In this document: piece after piece, positions 1 to 64,000 of the stretch | Position numbering within the stretch: the stretch's first letter is position 1 | Layout: every line of letters begins with the position of its first letter | Assembly (NCBI RefSeq): GCF_036370855.1 | Contig: NC_088099.1 | Coordinates: 146,523,017-146,587,016 of the forward strand | From: Dromaius novaehollandiae | Lineage: Eukaryota > Chordata > Aves > Casuariiformes > Dromaiidae | DNA length: 64,000 bases | Direction of reading: 5' to 3' | The notes under the pieces: model-generated | The model's input: only the letters and a program-made list of their open reading frames with translations | Told to the model about the DNA's origin: nothing | The model's database searches: none | Made by a program: the position numbers and the translations under genes

Positions 1-3000
1 CTTTAAAGATACCACTAACACTTTGCTCTTCCATAACTCTTTTCCTTCAAGGGCATCGACATTTTTTACAATTAGAAAGTGCTCTCGAATTCACAGAAAT
101 TTCCAAAGCCATTTGGTTACAAACAAGAACCAGAACACAAGTTCTTATTGCCTAAATGATGCTTCCTATTGTTGTGGTGATTCATAAAGCAAAGAGACAT
201 TTTCATGCATGTGAAATGTTAAAAAATAAAAAAAAAATCTCAGAATCATCTAGGAAAATTTAACTTTGCATAGAAAGCACTTAAACAAAGCACATTCGAA
301 AAAAATCAAAGAGTTTTTACAAGAAAAATGCACTTGGTCATTTCCTTCTAAGCAAAAGAACAACCATCACAATATTTACAGCTGGCCTCAGACAACAATT
401 CTATTTTACATCATCTTCCAAAATCTGTTTTCATTCTTCAGCAGAACAAAACCAAAACCTTCTGATGAATGTTTTTGTAAAATGGAATTGTATCAAAATA
501 CTCATGTAACTCACAAGTGTATATAAGCTCAGTTTAAGTGACAGCATGGCTGGTTTGGACCTCAGGAGGCCTTTCCATTAATAAAAGCATCATCAGAATC
601 AATACATCTCTGGGAAATGTTTTGTACTCAGCACAAGAGCTTGCTTTCACAATGAGAATACAAGGTTTAACAGAAAGCATTCCACCCCACTCTAATATTT
701 TTAAATATCCTATTGATAAGCCAGATTACATAAAGATGTTTTTCTTACCTGTTAATAATGAACCATGCTACAGTCAGCATTCCTGCCAGCCAAGTCCCAC
801 TCATAACCCAACTGGTTACAAACAATGCAGTCACATAAATTCCCTGCAGTCCAAAAACTATACCAATGTAGAAATACACTGGTTCAATAACTTCCTGAAA
901 TTACAAATAAAAACGAAGAGACATAGCGGCAACTGAGCTGAAGCTAGAAATGATTACTATTTACTATTTGCATACTGCTAACAGTGTGCTAGGTGCTTTA
1001 CAAACAGGTAAGAGATGGCACCTATTCTAGAAAAGTATCAAACGCTTTTATTTTGGGCTCAGGGAGAACAAAGCACTGTGAACTAATAGCACACTTCAAG
1101 ACTCAGCCTGCTAGTGCCATGATTCTTGTGTTTGCTTTAGCATGAACATTATATGTGTCAGATTTAGTAAATCCATATTGCAGTGAGGTATAAAGTTCAC
1201 AGGACTAGTGAAAAAAATTATGTAGAGCAGGAACTTGGAGAGGCAAAGATGTGGTAGGAAAGGGTTCCAAACACAGAGAAACATAAAAATAAGAGAGATA
1301 AATGAGAGAACATAAAACAGGAAACAACTATGCAGCATAAGCAGAACAAAGCCCAAAGGTAGCAGAAAGAGACAAAAGGTTCACCTACAAAAAGTGTTTT
1401 TCCCTTCTACCTGTACTGATATAGGTACAGACAGGTATCACTATACCAGCTGTACTCTGAAGGAGGTAACTTATCTATTTTTAACAGGTAGCACAGACAC
1501 TTTCCACATTTCTAAGCAATTTAATAGAAGTAAAGAACTAACAGACAGAAAAGTCTAGTGCATATAAGCCCCAAAATCCTATGCCAGAGACTGATCAGAA
1601 CTGAGGAGAAACAGGACCCAGTGTTAGGCTTAGCTCACAATTCATTCACAATTCATTCAACAAGTTACATGTATTTATTGTATAGAGCACAGAATGTGAC
1701 ACACACACACACACACACACACACAATAATAACATATGCACAAAAAGCAGGAGAAATACACATACTTCACTACCAGATGCTTGATACAATACACTGGCAA
1801 TCAACTCTGGATATAAAGTCATTTGCTGGACTGCATTTATGGTCTTCAGTGATACTGTCTTATTGTTGTGTGTCAATTCATAAACACCTATAGACAAAAA
1901 AAATATTATTCTTGAAAACACTTACTACTGCTGTTCTTAAAAGGGGTGAAACGGTATTCAAAAGTAGGGGGAAACAGATTTGACTACTAAAGCTACTGAC
2001 ACATAATTTTAAAGCGAAGAATAAATTTCTGCATTAGATGCCACTACACCCTACTGGTTTTGCAACAAAATTATTACCATTTCCTCATAGAGTCTTTAAA
2101 TGGAGTGCCCAAAAGTAACTGGCTAAACTATAGTTTTTCCAATATCAACACGTTGACACTGTCCTGGAACGACCTACCTACAGAACACCTTCAAGGGATG
2201 TTCTTAAGAAGCAAGACAAAGCTCTGATCAGAATAATCATAATTTATTAAAACCGTGTCCACAAAGAGGTCAGTTATGATGGCCTCAACAACCTCTCCAG
2301 CCCTGCATTTCTGAGACTTCTAAGAATCATTCACTTGACACAATATGCCTTTGTACAGGACTGAGATTCTACTGATGTTGGCATACTAGTAGGATACCAA
2401 ATTTGAGAGATACTAGAAGTAAAAGAAAAAAAAATCAACTTGTGATGACTTACGACAGTGGGGGAGGGGGACTAATTAAAACAAATAAAAAAGAACAACA
2501 CAACAGTGCAACAACCAAACCATATTGCTGTTTCCAGCCCTGAACATATCTTGGTGTGTGACCTGCAGCTGTTTTTCTGCAGGCTGAGCAGGACTCATAA
2601 GTGGGCTCAACATAGCCATGATACACCATCCAGACTTGGGTGCCTTCAGAGTACCTAGCAGACACAAATCTACCTGTCTGCAGAGCCAGCTCCAGAATGC
2701 CTGAATGAGGTAGTCTATCCATCCACAGCCTGGCTAATCTCCCCACAGATAATAAGGAATTGACTGCACCAAAGACACATGTTGCTGACATATGCTACAC
2801 ATCAGCTGGGAAACTGTTCAACCAATAAAACTGTATCTACAGAGTTTCACTGGCTCAGGATGATGTTTCATGACAGAACTGAACTAATAGAGCAGCTGAC
2901 TGCTGCCAGACACAGCCATTCACTCCTCCTCTCTCCTGGAGTTCTTGCCTTTTTCTTTGTGGCAGCCCTGATGGTCTTCTGAGCTCACTAAACCAGCATA

Positions 3001-6000
3001 AAACTGTTCACTTGTCTTACCACTGCTTTACTTTTCTGATGGTTCAGGGACCAGATCCAGCTCACCCAAGGTCAGCATGCACCACAGCCAGAGCAGGGTA
3101 ACAAGCAGGAGTGCAAAGGGAGACCACTGCCACCCAGCTTGTTCTCCTTCCTGTAGGTTTTGGCTCTCCCTTCAGTCAGCGCTCCTTAACATCAATTCAT
3201 CATAGCTGGCAGGAGTGGAAACCTCCGGCAGGGACAGGATTGAGCTGATCAACTCTTGACAGAAACTGTTCTATCTTCTGATAGGGGGTGGAAATCAGTA
3301 ATTCTGGCCCCCACCCCTAAATTAAAGACCAATTATGCTTATGCAGCAAAAGAATCAACAATGCAGCATAGACAAACCCAACAAGGACTTACATATAGGG
3401 CAATATCAGAAAAATATTAATCCACAGTCCACACTATTAAAGGCAAATTGTCTGGAATATAGGATAGTTAGAGTCTATTTTTTTAAAAAGGCACTAAAAA
3501 GCTAGGTCAGCTTGCAGTTTTTAATTAATCTGACCCATATGTATGAGAGTATAAAACCAACCTCCTTAGTCTGGAGGAGTTTTTAAACCATCTCCAAAAG
3601 TGAAACAGGACTTTTCAAGGTTAATAAAACAAACGTTTTTCATACCTCTTTCAAAGGAAGGAGCCTTTAGTAGTTCTTTATAGAATGAATAATAAATGGC
3701 GCTGTCACCCTGAAATGTAATTTCTCGTTCAAGTTCCTAGAAAAAAAAATATATATTCACCTCCTGCAATCTCTTCCCAAAGAAGACCATATATTTTCAG
3801 ATAGGCTGGTTTGGTAATACAGCACATGGTTATGACTCCACTGTACATCTTCAAAGTATTCTACAAAACATTAATCTTCACAGCACCTCTGTCAGGTATA
3901 TAATGCTCTCTATAACTTGGTGAGCATGCTCTGAATCAGAGCAACCCAAATCCCACATAGTAAGTGCAAGATTCACAGGATTGTTTCATATTTACATGCC
4001 TGGATTTCATTCAATTTTACATACTTCACTCAGCATTGCAGTTCTTAAAAACCATACAACCCTGTTGTTTAGCTTATACAATTCTGCTATGCTTAGCTTA
4101 TACAATCCTGGTATGTTCCAGTGTTCTCTCCAAATTGAAATGTATTTCAACTATAAAGAACAGCATAGAAGAGCACATAAAAATATTACAAGACAAAACT
4201 GCCGTCAGCAGCAGAAATGCCTGAAGAAAAACAAAAAAAGGAAATAAAAAAGAGAGACAGAGACACCATATCAAAGAAAGAGGCCTGAGTAGAAAGCCAC
4301 AGGATTCAGAAAGCAAGCAGTTCAAACCTGACATAGATCAGCTTTGATTTCAAGGACATAGTTCAGCACTTTATTTGAGAATGGTTTCACTTTTTCTTTA
4401 CCTGCCTGGTGGAAAACCAGAATTTCCGTTCATGATATGTTGAGAGGTACACAGCATACATCATTCCACTAGTGACTGCCGCAAGACAGCCAAAGAAAAG
4501 TTTTGCAAAACGTTGAATTAACACATCTGAAAAGGGACAGTGAAAAAGCTAAAATAGTCCAGAGGACTTACGAACAAACACAGTATGACCTGAAGTATGA
4601 CTAGTTTCTAAACAGCAAGTAAACTTACTGACATCAGAATTATCCCAACAAAATTATCACAGATACACAAAGAATTGGATTATTACTCCTTTTCTACAGT
4701 TTTCTCTCTCAGTTCTTACTACTGCTTCACATGACTCTTATAGGTAAAATACCCACACCCTATACTGCGAGTTATTCTCTTTTTTAAACAAGCTTCATTT
4801 TCAAAGGAATTCCAAGGCAAAATGTCTTCCAAATAAACAGTGTAAACTCTAGATTCTACCCAAAACACCATAAAAGTCTTAAACACATGAACATCAAACA
4901 CCACATCAAACACCAGTATCAAGAATTCTATTCTCCTTTCTGTTTTTTCATATGTAAGAGGAAAGAACTAATCTGAATTTTACCAAACTCATTCAATTGG
5001 TGTCTATTTCACCTATAGCTCCCTCAGGTTAGTATGTACTTTTAACATCAAAGTTAAGTCTTTGGTAGTTAGGTAAGCAATTGCCTAAAATTACACTTGG
5101 TTTTAGTTCTTCTAATTCTCATAAAGCTGTAAGTACTTTGTGTCTATTCTTGCCTCAGTACCGTTACTTCACGCCTTTCAGCTTCTAAATGGAAAGATAA
5201 TTCCAAGCCCAATTAAAATATTTATTTGTACTCAGACAATAATAAGATTCTTAAACTCTCTCCCCCCGCAACCCGAAACCACCCAGAACTACCATTTTAC
5301 TCTGCAATAAATAAAATGTCATTATTAAAGAATTCTAAAGCGCATGCCTGTTTTTCTGGAAACATTCAAAAACCTAATTCACAATAAGTCTGTTATAAAT
5401 TATTGTGTTAGAAATATCTTCCCATAAAATGTAAAAGAATAATGAAAAAAAATCAGAAGTTGGCTAAAAATTCTGTAGCTTACATTTTGGCGATCTTCCC
5501 AGCTTTGAATTTTCTTTGTTTCTCTCGTCTGGAGCCATTTTGTCAGATTCTGTGTCGTTTTGCTTCTTTCTCTGTCGCAGGTCTGCTGCCCCTGAAGACA
5601 TTTTTTGAAGTTATTGCAACACAGTATCTAAAATTGCACTCTGAGAAATCCACACAGCGGCAGGTAACAGGCAGTTACTGCTATTGACTCAGCCACACAG
5701 CACATACATTTGATAGAAAGAGCCAATGAAAGTATTTCATATGCCTAACTAAAGTGAACAACCTAACAGTACACAAACCAATTCCAATCTTATTCCTCAG
5801 AAAACCGAACAGTTTTCTCTCAAGGCCATATTCTGCAATTCCCCAGAACCCCAACTGTAGGTTTACTGTTTCAGTCGGTGGTCAGCTTATTATACACACG
5901 AAGGAAAGTGGTAGATTAGCGGATACAGACGCTGGGAGAAATTGGTGTCAATGCCATTCCACACTCACGCTGGTTTTACACTGCTATGATAAAATAGCGT

Positions 6001-9000
6001 ACTATTCACATTACTGTAACAAAAAAACTGGGCTAATCTCTTACTTTTAAATTGGGTTGCCTGATATTTATATAGTGAGAGCTTTTATAAAGTAAGCTAT
6101 AACAGATATCACTTTTTTCCCACTTCGACATCTACTGGAATTAAGCAGATAGAAGAACTCTTTGTCTAACGTATAATAAAAAGGCCAGTCAGCTAGGTCA
6201 TGTAGATCATTTCAGCTCATAAGACTCAGGACTCCTTCAGCTTCTGTTTAGTTTTCTGTAAACAAGGGAAGTTTAAAACCATGCTCCATTTACTTTACGG
6301 TCTGAGAGGCAATCAGGCTAATTCACGGACTGCAAGTCTCCATACGAAAAGACTCGTTAAAAAAAAATCTGTTATAATTAAGATATATTAAAGATGCCAT
6401 CCCACAACATTTAGGTAATTTCAGAAGTGTGATGAAAAGGCTAACCTGTAATTAATGCTCCAGAATTTTTAGCTATCTAGTTTGACCTACTGCCTCACAC
6501 TGGTTACAGAATTTCAACCACTGATTTGCTGTGGACTTAAAATAGCTTTTCTATAAAGTCATTCAACCATAAACGTGAAGTGTTCATCTTCACATCCCAT
6601 GATAAAGTTTTCCGGTTGTTAATTACTCTGGTTGTATATTTCTCCAAGTTGAAGTTAGTCTACTTTTATCTTCAGAACGTCTGATTTATAAGATAGAAAC
6701 AAGAGAGAAATATAAATGAACCATTAAAAAGTGGTGTCTGTCAATATTAGGAAGTATTTATCTGTGTTTTAACAGGCTTTTAAAGCAATATATGAATTAC
6801 AAGCTAATCAAGCAACTGATCACTGAGCAAATCAAGAACTCAGTTATAACTGGACATCTTTTTTCATAGAATAAACAAAAAATGTCTGCCTTCTTAAACA
6901 AGACAAGAATTGGAAAGATATTCAGCAAAAGAATGTTTAGGGCACTCAATATCACATTTATCACTGTCAATCCAAGATAAAATATGCACCAGTATCTCTT
7001 CATGCCACACATTTTAAGTTAATCAGTAATAAGAACACGGAGTGCACTGCTATTAAAAACCACTTGAACCACACAAAATAAAGTGAAAAAAATATTTAGA
7101 TCATCAGAATGGGCAGATATGTGCTTGGGAAGACAGCTGCCTTAATTTGTCATGCTAGAGATGACCAAAGCAATCATAGTGAGACCACCAGAGAAAAAAG
7201 GCATTTTTTTCTTTACTCTGGCAGATAAGCTAGCCAAACTATAAGATGCTCATAAACTTTAGCGTTACCAGCAGTCATAGAAAACTCCTAAGGAAAGAAG
7301 ATTTTAAAATTCTGATTCTGAAACTACATCTCACACAACAAATGATCTTCATCTTGGTTTTGAAGACTGCTCAACAGATTTCCCCCCCAATCAGTAATAA
7401 AGAAAGATCTAAGTATGCTATTCCCGTTTCATTTGCAGCTGCTTTAAACAAGAAAAACGCTGTTTCCACTTCTACGAATCCTTTAAATGGGGTGAAAACA
7501 AAGTCAAGCAAGGTGACAACTAAAAATAATCTCAAATTTTGAATTGATGACACAGCCTTTGGTTCCTTTCTATCCAGCAAGCAATTTCTTATCTAAGATT
7601 ACTTTCTAGTTCCCTGTAAATTCCCAGTACTTTTTTCCCCCCAACTTTTGTTTAGAGAACATGTGTTATTTTTGTGCAGCTATTGCAGAAAAGCATTGCT
7701 CATTGCTCCAGTGTGCCACTATAATCTATTGCTTATCTACAAACTGAACAGTCTGCAATTCTGGTCCTCTCGTCTTAAGGGTATGGGAGAGCTGGGAAAC
7801 GTTCAGAGAAGGTTCACGAGGGTGATCAGAGGTGTGCAATGGCTTCCACGCAAGGAACAAGCAAGCAGGCTAGGACACCTCAGTCTGGAAAAAAAAAGAT
7901 GACCAAGAAAGAATACGACAGAGGTCTACAAGCAAATGAGCAACATGAAGAGGCTGAATAGAGAGTGATTAATTTTCTTTTCGAATACTAGAAGTAGGAG
8001 TTATCAAACAAACCTAGTGAGTCAGGTTAGAAGTGGTGTGTGATACACCTTGTTCACGTAGAACTCCTGCTGGAAGGACGTTGTGTGTGCTGCGAGTTTA
8101 CATACACTCAAGGGAAGAGGGGGACACGTTTGTGGAGGACAAACCCACTGAAGACTACAAAATACACAGAAATCACATCCAGCTAGGAAGTGCTCAAGCT
8201 GAAAACAGCTGGAGACTTGTAACGTATTAGAGGACAGCGCTGTATACACTTGTGAAACAAGGGGAAGGTGAGAGAGCAGAACACCCAAACAGTGAAGCGG
8301 GAGGACCCCAGGCAGAGCGCACTCAGCAGTGCCCCGGGGCACCCACAGAGCTGGCAGACGAGAGGTGCTCTGCGCACAGCCACTGCTGGAGCAGGGAAGG
8401 AAACCGCGGCTGGGATCCCGCCGTCTAGCTGCCTCCTGCTGGTGCTGCTGGGGCCCGCTAGGACCACACGGAGCTGCCAAACATGCATCAGCCTCCTGTG
8501 AGCCAGCACAGCCATCCTTATAAATCACCGAGGTGGTAGGAACAATAGTAGTAGCACCAAGGGCATGTACAGCAGAAGCATGTTTTACCCTTTCACACGA
8601 GCTACTACTCCGATTTGCATCGGACACAAAACCACCGCGCTGATGATCCGGAAGCCAAACGCCAAAACCACAGAGCCACCGCCAAGTCCGCGCAAGGGGG
8701 GAAGCCAGCACGGACCGCCGTCTGCAGCCCCGCTGGATGCGACACGCACAGCTGAGTTACCCTGACAGGACACCCAGCTGCGGCCGAATCTCTGTGCCGA
8801 GCTGGAAACCTGCCGGCTCCAGGCTTCAACCCGCCCGGGGGGCTTCACGCCGGGGCCCCGGCAGGAATGAGCGCAAACAGCCCCGGCGCCGAGCTCCCCC
8901 GCGCCGAGCCCCCGCCTCCCCCCAGCCCGGGCCCCGAGGGGCCCCGCGGGGCGCGCAGCTCCGCCGCGCGGCCGTTGGGGGGCCGTTGGCGGCCGTTGGG

Positions 9001-9147
9001 CCCCCGCCCCCTCCCCGCCGAGCCCCGCCCGGCGCCGCCGAGGAGCCCCGCGCGCCGCGGGGCCTGGCCGCGGGCGGCCCTGCCCGCCCCCGCCGGCGGA
9101 GGGGGAATCGGGTGACACACGCCCCGCCGCCTCTCACCTCCTTCCAT
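1..9147 (-). CDS. DPY19L4: DPY19L4 gene, 5' portion (coding exons 1-6, partial at the left edge)
   Basis: DPY19 proteins are multi-pass ER membrane proteins. Some members (DPY19L1, DPY19L3) transfer C-linked mannose to tryptophan in the ER lumen; I know of no firm activity assignment for L4. Six exons on the minus strand join in one frame: 10+108+125+91+122+146 nt, giving 200 codons plus 2 bases. All boundaries are GT/AG and the phases (1,1,0,1,0,2) agree. The protein has a short charged cytosolic N-terminus (1-about 44, with LRQRKK), a first membrane segment (about 48-66), a loop with ERKFWFS and [12 protein letters not shown] (about 70-92), an NKT glycosylation sequon at N120, and two further hydrophobic segments in exon 6. 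Particular matches to DPY19L4 rather than L1-L3 are [37 protein letters not shown] and EPVYFYIG. Later exons lie beyond base 1. Intron 1 (3.5 kb) and intron 5/6 regions carry repeats. Gene identity is from remembered family similarity, not a search. Confidence 0.93.
749..894 (-). CDS. DPY19L4: DPY19L4 coding exon 6 (membrane segments)
   Basis: Acceptor TTTCAG ends at 895 and donor GTAAGA starts at 748. It encodes [11 protein letters not shown], followed by two hydrophobic stretches (about residues 162-182 and 186-199) around [11 protein letters not shown]. It ends phase 2 (AG of a split Arg codon). Bases 1-748 to its left are intron 6; the next exon is outside the window. Confidence 0.94.
965..1035 (+). 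repeat. ancient L2/MIR-type SINE tail remnant (intron 5)
   Basis: The stretch with GTGCTAGGTGCTTTACAAAC resembles the common sauropsid remnant whose intact form reads GTGCTAGGCGCTGTACAAAC followed by a purine-rich 'AGAGA' block. It is short and diverged, so the family assignment is by pattern memory only. Confidence 0.45.
1699..1725. repeat. (AC)13 dinucleotide microsatellite
   Basis: An uninterrupted AC run lies in intron 5, about 40 bases beyond the exon 5 donor. It is likely to be length-polymorphic. Confidence 0.97.
1766..1887 (-). CDS. DPY19L4: DPY19L4 coding exon 5
   Basis: Acceptor CTATAG ends at 1888 and donor GTATGT starts at 1765. It encodes [19 protein letters not shown], then [16 protein letters not shown] (residues 113-152). 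N120-K-T is a possible N-glycosylation site. The exon ends in phase 0. Confidence 0.94.
2080..2320 (+). repeat. decayed CR1-type LINE 3' fragment (intron 4)
   Basis: Read on the minus strand, this has the order typical of antisense sauropsid CR1 3' ends: a GCAGGGCTGGAGAGG block, then a CTTAAGAACATCCCT-like segment, then TTCCAGGACAGTGTCAA and GGAAAAACT. The LINE would therefore be sense on the plus strand. It is strongly diverged, with no intact ORF. Confidence 0.5.
3646..3736 (-). CDS. DPY19L4: DPY19L4 coding exon 4 (first luminal loop)
   Basis: Acceptor TTCTAG ends at 3737 and donor GTATGA starts at 3645. It encodes [17 protein letters not shown], then [14 protein letters not shown] (residues 82-112, the last split). 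The ERE..F motif and the Tyr-rich helix after it are shared across DPY19 proteins, in a loop near the luminal active site of active members. The exon ends in phase 1. Confidence 0.94.
3820..3965 (-). repeat. MIR-like amniote CORE-SINE remnant (between exons 3 and 4)
   Basis: CAAAGTATTCTACAAAACAT, then TTAATCTTCACAGCACCTCTGT, follows the reverse complement of the amniote MIR tail (CAAAGCACTTTACAAAC, then AATCCTCACAACACCCCTGT). The remaining part is poorly preserved. Confidence 0.55.
4069..4116. repeat. two-copy 24-bp tandem duplication
   Basis: TTAGCTTATACAAT recurs with a 24-base period (4069 and 4093), followed by CTGCTATG and CCTGGTATG respectively. It is intronic, upstream of exon 4. Confidence 0.8.
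4402..4526 (-). CDS. DPY19L4: DPY19L4 coding exon 3 (first membrane segment)
   Basis: Acceptor TTTTCAG ends at 4527 and donor GTAAAG starts at 4401. Residues 40-81 begin YVLIQRFAK, continue through a hydrophobic Gly/Ala/Met-rich segment (about 48-66) and end [12 protein letters not shown]. The ERKFWFS stretch is typical of DPY19L4. The exon ends in phase 0. Confidence 0.93.
5484..5591 (-). CDS. DPY19L4: DPY19L4 coding exon 2 (charged cytosolic N-terminus)
   Basis: Acceptor CTTCAG ends at 5592 and donor GTAAGC starts at 5483. It encodes residues 4-39: AADLRQRKK, followed by an acidic/basic stretch rich in D, E, K and N. No membrane segment is present. The exon is phase 1 at both ends. The polypyrimidine tract before this acceptor is weak. 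Confidence 0.85.
7735..8290 (+). repeat. diverged CR1 LINE 3' region (intron 1)
   Basis: The order matches CR1 ORF2 end and 3' UTR. CTGGTCCTCTCG is followed by TTCAGAGAAGGTTCACGAGG, CTCAGTCTGGAAAA, GACAGAGGTCTACAA, and then a GGAGGACAAACCCACTGAAG segment. It is sense on the plus strand, antisense to DPY19L4. Frames are broken. Confidence 0.7.
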
Positions 9148-9640
9148 CGCCGGGCTGCGGCCGCCGCCCGCCGCGGGAGCCCCGCGCCGCTCTCTCCAGG
9201 GCGACGCCGCCCTGCCCGCGCTCCTGCCGCCGGCGCCCGCCTCTCGTCGGCCCCGCGTGCGGGAGCGCTCTCGCATAACACGGCGAGCGGCGCGGCGCGG
9301 CGCGGCGGCCCTCACTTCCTGCCGCCCCGGCGCTTGTTCCCGCTGTTCGGCGCCTTCCCGGCGGGAACGGTGGTGGCGGCGCGAGGGGGCGGCCGGAGCG
9401 CACCAGCGGGCGTACCGAGGCAGGGCGCCGTGCTCCCGGCGCTTCCGGCGGGTGCGGGGGGCCGTGACGGTTGGGGCCTGGCGGTGCCCGAACCGCCGCG
9501 GCCGGCAACGGGCCGCGCTCTGCGCCGCCCCCGCCCGGCCGCAGCCCGCTCCCAGAGGCAGCAGGGCGCTACGGAGCCGGGGTTGGCGGGGTGGTCTGCA
9601 GGGGCCTACGGGAGAAGCGGTGGATGGAGCCTCGGTGCAC
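8780..9640. promoter_or_regulatory. DPY19L4: CpG island / promoter of DPY19L4
   Basis: Very GC- and CpG-rich DNA spans the DPY19L4 start exon at 9147-9138. It contains many GC boxes (for example CCCCGCCCCC-type runs near 9000-9030) and no clear TATA box. Transcription of DPY19L4 would leave leftwards. The island extends about 490 bp beyond the ATG, so the promoter and 5' UTR lie between about 9150 and 9640. A divergent plus-strand transcript is possible but unsupported. Confidence 0.8.
9138..9147 (-). CDS. DPY19L4: DPY19L4 coding exon 1 (start codon plus two and a third codons)
   Basis: Only ten coding bases: ATG GAA GGA G, followed by a GTGAGAG donor at 9137. Joined to exon 2 they give the N-terminus [13 protein letters not shown], comparable to the mammalian start with its LRQRKK motif. 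The exon lies in the CpG island, where a promoter and 5' UTR are expected. The alternative is an ATG just upstream of exon 2 (5601-5599), which is in the same frame. Confidence 0.78.
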
Positions 9641-10945
9641 CCCTGTCGTGGGCTCCAAGTCAGTACTCGTGTTTCGGGTGCTCGTGAGCCAGCCCCCTGC
9701 TGTGGTATGGGCTCTGTGGGCCCAGGGTGGAGGACGAGGCCCACCCTGACAAACTGAAAGTCTGCTCTGAGGAAAATAGACCACGTTTGGGTAAAGGGAG
9801 GCCAACGAAAGAGCATAAGGAAGAAATGAAATGATATAAAGCTGTGGGATAGGTGGGCATCTCGGCGTACCAGCTGCCTCAGGATTATCACAGTTGTTGT
9901 CAGCATCCCAGCAAAAGAAGGATTTGAGGGGATGGGGTCGTTTTGTGGATGTTTGCTGAGTGTGCCTTCAGAACAGGAAGAATAGCGCTGAAAAGAGTTT
10001 ATAGGACCTTTGTCTTGGCGGATATGGTCTAGCAGAAGCTGGAGGGCTCAGGCCAGATCTGATGCTCAGTTAAATCAGCTTAGGTTTTTCTTTGTCTTAC
10101 GGCACATTAGGTTAGACCCATAACATCAAAGGTTGAGGATCTCTCCCTAATGATGCAGGATGTGTATGTGGAGATGGATGGAGGTTCACTGCCAGGGAGC
10201 AGACACTGCACCCTGTGCCTACGCTCTGGCCTAGATGCTGCCGTCCTGTGAGGCATTCTTGTGCTGAGTAGGAACTGCCAGATTAGGATCACCATCTCTG
10301 GAAACAGGACAGTGTCGATCTGACTTTTGAAAGACAGCTGAAGACACTCCGACATTTGCAAACCCATAAGTTAGAAATAAACAGAGTGAAATAACTGAGA
10401 GGTGGATCTGTGCTGTCTGCCTGTCCTCGTGGGCGTGTGTGGAGGGAGTTGCCCAGGCCACCTTGACTTCATTTAGCATCAAAGGCTGTGACCCCACAAG
10501 CTCCAGGCAGGCTGCCCTCTCCACTCCGCGAGCGCATCGCTGAGCAGAGCACCAGGGCTTATTTAAACATCTCAGAAACAAACTGTCTGACAAGCTATCA
10601 GAGAGGTTTGTGGGAATCACCCCTCGGGGACTGCATGTCTTCTGACAGGGCAATGTCTGATCAGCTACTGGCAGACCAATTTAGTTACTTGTCTAGCAGC
10701 TGAAAGGAAAGACTAAACTAATCTGTGTACTATCCTGGAGCATAAAATGAGATTTATAAGTTTCCTGGATTTTTAAATAAAATTTAAAATACTTTTGCAG
10801 CTGTTGATTTATTGGATAGTTAAGAGAGTTGCTTATGTTTTTAATGATCCATAAATTATCCATTGCATTTTTAATGTAATTGGTTTTGATCTATTTTCTT
10901 TTCTTCATAACTTGATTCTATTGTAAGTTACTGGAATAAGCACAA

Positions 10946-10959
10946 ATAACCATAGCAAC
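10946..10959 (+). promoter_or_regulatory. RFX X-box-like site
   Basis: ATAACCATAGCAAC: the right half AGCAAC fits RGYAAC exactly, and the left half ATAACC differs from GTNRCC at the first base. It lies about 1.8 kb upstream of the DPY19L4 start codon. A single motif of this kind can arise by chance. Confidence 0.3.
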
Positions 10960-12440
10960 CGAAACAACAATAATATTTTCAAATATTTATAATTAGGCCA
11001 TCAATATGTGGACAGGAGTAAAATAAACCACAGTTATGCTGCAAATTTTGTCCTTCAGCCTTCCTCATAGCTGCTGTTTCGTACTGTATCATGTTACATT
11101 TTTTGTGCAACTACACTTTTCTACTAACACTCTAGCATGTGGATTCACACTTTGAATTCAATAGAACTGCATGTGTACATAAAGTTAATTACATGCGTAA
11201 ATGTACATATAACAGGGAAAGGGGGAGGGGGTAACCCTAACCTGCTCACTTGTGTTTCATTTTTCCAAGGTCTTTCATGGAAAAATTGCAGATCTGAAGG
11301 GAGGAGAACTGAAAATCATCTTTCATGCAAGTTTCTTGCTCTCAGAATGAGCAGACTGAAATAATTTTCAGGGTAATATTGAAAGTGTTACTACTGCTGC
11401 ACTTAAATCTTCCTAAATGCTTTTTATAATCAATATTATAGGAAAGTTACTTCATTTGACAGCTTATTACGTGCCCTAAACATTGTGTTGTAATACATTA
11501 AAATGAATAAATGTACAGATGCTGTGTGCTTTTTCCAAGCTTCCTCTATTCAAACATTCACTGTGTATCTGCATTATCACATTAGTTCTCTACTCTGCAG
11601 ACATAACTTTCCATTTTGTTTACAAGTCCACGATATTGATGCTTTCTATTTTAACAATATTTTTTCTCTGTTTTAGAGCTATCGAGGCAAAAAATACACA
11701 AATGTACCTTAGTATAAAGCACTACTACTGGGCATAGCTGTCATTATTCAGAAGCAACGAATGCATACTTTTTTATTTCATAAATATACTAAGTCATAAT
11801 TTCTGTCTGTTAAATGAAGTATTTCACATGCCTAAAAAAGTTTGTAAAGTTTAGTTTCAATAATCAGGTAACTACTGTGGATATTTCACCTTTTCTGCTA
11901 TTTTCAACCATTTGGGGGTTGAATTTTCTAGCTTCTAGCTTATGGTTCTGTATTATCAGTATGCCAATTTTTTGCATATTTTTATTATTTCAGACCCTTC
12001 CTCTCCCCCAGGCTGTATTTGTTCTACTGGGATTTAAAAATTATTACCTGCATAAGTGTTTGTGGGACTAAGGTTTTGCACTATGCTCTCTGCAGGGTAG
12101 TTATCATTTATGTCTCCTTGTCCTGCAGATGTCTAGTATATAAAAACCATACATCTTCCCATCAGTTATGGGACATAAACAAATAAGTGTGGAGAAAAAG
12201 AGGGATAATGACAACATGTAACCAATGCTTAAAACTGGAATTAAGAAGTTAGAGAATTAAAGTACACAAAAAGAGATGCAAACTGTACAAAACTCTTGTG
12301 TTTCCAGGGTGCGCTTTTGCTGTGTGTCTGTCTCCCCCTTGGGACCCAACATGGCAAGAAGGATTAGGACAACAAATTTTCAGGGTGGGCAATTCCTCCT
12401 GAAAGTATTAGGTGTGTCTTCTGTAACGTGTTCCTTATAC

Positions 12441-12479
12441 GTAATTGCAAAAGGCCTCCTATGTAACTGCAAAAGGCCT
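12441..12479. repeat. two-copy 22-bp duplication
   Basis: GTAATTGCAAAAGGCCT (12441) and GTAACTGCAAAAGGCCT (12463) differ by one base. Confidence 0.8.
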
Positions 12480-13650
12480 TTTTATTAACCAGAGGAAAAG
12501 CATCTTTGGAACTCGTCTCCTTTACATTTGCATAAAGTATACCTCAAACCCTCTAGAAAAAAATTCTTTTCATGAGCAAGCCTCTGCATGCCATATATAA
12601 AGCTTCAGATTTTTCCACGTATTGAAATCTCTTCCTACTCTATCTCAGTGCAGCTTCCAGTGCTTTTGATCCTTTTAGCTGTCGCCTTCCTTGCACAAGA
12701 TATGAGTCAGATTCCATTGTCATCTGCTTCATTGTAAAATGTGGTTAATATCCGTTAAATCAATAGACCTGATTTAGATTTGCACTGGGGAAACTGAGTT
12801 AAGCACGTGGAAACATGTTTCTGGCTCTGTTCTTTTTTTTGCTTGAATCCTGTAGTAGTAAATCTCTATTTTGATTTCTACTGGGGCCTTTGTATTTTTT
12901 TCCTTATCCCCTCTGTTATCTCCCTCAAATCAGAAAACACTACTAATGTGATTACCTAGACTACCTTCTTCCTTTTCTCCTGCACATTTTCTATCCTGCC
13001 TCTTATACTTGTATTTACTATTTCTTAGGTAATTCTCCAATACCATCCTTGAAACAACAGGAGACCCTATGCATTCATTTTCTTTACTTCTTCCTGTTAC
13101 CTCTAATGCTTCCCTGTAATGTAGAGCTTCCTCGTAAGTCAGTCTGTGTTTAGACTTGTCTGGTGCTGCGCAGCCTCTTCTCCTGTCCATTTTCTGTTCC
13201 TCTTCCCTCTAACAACTCTATAGACTGCTCCATCCTTTTTGTACCAGCTTAAATAACTCTAACCCTTCTTTGTGTTTTCACTCTCTGAAAATTCATTGAT
13301 CATTATCACAATTGCCTTTATCTGACCTGTAATTTTCTTTTTTAGTTTCTCAGTTTTCATCTTTCTTCATAAGATCAAGGCACGTCAGCTAGCTAGTTGC
13401 TAGTATTGCCCTTATTTTGAGCTCACTGTAGTTTGCCAAAATTGTCCTGCCCAGAACCAAAGAGCTGACTAGGAGAGTCTGGCGGCCGCCTGACCAGATT
13501 GCCATGGGAAATGATTCTCTCTAAAGCTTTTGCATATGTGCCCCCAAATTGCACTGGCCTTTTTGGCTGGTGATTGCAAGCCCAAGTGTCTGCAAAGCAC
13601 TAAATCAGTAATTAAGTCATGGTAAAGGATTAAGGGAGAAAAATGTAATG

Positions 13651-13670
13651 CATACATACATACATATATA
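13651..13670. repeat. (CATA)n/(TA)n simple repeat
   Basis: CATACATACATACATATATA is a short tetranucleotide/dinucleotide microsatellite. Confidence 0.85.
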
Positions 13671-15157
13671 TTTATTAATCTATTTCAGCCTGCCCCCTTC
13701 CCTTTAGCGGTGTGACTTTCTTTCTGTACCATTTCCCTCTCTCTTCTTGATCTAGTTCTTGTTTGTGTCTTAGCAAGATCTACAGGGCAGCAGCCTGACC
13801 CTTATGTTTGTAAAACACACAGCGTATTATGTGCCTAGCCAGAAATAGCGATAAGGGAGCATAACTGGCTTATACCAGCCTTGCCCTCAGCTTGGTCTCT
13901 GCTCTCTGAGGAGGTCCAGCACTTTGCCATTGCCTCCCTTTTCTCCTGCACTCCTTTTTCTCTCCAGGCCACCTCTTTGAGTTTTATCAAAGGATAAGCC
14001 CTTTGAGGTAGGTGACTCACAGCTCAGCACTTCCTTTGACTCATGCTTTGCCTCCTAGGACATTGGTCAGCTCTTTCTAAAACACATTTTTTTTGTTGCT
14101 TATGACAACACTCCTTGCAGCTTATGTCTCTGATTCACTATCACTGCTCCTGGATCAGAGCTGGCCTTATTTTACAGTTGGTCAAAGCTGCATTTCTCAT
14201 GTGATTTTTCTTTTTCGGAGCCCGGCTGCCGGGGCTGGGTTTTGAGGACGAGGGGCTGCTCACCACAGCCCGTCCTGCCGGCGCGGAGAGGCAGCCTGGC
14301 CCTTTGCCTTCCCAGGCAGCAGCACCACTGCTAATCAGCTGTTTGGCGGAGAGCAGCACGGCCCCTGTGGCTCCCAGTGGCGTCCCCCCCCCGACACCGT
14401 GCGGTGACTGTGCGGCTGGTGGCATCGCACAGGTGTTGCTGATGAGAGCATAGCAAATATTTAGCTAGTGCAAAACAAGTGCTAGAATCCAGGTCACTTC
14501 CCAGGAACTGTGTTGTCTCTGGAGGGCAGGGCTAGTATGACTGGAAGTTGCTAAACGCCCATCCTTGGCACTAGCACCAGCAGAAATGATTGATCACGTA
14601 CAGGAAGTAGCTCTTGAGATACTGTGCTTGCCTTTCTTCACGTAAGTATTTTTCAGAGAAGTGGTGCAGTGCAATCTTTAATGCATTCATGCATTAGTAT
14701 CCTATTAAGTATCCTAGTCAGGCACATTTCCTTGGCTGGATGCAGTGTCTCACACACTTGCCCTATGCTCCTGGCCTGTCAGGCCATATTTACTGCTGGC
14801 AGGAGGAGGGGCGATATGATAGCTTTTGGTGGGTTTCCAGCTTTAAACAGGAATGAGTTTGGCCTGGTGTTTGAAGATTATAAATCAGTAATGCAACTAA
14901 TAACCCTACCGCTAAGGAGAGACTAGGTCCCTCCTCAAGAGCTACGTCCAGTGTTATTAAAATGTCTTGGACTCGAGCAGCTCTCTGCAGCTGGTGCTGC
15001 TTTTCAGTGGAGTGAGTAGAAATAGATTTCAACATGGGCAAAACACAGTCCCCCCAGGCAGGTCAGCTGTAACTGTTACTAAGCTGCTGCCCTGTTTGTT
15101 ATGTGCTAGAATTTCCTAGACAGCGGGAAAAGAAGCAGATCGGACTCTGTGTGGTTC

Positions 15158-15172
15158 CTAGCAGGGGGCAGC
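15158..15172 (+). promoter_or_regulatory. CTCF-like motif
   Basis: CTAGCAGGGGGCAGC keeps the AGGGGGC core of the CTCF consensus with compatible flanks. Only binding data could show use. It lies between DPY19L4 and the gene desert. Confidence 0.35.
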
Positions 15173-18100
15173 TTCCATCTGGGATTTGGATTGTGAACTC
15201 TGAGGCAGCGCTGAAAATCCCAGCTGCAATTTTCTGAGCAGCAGAAGTAGGTCATGCAGTTAGTTATAGAGAAGTACAGGTCCTGTTTGGTGCTGGAGTG
15301 CCCGTTCCTCTGGGAAGGGCAGTCCTGTCCTCTCACTGTGCTCTCCTTGATGCATGGTTGGCATCGCTGCGCTTTGACATCATTCCCAGAACTGATACTT
15401 CCCAAACTGAGAGCTGTGTGAATTGCAGTATTTGAAATTATTACTTTTACTGGCACCCTCATCACCCTGTGTAACTGCGTTTATGAGACATGGTGCATTA
15501 TGAAAAAAGCATGGAACAAATAGATCTAACAAGTAAGCAGGACATGCATCACTTTGTAATTATGCATAACTATACTGTTACATAAATGCTTTTCTTGGGG
15601 AATCACCACTGACGGAAGCAACTTTGCCTATCATGTTTGGGCTAGATAAAGGCACTGATTCATAATACTTTGTTTCCTGCTTCTTGTACAGTAAATGGAT
15701 TACTGCCTACAATTTCTGTAGTAATTAATGAAGATGAGAGATTGATGCAGTGATAAAACTGGGTCTTCTGAAGTAGAGGTCTGGCAGACAGGAATGCTTT
15801 GCCTCACATGTCAAAGCTCACAGTGTTACTGGAGTATTACCAGCTCATTTGCAAGCTGACGCTCTTCCTGACGGGCACATTTTTATCAGCTGGGGTAGCA
15901 GATCAAAGCATATAAGCCATGATTTAGCTATTTTGTTTCTCTTCTATCTGAAGTCTCTACATCTTTCTATTTGTGCCTTTCTCCTCTGACTCATTTTTGC
16001 GATTCCATATTTCTTCTCCAACAGCCCCACCAACCTTCTCTGCTGACCTGATATGCATAAAGTTTATCAAAACTTGAGTACTGAAAGCACCACAGCTGTG
16101 TTGCTGCAATGCTCACTGTAGCTGAATTTACTTTCTGCTTCCAGCTAAAGTAGCCGTATTGCTTCTGGTATGTACGATAGCTTGTTTAGCTCATTCAGGG
16201 TGCTCTAGATAACACCACATTGTGTTGAATAAATGTGCTTAGAGATGGCAGCATAAGGGAGCAATGCCACCGAAGGGATGAGCCGGCTAGGCAGGGATCT
16301 CGGATTATTCCATTCAAAAAGAGGCTGTGGAGGAGATGCCTACACTGGTTTTTTTTTAAAGAAGAGTGTGATCCCCAGAGGAAAGGCTCTATATTAGTGC
16401 AAGTTATTTATTTTCAGTGGTATTATAGCTGGTGTTATTATGGCTCTTACTGTAATATCTTATTATAATACTTACAGAGGAGGCAAGAAATATACTTTGG
16501 CAGGTGGAGGGAGAGAACAAAAGCTATAGGTGTGTTCAAGCAAGAAATGACTAAACTGGACATTTGATCTGAATATAGTGATCTAAAACAAAAACAGATT
16601 CCTTGCTTCCTTGTGAATCTCTCTGGGTGTTTCTGAATTGACTATGCAAGTACTTTTTGTACAGGTAAAAGGCATCCTGGATGGTAGGTGGATTAGAGAT
16701 CTATCAGTAATGAGTAATTTATGAGGAGATTTTGTGTAAGGTCAGATGAGCAAACATCTTACTTGTTGGTGCATATTGCTAGCGAAAGTGCCAAATATTT
16801 ATACTGTTTCTCTGATGGGAGAATCTTGAGAAACGAAGCTTTGTGGCTGAGCTCAGCTGGCTGCGCTGCTTTTCCTGCATACGTCAATGTCGGAGTCATT
16901 TGCTGAATATCCTTCCCAGGTTTACGCAACTTTGAACTTACAGATGAAGAGTTCAGTCCTGCCCTAGGAACTGCAGAGAGAATGATGTTTGTTGACAAGA
17001 GGCAGATAATACCTTCCTTTTCAGGGAGACTGGATGTCAACAGCAACTGCTTGGACAGGAATTGACAGGAAATTTAGGCTGAGTCCTTGAACTCGTCATT
17101 TTTGGCAGAGATGTGAAGGAATGAAACAGAGACAGAGAGGGAACCTGGATTCCCTCCCAGAGAGAAAGTTTACTTGAATTGCTTGGTCATGGGCTAGGTT
17201 ATTTGTTTCATTCATAGAAAACATTACGGAGAGTATCATGAGAGACAACAGTGTTCATCCCATAGACATTAGGGACCCCAAGAAGGAGCAATCACATAAT
17301 CCTTCCCTGGAATACTTCAGGAGGGTATAACTAATCTCTGTTAGGGCCAAATTGGGTTTAACTGAAGTCAAATAATCCCACAAATATCACTGAAACTTCT
17401 CTGGTGAGCTTTGTAAGCAGGATTTTGCTCTAAATTAAAACCAAATATATATTACGAGTATTCAGAACATTGGTTCATTTTATACTGAAACAATTTCTTA
17501 TGATAGAGTTTAAATTTTCATTAGTTCAAAGAATGGACTTTTGTTTCATGTCTTCCAGATGTGCAGGGTTGTGAATCAGTAGCCAGTCTCCTACAATAAA
17601 TTTTAGTTTTGGACACCATAACCAGGGTAAAGAGTACGTATATAAGTGGGGAGAAAACAGACAAAGTGCTGGCACACTCATGTTCCTGCCTTTCCTTAGC
17701 AAGGTTAATAGCAGAATTACCTTGTGGGTATTTCATTTGCCTCCAGAGTTTGGAACAAAGCGAGGAAAAGTCTTTTCCTCCCTCATCCTCCTTGCCCCCA
17801 TTTTTTGAGTTGGCATTTAGAGAAATACTACACTGAATCCAACCCAGGGTGTATGTCATTTAACTATGCTGAACTGCTACGAGCAGCAGCGTGTTTATGA
17901 GACCAGTCCCAGGAAATTTTGGCTGCCATTTGCGCCCTCGATGGGACAGCAGTTGAGGGAGTTCAGAATATTGCGAGAACAGTCTAAATTAAGGCACACC
18001 CTGGCATGTGCCGTTGCGGAGAAATGCAGTTTATTGAGATAGTGAGGCTCTGAGGTGATTGAACACCACCTATGCCACTCCCAGGAGGTGCCTAGTTCTT

Positions 18101-19559
18101 GGAAATGTTATGGCAACATGTTGTAACATTGACATTACTTGTACTTTCCCATTTCCTTTGTCATTTTGATCAGTAGCTTTTAGGCTGTAAGAAAACATAC
18201 TAATACGTTGTAATCTAATCAGATTAATATGAACATGTGTTTTCAGGAACAGTGATTTGGAAGAGGTGGGTAGCGTTCCCGTGTGCCCCCATTCGCTTTC
18301 CAGAATTGATTGCGACAAACAGTTCTTACACTAAATGCTGGATTTTTACCATTACGAGTAAATGAATCTCAGGAAATACCAAATTGTTCAGTGCACTGGT
18401 AACATGTACCACATTTCCATCAGTTTAGATGCACAGAAAACATCATGACTCATCACTCACCGATCAGGTTCAAAGGTAAATGAGCAACACAAACAAATTT
18501 GGATAGAGAAATCCTACTTTCTCCACCCTGGTCCAGGAATGTTTCTTGCTTTGTGAAGTGTTCGGTGACGAGGTGGATATCCTCCCGCACAGTGGGCCCT
18601 TCTGAGCCGACGTGTGTTGGAAGGCGCATCTACAGATCACGTATACACGAGATGTTACCCTCTCATTTGCCAGGCCTCTGCTGCTCTTATTGGACCTCAT
18701 CCCTAGAAGGCTGAAACTTTATTACTGTAATGCATCTTTGTTCCTCATTCCCTGCGCCTGGGGAATTTAAACACGCTTGTGCCAAGACGCCGTCTCCTTG
18801 CTCGGCAGTGTGCAAGCCAGGGTGCATGAGAGCTGATTTCACGTGGGAATTACGTAGAGTAGAAGAGATTCATCAGAAAACATTTTCAAGCCCTCTTACA
18901 TCAACCCTTATGAAGACAGAGTATCAGCAAAGATAAAGACTTACCCAGTGATCATTAGTATCAATAAATGGCACTTTTAATAAATACGGAGTCGAGGGGC
19001 AGGTTAGCGGCCTGAAACGCTGCAGTCATTTGGGACATTGAATTGTCATATCTATCCACACACAGGCTAAAGGTGGCGAAGGGCAGGACAACCTTCCTGA
19101 CCTAGCGACCTGTCCCAGTGCCGGTCTTGATGCCCCTCTCTGATGGCTGCCTTTGTGGGAGGACTTCGGCCTCCTTTGAATCTCGGGTAGCCGTCAAATC
19201 GCAGCCACTTGCCCCGGTTTTGTTAGGCTGCTCAATGCAGAGTTCAGCCGATTTTCTGCTCCTTTCTCTCACATTCCTACGAGGGCCAGCTTTCGGTTTC
19301 ATCATGTTTTCTTGGTTTGTTGGCTCTTGTCATGCTTGATCTGGGGCCCCGTGGCAGTGCTGATAGCATCTGTGCGTTTTGCGGGGCAGGTCTGCAGGGA
19401 AGGACGGCAGAGCCCTTCCTTCGCTGTTACCAACACTGTTTTATAAAGCTGGGTCGCTCAAAGCATGACACAAATGCCTGTTTCCGTCCTGTTTTTAGAA
19501 CTCGATTTAGATGCTTTCCCTTGGAGGTCCCCAGCGCACTCACGTTCCTGTCCCGGTTG

Positions 19560-19935
19560 TCCTGGTTCCTCTTTTCTCCTGTAGGGCCGAACAGTTCAGC
19601 CCCGCATCACCCGGGGCAAGCCAGGAAACGCGAGTCAGCCGGCGGGGGGACAAAGTGGTGGGATTCCTCTCACCTAGCTTCACCCATCCAAACGCTGGCG
19701 TGCAGCTGGGGCGAGTGGTCCCACCGGCAGCCGATGGAGAGGGCGAACGGCCTCTGGGGCGGCTCGGCGGGGGGAGCGGGCTGCCCACGTGAGGGGTGCG
19801 CTGAGCCCGGCGTGGGGACGAGGCGGCCCCCGGCTCCCGTGGCGGAGGCACGAGGGGCTCAACGCCGCTGGGAGGGAGCAGGCATGCAGGAGAAACGGGG
19901 GCTGAAGGGAGGCTCGAGAACGCGGGTAGTCTAGG
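19560..19935. other. GC-rich patch without a recognised gene
   Basis: A GC-rich block of about 375 bp with moderate CpG content, ending abruptly in AT-rich DNA at 19935. Overlapping open frames on both strands are what GC-rich DNA gives by chance. No known domain is visible. Confidence 0.4.
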
Positions 19936-20869
19936 GTGCTGTCAACAGAGAGGTCCACAGACCTTTTGTTAACATCTTCTTGATAGTTTATTTTATAATT
20001 ATTAGTTATATTTTATTACCATCTAGTTTTTAATATAGAACATTTTAACTTTTAATATACATTTTCTTTCCTTTAAGCTAGCATTTAAGTTTTGTTCAAA
20101 AGCCTTCTTCCATTTTTTCCAAAGAAATCTCTCCTGTCTATTTTCAATTAAAAAAGTGTTGAATCATGACTTTACCAACAAGACCCAGGAAAACTCCCAA
20201 GAAAACCAGCAGTTAAATCCATATGGCTCCCTTTGCATCTCAAAAGCCTTCAGCAACCAGAGTCCACTGCTTCCACCTCCAGCTGTAGCCCTTTGCATGC
20301 AGTATTAACTCTTGTCCTTTTCAAAACACATCACTGCACACATTTGTTGTATGTAAATACAGACTTTGCTTCTAATTTATTTCACATGTTGCAGAGTAAA
20401 AGAGCTTCTAAAGTACATGCATACTGAACATAGTTTTTAAGAAAATTACTTAGTTTATGTTTAAAAATCCAAACCAGACAGGACTTCTTATAATGTAGAT
20501 CATATATCACAACCATCCTTTGCTATTTGACCTCATAATTTATTTAGTCATATAACACAATAAAAACCACGCACAGATTAACGTTTTCAGTGGTTCTGCT
20601 GCTCGTGACATCTAAAGCTTTATATGTTTGTTTTGATTTTTTCAAACTTACATTCCAGAAGTCACGTGCCTGAAGAAGAATCCCAGCTATCTTTTTATTT
20701 TTGCTTTGTTTTGTTTTGAGTTTTAAAAAAAGCAACCCCCAAGCCTTTGTGATCAGACAGAAACTTGGAAGCTAAAGACTCAAACAACGAAGCAGATGTA
20801 TACCCAAAGCACTACTTTCTTTTAAAGAAGTCCATGACTTCCAAGTGAATGTCCCGATCTGCGAGCTGT

Positions 20870-21000
20870 TAGTGTGTGGGTGACTCCGCGCTGTGCCGTA
20901 ATTTATGAAAGCCGTACGGCCATACAAGTAGTCAAAGAATCAGGAGTCTTTGTAATTCCTGATTGCGTTGAAACTCATGATGACTTTGTACAAGTAACAA
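20870..21000. promoter_or_regulatory. candidate conserved noncoding element with inverted repeats
   Basis: Contains the palindrome GCCGTACGGC (20911-20920) and an inverted repeat with perfect 8-base arms (AATCAGGA at 20938-20945, TCCTGATT at 20957-20964). The sequence is neither simple nor repeat-like. Function is inferred from texture only. Confidence 0.3.
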
Positions 21001-21199
21001 GGATGTGGGGGGCAGGCGGTGGCCCGCTCTCTACCAGGGTCAGTCCCCATAGCCGAGGCGCCCCACGGTCTCTGCGCAGGAGGAGGATGCTGAGGGCTCG
21101 TCCGGCAAGGTGCTGCTCCGTGCAGAAGCAGTGTGGTCCCCTGTGGGTGCCGGGCTGGCTGCAAGGACAGTGCTGCTAAAGGAGAGAGCGTTACACACT

Positions 21200-21380
21200 G
21201 CGCACTGCCGGGACGTTTAAATCATCCGCTAACATCTGAAACATCAATAGCGGCTTTGTTATTGGAAAGAAAGAAAATGAGCACAATAACATTCAAGCTG
21301 TAAATTAAAAGCCCGCTGCAGATGTGGATTTCATGAGCAAAGTTATTAAGAGCATTAGGGCACACATTATAAGTAATTGA
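21200..21380. promoter_or_regulatory. candidate conserved noncoding element
   Basis: AT-rich, non-repetitive sequence with a SOX-type CTTTGTTATTGG, an E-box CAGATGTG and homeodomain-type TAAATTA/TTATTA sites within 180 bp. It has the composition of vertebrate developmental enhancers. Conservation was not tested. Confidence 0.3.
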
Positions 21381-22082
21381 AAACAAGCAAACAGGAAGAA
21401 AGCCAGGCAGGAGCACTCGGGTCGAAGGAGAATTTGCCACTCGATTACACAAGTGCAAATGAATATCCTGTAAATGGATCCACCATGATTTCCATGGGTG
21501 AAGTTACAATCATGCTGTTTATAAGTAGCCTAACCGTAAGTGTTTGGAAACCAAAACAACATCATGGCGGTTTACAATAACACAGAAATAAAAACTAAGC
21601 AGAAAACAAAACAAACGGGGCTGGCTGTTCCCAGCAGCGGCCTGGGAAGGCGGTTATCCCCTCTGATAGTGCCGATGGTCTGCCAAAGTCGCTGCAGGAC
21701 TGGGACCCGTCTGATTTTCCTGGGTAGTGTGATGATGGATCAGTTGCCTTAAGATATTTGCCTGAGAACCATTTTCTGACCTGGCTCATTGCTAACATTT
21801 TTGGACTAGTATTTACAACTACAGTCTCTCGTGCAATTTTACTGATGAAGTTCTTCCCTTTGAGTGTACATAGGGGCCTCTGTTTTCTCTCCACCAATTC
21901 TTCATTTGCGAGTGCTCAGCAGACGGCTGAGAGGATAACTTTGCATGGGACGTTTCGAATTTCTTTACTCCTTGTCACTTGCATTTCGTAGCTGATCGGT
22001 AAAGCGCGTCATTGTACTTGCTCTTGGCTGCAAAATGAAGCACTTTTAAAACCAGGTGTAAGCAACAGCAATGCTCTTTTGC

Positions 22083-22120
22083 TTAAAATAAGTAAAGGGT
22101 GATTAAAATAAGTAAAGGGT
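22083..22120. repeat. two-copy 20-bp tandem duplication
   Basis: TTAAAATAAGTAAAGGGT occurs identically at 22083-22100 and 22103-22120. Confidence 0.9.
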
Positions 22121-23929
22121 TTAGAAGGAGTTTCATTACTATCTGAAAGTGGTCTGATAAGTCAAATAAAATATGACTCATAGATCACACCGGGAAAAAG
22201 TATGATCTCTCTTATTTGCCCAAATGCCAGCCAATTGTTTAATACTATTCAGATTATTTTACTTATGTGAGATCGATAGATATTTCAAGGTGCTCCAGTA
22301 TCCGTGAGAGCAAATAAGTTAGTAACGGGGATGGGCTGTATATAGCTTTTATGTTCCTCCAGATTCCACAAGAAATTTCAAACGATCTGCACTGAATAAG
22401 GGAAATAAGGACAGGTAAAACGCCAAGCACCTTAGCTCATCTGCTGCCGAGAGCATTTCTGAGCTGTGCCTGGTCAAATCTCTGCCGATCAAGCGAATCG
22501 GTCTGACATGCCTCCCTTGCGAGGTCAGGGAGGGCCTGCAACGCCTTGGCGATACACGGCACGCCACCGCGTCAGACGTGTCACAGGAGCCCAAAGCATG
22601 GTTAGGCTGCAAAGACAAGTGCTCAAAAGTTCAGAAACGCGAGAATTAAGGCAGATTACTCAACTGTGACTTGTCTCCCGGCGCCTGATTATTTACGATA
22701 TGATCTTTGGCCGCAGGATCGCCCACCGGTGTTTTCCCCCTCCTCCTGCACGCAGCACAAGCAGTTTGTTTGCTCCGCGGCGTGTTTGCCCAGCCCTTAT
22801 TTACTGTACACGACTCCAACCCTGCTCTGAAAACAGCCCTGTTTATTCTCACGTGGGTTTCTTGAAGCTCATGCCGGTGGCGTGGACATGGGAAAGGCTC
22901 GGGGAGTCCCAGCACCCCCCCATTCAGGCAGTGCCTGCCTCCACGCGCTTGGCCTGGCCATCACAGTAACGTTCCCGGGAAACCAAAGCGACGGCAGCTC
23001 CCTCACGCCGGTTCCCAGCTAGGCCCCCTGACTCACCGGCAAAGCCAAAAACCTCTGGCACGCGCAGCCCAGCTCCGCGTCCTCACGCTCCCTCCCTCGG
23101 ATGATCCTGCCCATCTCCTGCAAATCAGGCACTGCGAAAAGCAGGTCCCTGGAAAGCAAGAACGCTGCCACGACAGACTTCTGTGTATAAAGGCATCGGA
23201 CTTGCCCAGAGAAAAAGTTTCTGGTGTCTATTTTAACAAGACGAAATGATATAGTTTCCCTTAGCCTCACAGCTGGACACAGCTGAGCTGGTCTGGCTGA
23301 CATTTTGCACAATAATTCAGCAGGAGACAGAGATTCGGAATGAAAAATTTCAGCCCAGACAGTTAACATTTGACAAGACGACAAGCAACAGAAAACAAAG
23401 CTTCTAGTAGGACATGCTGGGGACCTTAGTAACAGATGAAGTCGGCAGCTCTGCTTATAATAACCCGTGGGAACTGATGGTGTTCATTTTTCAGTCATTT
23501 TGGCATTTAAATTTTGGTGGGACTCGTTGGCCAGGCACTATGTGCAGGGCAGATAAAGCAAGTAGCGTCGCTAAGCCCCCGGTGATCCCGCAGGAGAGCT
23601 TCAGACCCGACTCCCCGCGCGCTTCACGGGAGGATGGGTTTTGTCTCTGTCCCAGCAGCAGATGCAGGGTGCCCAAGTCCATCTTCTCGTGGGACTGTCT
23701 GAGTGGCTCCCGCAGACAGGCCGGTGGTGGGGCCTGCACGGGATGGGCTTGCTCTGCGGGCTCGCACCTCCTCTGGCTGCCAGTGGCCGATGGGCTGGTG
23801 AGGAAGCCCCGGTGTCCCAGCGACAGCCACGGATTTGCACTTTCATGGTGCCGGCTAGGCACAGCCAGGCTTCTCCTCAATGGCTGGAAGAGGGTTGTAA
23901 ACCATTAGGAAGTGACCTCAGCTGACAAG

Positions 23930-24130
23930 TATATCATGTTCCTTCATTCTCCTCACTTACAGCCTTTACAACATCTCCCCATTATCGTTTAGACTTTTAC
24001 AACTCTTAATGACCCTTTTATCAGAGCAGCAATAACCAATAAATCCACTTTGGCATTTATTGCCCCATCTCTAATACATAAAAGCCCCAATTTATAACAT
24101 CTCATGAATGCTGAAGATTATTTTTCAAAC
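23930..24130. promoter_or_regulatory. candidate conserved noncoding element with HOX/CDX-type sites
   Basis: Several CCAATAAA, TTTATTGC and TTTATAAC posterior-HOX/CDX-like sites cluster in about 100 bp of AT-rich, non-repetitive DNA. The enhancer role is an inference. Confidence 0.25.
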
Positions 24131-26981
24131 TGCTAGCACTGTAAAACTTCAAATCTTGCGACAAAAATAACGAGCGTGCTCTGATAAAAGCCCCGTTGCT
24201 GTGGTTTGCTCAGCATAGGTCCCAAGTGACATTCGGCAGTGACCCACAGTGAACCCGGTGGGCTGGATGTGGTATGGCAGAGAGGAGCCAGGAGGCCAAA
24301 ATGCTGCTGCCTAAAGACCATCCTGTACCTGGGAACCTGCTATGGATCTGTGGTGGCATCACCTGGTCCTCAGTGTCCTCCTAGTGCTGCTGTTGCTCCT
24401 GCTGGGGAGGGGTGGAAGGAGCTGAAGAGATGACTGAAACGGCGAAACTCCCTTGGCAAAACCCACAGCCACAGTCGCCGTCTCCTTCAATTGAGTCTCG
24501 TCCATGGACCTCAGGATTTGCCCAGCGCTTTGCCTTTTTATTACAGCTGGCCTGGAGCAGGCAGGGCTGTGCTAGCCCCCACAGCCGCCGGAGGTCCCAC
24601 CCAGGGGCTTCAGAGCCAAATTCGGGTACATGCAATGCGATGCAGTGCTGCCTACAGCCACGCTGCACGTCACGCTGAGAAAATGAAAAAGCGGCATTGT
24701 GTCCTGGCCGGCAGCATTGAATGGCTTTGAGGAAGAAGCTTCTGCAGCACGTTAAGCACGAGGAAGGGCTGCTTGCCCGCGGGGAGGCCCCGTCCCGCGC
24801 TCAGCTCCCGCCGGGAGGTTTTGGTCCGCAGGCGGCAGGAGAGGCGGCAGCCAGGCGCACGCGGCAGGAGCTCTGCGAGTGGCAATGCGGCTTCGATACC
24901 AACAGCTTTCACAGGCAACGCGGGGGGGGGTTGGTACCCCTGGCTTCATCCCTCCAGAAGTCAGCTAACTTTAATTAGTTGTCTAGGCTTCTCTGTGAAC
25001 AGTGGAGAGAAACGGGCGCTTCCAGGAGATTTCACCCCATCCCAGAGCAGGTGCTGAGACGGATGCCCCCCGCGGCCTGTTCCTCTCAGCCACCCTTTTC
25101 CCTTTGCCACAGATGGAGCTACTCCCCTGGTTGGCAACAGTCATCTAAACAGCTAAAATTAGATGTCACGGATCTCTAGGTCTTAGTTTGCTGGGATGAA
25201 AACATAACTTTGAAGTCATTTCTCTATTATCGTAGGCAATGACCAGACTCCAGAAGTACTTTGTTTGCTCATCATTGTTATTTTTGCCCAACACACAGTA
25301 GTGCCCTGTACTCCATTTAATGAATTACTATTAAGATCACTTGAAACTGTTTTTGGGTACAAACCAGCTAGCTGTAGGATGCTGAAGGAAGCAGAAGGGG
25401 CAGAATTTGAGATCCTCCCTCGCTGAAGTTCCCCCACGTATTTCCAAACCCCGGCAATCACAACACAACAAATCAGCCTTTAAGAGTCATCTCAGACTGA
25501 ACTGTTAATGAAGGCAATACAAGGATACTATGTGTTCCTGGCAACGGCTCCGCTTTTACTAACTCTATTTCTAGATGCTAGACTTGGGCTCGATTCAAAG
25601 CCCAGCAGCGGGAAGACTTGACGTCAGTGGCTTTTGGACAGACCCATGGATATTTCTCCGTGGCAAACGCAGTGGTGTGTGCAGACACCCAGGGTAGCTC
25701 TGAGCGAGCTCCTGCCAGGGCTGGAGCTCAGCACGGCGGCATCAGCGAGACACACTATCTGGGCTCATTAGCCTTGCCAAGAAGCTCAGTCAAGGCAGCG
25801 CTGCCCCCTCAACCTGAGATAGCCCCAGCATCTCCGTGAGTTGCTCCTTGGTGCCAGGGGAAGGCAATTTCAGCTGGGTCTGTGCTGGAAGGGGCAGAGG
25901 GCCAAGTGTGTGCTGCTCCCCGTTGCCTCGGCTGCCTGTCCTCTGCTTTGCCCAGGGCTGTCGCCAGACCCTCTCCCCACCTGCTCGCTTATTTTTCTCC
26001 TGGCTGCTGCTGACCCTCTTCTCCTCTGCAGAACTATCAACCCAAGAGCTCCCTGAAGAACTTTTCATTAATATAATTTATTAGTTAAATCATGCCTCTG
26101 ACCTATTTCCCGCTCAACTAGCACGTCTCCCCGTCCACTCAGGGTAATTGGTACAGCACCTGAACTCCGCTGCCTGTGTTTAAATGGCCTGACATATATC
26201 ATTGAGTCACAGGATATTAAGAGAAAGGTGAGAGGATTATTGGCACGCTGCCACCGGGATCGGATTGGATTTCTTGTCCAACTGCTGAAACACGCAGTTG
26301 TGTAAAGCGGGTTCATGCCGGCTGGGTTTAGTCCTCGCTCAGAGCTCCCTTGGCAGCTTGCTTGAAAGCAATGGGGCTCTTCCCTAGGGACCACGGGCTG
26401 CGTCCCGCGAAGCCTCGGCCGCGTGAGGGAGCCCGCCTTGCTCACCTTGTCCCGTTTGCTAGGGACCCCTTTGCGTGAGGCTTTGCAGGATGAGGCCCGA
26501 GCTGTCGAGCTGCCCGGGAGGGCTGGACCTACCCCCTCCGTTTGGGAGGCCCGTTAACCCTCTTTCGCTGTCTGGCTGTGCCGGCCCATCGTAAGAGCCC
26601 ATGTGGTCAGCCTGGTCTCGCTTGCCAGCCTGCGCGTGGCTTGGGTCTCCCCACCAGCTGTAATGTCTTGTTTTGTATCGTAGTTCTCTCCCCATCAATT
26701 CTCCTGCTGCTGAATTTAAGGAAAGATGAAATTCGGGGTTACAGGTTTTCACCTGCAAATTTTGTTGCACAGCATTTCCACTCTTAAATTATAAAACATC
26801 GAAGAGCACAAAACACAGCCACTGTCTTTGCCAAGAGACATCCCTTCTACCTTTTTCCTGTTTTACCCAGGGAAAAAAGCCTGCGACGTCAGCAGCGTTC
26901 CCCATGACTGTTGCAATTGGCTCCCACCTTTTTTGGACTCCTCCTTCTCTCCTCTCATGCTCCTGTGCCTCCCCTCATAGT

Positions 26982-26997
26982 GGGGGGGGGGGGGGGG
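26982..26997. repeat. 16-G homopolymer run
   Basis: Sixteen consecutive G. It directly abuts the first X-box-like motif. The run is prone to sequencing-length error and to G-quadruplex formation. Confidence 0.95.
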
Positions 26998-27026
26998 TAA
27001 CCATGGGAACCAGAAACCATGGCAAC
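26997..27026. promoter_or_regulatory. tandem RFX X-box-like motifs
   Basis: GTAACCATGGGAAC (26997-27010) and GAAACCATGGCAAC (27013-27026) are spaced 16 bases apart. Each fits the X-box pattern GTNRCC-N2-RGYAAC with one mismatch, in opposite half-sites. RFX factors bind such sites in promoters of ciliary and other genes. About 100 bp to the right lies a CpG-rich block. No gene start could be recognised on either side. Confidence 0.5.
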
Positions 27027-27119
27027 CAAAAGTAGTCGAATTTGTCTGAGGAAAGAAACCTAAGCATGCAAAATCCCTTTAATGTTTATACCAGGCTAGT
27101 TGGTCCAAATCTTCTTTTC

Positions 27120-27560
27120 CCTCTTCTGCGGAGAAAGGATGTTACGAGCCCAGCTCCTTTCCCAAGGGCAGCGCTGGGGCTGTGGGTGCCGCTCGTGGCC
27201 ACCCAGCCAAAGCCCTGGGCCCGCGGCCGCCCTACACGGGACGCCCGGGAAGACACCTCCCCGCACTCCCGGAGAGCGGCGGGGGCCTGTTTCCGTCCGC
27301 GGGGCGATCCCTTCCCTGCTCCCCGGGAGCAAGTGGAGCAAGCCGGTGGGCTGGGATGGCTCCGCCGGGAAGCACTTTGGGAAAAGTTCTCCGCATTTAC
27401 TAACCGGAGGGCTCAGACGCACGCGCCTGCCGCACGAGACAACCTGGAGCGGAGCTGTGCCCTTACGGCGGCACCCCGGGCGCCCGGCCTCGACGGCCCT
27501 CCTTCAGTCTGCTACGGCCCTGCAGCAGCGTGCGCAGGCTTGAGCTCGTACGGACTGGGA
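27120..27560. promoter_or_regulatory. orphan CpG island
   Basis: CpG-rich DNA with CCCGCGGCCGCC, CCCGGAGAGCGGCGG and similar blocks, next to the tandem X-box-like motifs. Open frames (for example 27042-27653 plus) show no known domain and are probably composition effects. It could be a promoter of an unrecognised transcript or lncRNA. Confidence 0.45.
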
Positions 27561-27599
27561 TGCCCCATCACAGGATTGAGGACTAATAAGACCAGGAGA

Positions 27600-30500
27600 C
27601 AGCATACAAATTGTCGTTGCTGTTTACTAGAAACTACTGAACATGTTGACTAAACCAGAACTCCTGCCGGCCCCTCGGGTGCCCTCTCTGAAGATGCTGG
27701 GCCAGATTTAACAGTGGTGTTGCTGGTTTTTGCTGGCAGCAAGCCTCGGGGCTCGTGTTTCTCGTCCCCAGGACCCACCGCCATCTGAAGAGCTGTGTTG
27801 CTCCATGGTGCGTCCAGAGGCTGTCGCGGTGCATCGGGACCCATCTTCTGCCCTGTCTCGCGTAGCTGGGGCAGGAGGGGACGCGATGGCTTCCACGTCT
27901 CTGCCCAGCCTTGACGCTCTCCTCTTCCCCTGGACAGTGAGCGAGGGGAAGGCGCCTCTTGATCCCCTCCAGCGGGATCTCGGGGTGATGACGGGGCTGT
28001 GCCAGGGCTGCGCTGCCCCTGCCCTGCGGCTGGCCCAGCCAGACCAGGGTGCTCGTACGGCCCCGGCCCCCACCCACAGCCCTCGAAACCCTGCTGGTGG
28101 TGGCCTTATCCCAAGGGTTTGGTGGGGTTACAGGGCTTTTTTGTAACCGCTGCAAAAGCTTCAGACAGCATTGCCCAGTGCTGCTCGAAGGCCAGCTCAG
28201 CGAAGAAACAGCTGGTGGGTTTTTGCTGCTCTAAAGGAGGGTGAAAGATGAACTGTTTGACTTCTAGCCTGTTTCCAAAATAGAACGATAACTATAAGTT
28301 GCCTTCTTTAGGCGAAGAATGATGATAGTGGTAATAAATTGTACACATTTATTTTTGAGTTTGCAGATGGATGAATGTCAAGTGATGGTTGGGAAAAAAA
28401 ACAAACAAACCCTGGCAAGCAGCTATTTTTATAGGATAGTTTTGTGTTGAAATTTCTATAAGTTGGCAATGGAGTCGTCATGAGACCTTTTATCCAGATA
28501 AGACCATGCCAAAATCTTCAGGAAACATCTTGTGCATTTAATTTTTTATTTACAAAAATAGGGAGAGGGAGAGAGAATGAAGGCTCAGGGGAATATTTGC
28601 AGACTTACAGCGTCTGCTCTGCAAGATACCAAATACTTTTTACTCTGCAGATGTAAATGGGACTTTTTCCAAACCTGCCACTTGCTAAGTTCAAATCTGG
28701 TGTGGCTCCAAGTTAGACCTTCCACCGGATTTGTCTGTGGGCTGGTGGGGAGATGTCACCAGGCAGAGTAAGCAAAGTTCATGAACCTTAAGTGCAAGTC
28801 TGGGATATCGCACCTTTAAGGTCAATGAGCCTGTTGAGAGCAGACTGGCTCTCCAGTCTCTGCAAGCACAGTCATTTTGAAGAGAAGAAGTCAAAACTTG
28901 ACCAGACATGTTGCTCCTGCCTCTGGCCTCTCTCTCTGCTCCCAGACAAGGTCTATTCATGAGAAGCGCTGAGCCAAGCAGATGTCTTCAGCCTCCACGA
29001 CTGCAGTTCCTCGCTCAGTCCTCTGGGAAGTGACTTCTTTATCAATGTTTGCTGTTTGTGTTTAACAGATGGGAAATGTCTGGACTTTCTTAGATTTCAT
29101 GCTACATCATGAAAGTGTTGCTGTGTGCAGGTATGCATGCGTCCATCCCTAATTTCAGCCTGCAGAGGCGCTATGAAGAAAACTTTTTAGGTTTAAATAG
29201 CCCTCAATGGTGGCTCATAAAGACAAAAGTATTCTATGTTTAAAAAAGCTCTAGAACACTTGAAACTGTCCCAGATAATTTCTGGCTGATAAGAAATGTC
29301 AAAATTCTGCTTATTGTAGGTGTTCTGCTGACAGTCTGCCTGCAGGGGAGGAAAGGGTTAACCACTCTGCGAGAGCGGAAATCTAAGAAGGGAGCTTTAT
29401 AACTGGCTCTGTGATTGGAACATTAGATAGTAATATCTCAAAATTAAACTATTTAAGCAGCTCCAGTTTCGAGGTTAAATTGTCTTTAGTATGTTTCTTC
29501 AGTTGAGGTTTGTAACCAAAGCGACAGCTGCTTCCCAAAGATCCTTTCTTAAAGTTTGTAAGGATTTTTGTGTTACTGGAATTTAACAAATTGAATCATT
29601 TAATTCTGATCCAATACTGAGACCATCTTGGTGCATTTGTCTGATTTTGATTTGATTGTTGTGTTGTTTTCTTTGTAATGTTAATAATTTAGCCTCAGCA
29701 GTATCTTTTCCTTGATTTTACTCTCCTTGTTTAAACTGAGTTTCTTTTAGCAAATAGGTGCCAGAAGGGGATCAGAAGTGGATGAGAGCTGGCCATCTGA
29801 AAGTTTGACCAGCTCTTCCAAAATTGTCCTCAATTTTTTCTCTAAAGATTCATAGCAAATTCCACAATTTTTACACACATGTGCAGTTGCAAGTAGCTCG
29901 CTGGTGTTCCTGGTGGAATGTGTTGCATGTTTGAGCACTGAGGAAATTTTCAACGCAGTCTGCTAGCAGTGCCCAAGTCTTCTCAGTACATTGGAGGTTG
30001 TTTGCAGAGGTCACATCTGGGCCTGAGCAACGGGCTAGTCTCCATTCAAGAGTTTTCAAAGGACCCCACATGCTCACTCAAGAGCATGTGCCTTATTTAC
30101 ATTCAAGGCATGGCTGCACCACCAGGTTCAAATGAAAACCCTGAGGCATCAGCCACTAATTATCCCCTGTGCTCATTGCATACCCAAGGAGCCTGCTCTA
30201 GGCAGATGAAAGACATGCGCCAAGCACTTTGGAGAATGTGCGAGAGGGAGAAAGCACAACAGAGAGAACAAAAGTTTAGGCAGGGCAGGAAGAGGGAAAA
30301 TCATTATAGCCAGGCCCAGGATGGGGAGGGGTGAGGAGCCCTGAAGGAGGGCCAAACTGTCTGAAATGGTCAGCAGTGGCTGTCTGAAATGGTCAGCAAC
30401 CATTAACCATCACCAAAACCCTTTCCAGAGTGAAGGGACATAGAGATGGGTGAAGACGAAGGAGGAGGAGGAGGCAAAGAGCACTAGGAGATGCTCATGT

Positions 30501-33500
30501 GCTCCACTGAGGAGCCAGAGAGTGTGCTCTTGAGCTTGGTGCTTGGGAGTCTCACAGTACAGCTCCCCTCATATGTGATCCCCCGTGTGATGGGATGTGA
30601 CTAGGAAAAGTCATGTCACAGCTGTGTGTCTCTGAGATCTGGAAAATCGTAGAAGACATTGCTGGCCTTAGTCAAATTTCTGTTACATGCTGCCTAGAAG
30701 ATATATTTAATTCTATGGGAGAGAGAAATTCCTCCATGAGGACATACAGGCAGCCTGAAGACACACAAAAGTGTTATGAAGAGAACTGTTCTTTAGGGCT
30801 AGGTTTTGGCTTCCACGTACAGCTAGGGGCTTCTGGGCAGGAACTGTTTCTGCTGCTGAATGAACACGGGGTGTGCATCTAAAAGAAGAAAACCCAGCCT
30901 TTTGCTGCAATTTATATTGCTGAATTTCTCAGGTCACAGAGTGACTACACAATGTCAGCAATATGTGCCCCCCTGCACTGCAAATGGAGCTGTCAAGTCC
31001 TCATCCATCTGTGGTGGACAAGAAAAGTAAGTATTTTGCATGACATGCAGGTCTAGACAACAAGGTTCATATGCAAGACACTGGGATAGGACTCATTCTG
31101 TCTCATAGTTATCCCTTTCTTCATCACAAGAAGACTCCTTTGACAACCTGAATTCTGGCCTTCACAGTGGATCTTTAGATGAAGCTTCACAGCTCTAGTA
31201 GAACGACACCAAAAGACCATTTAATTTTGTTGGACTCATGTTTTAGGATAATGTGCATCCTCCTAAGTGTCTCCCCTTGTTTTCTTTAGGATATCTGAAC
31301 TTCTTCCTTTGAACCTCCATTTCCCTTACAATTACCTAGTTCTATTTTAAAGTGTATCTAATCATTCCTTAGGCTTGTGATCTGCTTGCAACTGGGGATA
31401 ATGTATTTACATACAACCAGCTGTAATATGTGTGACCATACATTAGCCTGTGCGTGTAATCGTTGGCTTGGTGCCTCTGCCTGTAGGAAAAGCCACATGG
31501 ACAAGACATGGGTGTTTCCCATGCAGAGGGCTCAGTTGCATGTTTTTGAGGAGGAGGCATTCATCATCCTGATGAGAATTCCTGGAGGTTTTGTGCTGGA
31601 GTTGGAATGCATGAGAAATGATAATACATTGCTTAGTCCTTTGAGCCAGCCACAGACGCACCCTTGCCACACCACCAACTGGCCTATTCGCTCTCCCACT
31701 TGTTTGTTCCCTCACTTACCTAACTGACTCATCCCAAACCCAGCTGATATCCAAGATAGGCAGACTGCACGTCACAGCCCCATTGCCAACCTGCAATGCA
31801 CCTTCTGCAGGCCTAACTCTTGCACCGGGAGTAGCAACACAGCAATGAACTTTTCTTTGCCAAATCAGAAGATGAAAGAGCTGAAAGCATCAGGTGTGTA
31901 AGCAGGAGAGGGGATCCTGGAAAGGAAAGATGAGTTATGAGAGCTCCTGGGAGAGGAAGATATTTTTAAAAAAGAGGTGTTCCCCTTACTTGCACTTCCT
32001 CTAAAAAATATGTCACATTGGCACCAGTCTCACATTTCACTTATGGGGATGTGCTCACCATGAATAAAATAGCAGCCTCTGTAGCAGCAAGGACATACTA
32101 TGTGGTACAGTGTTTCAGACAGGTTATGATAGGATTCCATTAATGCTTTTTTTGTTTTGTTATGTTTTAATGCCAGGGAGGTTAACATTTGTTAATAAAC
32201 ATTTGTTGATTGTGCCTGATTAGAGCAAAATGACCAGTATGGTGTCCACTGGCATCCCAGTCCTGGAGATCTGTGAACATCTTCATTTCAGCCAGTTCCT
32301 GTTCCTCACTGCTTCTGAGTTCACCCATTTGGACCCAAAGAAGCCACCTAAGCTCCCTTAAAATAATTATTTTTTAACTCACGAGCTTTGATCTTGGTGC
32401 AGCTATAGTGCGTACAAAGATAAAAAGGAAAAAAGGAATCAGGGAAGGATGCAGAGCACTTCCATCATCTCCCTGGGACTGTGTAGTCCTGGCCGTAGCC
32501 ACCTTCAGAAAACCAAATCATTTCCCTCCTCCTTTGAATTTGCAAAGGCAAAGCAAGAGAGGCACAACGAGCTGCTGATTGAGAGTAACCTGCTAGCTTG
32601 CAGGGGAGCAGTTTTTAGCTCCCTGCCTTGCACTGTTCCAAGTGCATGCTGCAGGAGCCGAATGGGGTCCTGACCAGGTACAGGAACTAAGGGCAACACA
32701 GGAGATGGCATGGGCTTGGGTGGGATTTGACAGCAGAGAGAGGTGGGGATGGGGCCGATCCAGTATTGGTGGGGATGAGGGAGGACCTGAAGCAGCTGAA
32801 ATATGCCTTATAGAGTGCATGCACCAGTGTAGAAATGTCCTAGGAGAGATGAGTAGTAGGAGAGTAGAAGCTGTGGAGCTGGGATCCTGCACTGGGAAAT
32901 TGGGATGTGCAGTAGGAAGGTGGAAGTAGGAGATTGAGATCTCAGCAAGGGGGTGGAAGGCAAAGACTTAGTAAAGGAGGGTGAGGTGGACAGGGTGGGG
33001 TGCACCTCCTCCACACACACACACGGGCTGGCACAGACTGCAAGCTGCTGCTGCCTCCAGAGATACGCAAAACTGCTGGGAACCCCTGCCGTTGTTCAAG
33101 AGCACCCTGGCCAAATTCTCCAGCAGTGCTCTCCCACCTCAACCGAGGACTCCTGGTGCAACTCACCTGGGTTAGCGTCATGCACAACCGCCAAGGCTCC
33201 TTTCTCTCCAAAGGTCACTTCTGCCTTCAAACAGGCATGAGGAGCGAATCTGTGCTCCCCAGGAGACTGGCTCTGCTGTCTCCACAGACTGGGGCTGTGG
33301 AGGTGCTTCATCCCTAAACGGAGGGGGATTACGGCTCTGTCCTGGAGGTGCAAGTTATATATATGCTACCTGTTAAATGTCCAGGTTAATCTTGCTGCTT
33401 GTTTTAAATTTGGCAGCTCCCGGTTTTAATTCTTGGTGCAGTGGTCCCACCTGCTTTTGCGAAGTCCCAGTGACCCGTCCGAGAAAACCAGCCGGTGACA

Positions 33501-35140
33501 TCTAAAATGGCATCCCAGTGTCCCTGAGGGGCTTTGCTGGTGCTCGAGGTTTTCATCTGGCAGCGCTTGCTCTCAGGAGCAGGAGGGTGGCTTACCTCCT
33601 CTAACAAGCAGCCCCCAGCATTTTGCACTGGGCACAGTCTGGCCATCAGTCTGTTCCTTCTAGTGTTTGCTTTTCTTGCCCAGGGGCAATTGCCCACAGG
33701 TCTCCTTTCATGGTTGAATTTTGACAAGGAAACCCAAAGCAGCGTTGCTTTGAGGCAGCCTCCCTTCCGACCGCTCCGGCTGTCGCCGTGCCAGGCTGAG
33801 GAGCATATGAAAGGTCCAGCCCGCGGGAGCGTGCCCAGCTCCTATGGAGCATTCGGAAACTGAATTCACTGCAAGCTCACAGACTCCTGGAGAAAGATAC
33901 CCGCTTGAATTTTTGCCCCCAGCTGCTGCTTTTACGGGCAGTGAAATTCATCTGAGTCGAATCAGCTACAGGAGGAAAGCTGGAAGACTTCTGCTTTTCC
34001 TGCTTCCCAGATCACAAACCTAGATTTGTTCCTTGTCACAGGCTTTGCCTCCTCTGGCAGAAGCAGGTGCTGGCTGGGCACAGGTGAGATTTCAGCTTCA
34101 CCTGCTGCTAAGGCACACGAGCTCTGCTCAACGTTTTGCGGCTTCTAAAACCTAAGGGAAATCTCTGGTTGTTCAATGTCATTCCTGCGGCGGTCAGTGG
34201 AGGGGCTGGTCAGAGCCCCCTGATTTTTAGACGTGTGGCCCTAGATCCTTGAATTTACCACCCTGGATTTGCTAACTGGCCAGATATTTTAAACTTTCCA
34301 AACATATTAGAAAGACCTCAATTTTCCACTCTCTCTGTGGCTGAAGGGACGTGGGAACACCCCTGGATAAACATTCAGGGACAATGTGATTTTTATTATT
34401 TATTTAAATAGGCAACTATATCTTGTAGATCATTTGCTTTGCTGTGTTGCAAATGTTGCAGTTTATATTGTGTGGTGTGTGTTGTGGATATGTGTTGCAT
34501 AGAGTCTGGGATAGGCCCTTACTTGTCATAGATAGCGAGATATAATCACACTGGACCAGATTTGCTTCTCCTATCAGCAGTCACAATTCCTCAGTAGGGC
34601 TGGATTTGTTTGTGAAAGCAATAAATTTGCACATAATTTCCAATTATGGGGATATTTGACCTAGAGCCAGACAAGAGGGAGTTGTCAGCACGATTGCTAA
34701 ACTTTGCCTACAGTGAAGCTGAAAGAGGGGCACTTAGATGGCTATAGCCCACCCTATTCCTCCTCACCTGCTCAGCTGTATTCCTAAGTTAACCACCTGC
34801 ATCCAAACTGGATCCATACAGTCTAGTGTGAAGGAACATGCAAAAGTCCAAATCCAGACTCAAATTCGTTTGCAAACGACAAGATCTTTTTAGAAAAATG
34901 CCAAGCGAAACCCGTCTTCAAGGAACGTCTCCACTTGGACATTCGAAATCCTGGTGCAGACCGAACCCGGCCGTGGGGCTTTGAGCAGCACTGCAACATT
35001 TCCAGAAGAAGCGTGACAAAATTTCCTTCAGCGAGCAAAGCCGCGAGGTGCCAAAGGATGCTGTGACCTGCGGTCTGTGTGCCCCAGTCGTGGTGTGAAC
35101 CCCTGCTTAGCAGGATGAATTGGGCCCTCAGTGAGTACAG
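27600..35140. other. intergenic; no gene seen
   Basis: GC-rich at 27730-28130, then mostly AT-rich to 29700. From about 29740 to 33350 the base composition is even, with many short open frames on both strands and no recognisable protein. A 23-bp duplication lies at 30358-30398. Confidence 0.5.
30358..30398. repeat. two-copy 23-bp tandem duplication
   Basis: TGTCTGAAATGGTCAGCA is identical at 30358-30375 and 30381-30398. Confidence 0.9.
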
Positions 35141-35149
35141 AAATACTCT

Positions 35150-35375
35150 GGAAATAAAACTTTATATTTACATAGCACATTTCATCCCAAAGGACCCTAA
35201 ATCACACTGCACAAACTTTACATAAACAACAGAACTGAAATGCAGCCAGGTCTGGAATGGAGGGTGGCAGCCAGCTGGCATGTGGTAGTAGGACAAAAAT
35301 AGGAGAAGGGACTATTTTTGGCCAAGGACATCAGGGCAAACCCCTCTATTGCGAAAGTGCCTTCAAACCTTTAAA
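35150..35375 (+). repeat. deeply ancient amniote interspersed repeat remnant
   Basis: Ordered blocks match a repeat family that I recall from turtle and other sauropsid genomes: TAGCACATTTCATCCCAAAG, GAAATGCAGCCAGGTCTGGA, TTTTTGGCCAAGGACATCAG, GGGCAAACCCCTCTATTGCG and AAAGTGC. About 220 bp are retained in the expected order. The family name cannot be given without a repeat library. Confidence 0.6.
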
Positions 35376-38300
35376 GTGCAGTTTTACTCTAAACAGTGAT
35401 TGTGGGTAAATGGATCTCTTGTAGGCAATAGACTTGTTCTCAAGCACATCTGGGGAATTCACTCTCTAAAATAAGTTTTTGACACATTTTATTCCTGCTA
35501 ACGCTGCAGAACTTCCTCACCCAAGACAGCACATTTCTATTCCAGCTCCTTCCTCATCAACAGCCGCAAGCCACAGCCCTCACTGCTGAGGGAGGAAGAC
35601 CCAGAAAAAGCCTCTCTGGCTTTCACAGCTGATCTTACACTCCACTGGCAAACCTGGAAATACACATTTTCGCTTGTCAGCTAGGCGAAACTGTGAGTTG
35701 ACTAGAAAGACAAATTTCTGCAGTGCCTGGCAAGGCAACTTCTCTGAATGCAACTGACTTTTTAATGTCAGCACAGAGCGGACAGGACCTTTGAAAGTCT
35801 TGCCCAAAAGCCCTTCGCAGAGCAGGCGGTGTCCTGCCTGTTTGGGCTACACAAATACTTCACAGTGCTGGAAATGGGGTTGCACGGCGTAGTTTCTTAC
35901 AGCGGGGTAATTAGTGAAGTGCATGGTGTTCTTGCAGACGCGTATTTACTTAGGGGCAAAGGGGGAGTCAATATCTGACATAGCGTATTGCATCCCAGTG
36001 GGGCCGCTAGATATCCCCGCGAGATCCGCTGCCCTGCTGCCCACGGGCCCGTGGCTCCCTGCGGGCCTCCGGCACCTTTCCACACGGTGCTGCAGCTGGC
36101 CTGCGGCAGCCGGATCGCCGCGCGGGAGCTTTCCCCCGCGCCGCTCTCCACCCTCCCCAGCGATCCCGCTGCGTCTGTGACACATCTGCACCAAGCAGGG
36201 CCAGCACACGGGTGCAAGCTCGGTCGTACCATTCAGACAGGTACCCAGCTGATGGGTGCCACTATCTGCCAGCGCCTTGCAGCAAAGAGGGACGAGGGAG
36301 CAAGACGCTGTCCAGGAGGCTGCTGCCTTCCAAGGAGCCATCCAAGCTGTGACGCAGCTCCGTGGGAGCTCAGTTTGGTGTAGTTTGGGGCTGCAGCCAT
36401 CCTACCTGTCTCCCACCCCTGGCACCAGTGCAAGCACACAGTGACTGGTTAAGGGAGCTGGTTTGTCTGAACACTCATCTTTTTTATTCCCCCATGGTGT
36501 TAGCTTTCAGCTAGCTCAGCTCCCTGCGCTGGCTCCCTGCCAGCCCTGCGGGTTGCAGGGCCAGAAGAGGCTGGAGAGGAGGGTGAACCCATGGCAGCCC
36601 CGTTTCAGGCTGGTTTATGCTGCTGTGCAACAGCCCCCACGTTACCATCTCCTTTTGCAAACGCGGGAATACAACAGGCAGCCTTCCCTGCTTTGAGCCA
36701 GCTCCCCTGCCCCTTTCCTGCCTCCCGCTCCCACTGCCTTGTCACCGCGCTCCATCCTAATTTCCTGGCTTGTGCGCCAGTCAGCCCACCTTGGCCGGTG
36801 TGGTGCCAGCCCCCCGGGCTGAGCTCACACGCCACCACGTGAGACCTGAGAGCGGTTGTGTCCACCCAGCGCAGAGCTGCGAGCTCCAGGAGCTCAGCTC
36901 TGCACCAGCCTGACAGAGGGAGCAACAAAGTCAGTTAATCGGTACAAGTTTGTCACCTCTCTAATCATACAAAGTCCAGGCTGGCTTCTTTGGCCATATA
37001 AAGCTCAGATGAGCATTTCCTGTCAATAAAAATCTTAAAGTAGCATTTCTCTATCAGTACAAATGTATAAAGTCCTAGCAGGACATACACTGCAGATGCT
37101 GTTAATAAGACTTTGATATGGTTAGTTTTCCCACTCTTGAAATTCATTGCAAAGCAGCACTAAAGGCCCAGTGGACTTTGAGCAGGGTTGCAAGGGAGAC
37201 GGATGAAATTTCAGATGCTGGAAGTGCTGGAGTTTTGGGCTGCCTTCTCACGGGATCCCAAACCCATGGCTCTCTTCTTCCAGCCAAACAGAACATCTGG
37301 CAGTGCCATTCTCATGGCCTGATGGAAACACAGATCTCACTGGGTTTCCCCAAACCTTTGTAGAAATGTGCTTGCTTTGTCCTTTAGTCATACGCAATGG
37401 GAGGAGACCGTCCCAGGCTGGGCCCACCTGCAGAAGGGCCCATGCAATCTCTAGCCAGGTTTCGCCAGGCTCCCTGCCCTCGTCCTTCTTCCAGTGTCCG
37501 CAGATCACTGCTCACCAGTGCTGCAGCCCCAGCCTCCCTGCCCCGTGCTGGCCCTGTAGCTTGAAATGCTGAGCAGCAGGACTGCGATCAGCCAGTCCTG
37601 TACAGCAAACATGGGGGGCCATCCCCCCCAAAGGCTGTGCATCCCCGAAAAACCCGGGCAGAGGAGGAGAGGTGGGAAGGAGTCACTATTTCCCAAGTCT
37701 CCCAAGAGTGGGACAAGGCTCCAAGGATGGCATCTCAGAGTGGGGCCATGACTCTTTCCTTTAACTTGGCTTCCCAGGGAAGTGGATAATGCCTGCATGT
37801 TACTTCTCTGGCTTTACAGGATCCATGCCTGAAGCATCCTGAAGGGACCTGAAAGTGAAGAAGGGAAAAAACAAAGAAGGAAATGTTTGGTGACCTCATT
37901 TGAGCTCTGAGAAATGCAGAAACACTCAGGAATGGAGAGTGTTTCTTTGGGAGGAGCAAAGGCCAGGGAATGCAGGAGAACCCTTGTCCTGATCAAAGAA
38001 CTGGTGAAAAAACATTCCGGGAGGTGGAGTCACCTTTGATGTTGTGAGCAGATTATAAAGCCATGCCACACCAGTTCCTGAGATTCCTAGACAGGGAAAG
38101 CTGGTCACACACACTGGGAGATTTTCCACTATGAGCCAAAAACTCCCAGTCTTGTATACTGAAATCTCTCCTGTCCTTTAATTTAAACCCCTTGCATTTG
38201 CTCTGTTTGCATGACATCAAAGCATTGCATTTTCTAGAAAAATTTTGTTTTGTAGTAATATTTATCTTCACTTTAAAGCTGGATTTTATTTTTTTCTTGT

Positions 38301-41300
38301 ACTAAAATAATCCAATTTATAGTCCAATATAGAAAATCCATCAAGATTTAGAATGGGTTTACCAAGCTTGTGTAAAGATGCTGCAGGGGAACAGGGAAGC
38401 CCCACAGGCCAGCACAGAGGTACTCAAACCGGTTATGCACAAGTTCTACAATTTTATACATTCATGAGCGTACTCAGGCACTCCAAAGAAATCTCGCAGA
38501 ACAATAATACAAAGCCTCCCCCTCTTCTCCACCTCCCGCCTCCCAGCACATGGCCCTGCAGGGAAACGCGCTGTGCTACTGTTGACGTTTCCCTCAAGCA
38601 GACTCACAGCCATGGCAGTATGAAAAATTAATACAGGAGTACAGAGTGCATCAACAAACGCTGACATACCTCCCACAGTTAACTGACATCCCCCATTCTA
38701 TTTAAAATTAATAAAGGCTTGCCGAGCATGCAGAGCTCACACCTCATAGCAAAGGAAGTGTCCCACACAGCTCAGCACGTCATGTCACTGTATCAGTGAT
38801 GCTCTGTACCACAAATCATGACAAATATCCCAAGGATTATGTCAGGCCTGTGTTCAAGGTGTTGCTCTCAGCACAGGTGTAGGAGGGCTGTCTGACGCAT
38901 GCTCTAGAAATTGCCACTCTAATGGGTGCATGACACGGGCTGCTGAAACAGCCTAGGAGTATCTGAAGCTCTGCTCTGCAGCCTGGGAGAGTCCCTCCTC
39001 CCTTCTGGTGCAGACGGCGGGCAGTTATAACTGAAGACCAGTATTGCTTGGCTCGTCGATCCAGCTCGTGTCTGCAGCACAGCTTTTCACAACCGGAAGC
39101 CACACTGCACTGCTGTGCTGTCGCTGGTAGTTAGACGTCTCTCTTCTCTGATCCAGATGTCCCATAAACATTTTGTTCAGCCTTGCAGGAAGGGGACAGA
39201 CAGGATCTTCGAGAAACTGCAGGAGAAACCTTGGCACTGCTGATGGCACTCTTAGTCGTGACAGCAGTCCACACTTCTTCCAGCACGGGAGGCAGGTGGC
39301 AGTCCGGTGAACCGTGTGCTTTGTAAAGACCACGACCTCTTAACATTTGTAAACTTTTCACAGACCCCGAAGTACAGCAGAGAAATCCTAGATGAAGCTT
39401 TATTGGAAAGCTGTGGGGTTGGGAGTCCCGCCAGTCGTGGTGTCCAAGATGGGGCTGCCCAGGCGGGTAGCAGTGACCCCGCAGCTATATGGTTTGCCCC
39501 ATCTAGGTTAGGGCTGCGTCCAGCTATGAGGACCTGTCTGTACTTGTTAACTCCAAGCCTTGGTTCAAGGAGAGTAACAGAAAGGCCTGTGCTGCCAGCT
39601 AAGCCAGTGAAATTAGGGACCCTCGTATGTGACAGTAGCAATGTCACCATTTCCCTTGGGAACTGGGGGCTTCCACATTCAGCGCTGGCGACACCTTTCC
39701 AAGTGGTGATGGCTGTTTACTTTCAAGCAGATCATCTCATGTGGGCAGGCTGCCGTGGGGGCTCTCAGATGAACTGCGTGCCGAAAAGTGCCCTGCACTT
39801 CTTCTTCTCGAAAAGGTCCTGTGGGCCAGCGGTGGCCTGAAGCATGCTCCTCTCCCACAGAGGGGAGAAAATGGTGTGAGGAGGCATGAAGACATCTCAC
39901 AGAAAGTTCCTTCAGGAAAGCACCTTGCTAAGCCATACTGAGCTCCTCCTGTTCCTCATCTGCCTTCTTGCTCTTTTGGCACCAATGCAGGCGAGGAAGA
40001 GGAAGCCGGAAAATGGCAGCCAAAATTGTGGGGGGGAGTTGTGCCTGGTTTGAAAACTTGCATCTGTCCAGCACTGATATGCCAAATATATTCACAGCAA
40101 CTGCTACATATGCCCTATTACCAGCCCAGTTACACTGGGGAGAGCTGCTTTGTCCATAGTGATTTGTCAGGAACTTGAAAAATGATACCAGCTCCTCCCC
40201 CCAAAAGGTGAATCATAAGGAATTAATAGTTCGAACATCTACATGGAAATGAGTGACTTCTGGCTACACTCTGTTACTCTGTCCCACCATGGCCCACAGG
40301 AACGATCCCACAGCCCAATGGCACCACAGGGCAACATGAGATCCCAGCTCACGGTGCTGGCTGTGTCCTCCCTCCCTTTCTCCCAGTGGAAATAATGACT
40401 CGTAGCAAAGTAAAAGCTGTGTGTTCATCTGGAGACTGTTCCTGCATACTAGTTTGTATGAAGTAATTACGTTGCAACACCACACTTCAAAGTAAACTCC
40501 TTTGTGTAGCCAGCCCTGGGAAAGAGAAAAGAGCTGCTCCCCAAATCTTGGCTGGGATTTGAGCCTGTGGTTCTGTGAGAGCTTCAAACTCTTTTCATTT
40601 AGGCCATGGAGTTACCTCCTTGAAAAAGGTACCAAAATCCACTTTGATTTTCAGTTTCTAGTCTATACACATAGGCTGAATCAAAGTAACTTAAATCATG
40701 GCTTTGATTCCCATTCCCAGGGCCAGTGTAAGATGTAGTTTCACAGGCTTCCTGCTCTTCATTATCATCTGCTTGCTGGGGATTCGTACCTCCCCAGCAG
40801 GACCGGGGCACCTCGGTGTGTGTGTGTGCATCGCTACGCTCTGATGCTCACAGCTTGCCAAGGCAGTATTGAAACTCAAGCACTCACGACCAGACACAAT
40901 TGAGAGAGCTGATCAAGTAACATATACCTTGAAACACACTTACTCTGTTCTCCAGGATAATATACTTGCTATTCTGATTTAGCAGTGTTTATATATGCCC
41001 ATACCCAGTTGTTTACATCAGACTTTGTAATTGCCTCCACAGAGCTGTTTTGTTGTTTCTGGGGGTGAGGTAATTTCTGTTTGTGCTGGTTTGCTGACAC
41101 ACACCTTGCGGCATTAAAGGCGTTTGGAATGCTGCCTTCCGACTGTGTTGCCCAGACCCTTTTAGAGAGTGTCATACCTGTTTTCTCGTACAGCGGTCCC
41201 CGTAACTTCTGTCTCAGTGCAAAATATGGGGAAGCTGACTTTCTGTCATTAAAAAGCCTCTTGTACGACTGACGTTGAGACAGGTTAATTTGATCTACAC

Positions 41301-41740
41301 TTACTGCAAAATAGGATGGATCTTCAGCTGTGCTAATGCACGACTTAGTCTGAATCAAAGAGGGGCCAAAGGTTTAATCAAGCCATTAGGCCACCTTTCA
41401 GCAACCTTATTTCTCAGAGACCAGAGGGGCTCCACACCTAACCCATGTTTAACATTGTCCCAGTTTAACCAATGATGCCCCTTTGGCCTGGGATGGATGA
41501 ACTGGTGTTCCTCTGGGCTTGGATGCTCCCTGTCATGTCTAAGAGTATGTGGTCACTTTGCACATGAGCTGGGTGGTGGAAGGGGACCCAAGCAGGAATA
41601 GACCAGGTTCAGCTCAAATTTGACTCTTGGCCAAGGGATGGGAAGAAGATGGGGGCATTTAGCTATGGTCTGCCTCTGCCAGAGGGGTCCTGGTTTAGCT
41701 GGAGGCACTGCAGTGATGTGAGTGGGTCCCTGGAAAGGGG
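35376..41740. other. intergenic; no gene seen
   Basis: A GC-rich patch at 35990-36230 and even-composition DNA elsewhere. An AT-rich, non-repetitive block at 36920-37140 looks like possible conserved noncoding sequence. No exon can be supported. Confidence 0.5.
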
Positions 41741-41744
41741 CTAA

Positions 41745-41905
41745 AGGGACATTTATTTCCGGTCCTGCCATTTGCTTGCTAGATGACCTAGAGCAAATCG
41801 ACCATCTACTTGATACTATCGGTGCTGTGTCCATACAGTGGGTACAAAAATATCTACCTCTGAAAACACTTTGGGATCCACCAGTGGGAAGTGATATCTA
41901 TGGTA
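41745..41905 (+). repeat. MIR-like amniote CORE-SINE
   Basis: CCGGTCCTGCCATTTGCTTG, then CTAGATGACCTAGAGCAAAT, GGGTACAAAAATATCTACCT, and CACTTTGGGATCCACCAGTG with GGAAGTG follow the MIR/CORE-SINE order: 'cggctctgccacttgctagctgtgtgacctt.gggcaa', then the 'aaatgggtacaataatatctacct' block, then 'tttgagatcct...ggaaagtgc'. This is the best preserved old SINE in the window. Confidence 0.7.
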
Positions 41906-42939
41906 TCTCTGTCTCTCTGCTCCTCGTGCATGGATCCTGATTTGTTTGTTATCAACAGAAAATAAATGACGAGGTGAGACCGTATCCCCTTCTCCTCCAG
42001 CTTTCCCCAGCCATGGCGCTTTGGCATGCTCCTGGGCCGCAGGAGAAGAGCATTTGAACTTGCTGGGGCCATGGAAGCTCCTAGGCGCTGGCTGGCAAAG
42101 GCTGGCGAGTCTCACTGCTGCCTTTGAGGAGGTCCCACTCCAGGTGTTTACTCAGAGCTTGTGACGGATGTCATCACCGCCGCAGTGACTTGGCAGGACC
42201 GAACCTCCCTGTGCCCTAACTCCTGCAGGGCAAAAGTCCAGCGTCCTCCCCTAAGAGGCTGACGAAGGCGGGCGTGTGGGGAAGTGCCAGCTTTTGCAGC
42301 AAGGCGGCTGAGATGAGCACACATGCCGAGGGCCACCAGCTCTGCCAGGAGGGACAGACCTCCGGCAGGGGGATGAGAACAGAGAGCTGGAAACCTGCAA
42401 AACCGCACCTTAAACTGGCTCTGGGAGTGCGAATCAAAGTGATGATAGAAGTTAAATTGGTTCAGCTTCTGCGTACAGATGAGCCCTCTGATCTCTGAGC
42501 TCTCAAAAGGCCCCTAGGGACCATTACATTAGGTAAAGGCTACCAAAGTGCAGCTTGCCCCAGCCGTGCTTGTCTCACCCTCGGCAGGGGGGGAGAGGGA
42601 GCACGCGGGTGCTGGTGATGTCCCCGATTCCCGTGTATGAGGGAAGCATTCAGATGAACCATGACGGCAGCTTTCTGACCCTTTTGTTCCACCAAACTAG
42701 TGCAAACAAGCTCAACAGCTCACCCATTTTTTTTTTAACTTTTAGAAAGATTAACACCGATTTACATCTAAGGAATCAGGCTAATTTCAGTCTAAAGTGC
42801 TGGACGATTCCTCCTGGCTCCCAGGAGGGTAGCAGCATAACCCATTATTAGCTGTGCCAGTCACAGTTATTTCCTTCCCACACTTCCTTTCAGGTGTCAG
42901 ACTAGAATGCTGTTTCTTTTCTTCCTGAGAGCACTATTT

Positions 42940-43360
42940 TTAAAACTGGAGAGCTGAACATTATTAATATAGTAGGTGTTGTACTGTGCAGCCCATTATA
43001 TAATGGGGTGTTTATAGCTCTGATGCTCTTACCCAGTCCATTCGTAATCAGAAGTAATAGTACCACTTTACCATTTGCTCTGCTTGAGGATGCTGCAATA
43101 AATTCCGATGAGGCATGGCTTCGCTGCAGCTGCCGCCGGATGCACAGGCTGTGTGCATTTTTGCTTCTTTAACGTTTATAGCTCTTCTACATTATATGAA
43201 TATCGTCAGTCCCGAGGATTCAGCTGTCATGAATCAACCCTCAAAAAATAATGAGATTTTACAAAATGTATGCATTTGGAGTGTTTTTTATTGGTCTTCA
43301 AGTGTTTCAGCCTTTGGGGCATGTTGTCAGGCTTTCCTCTGCCAGGCTTTCTGCCACAAG
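42940..43360. promoter_or_regulatory. candidate conserved noncoding element
   Basis: About 400 bp of AT-rich, CpG-poor, non-repetitive DNA with many homeodomain-type sites (ATTATTAATATAG, CGTAATCAG, TTTTTATTGG) and a POU-like ATGCATTTGG. The texture resembles developmental enhancers. Conservation could not be tested. Confidence 0.3.
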
Positions 43361-46184
43361 CTTACTTTAAAAAAAGGAAAAAGAAAACTGAGATTCACAT
43401 ATGAATGTGTGACGCCAGCAGCTGGCCCCTAACAAAATCACCTGATATCGTGAAACTTGAGAGAACGTCGTAAGAGTTGTCGGTGTAGTCAGACAGATCC
43501 TCCCCGGCGTGACAGGCCAACATAGCTCAGCACAACCGGATACAAACAGCAGTAAAACAACGTCATACAGAGCGCGTACACCGGTGCCTGTGTGTGGGAA
43601 TAGCAGCCCTTACCTCCAGCTGGTCGCTGTGGTGAGCTCCCTCCGCGCAAGGAGGGGCAAAGTGCTCCTTTTTGAGGAGGCAGTGACAGGAGCCAACGGC
43701 TGGCCTGGCGGGAGCTGGGCAGAGCCCAGAGCATGGGATATGGACACTTTTGGGGTGGCAAGGATGGGTTCAGCAGCGCACACTCTCCCGAGCCCCTTGC
43801 TCATTGCTGCTGCCTGCTCCTCTGCGAGGTCCCAGCGTGAAGCAGATAAGGGAATCGATCCAGGTTAAAAATAGCCGTGCGTCTCCCTCCCTGCCCCTCT
43901 CCTCCCAGCGCTAAAGCATTACTGGAAAGCTGCAGTTTCCTCACCCCGTTCCCAGGGCGGCCCTGCAGCGGCAGCCACGGCACGGCTGGAGGGGCAGCGC
44001 GGCGGCAGTGCCGGGGGTGGGCGGCACGCGGCCGGGCCTCGGAGAGCTGTCGCAGGGCTGATTGCAGACCTAGGGAGGGCTGGTCACCACCAGCTCCTTC
44101 CTGATGGCCCTGGAGCGCCTGAGCCCAGCCTCTACAGATGTTTAAAACTTCGGCTACCTTTCGCTCTTCTGAGCTGCCGTTGGCTGCTGTCTCTGCCTCA
44201 GGCTGCTCCTCTCTGAACTCCGCACCCTGCCTGCTCCCCGCGCTCACGTTCTCCATCTACAGGATTTTCCATTCCTGTTGCCCTCCCCGTCTTTCTTTCC
44301 TTTCCTTCTTTATCCCCATCTCCCCTTGCTTTCTTATCTCCGCACTGATCAGCTCTTAATCCCCTCCATCGTTCCTTCTCTGGCGAGCCTTTCCTGACAC
44401 TCGCACTGTATTTCCAAACAAACAGAGCATAATGAGCCGAAAAGCCGAGAGGAGCAATGCTGCAGGAGCGTGTTCTCCTTTGTGCGGTCTGCGAGCGCGT
44501 GCAGGAGCGCTCGTCATTACTTCAGCGCACGCTGGCGAGACGCGGCGCTCCTTTTCCCCAGCCTTGATCTTCTTCATCTTTTAAAAGCATTCCCCGGTGA
44601 CAGAGACTGTATTTCCCTGTTAGTATGCGCAATTTCTAGCACGTCTGATCACTCCTGCAATATAAATGCTGAGTAATAGTAAAAACAATACACAAAGCAC
44701 TCACCACCTGCGAGCCTAGGCTGCCTGGAATTGCGCGCTTTAGCAGCAGCTCTGAGAGTCACCCGCTTATATAACACTAAGGGCCTGGGAGCATCCTCCA
44801 GAGGTGACTAGGTGTCCTTATCCTCATGCCACACGCGAGCAACGGTGACTCACCGTGAGACATGTAACGTGTCTCTAGCAGCGGGAAGGGGGAAGCGAAG
44901 TTTGCTAAACGCTTATGCCGTGCTTTCAGTGTTTCGCCTCCTCTTCAGCCGTGGTGGTGGGAACCAGGACGTGATTTCAGAGGGGAGAGGAACCAAAGCT
45001 TGCATGGGCTGAGCGATTTTATGAGTCCCCTGACTGCAGCCACAGCGGAGTCAGTGGATTGCGAAGCGGTAAATGAGAAGGAAATATAAGGTCCACCTCT
45101 GTTTGCTAACATCCTTTATTCCTTTTGTAAGTAATGCTCTCAGCCAGCGTTTCCCAAAGGGGAATCTGGAGGGAATCACACGGCCTCCACATGGACTTAT
45201 GTAAGAGAGGAAGCAGCTGGTCCCTGACATTTATTGCTGTACTTCAGCTGGCAAACTTTGCTTGAAACACTGCACACAAATGCATTTCTCCGCGTTATTT
45301 GCATCCTCCCTCATTTGGTTCAATTAATTAACCCTTCAAGCGAAAAAAGTTCCCCTGCGAGCTTGTCTCCTCCAGGCCCGGGAGGGCCGGCGCAGAGGCC
45401 GGGTAAGGCTCAGGTGCTGCTGGACGCAGGTTTGTTCCTGTTCTTATTTTAGCTGAGCCAGTTCCCCCTCCCTGGCAAATATGCGATAATGCAGTTTGTT
45501 TGTAGCAAGTATCATGCACGGCACAGCTGTACCATGGATTACGTAACGCCAGTGACTCAGAGCAGAGTTGTGGGGCCACCAAGTCCATTCCTTTGCCAGG
45601 ACAACAGCGTTCGCCGTGTACCAACCTATGGGCTTTACCCACGCTAACCAAGCTTCACAGCTTTTCTCTGAGGTGCGTAAGACTGTTGACATTTTTCAGA
45701 TGTAGGAACTGAGAAACGAGTGTTGCTGCCAGTAACATCGAGCACCGGCGGCTGTGCAGCAGCTGCACCTCTGCTAGTGCCGCGGCAGGAGGAAGACCCC
45801 GGCCGCGTGCGGTGGGCAGGAGGGCTGGGGCTCGCTTTCAGCTGGCGCTGGCCACAAAAATGTCCCGGCACTCCGTCCTTTTTCCCAGCCGCCGGTCTCA
45901 GCTGAGCTGGGGCACAGGAGCCTCTCTCAGCCATAGCCTTTTTCCCTGTGGCTCAGATCAGAGGGAATGTTACTCACTTTCACACCATTTTACATCATCC
46001 TCTGTCACAGCAGGGACCACTAGCTGCTCTTGTAGAATACCGCTATTGCAAAACAGCGGGCAAATAATGTAGGAAATGGGAAAAAACCTACAGGTACCCT
46101 CCCAGTACCAACTTAGTACCAGAAATACTCTCAGGTGGGAGATTTATAATCAAAGTCAAAATGCAGGTGAGTTTTTGACTCTAG

Positions 46185-46335
46185 ACTGAAGTCCATTGAA
46201 GTCATGGGGAAAAAATGCTCCCTAATTTCACTGAGACCAAGACTTGGGTTTGGAATAAGGGGCTTAATTATTGCTCGCTGAAGTCAATGGCAAGAACTTC
46301 AGCCCCTGGTTCAGCTTCTGGTGTCAGCACCGCCT
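46185..46335. repeat. old sauropsid repeat remnant
   Basis: GAAGTCCATTGAAGTCATGG and GCTGAAGTCAATGGCAAGAA resemble the 'ATTGAAGTCAATGG' modules common in decayed sauropsid interspersed repeats. Short and diverged. Confidence 0.4.
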
Positions 46336-47859
46336 TGAACCAGCTGAAGCCGTTGCTGTTTACCCTGTTTCCACCAGCCAACCGCTCATGCCTGCCGCCA
46401 GCCTCCTGCCTTGCACCAGCCCAAGTGTTTGTGTAACCAGGCAGTAAACTGCATTAGGAAACAATCCAGCAAAAATATATATGTTCCCTGGCGCCATTCA
46501 TGACATGGCTGCCCAAGCCAGCACAACGGCAAGGTGGCACAGGGTCGAGGACAAGCGAGGAGATGTCCCTGCTCACCGCTGCCACCAAGACGCTGTTCCC
46601 CTGCAGGATGCTCTCAGCCTGACATGACCACGGAGGCCGAGCTACTCTGGTGGCATTGCTGGGAAAAGCGGGGACTCTTTGCTCCCGCCACTTCTCTGCT
46701 GCTGGCTCCGGCGTTCGCTGGATGCCTCCCTGAACTGGCTCAACTCACTACCCCAGCAGAAAACTGAGCCGGCCAAAAAAAGGCTGGTTTTCTAACAGGC
46801 TGTTAGGTGGCTCAGCTGTCCTGTATAATTTCAGCCTCAGTGATCAGGTCCTTGCTCCGTGTCGCTTGTACAAAGACACGGGTTCGTGGCCGTGGGCCTC
46901 CCCGTGCTTAATGGAGATGATGCACATTTGCAATGTAAATACCAGAGAGCACAAGGCAAGGACATGGTGACTAGTGGTATTCTTTGGGCATCGCTACAGC
47001 GGTATTTTGTTTACTGAGCTTTTCCATCGCAGTTCAGGAATCACCGCATGGGCCCAGTCTGGCCTCTCCCGGGACCACCACTTTGAGGAGAGTTTCTGCT
47101 GGCACTGCTTTGCATTTTCTTCACTTTTTAATCCCAAACTGTTGCTGAGTTGGACATATCTGTTACGTGCAACCCCCCAAGTTTCACTTTTATATCATTC
47201 AAAAGCAGCTTAGCCAGGGGTGTTTTTTTCCCAGTTTCTCCCTCGGGACTTTGAACACCAGCTTTCAGCCTGAAAAAATATTTACAGCTGTGTTATATAA
47301 ACTAATGAAAAACAGTGTTTAAAATGAAAGCACTGGCACAACTTTATGGAGAACAGCAGTGGAAATAGCCATATGGTAATAAACAGGCTACCTGATATGG
47401 TTTGTTGTTTAACTCGTTGCTTACTTTAGAAACTTAGGCTTGTGTTTCCAAACACGTTCTCCAGTTCTGAGTCCTCTGAGACAGTTGCATGTATTGGTTT
47501 AGTCACCCAGACCTGAGTCCGGGCACTCTCGCGGGTATGTAGCCTTGGAGCCGTTCAGTGAGAAACAAGTCTGTCCGGGCAGGGACTGTCTGTCCTCCCA
47601 TATGCTTCACAGCACAGAGTGCATGGTAAATAAAGTTGGAGTTTCTAAGGTAAACACCAAGCAATCTTGTTAAAAAAAAAAAGGACAAGGAAACCTTTGG
47701 ACACAAACAGGTTTTCCTTTTTGCAGCTTGCCATTAGAAAAACAAAAAAAAAAAAGAGAGAGAGATTTTATATTACTGCAGCACTGACTTTCTCATGTGT
47801 AGCTGTGACAGTTTTCTATCTTGTGACAGCAATATCATGACGAGATATTTATAACATGC

Positions 47860-48010
47860 TAGGAAAAATGTTTCCTTTTTAAAGCCCATCACAGTAGCAT
47901 AATAACAAGCCTTGTAATCCGTCTTTCCTGTATACCGAAATCACCCGATGGAAATGAATTTTATAGGCTGACTGTTGGTGTGCATATTAAAGCCATTTCT
48001 AAGGAAAAGC
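47860..48010. promoter_or_regulatory. candidate conserved noncoding element
   Basis: AT-rich, non-repetitive block with CAGTAGCATAATAACAAGCC and GCATATTAAAGCCATTTC segments. The enhancer call rests on sequence texture only. Confidence 0.2.
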
Positions 48011-49479
48011 TGTAAAACATACATCCATACGCTGTGCTGTGCACACATGACTGCACACCGAGATTAGGCCACATGGCAGTAAAAATGCTTGTGCCCGGGC
48101 TAACGAGAGCCTCCGCAGTCGTTACCGCAGCCGAAGCCGCGCCGGCACCAGCGCGAGGGCGGGAACAGCGCTAGCACAGACCAGCCTTTACAGTAAATCG
48201 GCTGTAACATGGCTTGGCTGCAGGCCCGAGTAATAACTAATCAGTTTTATGTTAATTATTTGCTCTCCTTCTACATCTAGCAATAGCTACGGGACAGTGA
48301 TAAGCACAAATCACTGCAGTGCGTAGCTGAGTTTCAGAGAGTCTCTACTTCTTTGACATCGTTTGCCGATTGAGGAGAGACGCGAAAGGTTCTGTCCGTT
48401 CCCTTCGCCGCAGCTCCTTTCTTGCACCCTCTCATAAAGCGATATTCTAGAGGGGGTTTGTGAGGATAAACAGTGGCTCTCGTATGGCTCTCATCTGCCT
48501 GGATAGTGCATTCTGGAGCTCCCGCACACTTTTAACATGGTAATTCACCCTTATACAGTGCCTGCAAAACAGACGTGCTCTCTTGAGACACCCAGTAAAT
48601 GGGCTCCAGTTGGAATATATTTCCAAATCTAGACTGTGACCACAAAGCCGCTGGGCAGCAAAAGCACAGAGTGCCCCTCCATCCTCCTCCATCCCCCCTG
48701 GCCACAAGTCCCCAGTGCAGAATCACGGCCCAGCAGCAGAGCCAGCAGAGCTCTCTGCGGGAGCGCACGGCACTGGGAAATCGGTCCGGCTTTAGGAAGC
48801 TGGCACATTTTTTTTCCTGGGGTTACTTTTTTAAGCTCCCGTTACCGACGGGGCAGCATGTAGCAGCGCTGGCAGAGGCAGAGACAAATAGACAAATGTC
48901 AGAGATGGGAATACCTTTAGCTGGCATTGCCTTGAATGCTTCCCGTTGTGGATCTGTGACCTGAGAGCTGTGTCCCTCCCAGAAAGGCCATACTGGGAAA
49001 CCACTGGCTGCGAGGTGCGCTGACTCCCTAGCCAGTTCCACTGAGTGACCATCTGCCCCCTTACAAATCTGAACCTAGTACATCCTTTAGGCAAGAGACT
49101 TAGACCCACTGACATCTCTTAAGCGCTTTGGGAAGCGGTGCTCTCAAGCCCGTCAGTTTGGTCTCCATTGATGAGAACTTTGATTCTCCACTGGGATTTC
49201 TTGCCTCGTCATTTAGGGCTGCTGTGCACTTAAAAGGGTTGCCGATATACTTCCCTGCTAGAGACATCCCAGCGATCCCTGCAAGGGGACCTTGGCTCGA
49301 GAGGTCTTCGGTCAGGAGCATGGCTTTGCCAGCATAACTTTTAAGCTGTTGTAAGTATTTTCAGGTGCAGGTAAAATACTACCAAATCCCAAATATACAC
49401 TCCTTGATGTGCACTTTGCACAAGTACAAATGGCTAACCCCAGCGCAAGACAGAAGAGAATTAGGCCCAAGAGAGATAA

Positions 49480-49890
49480 GCTTTAATAACTCTGCAGCCT
49501 CCCCAAGGAGGTAATTTGTGCAGCAGTTAAATAAAGCAAACACTGTTGGAATTTAACAAATAACACAGATTAATAACAGAGGGAAACATTCTCCATTATC
49601 TGGGTGGGACATGCATTGTTTCATTGATATTACTGCAGTGCCGGGAGATTGAAATAAATCGTGTTTTAATTAAAATAAAATGTAAAAAATGGAAGACAAA
49701 GGGACCACTAATGTTCTGCCAGTCTGCTCCAGAAAGTGCTGCTCTTGGTAATGATGGGCAGAACTCATCTGGGGAGCAGGACGGTGGACGAGCAGGCCAT
49801 AAAGATAAAAATTGAATGGAAAATGCTTCGAGCCAGGCTGACAGCTTGGTTAATAGAGTTCTGTGCTAACGAATATTAGCATTTACGCAG
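49480..49890. promoter_or_regulatory. candidate conserved noncoding element
   Basis: Two AT-rich sub-blocks with dense homeodomain-type sites (GTTTTAATTAAAATAAAATG; GCTAACGAATATTAGCATTT, which contains an imperfect palindrome). There is no repeat signature and no coding frame of note. Confidence 0.3.
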
Positions 49891-50539
49891 GCTCCCCTAG
49901 CCTTCGAAGTGACTAGGAGGGGGAGGGATGGTTCACGACGCCACGGTGATTGCAACGTAGCTGGCTCCCCGTGAGCCTGGCTCCTCGTCCCCCACGTGTG
50001 CCCTTGCCCTGTCAGACCACCCGCACGGCCGGAGCAGAACGGGGCTTCAGAGGAATTGTTCTAAAAATCAAACTTTAAATTGGGAGGAACATCAGCAAGG
50101 TGCTCAGTGTACCGATTTCAGTGGCAGAACAGCTCCCCATGCTCCGAAACTCGGACCCGGGTGCACGAACACCAGCGGCAGCAGCTGAGGCACCCGAGAT
50201 GAGCGGTCCGTGTCCTGCGCCAGTCTGGTTGAATTCAGTGACTCTGTCAGGACCGCGCTGGTGTCCTCAGCAGACTGCGCCGCGAGGAGGAACGTAGCAG
50301 CAACCGCAGCGTGTGTTGGGCTCAGTTTGCAGCGCTTTCCACACTAGATCCCCGCCGTTTAGCGCCGTGGAGAGGGCAGTGCTGGGGTCTCAAACCTGCG
50401 TGACCGCAAAAATGAAATGATGACTTTGTCAAAAAATGGGGAAAGTGTTTGGAAGGAGTCCAGCTCTTGCAGTCCTCTTTTTCTTTTATTGCATTTGTTT
50501 GGCTTATTCTGTCCACAGCTGCCCGTGCGCTGGTGCCCT

Positions 50540-51060
50540 GGGTGCACGCGCGGCTCACGGCGGGCGCAGGCAGGCGAGGCGGTGAGCCTGGCGCCCGTCC
50601 AGCCGGCCTCTGCCCCAGTGCAGCTCCCTCGCAGGGCTATCCCGGGCCTTGAAATCCTTCAAGGAAATGAACTCGAAGCTACATTAAAATGCATAAACGA
50701 GCCCAGCGTACAAGGGCATTAAGATCGTGGGGCAAGGAGGCTCAAGGGTTCGGGAGGGCGGCGGGCGCCCGCGAGCAGCAGCAGACCGGCAGCGGGAGGA
50801 GGGCAGCAGCGAGGAGCGAGGTCCCCGGCACCCGGCTTTCAAGGCAATTCGCAAAGCTGCTGTCTCGACAGCCGGGATTCACACACAGCTTCCCAGAAAG
50901 GATCACTTCTCTGCAGGAAAGCAAGCGTCCCCTGCACCGCGGCGCTGGCGACACGTGAACTCGCTCAGCGGAGCCCGAGCGCCCCGGCGGCACGAGGCAG
51001 CCGCACGGGGCAGAGGGTTTCCAAACAAACCGTCGGCGACCAGAAAACAGCTCGGAGCAG
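50540..51060. promoter_or_regulatory. orphan CpG-rich block
   Basis: GC- and CpG-rich over about 520 bp in otherwise mixed DNA, with a good plus-strand splice-donor-like GCGGTGAGC at about 50579. No coding exon or known domain can be assigned. It could be a promoter of an unannotated transcript. Confidence 0.35.
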
Positions 51061-54000
51061 ATCGCTCGCAGTAAATCTCCACATGACGCCGAGGCTGGGT
51101 TCGTCTTACACAGAGCTAAGAGTAGACAGAGAAATGCCGAGGACAGATGGCAGCGCCGTTCCCAGGGATATGGCCATAGATGAGCGTGTGCCGTTGCTGA
51201 CTACTGTATATGTCCTTGCCTCGCTCAGCAGCGTACGTAACTGGTAAGGACAGTAATACGTTTCTAGGGAGTGAGTCTTAAATGTCCTGGGGGTTGGAAC
51301 CAAAGATGGTAGCTCTTTCTATTTGACACAGCTACAGCATCAAATATCCCACGTTACGGAAAATCAGAAGCCAAACTGGAACCTGTTTATCTGCCAAGAT
51401 CTGAATTTCGAGTGTAGCGTTATTGTGCCGCAGCCGGTGGCAGAGCTCACCTAAGGCAGCATCGCGGGAGGTCACATCCTTCACGCGGTTACACTTGTCT
51501 CTTCTGGTGCTTATCCGGATGGCGGCTGAGTACGGGGAAACACAGATCTGTGCAAGCCTGAATAGCAATAGCAACAGCAGTGATAGTAATGCATAATCAT
51601 TGCATCTCCCTGCCCAAGGAATTCAGGAATTTTCCTGTTTTACAGGTGCATATATCCTATTCTCCACAACAGCTTCTGAGTGGACAATCCATACAAACCA
51701 GGAAACCTGACTCAATATTAGGCATCTGTGAAGCTGATCATAGAGAACATATCATCACGCACATAAAATGAACAACACAAAATCTAGAGTATATATTCTT
51801 TCTCTGATATCATTCGGTTACAATTCTTTTTGGGGTATCTGCAGCAACAGGATCAAAAAAAATTTCAGAGAGTAGAGTGACTTACCAAAAATATATCTCC
51901 ATACAGATTACATGTGAATAAAACTTGCATTTTTCTATACTATTTATGGACACATTTGTTTGTAAACCTATTTAAAACATTTTTTCAAACTCTTAGAGGT
52001 TACTTGCACCACTTCATAGTTTTACTGTAGAACAAAGCTGACATCTCCAGATGGCAAATATAAACATCAAAAGATGAACTGTCACTCAAAGACACGTGGG
52101 AAACGTCTGCAAAAGCTGAGTACGGTGTTAGAAGCATTTCAGTAGTAGAGTAAAAGTTCTGAATATGCCGTTAATAGTGGCGCAATACATCTAACTGACA
52201 TGCTGGAGGTGGCAAGCTGCACTCAAATGCTTTGCTACCCGCAAAATGGCACTTATTTCTGGAGTGCAGTATAGCCAGGAAATTATACAGTAAATCAAAG
52301 GTACAAATTACACAAAGTGTGCTATAAAATGTAGAATGTCTTAAGTGACATACAAGCAACATGCACATGTGCATGGCTAGGAAAGCATGTACGGGTCTCA
52401 GCCACTCTGGTGAATCAGTATTTGAGAGTGTTACAGTTTTCAGTATCTCCTTTTGTATAATCAGATAACTGCAACTACAAATTTTACTTGAGGACTGACA
52501 GTTTTACATTACAATGGCTTCTTTGTTGCTCCAAGCAGCAATATATATACAACAAATCAGTCCAGAAAGAAAATGCTTTCCGTCATACTAGTGTTTGCCT
52601 TATTATTAGAATGAGGAACTATGTGCATGAAGAAGTTCTTCTTTATAATTTTTTACCAGCACTATTAGTCTCTTCTAGATATTGGCAGGGGTGGGAGGAG
52701 ATCTGCCAAAATACATTACACATTTTGTCTCAGCTGTAGTGACAGAAGGCATTCAGTGTGAGCTGTGCAATTCAGAGCGTTTGCGGATGGGAGAAAGAGT
52801 TCATTCAAAATAGTGAATAGTTAGTTTGAACTTTGCCACATCCCCCAAACAGAAATGGTTTTATAAATAAAATATTTGATGAAATTTCTGCAGCAGGAAA
52901 GGCTCAAAAACTTGCTCTTCCCTTACACCAGCCTCAGCAGAGAGAGCTGTAGGTGGTGCCTGGCCCGTGCCTCAGACACCAGTTCTGCAAGTCACGGTTG
53001 CACCAGGATCCCATCTCTTTTACGGACTTGTCTGACTACAAACTCCCAGCAAAATAGTGAGGCTGCCTGTCAAGACCACACATTCAAGCATTTTGGCCCA
53101 ACTCTACATATAGGCATTTTTGTGGGATTTTTTTTCCCCAACATAACTATACCATGGTTTACTGTCAGCATTGGAGTTTTGTTTATTCCTAAATTGTAAT
53201 TAAAGCATTGGTTTCTGAAGGGCTGAATGAGCTAATGAGTCGCGATCGAGCAGATCCACGTGGTTCCGCTCTGCAAAGGAGATCTGTGGCAGTAGCGAGC
53301 CCGAATAACTGCATTGCAATCGTATTAGGGTCGCTTCTGCAGCGTCTGTCTCCACAGCAAGACTGAATGATGTACAACCATGGTGTCATGTACAAGCCCA
53401 AAATAGCTCTAACGCTGCTAGCAATTAGCCATGCCTTGATAGCTGTGTGCTAATTTGTTCCCCTAGCAGAATATTTTCTGTGGTGAAAACTGAATCTACT
53501 ACTGTAGCTGCCACACAGTAGATTTTTAGACGTTAATAAGCACGGAGGAATTTCAGGCACGGACGAGCTCAGGATGTGCCCCACCGGGGTCCCTCCAGCT
53601 GCGGCTCTGCGAGAGGCTGGCTCCACAGCCGCGCTGGTGCAGGGGGTCCTGCCCTCTGCTCTCCTGCTGCTCTTACACCCCAGCTCAGCACCTCGCTGCT
53701 GTGCCAGGAGATCCCTACGTTGGGCCATGAGCCATGGCCAGGCTGGCCCTACAGACCACTGCCCGGGCACAGCGGAGGAGGCTGTGAACTTCAGCTGGAG
53801 GCCAGGAGCCATCAGCTAGGGGTGGAGGGGATCCAGGGTGGAGAGCTAAACCCATATGCAACTCCTTGCTTTTTTGTAGGCTCACTTCACCGCTGGTTTA
53901 GCCCTCCGTGGCTCCGGCGTGCACCAGCGCCGGCACGAGGCACGGGTTAGAGACGGGCACCGGTGGGAAGGGCTCGCCACGGGGCAGCCTCGGCTGTGTT

Positions 54001-56478
54001 ATCAAGCAGCACCTCCGTAATGAGGTGCTGGCCGGGCTGCTCACACGAGCCACCTCACAGCACCGCAACAGCAGGGCTATCGCAGCACGGAAAATACTCA
54101 CGCGGTCACTCCGTTCGGCTTGTTATTGTCAAAGGGTTTGAGCAACACAACCTTCTTCGTCTTTGAGATCTTACCAGAGCTCTTCTTTGGGGCTTTTGGG
54201 ATCGTACGGTTCTTTTACACCAGAATGATTTTACGGAGGAAGAACAATTCAGATTTACATTCACTTCAAGAAAAGCTGTCTTCAGTTTAATATTCTGCCC
54301 ACTTCAGTCGCAGAGACATCACTGAGCACAGTGTGGAGAGTTCAGCAGCTGAATGATGCTAGCAGTGATAATAAGAGTGCATATGGGAATCCCGGGAAAA
54401 CCTTAATCATCATCATTAACATTTTATTTTTTGTAGCGCAATTCCTGCTCCAGTGTACCACAGTTCGCTGTACCAGATAACGCAGTGCCCAACGCTGATA
54501 AGAGTCTGCACAAATATGAAGAATGGCAAATGCTGCGAGAAAGAAATTAATCACAAAACTGGAACTGCCATAGGAGCTTTTCCTTTTGATATTTCGGAAG
54601 TATTTTGTATGTGTGTTTCACATCAGGCACGTTTTTGAGGTAAAAGGAAGGTAGTTCAAGCGTATAGACAGATTATGTCTAGCTCTCCTTGTTTCTAGCT
54701 TTGCTGCTTATTTATAAGTTCGCCTCTTTGCAAACCACATTGCAGCTTCTAGTTTTATCAGTTTTGCCCAGCTTACTATCTTATTCAGCTGAATGTTAAA
54801 CGAAAGTAGTGAAACCCGCCAGGGTGAAACAAGAATGAATTTTGGCAGAAGCAGTGGAGAGCTTTCCTCTTGCAGCTTGGCATTCAAGAAGAAACACAAA
54901 CTTCAAGCAGGGACCATTTTAAAATGGATTGTGTGGGTACATTTGTGACAAGAGCAAAGGAGGGAACTTCTAAAATATATGAACCCATAATGCTGATGGT
55001 ACATCACTGGAGCGGTGACTTACTAGCTGAAGGTGGTGATCTAATGTGTATTTTATAGGAAGATTATAATGAAAGTTAATATTATTAAGTGCTTTATAAA
55101 ATGGTTCATGAACTGAAAAAGGAGTGTTTCTTCCTTGGACAAATTGCCTTAGAAATGTTAGCCTTCAGGGTCCTGTCTTCATTGTTAAAATAGAATTGGG
55201 TCAGCAGCTCTACTTTATAAAGTTTTAAATCAGTTTTGCAATCATGGCTTTTGTTTATAAGCTCTTCAGGCTTAATTTCGCTGCAAAGTTAACCTGAGCT
55301 ATAACTTATTCCAGTTCTATTTGGAATCCTTTCCACACAAAAACATATTAAGCCTGGGTCTGCAGGTGCTTTTGATTTGAGGCAGCAAGGCTAATGGGAA
55401 GATATAGGCCCATATTAAAGTGAGTCTATCTTGTCAGGTACTCTGTATTGTGAGCACAGTTTCGTGCCATTTGAATGCTGCTGGTCTTCCAATGCCTTCC
55501 CATTAGCCCTTTCTTATTCCCGGGAGGGATCCTACTAATGCCTGGGACAGAATTAATAGCACAGCCAGTGCAGGGGGCTGCTAAGAACCATTAAGGTTCT
55601 TGGAAATCTCAGACCGTGGTTTCACAGTATAAAGTTTTTGTGGGTAAAACTGACTTTAATCGTTCCTGTCCCATCATCCTTCCTTAGCCGTGCCCTCCCC
55701 CAGCATTGCTTATTTCTGCTGATCCAATGTTTTAAAAAAGCCCTGAGAAAGACATATTTTTAAAGAACAGCTCATCGGCTCACAGTGTGGCTTACTAAAC
55801 TGTTTTGCTGGTACACTATAAGGGCTCCAGCACAGGCACGGAAGAAGGCATGAGGGGTCAGAACCCATAAACCAATGCTGTTGCTAAATGTTTTGTATTC
55901 TGAAGCTGTGGCTACTGCACCAGACACAAGTGAAGGTATAGAGAAAGTCTAGGGGCAGAAACTGCAGGTGTCCCCTTATATAGTAATAAGGGTCTTGAGG
56001 GAGCTGCCACAACAACAAACAGATCACTTGTAAATTCATTGCTTAGTGAGGAAGTGAGAGAAGCTTGGGGAGGACTAGTTGTAATTTTCCTAAAGAAATC
56101 CCCATGATTTACACCCTGAAAGAAGGTCACATCTTTTAGCAAAAAGGACATAATGTGGGAATCAGAATGCCCAGTAGCAATTATTATGGTGTTATATCGG
56201 TCACTGATGGGAAGAGGAAACACAGGGTGAGGCAAAAAAGCTGCTGCTGTTTGGCTTTAATGTGTTGAAAAAGTTTCTTCACAAATGTCAGGAATTTTGT
56301 TGCTCTAGCTTGAATGATGCTCACAGGAGGGAAGAGGGGGTTAATTATTCCACAGTGATGAATGTCTTCCTCGAGGGGAGAGCACGTTTACTGACAGCAA
56401 TAGTGAGGGTCCAGTAAGAACAATTCATACCATGTAAAAAGTGGTAGCTCCCATAGCACTTCACCTGTAAAGCTTCCT

Positions 56479-56520
56479 TCTCCAGGTCTCCATCCTGCCA
56501 CATCTCCAGGTCTCCATCCT
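56479..56520. repeat. two-copy 24-bp tandem duplication
   Basis: TCTCCAGGTCTCCATCCT occurs at 56479-56496 and again at 56503-56520. Confidence 0.9.
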
Positions 56521-56894
56521 ACACGGCACAACGCTCTGGTTCCCGGGCCAGAAACGCTCCCCCTGGGCCAGCTGCAGTGCTTCCCCCACTCACTTTCCTC
56601 TGTCTCCTCTTCCCGCTCCAGGGACAACTCAACCTGCAGCTCAGTGTGCAGCTACCGGACGGCTACAAACCAAAGCCTGGCTATTAAGGAAAATTAAAAT
56701 CACAGCCAGTTTAGCTTGCTGCCCTCGGCTGTGAACTGTGGCAGTTCGGCAGGACCCTGAAGGGAGGAAAAGCAAACAGTTGGAGACAGGAACTTCCCCA
56801 TGCATCCTACCGTAAGCCAGAGCTTTTTTTTCTCCAAGCATCTTGAGAGTCCTATATTAGAAGGAGGTACGTGACACGACCTTTGATACTCGCT

Positions 56895-57000
56895 CTAAAT
56901 TATGCATGTATAATAGCACCCAAGGATCTCATGAAATCTATTACGTTGGGCATTGTACAAACACAGCAAAAAGGTATTCCTTCACTGAAGGGTTTGCAAC
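56895..57000 (+). repeat. ancient L2/MIR-type SINE tail remnant
   Basis: TAATAGCACCCAAGGATCTC and TTGGGCATTGTACAAACACA correspond to the sauropsid remnant 'AGTAGCACCTAGAGGCC...TGCTAGGCGCTGTACAAACACA'. This is the same family as the remnant at 965-1035. Confidence 0.5.
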
Positions 57001-59254
57001 CGAAAGGGCTGTTTTTCATTACCCACCAAGGGTGAATTTAGCTCTACACAAAATATACAGGAAAACACAGTTGCTAATGTGATGGAAATTATTACTGTGC
57101 AATAATTTATGGATCTTGTTTGTTGACTTTGCTATTGGGAAATTCACTGTCTAAATATATTGGCTTGATTTAATAAGGGAAAAGCAGGCTGAACTAATAG
57201 GTGGCTATAACAAAAAATAAGCAGACAGTGTAAAGGAGAGCTTGAAATAAGCCACTACTTCAATAAATGTTTGCGGATTTTTAAAAGTAATGGGGAAAAA
57301 AAACAGAAAAGAGGAACACAAGTCGATCAGAAGGACTGTATTAGCTGACAAGGGACTGGTGCAGTGGAATCAGGCTGTCACAAGCGTAATTTTTTAGAGG
57401 GAAGAAGGGAAGGTCTTTAAAGAAGCTACACCTACCTGTCTTGTTCTTAGGGGCTAGTAAGACTTTAGACAAATGAATATCAAGTTTGCTGTCTTTAAAA
57501 TCTTTTGCTAATTACAGACCCCTGCAGAGCAAGATGCTCACACTTACTGAGCAGGTACCACTAATGGACCCCATAGCGCTGCCCAGCACTAGAATAAGAG
57601 CAGGAGAACTGCGGCACGCAGGAGGGGTTCGCAACAACGCACAGGTCCATATCTGACGAGCTGTAGTAAGAGAGCAGAAGGCGAGAAACGTAACGACTAT
57701 CTATAACTGTAGCAGCTTCCCCAAAATGTTTCTAGTCCGAGGGTTGATCATGCTTCTATCAGGAGCATGTTCAGGTCCTAAAACAACCCAGTTCAGATTA
57801 CATGAAGCAGTAATCAGGTCTCTGGTGGTTCCATGTTCTTCTTTAATAATGTTCATCTTCTTCTGATGGCCTCTAATGTCAAAAGCAAGCTTGAAGGAGG
57901 GATTTCAGTGAAGGAAGCTGCAGTCCTGCCCAGGACCCCCTTCATATATTCTAATATTTGAAATGAGCAGACAGAGGGAAATTATTCACAGGCATTACAT
58001 ATATGGAAAATCTACAAGATCCCACATGACTGATGACACCTGGCCTTTGCTTTATGTATAATGTTGCCATTAAAATGTATTCCGGTAATTAGGAAAGCTG
58101 GAAGGGAGTCTATTTGAATAAACAAACAAAGACCTGGTTGCCCTGTAGCTTGATGCATCGCTCAGCTGTCTGACAGCGCCTTTCCCACGCCTGCCGCCTC
58201 ATTCCTAAACTAGCGGAGGCTGTTGTGCAAGGCCACCTGACAGCTCCTAACAGGCAGGTAGCTCAGCACGTTGCTGTGAAGCAACCCCTGCAAACGGGGC
58301 ACGGCTGCGCGCTTGGGGCGCGGGGAAGCCACAGCATCTTCGGCTTACTAGAGGATGAAGAAGACGTTTTGCAGCTTAGGGAAAAGGGAGGATCGAGTCA
58401 GCAGGCTGAAGGAAGCTTCCCCTGGTCCCTCCAAAGGGGACAGAAAATACTCGTCCTGAGGGCATGGAAGAACCGGGGATGCAGCAGCTTGATTTGCCAG
58501 ACACTAGAAGAATGTGTGGAGCTAAAGACCGCTTTTGTGCCTGAAAGGCATAAGGAACAGAAATAACTTCAGCAAAAAGAAGTAACTCCTCCTCACAACT
58601 GATAATATAACACCTAGCCTTGCTACTAAGCAGTATTCCTAAATTAAAATTTGTAGGTAATTAAGCAAAGATAAACAAAAACAATACATAAAAGAAATCC
58701 TGTAGATTTGAATTGAGGTTCTTGTGTTGTGACAAAATAAGCTTATTTAAGTTTCTTAAGAATGACAGCTTACATTTTCAAAAGCAACTAGTATTTTCCA
58801 TTTCCGCTGAGGTCTTAAATTGAATATCCCAAACCACATAAAACTGTAGGCCGACATATTTATATTTACTCTGGGAGCCAGCATAAGACTCAAGACATTT
58901 CTGCTTATTAATTCCCCTGCTTTAATGTGTTTGGATTTTTCAAGTTATGACATAGTAAATACACGTGTGTCACTTAGCAACCCTAGCTGTTTCTCAAGGA
59001 ATGTCTTTTGTTCTTGGAAATCCACTACAAATGCAGGTTACAAAACAATTATTGGGGACTCTAAACTCTTCTTGTTCGGATGGTATTCTGGCCTCTCCCC
59101 ATTCTGCATTGTAAAGTGTGCGTGTAGGAAATTAATCTACTTTGCACAAGCATCAATCATTGACACTGTCTATTGCTATAAAGAGAAGCTCTGCACATTT
59201 AATAGATATGACAGAAGTTTCTGTTGAAAATAAAAGACATGAGAAATGGCTACA

Positions 59255-59420
59255 GAAACAAAGGACTAGAAAGGACCTCTTGGCCTTGGGTTCACAGAGT
59301 CCAAAGCCCTCGTACTGCTTTATAAACAACGCTATAAATACTTTACCATTATGATGCAACCCTGCCTAGCCTCTTGCATGAACTTATCAATTTGATTTAT
59401 TTTAATACACAGCACTGAAC
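59255..59420 (-). repeat. decayed CR1-type LINE 3' fragment
   Basis: ACTAGAAAGGACCTCTTGGC followed by CAGAGTCCAAAGCCCT matches the antisense CR1 3'-end order ('tagaagggacctcaagaggtcatctagtccaacccc'). The LINE would be sense on the minus strand. Diverged, non-coding. Confidence 0.45.
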
Positions 59421-60070
59421 TCTGAGATCACACATCACATTTTCAGCATCAGGTTTTGAAAATGTAAACACCTGCGCAATTCTGAAGCCTTATGTCTCAT
59501 TTCCCTGTGATGGGGTTATTGTTTTTGCACACAGGTTAGAATGTATGCGTGCTCCTGAGTATATACACGCAGTGGAAGTACTTCTGCTTCTGTACCCGAG
59601 ATTACCCTTGATTGCAGAATTCAAAGGTTTAAAGCTGAGGAGTCACATACACTTGTTTACCTTGTCAGGATCAATACGAAAGATAAGATATATAAGTTGA
59701 TCTTTATATTTTGAAATCAAATGTAACCCTAGGAAATCCTCTAAAAATATGTGAAAATTCTATAGATGGCCACATAATTAATACAACTAGTATTTGTCTA
59801 TGAAACTTTCAGATTATACCCTCAGATAGAGGGTACCTGAAAGTTAAGTCAACTAACAAACTAAAAAAAGTATAAAAACTGTTTTCTAAAAATGTGAGCA
59901 GGTAAGTATAAAGCGAGAATGCAAATTAGGAATAATAATATACGGAAAGGAAGCAACTATTTCTTGCAGCTGTAACCTCCTGTTAATAGAATAGATAACA
60001 TTTTGCAGTGGTAATTTTGGCAATCCCGGAACAGAAACAGACAATACAGAGAAATGCATCAATCTCAGGA

Positions 60071-60087
60071 AAACAAACAAACAAACA
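60071..60087. repeat. (AAAC)4 simple repeat
   Basis: AAACAAACAAACAAACA, a short tetranucleotide repeat. Confidence 0.85.
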
Positions 60088-62807
60088 AGCACAGCAAAGT
60101 CTGCTGTCGAACTATCTGTCAGGAAAATGCTGCAAACACTTTTACAACTCTTCTCATCCTTACCTTCACTTTTAGAAGACCGTGACCCTACCCTGTATCT
60201 TTGGGAGATGAGGGGGGTTGCTTAAAATGCTTGTGGTGTGCTGCTAAAGTAAAAGCCATGCTCCAGAGCTCATCGCCAGCAGCAGAAGACAATGTATGAA
60301 AATTAACCCCTGCTTTTTTAAAGTGAAGTGAGAGGACTGTGCTCCAGGTACCCTCCCAAACCTTGCCATGGTAAACTTGGGACACAGCCAGATGACTTCA
60401 TGGCCACAGTTTAGGAAGTCACAGCCTCTACCAGGCAGTTAACCCTTGCTTATGGTTACAAAATCCGCACCATTGCTCATACGTGTGCAACAGCCACTTT
60501 ATTGCAAAATCTGCTGTTCAAGCTGTTCCAGTTTCTACTGGCTGAGAGGCACCAGCAAACAGCTAATAGCTAATAAACCACTGTAGTCATTCCTGCCGGG
60601 AAGGTCTGGCCATGGCTGCAGACAATTTAGGCCGCCTCCCAGAACTGGTCTGGGTCGCCTCCCGACAGGGGCCTGGGTGCCGTGGTGCTGAGGTCCACTC
60701 GCTGTGATGCTGAGCTCCACTCTGCAGAGCGAGCCCAACGCAAGTTCCTGCTGAGCCCCGCTTCGAGCCCGCTTCCAAGCAGTTTTCCCCTGTGGGCAAA
60801 TCTTTGAAGGGCAACTTCAGATCTGACATGGGATACATCACCTTCTCAAGCATTTAAGCTTCATCTTTTCTTTCACTATTATCATTGTGAAGAGAGCTGT
60901 TAGAATACCAAAATAATGGCTGAGAATCATAAATTTCACTAGGAGCACATAAACTGAAACGCCCTTCTACGAACAACTCCTAACAATACTCAAGTTTACC
61001 ACATTCATTTTGTTGAGGTGGTAAAACTATTAACCTTGATTAGCAGCATTCAATGCAAGTACTTTCAGTGGGCATAGTCGTGAAATCCTCAGCAGATGCT
61101 TAGTCACTCGTCAATCAGTCGTCACTGAAATTTTGCATTAGAAAAGATCTAAGGACATCGGGATTGTGTTAATGACCACTCGCATCTGCTTATCCGTGGC
61201 AAGGATCTGTCCTACACTGCAAACTCCTCCCAGCACTGCTGGTGGCTAGGGATGCAATGAAGTGTGACTTGCGGCTATCATTGCTGGGCTCGTGAAAGGC
61301 CCAAGCATAGCTGTAGTCACCAGCAACACTGAGCTTTTGATGGTATAACTTATTTTGCTTTATGGGAGGGGGAGGAAAGGCTGGAATAAGCTGTACTGGC
61401 CTATTGCAGTTCTGCTGGTACAGAATACCAGATCACCTATTCAAAAGTGCTCTGAATGTAGATCTGACTTGGAACTGGAGCAGATCCACCCACCACATGT
61501 ATTTAGGCCTTTCATTGTTTCACGTGAAAAGATGCTGCATCGGCGAGTGAGTAACAGCAGAAGAGTTTTTTAAAAGATATTTTTGACCTGGGGAAACAAG
61601 ATCACATCCTTTCATTATCTGTAGAACAATGAGATCCACGTTTCGATTGCCCGTTACCAAGAAGGTAGTGCCTTAAAATATATGACTAAATAATACGCAG
61701 TTGGTGTACTTCACGCCAAGTTCACATAAATGCAGCCTGGATGCGCAGTAACGGCTTTGGACGTGTAGGTTGGAGGCCACTAAAATTTTCACGACAGCGA
61801 TCATTCACAAATGTGCACACACACAAGTCTCTTTCAGTTTGTAAAGCAAGTGAAAGTAGCTTGGGAAAACGGTGACAAACAGATCAAAGGACATTCCTTC
61901 CCCTTTGCCAAATGTTTACTTATTAACCCAGGACATGGTGCTGATAACAGTTATGTGTGTGAGCAACTTCCACCATACAGGTAATTCCACCAACTGCAAG
62001 GCGATTACCGCCACACAGAGTTGTGTGGATGAGCGTACGCGGGACTAAGGCCCTAACAACGTTTTGAAATCCAGAAAACGTTACCTAAGGCTCATCAGAG
62101 ACGCTCTAGCGTTTGCTCGAACGATACAGTGCCAGGTTCAAGGTAAGACTGGGACCAGAACAGGAAGGGGATGACGTAAGACAGAGTCACTCTTGGCCTG
62201 GTTTAGTGAGCAGAACCCAGACAGAAAACCGGAGAAGATGACCGTACAGGCTCGTTGCACGTCTGCTAATTCTAATAATGGAAAATAAGATCCCAAAGGC
62301 ATTTCCCCGCCATGGAAGTAAAAAACAAATCAAAACACCGCTGGCGGTAAGGACGCCGCGCGCATACAAAATGGGCCGAACCCCACTGCCGAACGCAAAC
62401 GGCTGGGCCGAACGGGGAACAGCGCGGTGCTGTGCCGGGACGGCCGCGAAGCGAATCGCACGACCCGGACCTGCTCCTGCAGGCGGGCGCACCGCCTCGG
62501 GCTCGCGCAGGGACGTCCGACCACCGCGCCCGCCCCATGAAACGCGGCGCTAAAACGCCGCGCGGACCGACGGTGCGGACGGGCGCGCGGCAGCGGCGGC
62601 AGCGCCGCGCACCTGCCGCGGAGCCGGCCCGCGGCGGCCGCCGGGGCAGTGCCTGAGCCCCGCGCAGGGCCCGCGGGGCCGGGCCGGGGCGGGGAGGCCG
62701 CGGGCGGGCGGCAGCCATTGCCCCGCTCCCGCGGCGGCTCCCCGCCGGGCCGGGGCCGGGCTGGCCTCGCGCGCCCCCCGCGTCCCCGCCCACTCGCTCC
62801 CCTCCTG

Positions 62808-62830
62808 CCAATCAGCGCGGCCCCGCCCCC
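62808..62830 (+). promoter_or_regulatory. CCAAT box plus GC box, probable core promoter
   Basis: CCAAT (62808-62812) and CCCCGCCCCC (62821-62830) lie about 410-430 bp upstream of the FRAT-family ATG. They fit an NF-Y/Sp1 type, TATA-less promoter. The transcription start is not determinable from sequence alone. Confidence 0.45.
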
Positions 62831-63236
62831 GAGACCCGAGGTGCGGGGTTTGAAAGCGGGCGGGACCACTCGGCGCGCGGACCCGGGGGGGGGGGAAGGG
62901 AGCGGGCGGCGGGGAAGCGCGGCGGCGCCCGCCCGGGGCGGTGGTCTCCCGGCGCGGGAGCGGCCGCCGAGCGCAGCGGCACGACGCCCCGCTTCGCCGC
63001 GCGCGGCCCCCGCGGCGGGCGGGGCAGCGGGGCGGTTCGGCGCGGCGGGCTCCCCCCCCCGCCCGGCGCAGTGGGAGGCGCCTGGCGGCCCGCGTCACCC
63101 ATTGTTTACAAACCAACCCCAGCGGGCCGAGCTCCAGCTCAACCGCAGCCGCCGGGGCCGCGTGTGCTCGCGCGCGTGTGGCGGCGGCGGCGGCGGCGGC
63201 GCCCTCGGCGTGTGCGGCACGGCGGCGCCGGCCGAG

Positions 63237-63839
63237 ATGCCGTGCCGGCCGGGCGAGCGCTTCCTGCTGCTGGAGCGCTCGGTCGCCGTGGGGCCGGCCG
63301 GCTCCAAGGAGGTGGACGCGCTCGTGGCCAGGCTGGGCGAGGTGCTGCAGCTGAGCGCCCAGCGGGCGCCGCCGCCCCGCGCCCCGAAGCACCTGGGCCC
63401 CGGCAGCGCCCGGGACCGCGCCGCCCCCTACTCGCCGCGCTGCAGCGGCGGCGGCGGGCTCGTGGCGCCGCGGGGGCCGGCCCCGCCGCCGGCGCACCAC
63501 CACCAGCACCACCGCGCCGAGTCCCCGCGCCCGGAGCGCGGCGGCCACCAGCGGGTCACCAAGCAGCTGTGCGGCCGCGGCTGGCTGCGGAGCGCCGCCC
63601 GCCGGAGGAAGCAGCCGCCGCCGGGGCCCGGCGAGGGGCCGGAGGAGGAGGAGGACCCGCACCGGCTCCTGCAGCAGCTCATCCTCTCCGGGAACCTCAT
63701 CAAAGAAGCCGTCCGGCGGCTCCAGCTCGCCGCGGCCGCGGCGGCGGCGGCCGCGGCCTCCACGGCGTCCAGCGGCAGCGCCTCGGCGGGGAGCAGCGGC
63801 GCGGACGGCGAGGCGGCGGCTCGGCCGCCCCTGCAGTAG
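63237..63839 (+). CDS. FRAT/GBP-family GSK3-binding protein, intronless, 200 aa
   Basis: FRAT (GBP) proteins bind GSK3, keep it from axin and so favour beta-catenin signalling. Start chosen at 63237 because MPCR is the conserved FRAT N-terminus. The frame is open further upstream to 62649, but that part is low-complexity CpG-island sequence. Residues 9-41 (FLLLERSVAVG, then EVDALVARLGEVLQL) match the family's N-terminal conserved block. Residues 140-163, beginning DPHRLLQQLILSGN and continuing LIKEAVRRLQ, match the GSK3-binding helix region, preceded by an EEEE acidic stretch. A His-rich segment lies at about 87-93. After residue 164 come ten alanines and a Ser/Gly/Ala tail ending at TAG 63837. 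The mammalian C-terminal conserved segment is missing; human FRAT1 and FRAT2 are longer (about 279 and 233 aa). A single exon is normal for this family. Family assignment is firm; which paralogue it is cannot be told. Confidence 0.9.
   Translation: MPCRPGERFLLLERSVAVGPAGSKEVDALVARLGEVLQLSAQRAPPPRAPKHLGPGSARDRAAPYSPRCSGGGGLVAPRGPAPPPAHHHQHHRAESPRPERGGHQRVTKQLCGRGWLRSAARRRKQPPPGPGEGPEEEEDPHRLLQQLILSGNLIKEAVRRLQLAAAAAAAAAASTASSGSASAGSSGADGEAAARPPLQ
63727..63759 (+). repeat. alanine-coding GCN repeat inside the FRAT-family gene
   Basis: A run of GCC/GCG codons encodes ten alanines directly after the GSK3-binding helix. Mixed codons suggest that it is not a recent pure-triplet expansion. It replaces the Arg/His-rich sequence that follows the helix in mammalian FRAT1/2. 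Confidence 0.8.
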
Positions 63840-64000
63840 CCGCCGGCGGGGCCCCGCGGCGCAGGACTGGCGGCGGCGCCCGGACGTGGCGCTGGCGGCG
63901 GCGCCGTGAGTCGCCCCGCGCGGCGGCCGCGGGGGGAAGCGCGGGAGGCGGCGCCCCCCCCCCCCCCCCAAGGTCACCCGCCGCCGGGAGCCCCGTGGCT

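Follow-up and report, generated by a model that had tools for sequence, protein, structure and literature searches.

Human FRAT1 and FRAT2 lie in a band that we take to be 10q24, and human DPY19L4 lies in what is presumably 8q22. FRAT is conserved among vertebrates, and FRAT1 and AXIN1 are described as competitors for one GSK3B site, with FRAT raising CTNNB1/TCF signalling (PMC6974163). Zebrafish gbp is given as the single ancestral FRAT gene and is assigned to chromosome 16 in Table 2 of PMC5110251; zebrafish gdf6a is placed on LG16 (PMC4852494) and human GDF6 at 8q22.1 in a reference title of PMC8470939. One mouse locus has Dpy19l4 and Esrp1 among its candidates (PMC5627198), and mouse Frat3/Peg12, which has one coding exon, is named as retrotransposed (PMC8037846). 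Of the human map positions put forward by the sequence-only reading, those checked agreed with these sources, FRAT1 being listed on chromosome 10 in human, with chromosome 19 given for mouse (PMC5110251), and human ESRP1 at 8q22.1 (PMC12503292). Among the literature matches listed, zebrafish gbp was not found to adjoin dpy19l4 or esrp1, and the zebrafish link is one of chromosome level only. Segments that correspond to several human chromosomes occur on zebrafish chromosome 16. Among the titles and abstract openings of the literature matches listed, which take in few subscription journals and no annotation database, none described a bird or reptile FRAT gene beside DPY19L4, and public annotation may well show the linkage already.

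The window analysed here, a whole stretch of 64,000 nucleotides from Dromaius novaehollandiae, carries such a FRAT/GBP gene at its right-hand end, with the following features.

63237 to 63839, plus strand: FRAT/GBP coding sequence, an intact single frame matched by Pfam PF05350 and by PDB FRAT1 5oy4
63237 to 63353, plus strand: N-terminal block, residues 1-39, with MPCR, FLLLERSV and EVDALVARLGEVLQL, from alignment with human FRAT1/FRAT2
63570 to 63590, plus strand: CGRGWLR block, residues 112-118, from the alignments
63654 to 63722, plus strand: GSK3-binding core (FRATtide-like), residues 140-162, 22/23 against the human FRAT1 core and matched by chains 1gng, 3zrk and 4afj
62001 to 64000, no strand: CpG island spanning the coding sequence of FRAT and the DNA upstream of it, reaching the window end, with 500-base windows of up to 87% GC and CpG observed/expected of up to 1.25

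The frame runs without an intron from the ATG at 63237 to a TAG ending at 63839 and holds 200 codons (200 aa) with zero internal stops. The last 2 kb of the window is 76% GC and several frames are open there; because long open frames come cheaply in such sequence, the case for FRAT rests on homology. Pfam GSK-3_bind (PF05350) matched the frame with E = 5.7e-25 and a score of 88.5 bits (cut-off 25), which places it in the family, and the PDB matches included human FRAT1 (5oy4, 1.3e-12) and FRATtide (1gng, 1.5e-8). The GSK3-binding core was identical to that of human FRAT1 at 22 of 23 residues, where the best among 2000 shuffles of the residues of the frame reached 11 and the runner-up site across all six frames of the window scored 8. 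The N-terminal MPCR block of the family is also present, without the run of acidic residues found after MPCR in human FRAT1/2. The family identity first proposed from the MPCR start, the N-terminal block and the GSK3-binding helix is thus borne out by the Pfam score, the 5oy4 match and the core, and judged by its sequence the gene is a genuine member of the FRAT family and in other respects an ordinary one. GC makes up 98.5% of the third codon positions, and the CpG island begins more than 1 kb upstream of the gene. A poly(A) signal was absent from the 161 bases between the stop codon and the window end, and the 3' end would lie beyond the window. An AT-rich stretch, TTGTTTACAAACCAA, stands at 63102-63116, 121-135 bases upstream of the ATG amid very GC-rich DNA, and resembles a forkhead-type site. 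A peptide pattern used to look for relatives matched 109 stretches in viral and 590 in prokaryote contig collections; none of them encoded a relative, which is unsurprising for a vertebrate gene.

Most of the protein is low-complexity sequence, in which three conserved blocks stand out; Ala (34), Pro (25), Gly (23) and Arg (23) account for 105 of its 200 residues, and it is shorter than the 279 aa of the human FRAT1 chain 5oy4. Against the human sequences used for comparison, 92 of 198 aligned residues were identical to FRAT1 and 83 of 174 to FRAT2, where FRAT1 and FRAT2 share 187 of 232 residues with each other. A single-sequence structure model was poor overall (mean pLDDT 59.1, pTM 0.26), with a helix at 141-177 over the core, where residues 141-170, averaged ten at a time, had mean pLDDT of 80-87, and a second, weaker helix at 24-43. 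As the solved FRATtide is a helix-turn-helix, the single long helix of the model is not to be taken literally. For the function of the protein our best inference is that it would be expressed, bind GSK3 and act on it as its described relatives do. The C-terminal helical block would occupy the Axin-binding site of GSK3 and so keep the kinase out of the beta-catenin destruction complex, with a rise in Wnt/beta-catenin output.

At the opposite end of the window, on the minus strand, lie the exons of the neighbouring gene and the CpG island next to them.

5484 to 5601, minus strand: coding part of the probable DPY19L4 start-codon exon, ATG at 5601, with position 5484 followed by a GT donor; LRQRKK is common with the human N-terminus
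4402 to 4526, minus strand: DPY19L4 coding exon, tblastn 85% identity over 4524-4402, Pfam Dpy19 E=9.3e-4, AG acceptor and GT donor
3641 to 3736, minus strand: DPY19L4 coding exon (tblastn limits), 87.5% identity, Pfam Dpy19 E=9.3e-12
1769 to 1888, minus strand: DPY19L4 coding exon (tblastn limits), 92.5% identity, Pfam Dpy19 E=1.4e-11
748 to 897, minus strand: DPY19L4 coding exon (tblastn limits), 92% identity, Pfam Dpy19 E=9.4e-20
8301 to 10000, no strand: CpG island that probably holds the promoter and 5' UTR exon of DPY19L4, judging from its place 5' of the coding exons

The four stretches found by tblastn gave collinear Pfam Dpy19 matches, three of them over the gathering cut-off and the first (4524-4402) under it, at 17.9 bits against 27.2. 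Of their 163 compared residues, 146 agreed with human DPY19L4 and 77 with human DPY19L3, a comparison confined to these two members with DPY19L1 and DPY19L2 outside it, and on these residue identities the minus-strand neighbour is DPY19L4, nearer to it than to DPY19L3. Near the CpG island, a translated fragment at 7792-7899 (plus strand) resembles the C terminus of the reverse transcriptase of a CR1 LINE, and together with the compact introns this would fit a bird or another sauropsid.

From the FRAT ATG to the probable DPY19L4 ATG (5601) is 57,636 bases (57.6 kb), and to the middle of the island at 8301-10000 it is about 54 kb; the distance of 54 kb given earlier fits the latter, and the DPY19L4 exons stand on the same gapless sequence. 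The two genes diverge, FRAT on the plus and DPY19L4 on the minus strand, and are transcribed in opposite outward directions. The position of FRAT relative to DPY19L4 is real within the window sequence, which contains zero N runs, and on that basis it is unlikely to include a misjoin. When human ESRP1 was compared with the window no credible match was obtained (two rows, best E = 0.34), and human PGAM1 returned no row. The window stops 161 bases past the FRAT stop codon, and ESRP1, if adjacent, would fall outside it; FRAT is probably placed between DPY19L4 and ESRP1.

Between the two genes, the interval 49801-51300 is CpG-rich (up to 66% GC, CpG observed/expected up to 0.93) and could be an unannotated promoter; two open frames within it had no Pfam match. 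Weaker CpG-rich stretches in which no gene was recognised occur at 19201-28000, 35701-36400 and 43801-46000, and Pfam likewise matched none of eight open frames, which lie at 19-28, 39 and 44 kb. In all, none of ten selected open frames (151 to 235 aa, 19-52 kb, many more frames existing) matched Pfam at E 0.01, and a further gene within 10-62 kb, outside the ten scanned frames, is possible. No tRNA, no Rfam family at gathering score and no repeat of at least 60 bases (14-base seed) was found in the window.

We consider it fairly probable that the window holds a functional FRAT/GBP gene of one exon at the probable ancestral vertebrate locus, and that the mammalian FRAT1 and FRAT2 moved to 10q24. 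The ancestral FRAT locus would have stood near DPY19L4, probably between DPY19L4 and ESRP1, and in the mammalian lineage the gene would have moved and left FRAT1 and FRAT2 as its descendants at 10q24, the direction of the move being the one we infer. Since the linkage in the window and the zebrafish gbp chromosome both point to an 8q22-type site, a site ancestral here and a mammalian move make the most economical account. That FRAT genes do relocate is known from the retrotransposed mouse Frat3/Peg12 (PMC8037846). For the fuller history, in which the FRAT/GBP gene of jawed vertebrates first lay in the DPY19L4-ESRP1 interval, the gene was lost there in mammals and FRAT1/FRAT2 arose from a copy moved to 10q24, followed later by mouse Frat3, we put the chances at about even. 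The sequence-only reading had offered a third paralogue or a translocation: relocation is favoured, though probably in the mammalian and not the sauropsid line given the zebrafish gbp chromosome, and the third paralogue has become the less likely of the two.

Since 8q22 and 10q24 have flanks from different whole-genome-duplication groups, one would not expect a simple ohnologue pair, which tells against a true third FRAT paralogue, that is, a species that also kept a 10q24-type FRAT and a window copy that mammals lost. The missing acidic run and the identities with human FRAT1 (92/198) and FRAT2 (83/174), low beside the 187/232 between those two, would suit such a paralogue, but low identity fits equally well with fast drift of low-complexity linkers, and zebrafish is listed with a single gene, on chromosome 16 (PMC5110251). 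A third paralogue is therefore possible but unlikely, and less likely than the ancestral locus.

A relocation or retrocopy specific to birds or sauropsids, derived from an ancestral 10q24-type region in the manner of mouse Frat3/Peg12, would agree with the intronless frame in the window and with the one coding exon of Frat3, named as retrotransposed (PMC8037846). It was set lower because of the location of zebrafish gbp, which shares its chromosome with another 8q22.1 gene, gdf6a, in the sources cited above, and the CpG island starting more than 1 kb upstream would be more typical of an established gene; we regard this explanation as improbable. Very GC-rich sequence is prone to assembly trouble. 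An assembly misjoin that joined a FRAT contig to DPY19L4 could draw on the position of FRAT at the window edge and on its GC content (76% over the last 2 kb), but with zero N runs across the window and a linkage that is unsurprising given the zebrafish gbp location tabulated in PMC5110251, it is highly improbable.

If the locus is ancestral, as we favour, it is the FRAT1/FRAT2 pair of mammals that has relocated, and the FRAT1/FRAT2 oncogenes would be without their ancestral regulatory surroundings. Frog GBP is needed for axis formation, whereas Wnt signalling in the mouse can do without Frat. The changed genomic context might bear on this difference and provides a testable candidate reason for it. 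Caution is also due in nomenclature, as sauropsid FRAT genes should not be named FRAT1 or FRAT2 by assumed position. The suggestion that the gene adds a Wnt regulator to the bird or sauropsid gene set need not hold: FRAT being conserved among vertebrates (PMC6974163), the window gene need not be new and may simply be the sauropsid FRAT.

Compared with human FRAT1/FRAT2, the window gene is alike in its MPCR start, its FLLL...EVD-LVA--GE-LQL block, its GWLR block and its GSK3-binding core, and in a coding sequence without intron, but it is unlike them in having no acidic run, shorter linkers and other chromosomal neighbours. With zebrafish gbp and Xenopus GBP it shares the standing of a non-mammalian FRAT homologue, a likeness drawn from description and not from alignment. 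Mouse Frat3/Peg12 is similarly a FRAT gene that has one coding exon and stands apart from the Frat1 locus, but differs in its 283 aa, in lying on mouse chromosome 7C within the imprinted PWS region and in being named as retrotransposed.
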